Part shown: piece after piece, positions 1 to 21,419 of the stretch
Layout: every line of letters starts with the position of its first letter
How positions within the stretch are numbered: position 1 is the first letter of the stretch
IMG/VR virus record: IMGVR_UViG_3300020204_000444
Coordinates: 1 to 21,419 of that record
Source of the DNA: a virus
Strand: one strand, 5' to 3'
Length of the DNA stretch: 21,419 bases
Made by a program: the position numbers and the translations under genes
Notes under the pieces: model-generated
What the model saw: the letters and a program-made list of their open reading frames with translations, nothing else
Told to the model about the DNA's origin: nothing
Databases searched by the model: none

Positions 1-1401
1 TTTTTAAAAGCAATATGTGATGGTTTAAATAAATCTTTAGGAGGAATAAATAATTTAGAACCTATCATAAATGAAGATACTAATACTCTTTATATTATTG
101 ATACTACTCCTATCCCTGGTATAGGTTCTGAAACAGCTTCTTATACATTACAATTATTTGGGTATAATGCTTCTACTTCTAACTTTGTTAGAAACGTTGA
201 TTTAAAAACAGCTATCACCCCAGAATATGCAACTATGATTACAGTAGGAGCAACCGCAGGAGGATATGTTAAAGGAATAGAAGCTACAGCATTTTCAAAA
301 TGGAATGATGGGTTAACCGATAGATTTAAAGAAAAACTTATCCCGGGAAATGAAAATTCTCAAGAAGAAAACGGTGAAGATGAAGCTGCATCAAACTATA
401 TTAATAAATTTTTATCGGCTAAAGCAGGCAATGCTTCTCGTTATGGGTTTAAAGGGAACATAGTAAGTACCAATGCTAAAAACCTTCAAATAGACCCAGG
501 TGCTATTGAAAAAAATATCTCAGTTGTAACAGAATACTATAAATATTTAATTGCATCTCAAAAGAACCAACAAGGTGGAACTGTTGGGTTTATTCCGTTT
601 AAATTGAATTTTTCTATGGATGGAATATCGGGTATAAAGATATACAACAAATTACACGTTGATACTCGTTTTTTACCTAAAGCATATGGAACTGAACTAG
701 ATTTAATTGTAACAGGAGTTAGCCATAAATTATCAAATGATGACTGGGAAACAAATATTGAAACTACATTAATTCCTAAAACAAATGAATTAAAAGATTT
801 AGTTATTACAGCTGAAGCTATAGTAGAAGATATAAACAATAACCCACCTAAATACGATAAACCAACTATGACTCCACCTCCTAGTTTAATTCAAGCTATG
901 AAAGAATATGGTATAACTGATCCTTTAGAAAAAGCTCATTTTTTAGCTCAATGCAACACTGAATCCGCTAGATTTTCTGCAACAACCGAATTTGCTTCTG
1001 GAGAAGCATATGAAGGTAGAAAAGATTTAGGCAATACATCTCCTGGAGACGGAAAAAAATATAAAGGAAGAGGTTATATTCAATTAACAGGAAAATCAAA
1101 TTACATTAGTTATAATGACTATCTTAAAACTAAAGGTAAAACAGATGATGTAGTAAAAAATCCTACATTAGTAGCTACTAAATATGCCGCTGATGTATCT
1201 GTTTATTTTTGGAAAGTAGCAGGTCCTAAAGGAGTTAAAAAATTTTCCCAAAAAGCAAAAGAAGGATCATCTGTTGCAATAATTAACAAAATAGGATCTT
1301 GGATAAATGGAAAAAATCCCCCAAATGGATATCAAGATAGAATTAATAAATTTAAATACTATTGGGATATTTTACAAAAAGACCCTAACGCTTTTTCTTA
1401 A
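1..1401 (+). CDS. Baseplate hub protein with C-terminal GH19-like lysozyme domain (5' partial)
   Basis: The reading frame is open from base 1, so the gene begins outside the window; the first visible ATG (235) is internal. The visible 466 residues have two parts. The first (to about base 840) resembles gp27-like baseplate hub proteins, whose last beta segment has the pattern seen here at 700-760 (GVSHKLSNDDWETNIET). The second (about 875-1398) resembles GH19 chitinase/lysozyme domains: AHFLAQCNTESARF (catalytic-type Glu at 961-963), GEAYEGRKDLGN, then RGYIQLTG at 1069-1092. The likely role is a tail-tip hub that locally cuts peptidoglycan during DNA injection, as T4 gp5 does with a different lysozyme fold. 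A linker rich in Pro and Thr (PPKYDKPTMTPPPS) joins the parts. The lysozyme call is firm; the hub call is by pattern memory. Confidence 0.75.
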   Translation, partial: FLKAICDGLNKSLGGINNLEPIINEDTNTLYIIDTTPIPGIGSETASYTLQLFGYNASTSNFVRNVDLKTAITPEYATMITVGATAGGYVKGIEATAFSKWNDGLTDRFKEKLIPGNENSQEENGEDEAASNYINKFLSAKAGNASRYGFKGNIVSTNAKNLQIDPGAIEKNISVVTEYYKYLIASQKNQQGGTVGFIPFKLNFSMDGISGIKIYNKLHVDTRFLPKAYGTELDLIVTGVSHKLSNDDWETNIETTLIPKTNELKDLVITAEAIVEDINNNPPKYDKPTMTPPPSLIQAMKEYGITDPLEKAHFLAQCNTESARFSATTEFASGEAYEGRKDLGNTSPGDGKKYKGRGYIQLTGKSNYISYNDYLKTKGKTDDVVKNPTLVATKYAADVSVYFWKVAGPKGVKKFSQKAKEGSSVAIINKIGSWINGKNPPNGYQDRINKFKYYWDILQKDPNAFS

Positions 1402-1404
1402 AAA

Positions 1405-2343
1405 ATGTATTACCCAAAATCTCAAATAAAAACAAATCTTTTTACTAACGGTAAAGAATATATCCTTTCTACTACTAAAAAGGAATATAAAGGATATTAC
1501 TATGAAATTTCAAATGGAAACAAATACACAGGTAAATCCCCCCAAGAAGGAAATAATATCCTTTTACTTTCTCCAGATACAATTTTTTTTGATATCAACA
1601 CATCAATTTTAACCCCTGAAGCTGATTCTCTTACATCCCCAGTTAATAATTTAATAATTCCCCAAGATACAATCCCTAACCAATCTTTACCTCCTATTCG
1701 TTCTCTTCCTAAATTTAACCCAACCACTCCAACCACTCAAGACCAACAAAACGGACAATTTAATAGATACTTCTGTAAGAAAAACAATGAAATAAGATAT
1801 CTTGAAATAGATAAAAATACCTTTCTACAACTTCAAAAGAAAAACCCTAGAATAGCTTGGGACCTATACACCCCAGTTTCTTTAACTTGGCAAATTACAG
1901 GTAATAAAGAGCAAGTTTATAGATCAAATAAAGCATCTGCTATTGCTATAGAACAAAATTTAAAATGGTATGGTTTTTCTCAATACTTTCAAGATAAATT
2001 CTTAAAATATTACACCCCATTAACCCTTAATAATTTATACACTGCAGGAGGTGAATTTACTACTCAAAATGGGCAAAATTACATAGGATATTACCATATC
2101 CATGAAGGAAAAACTCCTATGATAGGAAAAATCCATACTAATACCCCCCATGAAACCTTAATCCCAACTAATTCACAAGTAATTAATAAAAATCAATCTA
2201 ATTTACAAAATATTCCAACAACATCTTCTCAAAATAATACTTTAAAAAATACAAATATTTCTTATCTCCAATCTCAAAACATGAGAAATGCAGGGAATAT
2301 AAGTGGAGGAGGTGGAAGCTATGGAGGAGGTGGAGGATATTAA
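1405..2343 (+). CDS. Probable virion/baseplate protein with Gly-rich C-terminus
   Basis: This 312-residue protein starts three bases after the hub-lysozyme stop, so it is almost certainly co-transcribed with it. The N-terminus (KEYKGYYYEISNGNKYTGK) has a pattern I associate with conserved proteins of marine myoviruses, near structural genes. The middle is rich in Asn, Gln, Pro and Thr and has no recognisable catalytic motif. The last residues are a Gly/Ser/Tyr tail (GGGGSYGGGGGY). No signal peptide or membrane segment is evident. Its position next to the baseplate hub argues for a structural or assembly role, but the molecular function is unknown. A promoter for the next gene begins seven bases after its stop. 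Confidence 0.6.
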   Translation: MYYPKSQIKTNLFTNGKEYILSTTKKEYKGYYYEISNGNKYTGKSPQEGNNILLLSPDTIFFDINTSILTPEADSLTSPVNNLIIPQDTIPNQSLPPIRSLPKFNPTTPTTQDQQNGQFNRYFCKKNNEIRYLEIDKNTFLQLQKKNPRIAWDLYTPVSLTWQITGNKEQVYRSNKASAIAIEQNLKWYGFSQYFQDKFLKYYTPLTLNNLYTAGGEFTTQNGQNYIGYYHIHEGKTPMIGKIHTNTPHETLIPTNSQVINKNQSNLQNIPTTSSQNNTLKNTNISYLQSQNMRNAGNISGGGGSYGGGGGY

Positions 2344-2349
2344 TTTTAG

Positions 2350-2381
2350 TTTGGCTTTTTAAAATTTAATTAGTATCTTTA
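2350..2381 (+). promoter_or_regulatory. Bacteroidetes-type promoter before DNA polymerase
   Basis: TTTG at 2350-2353, then 20 bases, then TATCTTTA at 2374-2381. This fits the Bacteroidetes vegetative promoter (-33 TTTG, -7 TAnnTTTG). The upstream part TAGTTTGGCT plus a following TTTAAAA recurs at the promoter at 4620. The expected start of transcription falls about at the ATG (2386), so the polymerase message may be leaderless or nearly so. Confidence 0.65.
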
Positions 2382-2385
2382 CAGC

Positions 2386-3633
2386 ATGTACTGGCTGATA
2401 GAAAATCCTCAACATGTAGATATTTTAGCAAAGATAGAATATGAAGTTGCTTATGTTGAAGTAATTCCTACTTCACACAACTTACATCCTGTTGAAAATG
2501 AAGTATGTGCTTTATACATTCGTCCAAGAGATGATTCAAAAGGATATATTATCCCAATCAACCATAGTGAAACAATAAATTCTACAATAGATGATTGTTT
2601 AAAGGTATTAAACAGTATAAAAAATATTTACGTAAGGGATAGAAAGGAATTTCTACATTATTTTTGCCTTAAGCATTGCTACCAATACTCACCCTCCCCC
2701 TATACGTATATACCTCAACAAACAACGGCTCACACGCACATTTACAACAAGTATCCAAACATACAATACTTAAACACAATAGTACCGATTGTAAAACACT
2801 ATGAGGTATGTGAACAAAACTATGCTAACTTTAAAGGTGAAATAAACCCATTTTACAACAAAGCAGCACTTGTGTTTAATCAACTAGAACGAACGGGTAT
2901 TAAAGTAGACCCATTGTTATTCGAGGAATACTTTGATCAACAAGTAAACGAATTTGTTTACACGCAATACAATTTAAACACGCTAACAACAAGACCATCA
3001 AATACATTTAATACTATTAACTTTTCAGCCCTAAACAAAGACAATGAAGAAAGAAAATGCTTTATACCCCGTAATGAGAGTTTTATTGAGTTTGATATTT
3101 CTGCTTATCACCCTACCCTTTTGGCTAGTCTTTGCGGTTACGACTTTAGTAGTGACGATATCCACTTATCTTTTGCTCAAATGTATGGAGTTGACTATGC
3201 CAAAGCAAAAGAGATCACGTTTAAACAGCTTTATGGAGGAATTTGGAAAGAATACGAGACCTTGGACTTTTTTCGACAAGTAAAAGCATATACAGACGAT
3301 TTGTGGAAAACATTTAATACAAACGGATACATTAAATGCCCTATTTCAGATCATAAATTTATAAAAAAGGATCTGGAGAATATGAATCCACAAAAGCTTT
3401 TAAATTACGTACTACAAAACTTGGAGACCGCAAATAATGTTCTTATATTATATGAGATATTTAAGATTTTGCGAGGGAAAAATACTAAACTCGTGTTATA
3501 TGTGTACGATTCATTTTTATTTGATGTAGATGAAAGTGAAATAGATACAATAGAGCAAATAAAACAGGTATTTAAAGATAAAAAATTACAAATAAAAATT
3601 AAAAAAGGTAAAAACTACCACGAAATTAAATAA
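2386..3633 (+). CDS. Compact family A (Pol I-like) DNA polymerase, degenerate exonuclease region
   Basis: A 415-residue template-dependent DNA polymerase, probably the phage replicase. Family A landmarks appear in order: LERTGIKVD (168-175); TTRPSN (201-206, equivalent to TATGRLSS); motif A with FDISAYHP (catalytic Asp237); motif B with AKAKEITFKQLYGG (272-285); LQNLETANN (343-351); motif C with YVYDSF (Asp375). In motif C the usual His-Asp-Glu is Tyr-Asp-Ser. Residues 18-62 keep the outline of a 3'-5' exonuclease start (VEVIPTSHNLHP, then YIIPINHSE), but the DxE metal-binding pair is absent. Only about 26 residues separate LERTGIKVD from TTRPSN, where bacterial Pol I has more than 100, so most of the thumb is missing. 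It is the first gene after a host-like promoter; the next gene starts five bases after its stop. Confidence 0.85.
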   Translation: MYWLIENPQHVDILAKIEYEVAYVEVIPTSHNLHPVENEVCALYIRPRDDSKGYIIPINHSETINSTIDDCLKVLNSIKNIYVRDRKEFLHYFCLKHCYQYSPSPYTYIPQQTTAHTHIYNKYPNIQYLNTIVPIVKHYEVCEQNYANFKGEINPFYNKAALVFNQLERTGIKVDPLLFEEYFDQQVNEFVYTQYNLNTLTTRPSNTFNTINFSALNKDNEERKCFIPRNESFIEFDISAYHPTLLASLCGYDFSSDDIHLSFAQMYGVDYAKAKEITFKQLYGGIWKEYETLDFFRQVKAYTDDLWKTFNTNGYIKCPISDHKFIKKDLENMNPQKLLNYVLQNLETANNVLILYEIFKILRGKNTKLVLYVYDSFLFDVDESEIDTIEQIKQVFKDKKLQIKIKKGKNYHEIK

Positions 3634-3638
3634 AAGTT

Positions 3639-4100
3639 ATGTACAATACTTTAGAACGCCCCTATCATATGTATGATCAATACGACTATGATTTTACATT
3701 TGATACGTTATTGATGAACAATAGATTGTTTTGTACTTTTACACCATTGAGTGAATTAGAGGCGTTGATTCTAGCATTAACAAATCGTTACAGTATAATG
3801 TACAATAAAATGTTTGTGTTGCATATTAAAAGCAATAACGAATATGTTATCACATATAATGTAGATCAAGGAAACGTAAATGACATTCCTGACAATACTA
3901 TTTTAGTACATAGAAAAAAAGAATCAAATACACTTTATACAATAAACGCGTTAAACGAGTTAATTAAAAAGTTAAACGGAGGTGTAGTTGATACTAACTT
4001 TTCAGTAAATTGGCAACATTATAGAAATTGTATATTGTTAACTCAACACAATGAGATTAAACAATTAAATACAAAGATTTTTAAAATTGTTGAACTGTGA
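3639..4100 (+). CDS. Hypothetical protein after DNA polymerase
   Basis: This 153-residue protein has no recognised domain. It starts five bases after the polymerase stop, with the start context AAAAGTTATG that recurs at other genes here. It is rich in Asn, Tyr and Leu, has no membrane segment, and ends in a pattern (NWQHYRNCILL, then LNTKIFKIVEL) I associate with an uncharacterised family in Bacteroidetes-type myophages. Tight coupling to the small polymerase raises the possibility of an accessory subunit, but nothing in the sequence proves it. The stop codon overlaps the GTG start of the next gene. Confidence 0.6.
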   Translation: MYNTLERPYHMYDQYDYDFTFDTLLMNNRLFCTFTPLSELEALILALTNRYSIMYNKMFVLHIKSNNEYVITYNVDQGNVNDIPDNTILVHRKKESNTLYTINALNELIKKLNGGVVDTNFSVNWQHYRNCILLTQHNEIKQLNTKIFKIVEL

Positions 4101-4615
4101 AAAAATCTCAATTAAAGCAAATTATTAGAGAAGAAATACAAAAAGTATTATCTACTATCCCAACTATTGAATTAAATACTTCTTTTCTTCAATCTCAAGA
4201 TGATTTTGAAAGAGGAGGGGATACAGGATATACTGTATGGAAACCCGAATTCAAAAATGGTTTAAAAGCAACCCAACAAAATTTTAAATCATCTGGTAAA
4301 CCTGCTATTCCTGCTCAAAAAATACCATTTGAGATGATAGATACTATGAGTGATGAAGGAGGAGATATACCTTATATTAATGTTAAATTTAAAAAACCAC
4401 TAAATGAAATTTTTATAGATTTAGATGATTATGATCCTGAAGAGTTTGGTGTAGAAGATTTTGATAAATTTGATGAAATAGTTGAATCTAAACCCAACCC
4501 AACATTACAGGATGTTTCTGAATTAATTGATTTAAAAAATAAAAATTTAAGTTTTTATGGATGTTATGTTTTGGATATTAAACCAAACGAAATAATTAAA
4601 ATTTCAAAGAAATAA
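4097..4615 (+). CDS. Hypothetical protein with N-terminal amphipathic helix (LKQIIREEI)
   Basis: 172 residues, starting at GTG (4097) in a four-base overlap (GTGA) with the previous stop. The N-terminus MKKSQLKQIIREEIQKVLS is a short basic amphipathic helix; similar leaders precede otherwise unrelated proteins in marine phages. The rest is acidic (for example DLDDYDPEEFGVEDFDKFD) and matches no domain I recognise. A comparable leader (MIKLTNLLKEII) occurs on the gene at 9977. The gene is AT-richer than its replication neighbours, so it may be an inserted accessory gene. A capsid-targeting leader, as on T4 internal proteins, is a possible but untested explanation. Confidence 0.6.
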   Translation: MKKSQLKQIIREEIQKVLSTIPTIELNTSFLQSQDDFERGGDTGYTVWKPEFKNGLKATQQNFKSSGKPAIPAQKIPFEMIDTMSDEGGDIPYINVKFKKPLNEIFIDLDDYDPEEFGVEDFDKFDEIVESKPNPTLQDVSELIDLKNKNLSFYGCYVLDIKPNEIIKISKK

Positions 4616-4621
4616 AAATAG

Positions 4622-4653
4622 TTTGGCTATTTAAAAAAAGGTTATTATATTAA
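4622..4653 (+). promoter_or_regulatory. Bacteroidetes-type promoter before SSB
   Basis: TTTG at 4622-4625, a 20-base spacer, then TATATTAA at 4646-4653, one base off TAnnTTTA. The segment TAGTTTGGCT followed by TTTAAAA is shared with the polymerase promoter, which makes chance unlikely. It predicts a leader of roughly 24 bases containing AAAATAGTTATAT just before the start codon. Confidence 0.6.
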
Positions 4654-4681
4654 ACGTTGTAAACAATAAAAATAGTTATAT

Positions 4682-5506
4682 ATGAATCTCGATGCAATCA
4701 AGAAAAAACTTGAATCAATGCAAAAAACCTCTAATGGAGGATCTAACAATTCAAGTAACGTCAAGCGTTTTAAACCAACGATTGGCAAACAAACAATCCG
4801 TATTGTACCTTTTAAATACAATAAGGAATTTCCATTTACGGAAATGAAATTTTATTACGGAATTGGAAGCCGTAAAGTAATCGCTTCACCTTTAAACTGG
4901 GGTGAAAAGGATCCAATTGCAGAATTTGCAAAACAATTACGTGGAACAAACGACAAAGAAAATTGGCGTTTAGCTAAAAAATTAGATCCGAAAACTCGTA
5001 TCTACGCTCCTGTAATTGTACGTGGTGAAGAATCTGAAGGTGTTCAATTGTGGGAATTTGGTAAAGAAATTTACGAAGCATTTTTGCAAATGGCTGCTGA
5101 TGAAGAAGTAGGTGATTTTACAGATATTATGTCTGGTAGAGACATTAAGTTGGTTACTGTAGGACCTGAATCAACAGGAACAGCTTACAATAAAACAACT
5201 ATTGCTCCGTCAATGAAAACATCTGCACTATCTGAAGATTCTAAACAAATTGAAAAATGGTTAGAAGAGCAAGAAAATCCAAAAGATATGTACAAGCCGC
5301 TTCCATTTGATACAATCAAACAAGCACTTCAAGAATGGTTAGATCCTGAAGCAGAGGAAGAAGAAGCAACAACTGAACCTGCAGACGAAATAAAAGAAGA
5401 ACCTAAGTCAAATTACAGTTTATCTACTAAACCAGCAGTTAAAAAATCAAAAGCAGAAGCATTTGACGATTTGTTTGGTGAGGATGATGATGATGCTCCA
5501 TTTTAA
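4682..5506 (+). CDS. Single-stranded DNA-binding protein (T4 gp32-like)
   Basis: 274 residues with gp32-family architecture: a basic N-terminal arm (MNLDAIKKKLESMQ), a Gly/Ser/Asn linker, an OB-fold core (about 28-190, with KQTIRIVPFKYN, FTEMKFYYGIG, SPLNWGEKDPIAEF and QLWEFGKEIYEAF), and a long acidic C-terminal tail. It should coat single-stranded DNA and organise polymerase, helicase and recombinase at the fork. The core has no cysteine, so the zinc site of T4 gp32 is absent. The last residues are DDDDAPF, close to the DDDIPF tip of bacterial SSB. It is first in an operon with uvsX-like and exonuclease genes, under its own promoter. Confidence 0.88.
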   Translation: MNLDAIKKKLESMQKTSNGGSNNSSNVKRFKPTIGKQTIRIVPFKYNKEFPFTEMKFYYGIGSRKVIASPLNWGEKDPIAEFAKQLRGTNDKENWRLAKKLDPKTRIYAPVIVRGEESEGVQLWEFGKEIYEAFLQMAADEEVGDFTDIMSGRDIKLVTVGPESTGTAYNKTTIAPSMKTSALSEDSKQIEKWLEEQENPKDMYKPLPFDTIKQALQEWLDPEAEEEEATTEPADEIKEEPKSNYSLSTKPAVKKSKAEAFDDLFGEDDDDAPF

Positions 5507-5521
5507 TTAAGTAAATAAGTT

Positions 5522-6607
5522 ATGGCTAAAGGAAGAAAATCGCTTACTGAAGCGGCGGGTAATGAACTAAAATCCGCGTTCAATTTAGATAAATTTAAGG
5601 CGAATAAAGGTTTAGCATCAAATGTTAAATTTAAAGAGCAAAGATGGATTCCATTTTCACCTGCTCTTCAAGAAGCATTGTCTATCCCTGGTATTCCTAT
5701 GGGACATAATTCAATGGTTCGAGGTAAAAGTAACACAGGTAAATCAACTATGACTATTGAAGTAGCAGTTAATGCTCAAAAGATGGGAATATTACCTGTG
5801 TTGATTATTACCGAAATGAAACACGATTGGAACCACTGGAAAACAATGGGTTTTGAAATCGAAGATGTAGTTGATATGGAAACTGGTGAGATTATTGATC
5901 AAACAGGTTTCTTTATTTACCGAGATAGAAGTTCATTAAATTCAATTGAAGATATTGCTGAGTTTATTATCGACTTACTAGCCGAACAGAAAAAAGGTAA
6001 TCTACCATATGATTTACTATTCCTTTGGGATTCAGTTGGTTCAATTCCATGTCAAATGTCAATTGAACAAGGTAAAAATAATCCAATGTGGAACGCAGGA
6101 GCTATTGCAACTCAATTCGGTAATTTTATTAATCAACAGATTGTAATGTCTCGCAAAGAAAGCTCAAAATACACAAATACTTTATTTGTTGTAAATAAAG
6201 TAGGCGTTGCTCCGGCTTTAACTCCTATGTCACAACCTAGGATGACAAATAAAGGTGGAGATACATTTTACTATGACGTGTCATTGTGTTTAACCTTTGG
6301 AAATGTTACAAATGCTGGTACTTCTAAACTTAACGCTGTTAAAGACAAGAAAAAAGTTGAATTTGCATTACGTACAAAAATTGCTTGTGATAAAAACCAT
6401 ATTAATGGAATTACTACAATGGGTACTATTGTTTCAACAGTACATGGATTCATTAAAGATGATCCAAACGCAATTAAAAAGTACAAAGATGCTCACGTTC
6501 ACGAATGGGCAGATATTTTAGGAAAAGGTAATTATACAGTACAGGAAGACAATAGTGAGTGGGACGAAAAAGCACCTACACCTGATTTATTTGAAAACGA
6601 AGATTAA
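5522..6607 (+). CDS. uvsX: UvsX/RecA-like recombinase
   Basis: A 361-residue RecA-fold ATPase that should form filaments on single-stranded DNA and drive strand exchange for recombination-dependent replication and repair. Walker A is GKSNTGKST (68-76); a Glu in LIITEMK (98) lies where RecA has its catalytic Glu; Walker B is LLFLWD (165-170) followed by SVGSIP; a loop with SQPRMTNKGGDTFYYD follows. The C-terminus is acidic. The start ATG is preceded by AAATAAGTT. It follows SSB by 15 bases, the pairing expected since gp32 and UvsX work together in T4. The symbol is given by homology of role; gp32-UvsX neighbourhood supports UvsX rather than host RecA. Confidence 0.88.
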   Translation: MAKGRKSLTEAAGNELKSAFNLDKFKANKGLASNVKFKEQRWIPFSPALQEALSIPGIPMGHNSMVRGKSNTGKSTMTIEVAVNAQKMGILPVLIITEMKHDWNHWKTMGFEIEDVVDMETGEIIDQTGFFIYRDRSSLNSIEDIAEFIIDLLAEQKKGNLPYDLLFLWDSVGSIPCQMSIEQGKNNPMWNAGAIATQFGNFINQQIVMSRKESSKYTNTLFVVNKVGVAPALTPMSQPRMTNKGGDTFYYDVSLCLTFGNVTNAGTSKLNAVKDKKKVEFALRTKIACDKNHINGITTMGTIVSTVHGFIKDDPNAIKKYKDAHVHEWADILGKGNYTVQEDNSEWDEKAPTPDLFENED

Positions 6608-6608
6608 T

Positions 6609-7640
6609 ATGAAAAAAAACCTCTTAAACCTCTTAGATAACATACAAGAACACGGGGAAGAAACCCCACAATCGGAGCGCTACCTGCTTATAGATGGACT
6701 CAATCTCTTCTTTCGAAATTTTAGTGCAATTAATGCAGTCAATTCAAACGGAGTCCATATAGGGGGTTTAGGAGGATTTTTTCGTTCTTTGGGGGCTTTA
6801 ATTCGCACCATTCAACCAACCCAAGTTTATGTTGTGTTTGATGGTGCGGGTTCCTCCAATAATAGAAAAAATATTATACCGGAATATAAATCTGCAAGAA
6901 ATATAACTCGAGTAACAAAACATGAATTGTTTGATAGTTTGGAAGAAGAAGACGACTCTAAAGTAGATCAAATTGTTCGAATCATTCAATATTTAAAAAC
7001 ACTACCTGTTAAAACAATATCTTTACCTCGAGTAGAAGCAGATGATATTATTGCATATTTAAGTGATACATTGCCTACAAAACCTAAAGATAGAGTATTC
7101 ATAGTATCCAGTGACAAAGACTATTTACAGTTGGTAACCGAAAAAGTAATCGTTTATCGCCCAATTGAAAAAGAATATTACACTACAGATACTGTAAAAG
7201 AAAAATTTAATATTCCTCCCCACAATTTTTTATTATACAAATTGTTGATAGGTGATAATTCCGATGGAATTATAGGTATTAAGGGATTAGGACCTAAAGG
7301 TTTATTTAAAAAATTCCCTGAATTAGCTGAACGTGATTTATCGTTTGATGATCTGCTAGATATAGCGGAAGCTAAATTAAAAGAACATATTGTGTATGCA
7401 AGAGTGTTACATGATGTTCCCCTATTAGAAGACAAATACAAAGTCATGGATTTATCTAATCCTATGATGAGCGATACAGATAAAATGTTTATAGATAAGT
7501 TTGTTGAAACAACCCACTTAAACTTTTTACCTCACACATTTGTTGAAATGTGCAACGAAGACCAAATTGGAAACTTAATTCGAAATACTGAATTCTGGGT
7601 TCAAGATGTTTTCAAAGATTTGTTGGTTACCCGACAATAA
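6609..7640 (+). CDS. 5'-3' exonuclease / RNase H (FEN-type)
   Basis: 343 residues starting at ATG 6609, one base after the uvsX stop; an in-frame ATG at 6555 lies inside uvsX and was not used. Metal-binding acidic residues of the PIN/FEN nuclease fold are all present: Asp29 in LLIDGLN, Asp78 in VVFDG, Glu143/Asp145/Asp146 in VEADD, Asp169/Asp171 in SSDKDY, then GDNSDG (215-220). A helix-3-turn-helix segment follows (GIKGLGPK, 223-230) that grips DNA. The enzyme should remove RNA primers and flaps from lagging strands, like T4 Rnh or the N-terminal domain of Pol I; the small polymerase in this window has no such domain of its own. Length fits stand-alone phage FENs (about 300-350). Confidence 0.88.
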   Translation: MKKNLLNLLDNIQEHGEETPQSERYLLIDGLNLFFRNFSAINAVNSNGVHIGGLGGFFRSLGALIRTIQPTQVYVVFDGAGSSNNRKNIIPEYKSARNITRVTKHELFDSLEEEDDSKVDQIVRIIQYLKTLPVKTISLPRVEADDIIAYLSDTLPTKPKDRVFIVSSDKDYLQLVTEKVIVYRPIEKEYYTTDTVKEKFNIPPHNFLLYKLLIGDNSDGIIGIKGLGPKGLFKKFPELAERDLSFDDLLDIAEAKLKEHIVYARVLHDVPLLEDKYKVMDLSNPMMSDTDKMFIDKFVETTHLNFLPHTFVEMCNEDQIGNLIRNTEFWVQDVFKDLLVTRQ

Positions 7641-7653
7641 GTTATTAAATTTA
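7623..7653 (+). promoter_or_regulatory. Bacteroidetes-type promoter before helicase
   Basis: TTG at 7623-7625, 20 bases, then TAAATTTA at 7646-7653. The -33 part lies inside the end of the exonuclease gene. Spacing is identical to the other three candidates in the window. The predicted leader is about 13 bases and contains AGTTAT before the ATG. Confidence 0.5.
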
Positions 7654-7670
7654 AATAAAAGTTATAATAT

Positions 7671-9023
7671 ATGACACTTCATTCAATAGATGAATACGGA
7701 CCCACGTTTCAAATGAAAGTAATATCTTCATTATTAACGCATAAAGAATTTTTACAAAACATCAATGATGTACTGAGCGATGAATATTTTTCAAACCCAG
7801 CACATAAATGGGTTATAAATGAAATCTTAAAGTACTACGAAAAGTACCACACAACCATTTCAATGGATATTTTAAAAGTTGAAATGAAAAAGTTAGACAA
7901 TGAAGTACTTAAAGTATCTGTTAAAGAACAGTTACGAGAAGCATATAGAGCAGACATTGAAGATTTACAGTATGTACAAGAAGAATTTTCTACATTTTGT
8001 AAAAACCAACAGTTAAAAAAAGCTCTATTAAATAGTGTTGATTTGTTAAAAGCAGGCGATTACGATTCTATCAAATACATGATTGAATCAGCAATGAAAG
8101 CAGGTGCTGATAAAAACATTGGACACGAATATAAAAAAGATACCGAATCACGTTACCGTGAAGACCATAGAACAATAGTACCTACTCCTTGGCCTGAAAT
8201 TAATGAACTAGTTCAAGGTGGTTTAGGTAATGGAGATTTAGGTTTAATTTTTGGTAATCCTGGAGGAGGTAAATCTTGGACATTAGTTGCTCTAGGTGGT
8301 TATGCTGTAAAAATAGGATACAATGTTATCCACTATACTTTAGAATTAAGTGAAGCATATACTGGAAGACGATATGACGCTTTCTTTACTGGTGTACCTG
8401 TTGACCAATTAGAAAAACATAAAGATGCTGTAGAAAATTCAACAGCTGATTTACCAGGTGAATTAATTATTCGTGAATTTCCTATGGGAAAAACAACAAT
8501 TTCTACAATAGAAGCGCACATAAACAAGGTAAAAGATTTAGGAATCACCCCAGACCTTATCATAATAGATTACATTGACCTTCTTTCTTCAAAACGAAAA
8601 AGGAGTGATCGTAAAGAAGAAATTGATGATATTTATACAAGTACTAAAGGATTAGCTCGCGAATTAAACATACCAATTTGGTCAGTTTCGCAAGTAAATC
8701 GCGCAGGAGCCAAGGATGATGTTATTGAGGGCGATAAAGCCGCGGGAAGTTATGACAAAATGATGATAACTGACCTTTCAATATCGTTATCAAGAAAGAA
8801 AGAAGATAAAGTTAACGGAACAGGAAGACTTCATATTATGAAAAACAGATATGGGATGGATGGACTTACCTTCCAAGTTGAAGTTGACACTTCAACCGGT
8901 AGAATTAAAGTAGGAAACCACTATGACGAAGAAACTGATGCTCCAAAGAAATTATCAAATGAAGAATATGAAGATCTTGACAGAAAAATGCTAGCAAGTA
9001 AATTTTTTGAACTAAATACATGA
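7671..9023 (+). CDS. Replicative DNA helicase, DnaB/gp41 family
   Basis: A 450-residue hexameric RecA-fold helicase that should unwind DNA ahead of the polymerase. An N-terminal helical DnaB-type domain (about 10-145) precedes the motor. Walker A is GNPGGGKSW (195-203), LELSE (224-228) carries the family Glu, Walker B is LIIIDYIDLL (296-305), and SQVNRAG (340-346) is the DnaB sensor loop. MKNRYGMDG near residue 390 matches the KNRxGxxG arginine-finger region. No separate primase gene or fused primase domain is visible in this window. Its TGA overlaps the ATG of nrdB (ATGA), so the two are translationally coupled. Confidence 0.9.
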   Translation: MTLHSIDEYGPTFQMKVISSLLTHKEFLQNINDVLSDEYFSNPAHKWVINEILKYYEKYHTTISMDILKVEMKKLDNEVLKVSVKEQLREAYRADIEDLQYVQEEFSTFCKNQQLKKALLNSVDLLKAGDYDSIKYMIESAMKAGADKNIGHEYKKDTESRYREDHRTIVPTPWPEINELVQGGLGNGDLGLIFGNPGGGKSWTLVALGGYAVKIGYNVIHYTLELSEAYTGRRYDAFFTGVPVDQLEKHKDAVENSTADLPGELIIREFPMGKTTISTIEAHINKVKDLGITPDLIIIDYIDLLSSKRKRSDRKEEIDDIYTSTKGLARELNIPIWSVSQVNRAGAKDDVIEGDKAAGSYDKMMITDLSISLSRKKEDKVNGTGRLHIMKNRYGMDGLTFQVEVDTSTGRIKVGNHYDEETDAPKKLSNEEYEDLDRKMLASKFFELNT

Positions 9024-9970
9024 TAACTGAACCACGCAATTTTTACAAACCTTTTGAGTATCAAACCGCATTTAATTTTTATAAAGACCAACATAGAGCA
9101 CATTGGCTAGCAGATGAAGTACCACTAGCTTCAGATTTAAATGATTGGAAACTTAAATTAAACGATTCTGAACGAAATTTAATTGGAAATATTTTAAAGT
9201 CATTTGCCCAAACAGAAGTACACGTAAACGACTATTGGTCAACAAAAGTATCTATATGGTTTCCAAAACCTGAAGTACAAGCAATGGCTCGTGTATTTGC
9301 TGACTTTGAAAGTATCCATGCTGAAGCATATGCTCGTTTAAATGAAGAACTTGGTTTAGATAATTTTGCAGCGTTTTTAGAAGACGAAGAAGCTAAAGCA
9401 AAAATTGATCGTTTAGTTGAAACACCTGGAGAAACATTACATGAAAAAGCACTTTCATTAGCTATATTCTCTGCATTTACTGAAGGTGTAAATTTATTTT
9501 CTTCATTTGCTGTTTTGATGTCATTTCAATTGCGTAACCTAATGAAAGGTACAGGCCAAATTGTAGAATGGAGCGTACGTGATGAATCATTACATTCAAA
9601 AGCAGGATGCTGGTTATTTAGAACACTAGTAAGCGAAAACCCAGATCTAGATGACCATAAATTAATGGGTGAAATTTACAAAGCATGTGAAGTTTCAGTT
9701 AACCTAGAATTTGACTTTATAGACAAAGCATTTGAAATGGGTGATATTGAAGGTTTATCAAAAGAGCAATTAAAAAACTTTATCAAAGCACGTGCAAACG
9801 AAAAATTAAACGAATTAGGTTATAGTTCACTTTACAACGATGTAGATCCTAATTTACTGAGACAGATGGAATGGTTTAACCATTTAACAAGCGGAAAAAC
9901 ACATCAAGATTTCTTTGCAAACCGAGTAACAGATTATTCAAAATCAACCGCTGATTGGAGCGATTTATAA
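9020..9970 (+). CDS. nrdB: Ribonucleoside-diphosphate reductase beta subunit (class I)
   Basis: 316 residues; the di-iron, tyrosyl-radical subunit of class I ribonucleotide reductase, which makes dNDPs from NDPs with NrdA. All expected ligands are visible: Glu66 (in the place of the E. coli Asp84), Glu97 and His100 in FESIHAEAY, radical Tyr104 seven residues after Glu97, Glu155 in FTEGVNLF, Glu189 and His192 in DESLH. The radical Tyr indicates an Ia/Ib-type enzyme rather than the Tyr-less Ic class. The start overlaps the helicase stop. Unusually, nrdB lies upstream of nrdA and two small genes intervene. Confidence 0.92.
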   Translation: MITEPRNFYKPFEYQTAFNFYKDQHRAHWLADEVPLASDLNDWKLKLNDSERNLIGNILKSFAQTEVHVNDYWSTKVSIWFPKPEVQAMARVFADFESIHAEAYARLNEELGLDNFAAFLEDEEAKAKIDRLVETPGETLHEKALSLAIFSAFTEGVNLFSSFAVLMSFQLRNLMKGTGQIVEWSVRDESLHSKAGCWLFRTLVSENPDLDDHKLMGEIYKACEVSVNLEFDFIDKAFEMGDIEGLSKEQLKNFIKARANEKLNELGYSSLYNDVDPNLLRQMEWFNHLTSGKTHQDFFANRVTDYSKSTADWSDL

Positions 9971-9976
9971 AAAATT

Positions 9977-10432
9977 ATGATAAAATTAACAAACTTATTA
10001 AAGGAAATAATTGATATATATTCTCCTGAAGAATTAAATTCTAAAGATATTGAATATGATATTGAAAAAGAAGCCCCAACTCGTTTTAGAGCCAATTTAA
10101 AATATAAAGATCAATATTATACTTTAACAATTCTCCCTTTATTTAATTCTAAAAGACCATCTATAAATTTTGGAAGTACTGATGAAAATTATGAAAATTT
10201 AAATTTAAACCAATTATTAAATTCTCCATATTCATCTCGAATATTAGCTGCAATTTTTGGTCTAATAAGATATTGGGTAGATAAACATAATATTCAACAA
10301 TTTGAATATGGGGCAGAAGGTAAAACAAGAAACCAACTCTATAACTACTACTTAACTAAACACTTTCCAGATTTTCAAAATACTCAAGAAAAAATTGGAG
10401 ATGCAACTTTACAAGTATGGAAGAAAATATAA
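9977..10432 (+). CDS. Hypothetical protein with N-terminal LLKEI helix, between nrdB and nrdA
   Basis: 151 residues, starting six bases after nrdB. The N-terminus MIKLTNLLKEIIDIY is a short amphipathic helix like the leader on the gene at 4097 and like leaders I recall from many marine-phage proteins. The remainder has predicted alternating strands (RFRANLKYKDQYYTLTILPL) and a C-terminal helical part (AEGKTRNQLYNYYLTKHFP), loosely reminiscent of small alpha/beta enzymes, but I do not recognise the family. It is very AT-rich compared with nrdB and nrdA, which suggests later insertion into the reductase operon. Its last 16 bases overlap the next small gene. Confidence 0.55.
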   Translation: MIKLTNLLKEIIDIYSPEELNSKDIEYDIEKEAPTRFRANLKYKDQYYTLTILPLFNSKRPSINFGSTDENYENLNLNQLLNSPYSSRILAAIFGLIRYWVDKHNIQQFEYGAEGKTRNQLYNYYLTKHFPDFQNTQEKIGDATLQVWKKI

Positions 10433-10557
10433 TATATAAAATAGAAATCATCCAACTTATTGAATCTAAATATAATATTGAAATAAAAGATGAAGAAGTT
10501 GAAAATATATTAACTTTAGAAAATCTAATTGAATTAATAAAAAGTAAAACAAAATAA
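10417..10557 (+). CDS. 46-residue protein resembling the C-terminal half of acyl carrier protein
   Basis: A short gene starting at ATG 10417 and ending right at the nrdA start codon (TAA then ATG). Residues 8-44 follow the helix II-to-end pattern of acyl carrier proteins: IEIIQLIESKYNIEI, then KDEEVENILTLENLIELI, where bacterial ACP has EEEF-xIEIPDEEAEKI followed by T-V-x-x-x-x-x-x-I. The DSL motif with the phosphopantetheine Ser would lie just upstream of the Met and is missing, so it cannot act as a normal carrier. Coding is supported by tight packing between neighbours and the acidic helix pattern. Alternatives are a chance resemblance of a charged helical microprotein. Confidence 0.45.
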   Translation: MEENIIYKIEIIQLIESKYNIEIKDEEVENILTLENLIELIKSKTK

Positions 10558-12282
10558 ATGAGCACACAAGTAGATACAACAGATTGGACAAAAGGTAAAA
10601 ATTATCCTACATGGATGAATGAGATTTCATTATCAATGATTTCTAAAGGTTATTTATTGCCTGATGAAGATGTTTTTGATGCATTTAAACGTGTTTCTAA
10701 AGCAGCAGCACGTCGTTTAAAACGTAAAGATTTATACCCATTCTTTTTAGAAGCAATAGTAAAAAATTGGTTATGTTTAGCTTCACCTGTACTTTCAAAT
10801 TTAGGTACAGAACGTGGAATGCCTATTTCATGTTTTGGAATTGATACAGATGATTCTATTGAAGGAATTGCTCTAGCTAATTCAGAATTAATGCGTTTAT
10901 CATCTCAAGGTGGAGGTGTAGGAATTGGTGTATCCCGTATTAGAGGGCGTGGTAAACAAATTAAAGACAATGGTGTATCTGAAGGTGTAGTTCCTTGGAT
11001 TAAAATATATGATTCAACTATTTTAGCAACCAATCAAGGTTCAGTTAGACGTGGAGCAGCTTCAGCTAACTTACACATCAACCACCCAGATATTGAAGAA
11101 TTTTTAATGATTCGTCGACCAAAAGGAGATGTAAACCGTCAATGTTTAAACATGCATCAATGTGTTGTAATTGATGATGAATTCATGAACAAAGTAGAGG
11201 AACGTGACCCAAAAGCATTAAAATTATGGGGTGAAATATTAAAAACACGTCTAGAAACAGGTGAACCTTACATTATGTTTGAGGACAATGTTAATAATGC
11301 AAATCCTGAAGCATATAAAAAGAATAATTTACATGTTTCTATGACAAACATCTGTTCTGAAATTTCATTATACACAGATGAATTACATTCATTTATTTGT
11401 TGTTTATCTTCTCTTAATTTAGCAAGATGGGATGAATGGAATGAGTATAAATTTGAAAATGGAATGACTTTACCTGAATTAACTTGTTGGTTTTTAGAAG
11501 GTGTATTACAAGAATTTATTGATCGTTCAAAAAACATCCGTTTCATGGAAAACACATACCGCTCAGCATCTAAAGGTAGAGCAATTGGTATTGGTGTTTT
11601 AGGATGGCATACATTTTTACAAGAAAAAGGAATACCGTTTGCGGGATTGCAAGCAAATTCTTATACAAGAGTTATGTTTGAATTCATTGAAAAAGAAGCA
11701 CTAAAGGCTTCCCGCGCCCAAGCTGAACTATATGGAGAACCTGAATGGTGTAAAGGTACCGGACTGCGCCATACCCATCATTTAGCAATTGCCCCAACAG
11801 TTTCTAATGCCCATATTTCAGGTGGTGTTTCACCTTCAATTGAACCAATCCCAGCAAACGTATTTAACTTAAAAACAGCAAAAGGTACCTTTATTAAAAA
11901 GAACCCAACATTAGAAAAATTACTTGAATCTAAAGGATACAATATTGACAGTGTTTGGGATCAAATTGCAAAAGATAAAGGTTCAGTAATGGGGTTACCT
12001 GATTACATTTTGACGGATGAAGAAAAAGAAGTTTTTTTGACATTCAAGGAAATTAACCCATATGAAATTGTTCGTCAAAATGGTATTAGACAAAAATATG
12101 TTGACCAAGCTATTTCATTAAACTTAACATTTGATCCTTCTGATTCACCAAAATATATTAGTGATGTACATAAATTAGCTTGGAAAGAAGGTATTAAAAC
12201 ACTTTATTATATGCGATCTGAATCGATTTTGCGCGGGGATGCAATTCAACGAGACGACAATTGCGTAGCTTGTGAAGGTTAA
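10558..12282 (+). CDS. nrdA: Ribonucleoside-diphosphate reductase alpha subunit, no ATP-cone
   Basis: 574 residues; the catalytic subunit of class I ribonucleotide reductase. Active-site landmarks are present: Cys92 in SCFGIDT, Asn264/Cys266/Glu268 in NICSE, Cys282 in CLSSLNLA, the radical-transfer pair Tyr550/Tyr551 in LYYMRS, and the C-terminal shuttle cysteines Cys569/Cys572 in NCVACEG. PTVSNAHISGGVSPSIEP matches the conserved barrel segment. The N-terminal ATP-cone of about 90 residues found in E. coli NrdA is absent: the protein begins directly with the helical domain, which should make the enzyme insensitive to dATP shut-off through that site. The start directly abuts the preceding stop. 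No glutaredoxin or thioredoxin gene is seen here, so host reductants are presumably used. Confidence 0.92.
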   Translation: MSTQVDTTDWTKGKNYPTWMNEISLSMISKGYLLPDEDVFDAFKRVSKAAARRLKRKDLYPFFLEAIVKNWLCLASPVLSNLGTERGMPISCFGIDTDDSIEGIALANSELMRLSSQGGGVGIGVSRIRGRGKQIKDNGVSEGVVPWIKIYDSTILATNQGSVRRGAASANLHINHPDIEEFLMIRRPKGDVNRQCLNMHQCVVIDDEFMNKVEERDPKALKLWGEILKTRLETGEPYIMFEDNVNNANPEAYKKNNLHVSMTNICSEISLYTDELHSFICCLSSLNLARWDEWNEYKFENGMTLPELTCWFLEGVLQEFIDRSKNIRFMENTYRSASKGRAIGIGVLGWHTFLQEKGIPFAGLQANSYTRVMFEFIEKEALKASRAQAELYGEPEWCKGTGLRHTHHLAIAPTVSNAHISGGVSPSIEPIPANVFNLKTAKGTFIKKNPTLEKLLESKGYNIDSVWDQIAKDKGSVMGLPDYILTDEEKEVFLTFKEINPYEIVRQNGIRQKYVDQAISLNLTFDPSDSPKYISDVHKLAWKEGIKTLYYMRSESILRGDAIQRDDNCVACEG

Positions 12283-12302
12283 CAATATGTATAATAAAAG
12301 AA

Positions 12303-12542
12303 ATGAACAAAAAAATATTAACTCTTAGAAAAGATTATTGGAAACCAACTCCAAAAAAATGGAGAAAAATTGGGGATACTTTTTTAGCAATCTCCTCAGT
12401 ACTTGCAATTGGAGGAATATGGCAGTTTGATAATCTTAAAGATATTTTTACAGCATTTGAAATTAAAGCAATGATAGTTGCTTCTATTTCTTTAGGTGCT
12501 GTAGGTAAATTTTTAACAAACTTTTTTAAAGAAGAAGAATAA
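12303..12542 (+). CDS. Small two-TM membrane protein, possible holin
   Basis: 79 residues with a basic N-terminal stretch (LRKDYWKPTPKKWRK), two hydrophobic segments (about 27-42 and 55-72) and an acidic end (KEEE). It sits one base before the amidase gene, and a second small membrane protein follows the amidase, so it is probably part of the lysis cassette, either a holin or a regulator of one. Size and topology fit class II holins, but there is no diagnostic motif. Confidence 0.5.
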   Translation: MNKKILTLRKDYWKPTPKKWRKIGDTFLAISSVLAIGGIWQFDNLKDIFTAFEIKAMIVASISLGAVGKFLTNFFKEEE

Positions 12543-12543
12543 T

Positions 12544-13218
12544 ATGGCTTTAGATATATCAAAAATTAAACAGGTTCCATTAAAAGAATCTCAATACATT
12601 AAAGAAGAAACCCCAAAAACTCAAATTGTACTTCATCATACAGCAGGCAATGCTTCCGGAGTAAACACAATATCAATGTGGGACACAGATGATAGAGGAA
12701 GAATTGCTACATGTGTAACCATTTCAGGCCCTGGAGCAAAAGGAACACATGATGGAGAAATTTGTCAAGCATTTAGTTCAAAATACTGGGCATACCATTT
12801 AGGTATTAAACCTGAAGTATTTAAAGCATATAAAATTTCATATCAATCGTTAGATAGAATAGCAATTGGTATTGAGATTTGTAATTGGGGCCCAATAACA
12901 TTAAAAGATGGAAAATATTACACCTATGTTAATAGAGAAATCCCAGCTGATCAAGTTACTAAACTAGACACTCCTTATAAAGGACACTTATTTTACCATA
13001 AATATTCAGATGCTCAAATTCAATCAGTAAAAGATTTACTTCTTTATTGGAAAGATATTTACCAAATTAACTTAACATACAATTATGATCAAATGTTTAC
13101 AGTTAATACAAAAGCATTAAAAGGTGAAAATGGATTATATTCACATAACAGTTACCGAAAAGACAAATCAGACATTTATCCTTGCCCTCGTATGATTGCA
13201 ATGTTAAAAACTTTATAA
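12544..13218 (+). CDS. Endolysin: N-acetylmuramoyl-L-alanine amidase (Amidase_2 type)
   Basis: 224 residues, a zinc amidase that should cut the bond between MurNAc and the peptide stem to lyse the host. IVLHHTAG (28-35) gives the first zinc His, IGIEICN (109-114) matches the family strand after it, and HNSYRKDKSD followed by YPCP (His201, Cys214) supplies the other zinc ligands, as in T7 lysozyme-like enzymes although with a longer His-to-Cys spacing. No signal peptide is visible, so release to the periplasm should depend on a holin. It is flanked by two small membrane-protein genes and ends 206 bases before a terminator. Confidence 0.87.
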   Translation: MALDISKIKQVPLKESQYIKEETPKTQIVLHHTAGNASGVNTISMWDTDDRGRIATCVTISGPGAKGTHDGEICQAFSSKYWAYHLGIKPEVFKAYKISYQSLDRIAIGIEICNWGPITLKDGKYYTYVNREIPADQVTKLDTPYKGHLFYHKYSDAQIQSVKDLLLYWKDIYQINLTYNYDQMFTVNTKALKGENGLYSHNSYRKDKSDIYPCPRMIAMLKTL

Positions 13219-13236
13219 ATCCCAAAAACAAATAAA

Positions 13237-13401
13237 ATGACAAAAGAACAAATTTTAGGAATTGCTCGTCATGCTTTAACTTTCATAGGTGGTATTTTAA
13301 TCATGAAAGGATTCCTTGATGAAAGTACTTGGACTGAAATTTCAGGTGGTGCTCTTACTTTAGCAGGTACTATTTGGTCAGTAATTGACAAAAATAAGTA
13401 A
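13237..13401 (+). CDS. Small holin-like protein (Pam3-gp28-like pattern)
   Basis: 54 residues. It starts MTKEQILGIARHALTF, followed by a hydrophobic helix (IGGILIMKGFL), the turn STWTEISGG, a second hydrophobic helix (ALTLAGTIWSVI) and a basic end (DKNK). This matches what I recall of a family of phage holins near 55 residues (RHxLTF, then W.E..G, then WS..DK). It lies 18 bases after the endolysin and just before a terminator, the usual place for a lysis-cassette holin. It would form membrane lesions that let the amidase out. Confidence 0.7.
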   Translation: MTKEQILGIARHALTFIGGILIMKGFLDESTWTEISGGALTLAGTIWSVIDKNK

Positions 13402-13423
13402 ATTAACTTTTTTAAAAATATTT

Positions 13424-13455
13424 GGAGCTCCAATAGGAGCTCCTTATTTTTTTTT
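13424..13455 (+). terminator. Rho-independent terminator after the lysis cassette
   Basis: GGAGCTCC at 13424-13431 and again at 13436-13443 form a perfect 8-bp GC-rich stem with the loop AATA, followed by TTATTTTTTTTT. It ends the long helicase-nrd-lysis transcription unit. The T-tract ends two bases before the next ATG (13458). Confidence 0.85.
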
Positions 13456-13457
13456 AC

Positions 13458-14483
13458 ATGAAACAAAAATTTTTACCTTGGTTCTTGCTGTTTTGTGCAA
13501 TTGGATTGTCCGCCACAGCAGCTTATTATAGTGTAATCGGATTATCTATTGTATTTGCAGGTGTAGCTATTCCTGTAATCGTGATGGGATCGTTTTTAGA
13601 AGTATCTAAAATTGCTATTGCAACATATCTCCACAATGCTTGGAAAAATACCTATACACTTTTAAAAATTTATTTAACTATAGCACTTGTAATTTTATCC
13701 ATAATCACATCTATTGGAATTTATGGTTTGTTAAGTACTGGGTTTCAAGAAAATATTGCAAAACTTGAAATTGGAGGCAAACAAATCCAAAATGTAGAAA
13801 TTAAAAAACAAAGATTTGAAGAAATCAAATCCGAACTGGAAAAAGAAAAAACAACCCTAGACAAAGATATATCCCAGTTACGTAATGCTTTATCTACAAA
13901 TACAACTACTCAATCAGTAGATAGAAGAACGGGCCAAGTAATCACTAAAGCAAATAATGCTAACCGCAAATCATTTGAAACACAATTAGCTACAGCACAG
14001 GCTAGTAAAGACAAATTATCTAGTAAAATAGACGCATTAAATGATTCAATCACCAACCTGGATATTAAAGTTTTAGATATGGAATCTAAAGCAAGTGAAG
14101 ACAATGAATTAGGTGCAGTACAATATGTAAGTGAAATTACGGGAGCAGACGTAAAAACAGTGGCAAATTGGTTCATATTCATGTTGATCTTTGTGTTTGA
14201 TCCACTAGCCATAACCCTTGTTATAGCTACAAATCAAGCGTTTGATCGCATTAAACCTAAAACAAATATTTATGGTGAACCTAAACCTATTGAACATACT
14301 ATAGAACCTGTAATTGAACCCCAACCAGTTATTAATCCTAACATTGAAGCCGAAAGACAAAGTATTTTAAGAGAACTTCAAAAAATACAAAATTCTGGAG
14401 CTTCTTCTAGAAAACTAGGCAATGCCTCTATAGAATTACAAAACAGACTAAAAAATTTGGATGATAACACCAAGACATATTAA
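13458..14483 (+). CDS. Membrane protein with four TM segments and a coiled coil
   Basis: 341 residues. Three hydrophobic segments near the N-terminus (about 7-25, 28-48 and 69-92) are followed by a long charged coiled coil (about 97-215, for example IKKQRFEEIKSELEKEK), a fourth membrane segment (236-258) and a Pro-rich then helical tail. The coiled coil would lie on one side of the membrane between TM3 and TM4. The N-terminal pattern (AAYYSVIGLSIVFAG) resembles conserved, uncharacterised membrane proteins of marine myoviruses. Function is unknown; a spanin-like, injection-related or superinfection role would each fit. The start is only two bases after a terminator T-tract; the next in-frame Met (residue 43) would remove the first TM segment, so I kept ATG 13458. 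Confidence 0.6.
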   Translation: MKQKFLPWFLLFCAIGLSATAAYYSVIGLSIVFAGVAIPVIVMGSFLEVSKIAIATYLHNAWKNTYTLLKIYLTIALVILSIITSIGIYGLLSTGFQENIAKLEIGGKQIQNVEIKKQRFEEIKSELEKEKTTLDKDISQLRNALSTNTTTQSVDRRTGQVITKANNANRKSFETQLATAQASKDKLSSKIDALNDSITNLDIKVLDMESKASEDNELGAVQYVSEITGADVKTVANWFIFMLIFVFDPLAITLVIATNQAFDRIKPKTNIYGEPKPIEHTIEPVIEPQPVINPNIEAERQSILRELQKIQNSGASSRKLGNASIELQNRLKNLDDNTKTY

Positions 14484-14490
14484 TATTTAT
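14484..14490 (+). promoter_or_regulatory. TATTTAT site, possible late promoter
   Basis: TAATATTTATGA lies directly after the membrane-protein gene and nine bases before the next ATG. The same TATTTAT core precedes three further fibre-cluster genes. In such AT-rich DNA this can occur by chance, and the position would give a nearly leaderless message. Confidence 0.2.
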
Positions 14491-14498
14491 GATATGGA

Positions 14499-14837
14499 AT
14501 GGAACCACTATTAAATAATACTCCCATTGATTGGGTTCAAGTTACTGATCCTTCAACTGGAAAAGTATATTTTGCCCCTAATTCATATGTTTATTCACTT
14601 AAAAGTACAGGTGAATTTATAAATATAGAAGATATAAACGTAGGAAATACAATAACATCTGCTTCTGTATTTTTAGGAACATCTGATTTTTCACCATATA
14701 TTGAATTTTATAAAGGGGATGGAAGTACATTTACTGCTTCTCTTGACATATTAGCTTCAACATCTTCATATGCTTTAAACGCTGAAAATGCTTTATATGC
14801 TCAAACTGCATCTTATATTAATGGAGGAAAATTTTAA
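14499..14837 (+). CDS. Small tail-fibre-type structural protein
   Basis: 112 residues. It begins MEPLLNNTPIDWVQVTDP, then STGKVYFAPNS, followed by Ser/Thr-rich strands and an Ala/Ser region (STSSYALNAENALYAQTASY) of the type found in phage fibre shafts. It ends INGGKF, very like the end IDGGTF of the 87-residue fibre protein at 15741. It overlaps the next gene by one base (TAATG). No enzyme motif or membrane segment is present. A short fibre segment or a fibre connector is the likely role. Confidence 0.55.
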   Translation: MEPLLNNTPIDWVQVTDPSTGKVYFAPNSYVYSLKSTGEFINIEDINVGNTITSASVFLGTSDFSPYIEFYKGDGSTFTASLDILASTSSYALNAENALYAQTASYINGGKF

Positions 14838-15187
14838 TGTCAACAAGAATACCTTTTCAATGGAATACAGCAAACTTTAATTGGAATGCAATTAATCCAA
14901 CTGATGGAAAAACATATCCACCAAATGAAATAGTAACAGGAACAAATTTATGGAATGATTGCGCTTTAGTTATTGAAATAATTGAAGCAATGAGAGGAGG
15001 TAAAGCTCCTGACGACTATTTAAACCAGAGACCTGAAAAGAAAAAACAGTTTATTAAATTGCTTTGCAAAGTTCAGGGAAAAGAATACAAAGAAACTAAA
15101 GAGGTACATAAGACCAAAATATTTATACGAGATGTAAAACTAGTTGCTAAAGAAGTACTAGGAGTAGATGTAAAAATTAACAGATAA
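14837..15187 (+). CDS. Probable structural protein in the fibre cluster
   Basis: 116 residues, starting MSTRIPFQWNTANFNWN. A central helix (LWNDCALVIEIIEAMRGG) and a basic C-terminal part (RPEKKKQFIKLLCKVQGK) follow. The pattern resembles conserved proteins of marine myophages lying between fibre genes, but I cannot name it. It overlaps the preceding and following genes by single bases (TAATG both times), so three genes are translationally linked. A GGAGG ten to fourteen bases upstream is explained by the NGG codons of the previous gene. Confidence 0.5.
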   Translation: MSTRIPFQWNTANFNWNAINPTDGKTYPPNEIVTGTNLWNDCALVIEIIEAMRGGKAPDDYLNQRPEKKKQFIKLLCKVQGKEYKETKEVHKTKIFIRDVKLVAKEVLGVDVKINR

Positions 15188-15732
15188 TGTATACCTTATA
15201 CACAGACAAACAAGAACTTTTTGAGTGCTCTATATCGCTAGAGGGTGCTTCGGTTAAAAATAGTAAAGTTCGCCTAATAGTAGAAGCAGATAATTTAAAT
15301 CTTTTATTTAAAGGAACTATTGACTCTAATGGAAAATGTACTGTTCCTATCCGCAAATTAAAAAATCTTTTAGAAGAATCAACAAAAGGTAAAATAAAAC
15401 TTGAAGTTATAGCAGATGATACATATTTTACACCATGGGAATCTGATTTTAAAGTAGAAACTGCTAAAAAAGTAACCGTGGAAGTAAAATCACAAGCAAA
15501 TAAAAACACACTTACAGAAAATAAAACGGGAGTTACCGTTAAAAATATTAAAGTAGGTGATCATGTTCAAAACTTGTCTAAAATGCTTGTAAGAGAAAAT
15601 ATTAATGTAAACAATATGTCAAAAAACAAAGACAAATTAAACAACATTATAGCTTCTTATTTAAAAACAAACAAAATTAGTGACGGTGAAAAAAACAAAA
15701 TAATAGAAGGTATTATTCATACGTTAATTTAA
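15187..15732 (+). CDS. Hypothetical structural protein in the fibre cluster
   Basis: 181 residues. The first half looks beta-rich, possibly an Ig-like fold (VRLIVEADNLNLLFKGTI, then GKCTVPIRKLKNLL). The second half is polar and ends in a helical domain (GDHVQNLSKMLVRENI, then SDGEKNKIIEGIIHTLI). No motif identifies it. It shares operon and one-base overlap with the gene before it, so co-assembly of the two products is a reasonable guess. Confidence 0.5.
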   Translation: MYTLYTDKQELFECSISLEGASVKNSKVRLIVEADNLNLLFKGTIDSNGKCTVPIRKLKNLLEESTKGKIKLEVIADDTYFTPWESDFKVETAKKVTVEVKSQANKNTLTENKTGVTVKNIKVGDHVQNLSKMLVRENINVNNMSKNKDKLNNIIASYLKTNKISDGEKNKIIEGIIHTLI

Positions 15733-15740
15733 AATAAGTT

Positions 15741-16004
15741 ATGGCCGGACCTTTTGATTTTACAGGTCAAAATATAGAAAATACATATCAGAGGGTCCTC
15801 CAAACTGATGGGGTCAACATATACGACGGAACTGGATCCTTATTTATAATTACAGGCTCATCAACCCCAATTAATACAGGTTCATTTGCAACTACAGGTT
15901 CAAATATTTTTATTGGAAACCAAATAGTAACAGGAAGCATTTCAGTTACAAATTCCGTGACTGCCTCTTATTTTGTTGGTACTATAGACGGAGGTACCTT
16001 TTAA
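15741..16004 (+). CDS. Small Gly-Ser-Thr-rich fibre protein
   Basis: 87 residues dominated by TGS and GSF repeats (ITGSSTPINTGSFATTGSN) characteristic of beta-structured trimeric fibre shafts, ending IDGGTF. The end matches the protein at 14499 (INGGKF), suggesting a shared capping or docking element. The start is preceded by AAAATAAGTT. Too small to be a complete fibre; it is more likely a segment or an adaptor. Confidence 0.55.
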   Translation: MAGPFDFTGQNIENTYQRVLQTDGVNIYDGTGSLFIITGSSTPINTGSFATTGSNIFIGNQIVTGSISVTNSVTASYFVGTIDGGTF

Positions 16005-16008
16005 TATT

Positions 16009-16016
16009 TATAAATA
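16009..16016 (+). promoter_or_regulatory. TATAAATA, T4-late-promoter-like octamer
   Basis: An exact TATAAATA, embedded in TATTTATAAATA, abuts the ATG at 16017. T4 late promoters use this octamer as their -10, but here transcription would start at or inside the start codon, so a promoter role for this gene needs a leaderless message or a later start. Confidence 0.25.
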
Positions 16017-16577
16017 ATGAGTACAATTATAACCAGAAATAGCGCAACATCAGGAAGTATTCCTTCTTCACTTGTACAAGGTGAATTAGCAATTAACGTA
16101 ACTGACGGACGTTTATTTTATGGTAGCGGCTCAGGCAATGATGTAAAAGAATTTACAGTAAGTGGAAGCGGAATTACTATTAACACTGGTTCATTTGTAA
16201 CAACATCATCATTTAATGCTTATACAGGTTCTAATACATCTCAATTTGCAGGTACTGCTTCATTTGCTTTAACTACTCCTACACCATTTAGGATATCAAC
16301 AGGAAGTATATCTGCTAGTGTAGATATTGGAACTGATATATTTAGAATCACCTCAGGAAGTTCTACTTTCTTTAATATAGATAATCAAGGATCAACTGTT
16401 ATTTCTAGTAGTGCTTCTAATATTTTTCTAATTAAAAATCAAAATAATATTCCTGTATTTACTATAAGTCAAAGTGGAGTAGTAATATTATCAACCCAAT
16501 CACTAAACTTAACAGACCCTGCACCAAATGGTGGAATATATTTTACTTCTGGTAATTTATATGTGGGTCTTGATTAA
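16017..16577 (+). CDS. Tail-fibre protein
   Basis: 186 residues. The N-terminus (ITRNSATSGSIPSSL, then GELAINVTDGRLFYG) matches the leader of many marine-phage fibres, where the GELAINxxDGxLFxG pattern starts the virion-attachment domain. The remainder is a Ser/Thr/Gly repeat shaft (SGSGITINTGSF, TASFALTTP) and ends GGIYFTSGNLYVGLD. It should be a virion fibre or fibre adaptor. No tip domain can be identified, and the protein is short for a complete fibre. Confidence 0.7.
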   Translation: MSTIITRNSATSGSIPSSLVQGELAINVTDGRLFYGSGSGNDVKEFTVSGSGITINTGSFVTTSSFNAYTGSNTSQFAGTASFALTTPTPFRISTGSISASVDIGTDIFRITSGSSTFFNIDNQGSTVISSSASNIFLIKNQNNIPVFTISQSGVVILSTQSLNLTDPAPNGGIYFTSGNLYVGLD

Positions 16578-16589
16578 AATGTATATATT

Positions 16590-16597
16590 TATAAATA
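16590..16597 (+). promoter_or_regulatory. TATAAATA, T4-late-promoter-like octamer before fibre gene
   Basis: An exact TATAAATA in the 41-base gap before the fibre gene at 16619. If used like a T4 late -10, transcription would begin about 16604 and leave a leader near 15 bases, which is plausible. The overlapping TATTTAT (16586-16592) recurs upstream of other fibre genes. Confidence 0.4.
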
Positions 16598-16618
16598 AAA
16601 AACAACTAAATTAAAATT

Positions 16619-17611
16619 ATGGCAACTTGGAAAAAAGTAATAGTCTCGGGCAGCAGTGCAAACCTAACTACCCTTCAAGTAGACAACCTCTCCTCAGGTC
16701 AGGTAGTAATTGGTGGAGGTACAGGCAACTTATCTACAACAGCAATTAACGGAACCGGCAATATTGTAGCAACAACTAATGCCACTAACTTAATACATTC
16801 TGGGTCATTTAGTGGATCATTCTCAGGCAACGGCTCGGGGTTAACAGGTGTTACTGCAACATTTCCCACTACTGCTAAAACTGATTTAACATCAACTGAT
16901 CAGTTTTTTATAAATGATGGAGCTAGTAAATACGTTACATATGGTAACTTATTAACAGATTTAGCAGGTACTAATTTAACAGTTGAAGGTACAGATAGTT
17001 TAACATTAGCAACAACTATTACAGGTATTACCTCTATCTCATCTACTTCATTTACTGGTTCATTATTAGGAAATGTTGAAGGTACTTCAAGTTGGGCAGT
17101 AAATGCACAAAATGTTTCAAGTATTAACAACAATATCACCAATAATACAAACAATTATGTATTAACAGCAACAGGTGGTGGTTCAATTAATGGTGAAGCT
17201 AATTTACAATTTGACGGTACTACATTAACTCTAACAGGTAATGAAACAATTACAGGTAATTTAATTGTACAAGGTACTGCTTCATTCCAAAATACAACAA
17301 ATTTAGAAGTTGCTGATAGATTCGTATTATTAGCTTCTGGTTCAAATGCCGCTGGTGATGGTGGTTTAGTAATTCAACAAGCTACACAAGATGTAGGTGA
17401 ATTATTTGGATATGAAAATTCAATCAATCGTTGGGGTTTCACATCAAGTTTCACTGCAAATCAATCAACATTTAATGCAGCTGCATATGTAACTACAACA
17501 GAAGTTGCAGCATCTGCTCCATCAGCAGCTCCACTTTATGGTGGTGCTTCAAACGGCTACGGTAATATTCATGTTAATACAGCTACAGGAGATATTTATA
17601 TCTACGCTTAA
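16619..17611 (+). CDS. Tail-fibre protein with WKKVIVSGS leader
   Basis: 330 residues. The N-terminus MATWKKVIVSGSSANL is almost the same as that of the 423-residue fibre at 18161 (MPNWKKVIVSGSDATL). A Gly/Ser/Thr-rich shaft follows, including HSGSFSGSFSGNGSGLTGV, a pattern common in myophage fibres. The C-terminal part (ADRFVLLASGSNAAGDGGL, then GELFGYENSINRWGFTSSF) resembles fibre tip-proximal domains of marine phages. The protein should form a trimeric shaft anchored through the shared N-terminus. Confidence 0.72.
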   Translation: MATWKKVIVSGSSANLTTLQVDNLSSGQVVIGGGTGNLSTTAINGTGNIVATTNATNLIHSGSFSGSFSGNGSGLTGVTATFPTTAKTDLTSTDQFFINDGASKYVTYGNLLTDLAGTNLTVEGTDSLTLATTITGITSISSTSFTGSLLGNVEGTSSWAVNAQNVSSINNNITNNTNNYVLTATGGGSINGEANLQFDGTTLTLTGNETITGNLIVQGTASFQNTTNLEVADRFVLLASGSNAAGDGGLVIQQATQDVGELFGYENSINRWGFTSSFTANQSTFNAAAYVTTTEVAASAPSAAPLYGGASNGYGNIHVNTATGDIYIYA

Positions 17612-17633
17612 TAAATTTTATAAAAAAATAGTT

Positions 17634-17837
17634 ATGGGATTTACCGCAAGTCATATTGAGGGAGTTACTCCACTTCAACCACAAAATCAATCTCTATCTT
17701 CAAACCAATTAACGGTTAAGGAGATAGAGATTCTTCTTTCTATGATAAAAAAGACAACTTTCCTTGGAGAAGACATTGAGCCTTTATATAATTTAATAAT
17801 AAAATTACAAAGCCAATACACTGAACAAGTTAAATAA
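17634..17837 (+). CDS. Small helical protein, paralog of the next gene
   Basis: 67 residues. I placed the start at ATG 17634 (context AAAAAAATAGTTATG) because the open frame upstream overlaps the fibre gene. Residues 25-63 (NQLTVKEIEILLSMIKK, then FLGEDIEPLYNLIIKLQ) form helices with a layout matching the next protein: T-x-x-E, about 15 residues, then G-x-D and K-L. No enzymatic motif is seen. It lies between two large fibre genes, so a chaperone or small virion part is possible. Function unknown. Confidence 0.55.
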   Translation: MGFTASHIEGVTPLQPQNQSLSSNQLTVKEIEILLSMIKKTTFLGEDIEPLYNLIIKLQSQYTEQVK

Positions 17838-17844
17838 TTAAGTT

Positions 17845-18081
17845 ATGAACATATTTTCTATTGATTTTACTCATGCCGAATTAAATTTTATTAGACAAGC
17901 ACTTGAAACAATTCCTATTCAAGGACGTGATGCTAAATTTTGTGCTTCTATTCAAATTAAACTAGAACAAGAACTAGAAGAAATTACTCGAATGATTAAA
18001 GCTAAAGAAGAAGAAAAAATGTTAGGTCTTCAACAAATTGTTCAACACGAAGAAACTAAAACAACAAGAAAAAAACAATAA
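17845..18081 (+). CDS. Small helical protein, paralog of the previous gene
   Basis: 78 residues, starting seven bases after the preceding stop with the context ATTAAGTTATG. The first part (FTHAELNFIRQALETIPI, then QGRDAKFCASIQIKLEQ) parallels the 67-residue neighbour, and a charged coiled-coil-like tail (LEEITRMIKAKEEEK) ends in basic residues (TTRKKQ). The shared layout suggests a tandem duplication. Function unknown; helper of fibre assembly is only a positional guess. Confidence 0.55.
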   Translation: MNIFSIDFTHAELNFIRQALETIPIQGRDAKFCASIQIKLEQELEEITRMIKAKEEEKMLGLQQIVQHEETKTTRKKQ

Positions 18082-18160
18082 TATATTTATTATCGTATTA
18101 TAGGCCCCAATAGGGAAGTGGATGTAGCATTCTACATAACCAACCATAATAAAAAAATAA
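18082..18160 (+). promoter_or_regulatory. 79-base intergenic region with two small hairpins and a TATTTAT site
   Basis: The longest gap in the window. TATTTAT is at 18084-18090. CCC (18106-18108) and GGG (18113-18115) flank AATA, and ATGTAG (18122-18127) and CTACAT (18132-18137) pair across CATT. Neither hairpin is followed by a T-tract, so neither is a convincing terminator. The region may be a structured leader of the 423-residue fibre gene. Confidence 0.3.
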
Positions 18161-19432
18161 ATGCCAAACTGGAAAAAAGTCATAGTATCAGGTTCTGATG
18201 CTACATTAAATTCTGTAACTGCAACCGCAGGTTTTACAGGTTCATTATTTGGAACTGCTTCATTTGCTACAAGCGCTTCATATGCTCCAAGTACACCTGC
18301 ATTCCCTTATACGGGTTCTGCAGAAATTACAGGTTCATTAGGCGTAACTGGATCATTAGCTAACGGCAATTCTGTATTAGCTTCAGGTTCATATTCTCAT
18401 GCAGAAGGTGACAATACTCAAGCCGTAGGAGATTACTCTCATGCTGAAGGTTCAGGTACCCAAGCCGTAGGTGATTATTCTCATGCAGAAGGATTAGGCA
18501 CAATAGCCTCAGGCTCATACCAACATGTAACAGGTCAATACAATGTACCTATATCCGATCCTTCTTCATTTGTTGTAGGTAACGGTGCAGATGTTAGTAA
18601 TCGAAGCAACCTGCTAGTCGCCCATGGTAATACTGTACAAGTAACGGGAAGTACGGAGATTACAGGCTCATTAGGCGTAACTGGATCATTTAGTGTTCAA
18701 ACAGCTATTGAATTCTCAGGCACTTCTCGACATATATATGACACATCAGGCTTTCTAAGTATAGATGCTCTTTCTAGAACTGCAAATTATCAATCTGCAG
18801 GATCTTCAATTGATTGGCAAAATAGCTTCTTATATGATTTTGCGGGAAATGCTAGTATTAATTGGAACAGTAGAGACTTAATAGATTCATCAAACACTGC
18901 AGTTTTTAATTGGGATGCATTTGCTCTTAACTATAAAATAGAAACAAACACATACTTAAAAAGATTCATTGATCTAGGTACCCAAGAGGCATTTTCAGAT
19001 GTACCAACAATAGGTAATTTTAATTATGAAGGAGAAGTAATAGAAGGAATATTAGATAATAATGTAGCCCAATTTGATCTAGTATATTTAGAAAAAACAG
19101 ATGGTATGTGGTATCAAGTTACTCAGGGAACTGATAATTGCTCTAGACTTTTAGGAATATGTGCAGAAACTGGTGTTAGCCCTAAAGTTATTTTAGAAGG
19201 ATCAATTACAGTGAATGATGGTTCATATACTGATACGCCACAAGTTCAATATATTGACAATGGATCACCAATATACATTAAAGAAAGTGCAGGAAATACA
19301 ATGTCAATAATAGTGCCTACAACTGCAGGGCAGTATGTTAGAATTTTAGGTCATGCATATTACCAAAACACTAATAACTCCGCATATTGGACAATGAAAT
19401 TTAGACCATCTAATGATTGGGTAGTAATATAA
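18161..19432 (+). CDS. Large tail-fibre / adhesin with YadA-head-like repeats
   Basis: 423 residues, the largest fibre gene here. It begins with the WKKVIVSGS leader shared with the gene at 16619, then a Ser/Ala/Thr shaft (GTASFATSASYA). Three 14-residue repeats of SHAEGxxTxAxGxY type (18395-18520) match the left-handed beta-roll repeats of YadA-like heads. They are flanked by two copies of EITGSLGVTGS. The C-terminal 200 residues (about 18790-19430) hold WQNSFLYDF, NWNSRDLIDSS and a final beta-rich domain ending WTMKFRPSNDWVVI, probably the receptor-facing or trimerisation end. The likely role is host-surface binding. No autoprotease chaperone motif was recognised. Confidence 0.75.
   Translation: MPNWKKVIVSGSDATLNSVTATAGFTGSLFGTASFATSASYAPSTPAFPYTGSAEITGSLGVTGSLANGNSVLASGSYSHAEGDNTQAVGDYSHAEGSGTQAVGDYSHAEGLGTIASGSYQHVTGQYNVPISDPSSFVVGNGADVSNRSNLLVAHGNTVQVTGSTEITGSLGVTGSFSVQTAIEFSGTSRHIYDTSGFLSIDALSRTANYQSAGSSIDWQNSFLYDFAGNASINWNSRDLIDSSNTAVFNWDAFALNYKIETNTYLKRFIDLGTQEAFSDVPTIGNFNYEGEVIEGILDNNVAQFDLVYLEKTDGMWYQVTQGTDNCSRLLGICAETGVSPKVILEGSITVNDGSYTDTPQVQYIDNGSPIYIKESAGNTMSIIVPTTAGQYVRILGHAYYQNTNNSAYWTMKFRPSNDWVVI
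18326..18690 (+). repeat. Direct repeats of 32 bases flanking the YadA-like module
   Basis: Bases 18326-18357 and 18659-18690 are the same 32-base sequence with one mismatch (starts ATTACAGG, ends GGATCATT). Both encode EITGSLGVTGS in the same frame. They bracket the 14-residue repeats and are long enough to allow in-frame recombination that deletes or swaps the module. Confidence 0.8.
18395..18520 (+). repeat. Three tandem 42-base coding repeats (14 residues each)
   Basis: Units at 18395-18436, 18437-18478 and 18479-18520 encode SHAEGDNTQAVGDY, SHAEGSGTQAVGDY and SHAEGLGTIASGSY. A partial fourth (QHVTGQYN) follows. Units one and two are closest, differing mostly at two residues, which suggests recent duplication. 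Confidence 0.85.
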
Positions 19433-19433
19433 C

Positions 19434-19784
19434 ATGGCAAATAAATCAGGCGTACCAGTAGAAAATATTATCAGCATTGCAGGTGTAGCAGCAACATCTA
19501 TAACTAGTTTAGTAGGCATCCCAACTACATCTTTACCAGGTTGGCCAAGTAGCGGACCAACATGTATAGATTCAGTTTTTAGTTACGGTGGAGCACCTGG
19601 TATAGCATGTTCTGCCGGAGCTTCATTTTATAGTTTTGACTCTACAAATAATTTACTTTATAATTTTGGTAGTTGTGGAGGTGATTATGCACCTGAAGGT
19701 TTTTATTCTGACGGCACAGTGATATACTGGTGGCATACTGTTGGTAGAGATTTAGTTTGGGAAGTTATTGGAGAATGTGGATAA
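19434..19784 (+). CDS. Small Cys-containing probable fibre-tip / adhesin protein
   Basis: 116 residues starting one base after the large fibre gene, so co-transcribed with it. The N-terminal part (VENIISIAGVAATSITSLVG) has a pattern I associate with short phage structural leaders, then PGWPSSGPTC. The rest has five cysteines and many aromatic residues (ACSAGASFYSF, LLYNFGSCGG, GFYSDGTVIYWW, ending GEC). Spaced Cys, Gly and Tyr of this kind occur in small beta domains on Bacteroidetes-phage fibres. A receptor-binding tip or accessory adhesin is the best guess; no signal peptide is evident. Confidence 0.5.
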   Translation: MANKSGVPVENIISIAGVAATSITSLVGIPTTSLPGWPSSGPTCIDSVFSYGGAPGIACSAGASFYSFDSTNNLLYNFGSCGGDYAPEGFYSDGTVIYWWHTVGRDLVWEVIGECG

Positions 19785-19788
19785 AAAC

Positions 19789-19819
19789 TTGTCTCCCTAA
19801 AAAATTTTTTTTATATTTA
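19789..19819 (+). promoter_or_regulatory. Bacteroidetes-type promoter after the fibre cluster
   Basis: TTG at 19789-19791, 20 bases, then TATATTTA at 19812-19819, the same spacing as the other three candidates. It lies five bases after the fibre-tip gene and predicts an 11-base leader for the gene at 19835, ending AAAAATAGGTTATG. Confidence 0.6.
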
Positions 19820-19834
19820 ACGAAAAAATAGGTT

Positions 19835-20347
19835 ATGTTATATAAAACGTCTAATAAAGATCTTGTTTATAAAGAAATTAAAAAACTTAAACCACTAAAC
19901 TATAATCAATTTAAGTGGTGGAGACGTTTTGATACCAAATCAAAACCACTTCCTAAAGATGCTACGTTTCTTCAACGTATTCAAAACGGTGAATATGAAT
20001 TTTCCCACTATTTTTGGCAATGGAAATTAACCGAAATTGAATTAAACGATGCATATGAAAAATACAATGGAAACATTCAAATGATGCTTGAAAAAAACGG
20101 AGTTGACTTTGCTCGTAGAAAACGTTTAATGGAAGATTTTAACAAGGATGAAGCTGACCGACTAGAGGCACTTAAAAAAGGATTTTTACGTGAATTTGAT
20201 ATGACGTCTGATGACTATGAAAATAGTCTTTTAAAATTTGATGGGACTACTGAAGAATTTTATGTATATTGTTTAAAGAATTTTAAACGTTTTAGTAGAC
20301 TAATTGAAAGACGTGGTCGCCCTAAAAAAGTAGTTGTATATGAGTAA
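19835..20347 (+). CDS. Hypothetical protein with C-terminal AT-hook-like motif
   Basis: 170 residues. Mostly helical and charged: KEIKKLKPLNYNQFKWWRR near the start, FARRKRLMEDFNKDEAD in the middle. It ends with ERRGRPKKVVVYE, whose RGRP core matches the AT-hook that enters the DNA minor groove. It is first in a new operon behind a host-like promoter, upstream of Smr, nucleotidyltransferase and thymidylate synthase genes. No catalytic motif is recognised. A DNA-binding regulator or DNA-metabolism factor is plausible. Its last eight bases overlap the Smr gene. Confidence 0.55.
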   Translation: MLYKTSNKDLVYKEIKKLKPLNYNQFKWWRRFDTKSKPLPKDATFLQRIQNGEYEFSHYFWQWKLTEIELNDAYEKYNGNIQMMLEKNGVDFARRKRLMEDFNKDEADRLEALKKGFLREFDMTSDDYENSLLKFDGTTEEFYVYCLKNFKRFSRLIERRGRPKKVVVYE

Positions 20348-20564
20348 AACTTTAGATTTACATGGTTTAAAACATGAACATGTTTATACTATAGTAGATA
20401 AATTTGTAGGCAATCATATTATTCAAGGTACAAAAGAAATATGTATCATTACAGGACATAGCAAAAAAATGAAAGAAATAGTTTTCCACATAATTCAAGA
20501 TTATGATATTCAAGGAAAAGAAGAGTGGGGCAATGCTGGTAAAATAATCTTAGAATTAAAATGA
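20340..20564 (+). CDS. Minimal Smr-domain protein
   Basis: 74 residues starting at ATG 20340; a TTG at 20334 in the same frame is less likely. LDLHGLKHEHV near the N-terminus and IITGHSKKMKEIV in the middle are the two signature motifs of the Smr fold (LDxHG and TGxG-like, here TGHS). Smr domains of MutS2 and related proteins act as DNA or RNA nucleases. This is a bare domain with no fused partner, and the Gly of the second motif is replaced by Ser (TGHS), so activity is uncertain. Start and stop overlap both neighbours, the latter as ATGA. Confidence 0.7.
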   Translation: MSKTLDLHGLKHEHVYTIVDKFVGNHIIQGTKEICIITGHSKKMKEIVFHIIQDYDIQGKEEWGNAGKIILELK

Positions 20565-20962
20565 AAGTAGGAGTTATAGCAGGAAATTTTGATGCTATCC
20601 ACCCAGGATACATCTACATGTTTAATGAATGTAAAAAATACTGTAATTATCTTATAGTACTACTACACGAAGATCCAACAAATGAAAGACCAGAAAAATT
20701 AAAACCAATTTTATCTGTTAGAGAAAGATTGTTAATTTTATACTCGCTTAAACAGGTAAATCTAATTATGATTTATAAAACAGAAGCAGAACTTTATATG
20801 ATTTTAGAAGAAATGAACCCTGATGTTCGCTTTTTAGGAGATGATTACATAGGAAAACCATTTACAGGAAATGATTTAGATATTTCAATTCACTACTTGA
20901 ACAGAGATCATGGTTGGTCAACTACAAAATATAAACAACTAATAGCAGCTAGTTTAAAATGA
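20561..20962 (+). CDS. Nucleotidyltransferase-fold protein (TagD/cytidylyltransferase-like) with HPGY in place of HxGH
   Basis: 133 residues with the Rossmann-like cytidylyltransferase fold. GNFDAIHPGYIYMF (8-21) aligns with the HxGH motif, but the second His is Tyr17. RFLGDDYIGK (90-99) and GWSTTKYK (118-125) match the nucleotide-binding loop and the STT motif of the family. The family joins CTP or ATP to a phosphorylated polyol or sugar, as in TagD or RfaE. I recall other phage homologs with the same HPGY, so it may mark a subfamily rather than a dead enzyme. Substrate cannot be read from sequence; it could feed surface-sugar or nucleotide modification. It overlaps both neighbours by four bases. 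Confidence 0.7.
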   Translation: MKVGVIAGNFDAIHPGYIYMFNECKKYCNYLIVLLHEDPTNERPEKLKPILSVRERLLILYSLKQVNLIMIYKTEAELYMILEEMNPDVRFLGDDYIGKPFTGNDLDISIHYLNRDHGWSTTKYKQLIAASLK

Positions 20963-21147
20963 ATATAATGGTAATAATAATTAGTTTTTGGATTATAATA
21001 CTAGTTTGGTTATTTTGGCATATTATATGTCATTGGGCATACAAAATTAATAAATGGTTTGAAATAAATTTAGGTTGGTTTTTTATCAACGGTCGCAAAT
21101 TATCAGCATGGATAAAACATTTAAATAAAAAATATGGCAAAAAATAA
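20959..21147 (+). CDS. Small single-TM membrane protein
   Basis: 62 residues: a strongly hydrophobic N-terminal segment ([17 protein letters not shown]) followed by an aromatic, basic tail (HWAYKINKW, then [10 protein letters not shown]). Probably one membrane-spanning helix with the basic tail in the cytoplasm. It overlaps the preceding stop (ATGA) and shares 14 bases with thyA. No function is evident; such proteins often sit in phage nucleotide-metabolism operons. Confidence 0.5.
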
Positions 21148-21419
21148 CATTGAACACGATTATCTTAGACTACTATATGATGTGTTTAAGAGTGGAGAAT
21201 TAAAAGAAGGTAGAAATGGCAAGACACGTTCCGTATTTGGAAGACAGATTCGTCATGATATGAGTTTAGGCTTTCCTTTACTCACAACCAAGAAAATGTA
21301 TTGGAAAGGAATTGTAACAGAATTGTTATGGTTTTTACGTGGTGACACCAATATCAAATACCTTGTTGATAATGATTGTCATATTTGGGATGGAGATGCT
21401 TATAAGAATTACCTTATTA
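21134..21419 (+). CDS. thyA: Thymidylate synthase, 3' partial
   Basis: The first 95 residues of a ThyA-type thymidylate synthase, cut by the window end. It makes dTMP from dUMP with methylene-tetrahydrofolate, completing dNTP supply together with NrdAB. Family landmarks: [39 protein letters not shown] and DTNIKYL, followed by IWDGDAY. The catalytic Cys lies beyond the visible part. The start ATG overlaps the end of the small membrane-protein gene by 14 bases. Confidence 0.92.

Follow-up and report, generated by a model that had tools for sequence, protein, structure and literature searches.

Mosaic and hypervariable phage fibres, also such with YadA-like parts, are already known in principle. 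The plasticity of the T4 gp37/gp38 adhesins, attributed to work by Tetart in 1996 and 1998, reportedly involves small repeated adhesin segments and recombination at conserved motifs. Those repeats reportedly lie in the adhesin tip, and their likeness to the fibre treated here is one by description. T4 adhesin duplications are cited in PMC6957217. For a pelagiphage tail fibre, PMC3909814 describes that metaviromic reads are recruited by the conserved N-terminus and under-recruited by the C-terminal part, which is YadA-like. Those metaviromic islands concern T7-like pelagiphage fibres and were recognized by read coverage, whereas the present case concerns what is most likely a myophage fibre with a duplicated joint and alleles seen at the level of contigs. 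Distant Alteromonas phages, according to PMC10579305, have host-recognition (fibre) modules in common. They share with the present case that different phages exchange fibre genes horizontally, and differ from it in that whole modules including a chaperone are concerned and the exchanges are older.

The DNA analysed here, referred to as the window, is an entire IMG/VR virus record of 21419 bases. Its gene at 18161-19432 would encode a modular surface fibre built from an N-terminal plug, a TGSL-rich shaft, a short YadA-like head, a further piece of shaft and a C-terminal beta domain (Table 1), the head comprising three SHAEG units and a conserved tail piece. Our best explanation, to which we assign a probability of roughly 0.75, is a mosaic phage fibre of a known kind in which homologous recombination swaps both modules and short alleles. 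Among the titles listed by a search of literature with few subscription journals, none deals with SHAEG modules bracketed by direct repeats as found here.

Table 1. Features of the fibre gene and its surroundings (window coordinates); G001 and G002 are contigs compared with the window in the text.
Feature	Position	Strand	Remarks
Upstream gene with same N-terminal motif MATWKKVIVSGSSA	16619-17611	+	
Fibre gene	18161-19432	+	ORF, 423 aa, modular
N-terminal plug MPNWKKVIVSGSDATLN	18161-18211	+	common to many other fibre genes
Variable 5' patch	18214-18248	+	window VTATAGFTGSLF; G001/L003 LYAPSITGSLL
Joint FPYTGSAEITGSLGVTGS, first copy	18302-18357	+	
32-base direct repeat, copy 1	18326-18357	+	
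Three 14-residue SHAEG units, YadA-like beta-roll	18389-18514	+	strand ladder in model
Module end QHVTGQYN...VGNG...RSNLLVAHGN	18515-18658	+	in alignment A2 conserved alongside the SHAEG units
32-base direct repeat, copy 2	18659-18690	+	
Variable cassette	18704-18849	+	146 bases in window, 122 in G001
C-terminal domain	19004-19429	+	capsid-decoration-like fold in model, residues 282-423
G001 vs G002 difference-free stretch, 1759 bases	18479-20237	+	

An earlier note on this DNA, made from the sequence alone, had likened the SHAEG repeats to the heads of YadA-type adhesins, and profile, phmmer and structure-model matches bear this out. Three HAEG motifs follow each other at a period of 14 residues within 18389-18514. 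The window protein by itself stays under the 25-bit cut-off of the Pfam family YadA_head (PF05658; E = 0.55, 11.1 bits), and phmmer with the same protein hits 3wp8, a trimeric autotransporter (E = 0.0011). A profile of 38 sequences matches BpaC (E = 1.5e-8) and CbpF (E = 9.6e-5), PF05658 is matched at E 0.01 or better in 20 of the 38 rows of alignment A2 (best 3.2e-11), and 520 of 622 gaps between HAEG motifs measure 14 residues. The model of the fibre, a monomer of modest quality (mean pLDDT 62.6), places strands at residues 66-70, 73-75, 80-84, 87-89, 94-98 and 101-103 (mean pLDDT per block 58-80), the 14-residue period with two strands per turn extending from residue 66 to 117. The combination of 14-residue repeats with a strand ladder of equal period is also that of YadA-type heads (PF05658; BpaC, CbpF). 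The predicted viral structures that match the fibre model include a protein named LbR_YadA-like; Foldseek against the PDB gave no match at E 0.001, neither for this model nor for that of the inserted domain described below. Unlike YadA-type autotransporters, the window protein is the product of a phage gene with plug, shaft and C-domain. Pfam yields no C-terminal membrane-anchor family at E 1, and the C-terminus models as another fold. The protein thus has a YadA-like head and is not an autotransporter.

The in-frame 32-base repeats with one mismatch that had been described around the SHAEG module are indeed present: the two copies agree in 31 of 32 bases and lie 333 bases (111 codons) apart in the frame of the ORF. 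Even at up to 3 mismatches these are the only two sites in the window, and no such pair was obtained in 100 shuffles of it, which rules out a chance repeat. The likeness reaches upstream of the 32-mers, with 85% identity between 18311-18357 and 18644-18690. Both copies encode the peptide ITGSLGVTGS, part of the shaft/joint motif FPYTGSAEITGSLGVTGS. Independent codon choice for this peptide would be expected to give about 7.8 differences per 30 bases, and the probability of one or fewer is 0.0007 with the codon usage of all window genes and 0.0013 with that of three fibre-like genes. Codon bias as the source of the identity is thus ruled out as well (P about 0.001). Since neither the shuffles nor codon choice give the pair, the 32-base repeat is best read as a recent local duplication or conversion, beyond a merely repeated peptide.

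The 32-mers code for a shaft joint, TGS[AT]EITGSLGVTGS, whose DNA is doubled where the head module sits. Relatives have one joint when the module is absent and two when it is present, and we infer the order of gain and loss. Of 88 loci, 21 have joints of the type FPYTGSAxITGSLxVTG; these come in 24 distinct forms and are followed by many different sequences. Conservation of the joint at the DNA level was tested across distant phages and not found: the protein is conserved, and the DNA no more so than that of the plug, with a codon identity at shared residues of 0.449 for the joint vs 0.514 for the plug. The joint is thus kept as protein and not as DNA and does not serve as a general site of DNA homology, and its conservation across phages is best read as structural. 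Bracketing repeats are likewise ruled out as a general trait of SHAEG modules, as only 2 of 62 HAEG ORFs outside the window have them. A wider proposal, unlikely in our judgement and put forward tentatively, would make TGSAxITGSLGVTGS-type joints the standard connectors in the fibres of a large Bacteroidota phage group. Modules ending in joints would plug in with the fold unbroken, each gain would leave a duplicated joint that primes later loss, and the fibre would act as a reversible, donor-fed cassette site.

The 32-mer pattern, when viral contigs were scanned for it, turned up in five. Two of these, the diverged L093 and L096, which come from different samples and are 99.99% alike over 9464 bases, carry a fibre gene that lacks HAEG, has a single joint and agrees with that of the window in its N-terminal stretch; the C-domain is related. 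The similarity between window and L093 extends from 18137 to the exact end of copy 1 (73%), and window 18644-18696 matches the same L093 joint as a second stretch; right of the joint, few bases are in common. In L009 and L010, too, there is a single joint (ITGSLNVTGS), behind which a relative of the G001 cassette follows, and on its left side L009 shares little besides the plug. Neither L093 nor L009 is therefore a complete empty site at the DNA level. The single-joint genes of both contig pairs show the module to be optional at a joint. Its length varies, too: in L003 (contig G002) the same two 32-mers are 1050 bases apart and enclose 13 HAEG and an inserted domain, and in L002, whose outer flanks are identical to those of L003, they are 333 bases apart with 3 HAEG in between. 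The module thus varies between relatives. The one variable position of the copies reads GGTTCA in copy 1 and GGCTCA in copy 2 in the window, in L002 and in L003; with this T/C marker in the same position throughout, the three bracketed contigs give no sign of a crossover within the 32-mers. The earlier suggestion that recombination could delete or exchange the module in frame is supported in part, by the variation between relatives and not by a crossover in the 32-mers. As a switch, in which recombination between the 32-mers deletes or restores the module within a population, it appears very doubtful to us. While such a switch would agree with the near-perfect in-frame repeats and with the single-joint relatives that have no module, no near-identical pair differs in module presence, the copy-specific marker is unchanged, the bracket is rare among the other HAEG ORFs, and a deletion is unable to restore the module without a donor.

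Over the 62 distinct ORFs, some of them truncated at contig ends, the HAEG number ranges from 1 to 46. Near-identical groups were defined by at least 99% identity and a HAEG ORF that is complete in two or more members. Nine groups qualified, namely L009/L010, L016/L017, L023/L026, L032/L033 (second ORF), L037/38/39/40/56, L052/L053, L058/L059 (third ORF), L068/L073 and window/L002; L012/L013, L021, L027/L028, L042, L046/L051 and L050/L052, in which the ORF is cut by the contig or locus end, were left out of this count. Array length is unchanged in all nine, i.e. no rapid slippage of the array is seen across these groups. L035 and L049, which have 15 and 14 HAEG, are less than 99% identical. 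Comparing the repeat number, as had been advised, reveals differences between relatives and constancy within near-identical groups. Four weak hits, metagenome-assembled ones, came from searching genome contigs for the module.

All 21.4 kb of the window align collinearly with the end of the 45747-base contig G001. Outside the fibre gene only 2 differences (5878 and 19739) separate the two in 20147 bases, yet inside it 131 alignment columns differ, i.e. diversification is fine-grained and pieces are swapped within one fibre gene. The differences occupy the patch 18214-18248, base 18619, the cassette 18704-18849 and base 18852, and the two contigs agree in their SHAEG module; the variation thus lies on both sides of the module. 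In the cassette it starts 13 bases beyond copy 2, with a net length difference of 24 bases. The cassette alleles are set apart by indels and by changes at bases of many kinds, which speaks informally against targeted mutation at adenines as their source. The range 18326-18690 delimited by the earlier note accordingly contains the repeats and the module, and the part that varies in the nearest contig falls outside it, at 18704-18849. The window-type cassette allele is found on one other contig, L004 (metagenome 3300020190), the other allele on two, L002 and L003, and the window-type 5' patch also in L005 and L007. Contig G002 is an otherwise different phage and shows no difference from G001 over 18479-20237. 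L002 and L003 are identical over roughly 180 bases up to the array and over 1759 bases after it, so that the ends of the exchanged part fall inside the SHAEG array; an identical tract of 1.8 kb is hence joined to a different repeat array in another phage. Between window and L004 the identity per 45-base step ranges from 60% to 100%, and between L035 and L049 similarity breaks off behind the SHAEG array and at codon 21 of a plug gene. Breakpoints that can be placed fall within the SHAEG array, within the cassette or within the N-terminal plug, and none of them within the 32-mers. Among 85 loci, the plug is present in 60 (tblastn with residues 1-50 as query), the head in 65 and the part after the head in 13, and the plug motif has 81 matches in 47 of 82 sequences. 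As in other mosaic fibres, a conserved N-terminus is combined with exchanged distal parts.

L002 and L003 stem from the same metagenome (3300020183), and short reads resolve their 1759 shared identical bases badly, so that part of this mosaic could be due to chimeric assembly. We consider it quite improbable that the patches of the window, G001 and G002 are altogether assembly chimeras of strains with identical stretches, the biology then being reduced to slow fibre divergence. Each cassette allele is present on two contigs, the 5' patch type of the window recurs in other samples, and L035 and L049, from two samples, exhibit the same kind of break. A pure artefact is unlikely given this recurrence of alleles on other contigs; mosaics seen on a single contig may be assembly artefacts.

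According to the preferred reading of a mosaic fibre, the gene would diversify in frame by homologous recombination between co-occurring related phages. The mosaics are seen directly in the contigs, and the recombination would take place during mixed infection. The pieces exchanged would be the SHAEG array, the patch that follows the plug, the cassette behind copy 2 and also larger tracts. Gain of the module would have duplicated the joint, and recombination between the 32-mers might also remove the module, a loss that none of the contigs compared displays. The role of this variation would most likely be to vary which surface structures the phage binds. The locus thereby offers a concrete place to measure the rate and the joints of adhesin-module exchange in natural phages.

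With regard to phage type, two proteins encoded on G001 match tail sheath families and a third matches a tail tube family, and the phage is thus, going by these matches, most likely a myophage. The upstream gene at 16619-17611 starts with the same motif as the fibre gene (MATWKKVIVSGS). The isolate Flavobacterium phage immuto has the same order of a 'structural protein' (MATWKK), two small genes and a 'putative tail fiber-like protein' (MPSWKK), the latter with a different distal part. The plug and this syntenic slot indicate that the host probably belongs to the Bacteroidota. The upstream plug gene also has a near-threshold match to a Chlorovirus glycoprotein repeat (26.4 vs 27 bits).

Because the C-terminal fold resembles capsid decoration proteins, 'tail fibre' is itself a presumptive name and the protein may be a head fibre. 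A head (capsid) fibre or decoration, for which the variation would concern particle adhesion and not host specificity, is in our estimate rather unlikely, and it is compatible with the mosaic reading. The model of residues 282-423 has its best match in 8hdt_G (Z 9.1, rmsd 3.3, 128 aligned), followed by 8qsy_JI (Z 8.3), and the phi29 head fibre base 6qyy_B is matched at Z 4.1. However, only the first two reach Z 8, most other matches of the C-domain having Z 4-8, the phi29 gp12 appendage fragment 3gqh_A is matched as well (Z 4.8), and a fold shows no function. Moreover, the plug is common to genes with quite different C-termini, suggesting that the N-terminus is the attachment end. No PHROG match was found for window 18866-19429.

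Several further observations concern the surroundings of the gene and the arrays. The identical 1759 bases also span two downstream genes, 19434-19784 and most of 19835-20347, neither of which has a PHROG match and both of which may move together with the fibre. The same phage has a further fibre gene (L099:1630-3336, minus strand; G001 41630-43336), whose three-HAEG module has 86% DNA identity to 18382-18590. Contig G005 (L006) matches 178-11285 and 16259-18214 of the window at about 75-86%, and its ends fall inside the order of the window, as in a circularly permuted genome. Inside SHAEG arrays, a domain family of about 105 residues has 9 members on 8 contigs (L003:5674-6024, L025, L027, L032, L036, L041, L048 with two, and L057). 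Against Pfam, the inserted domain gave no family below E 0.02; its model (pLDDT 80.7) consists mostly of strands and has weak fold matches in the PDB, among them entries of F1-ATPase, HerA and GH110. These inserted domains may, as we presume, be the phage counterpart of the head-insertion domains of autotransporters.
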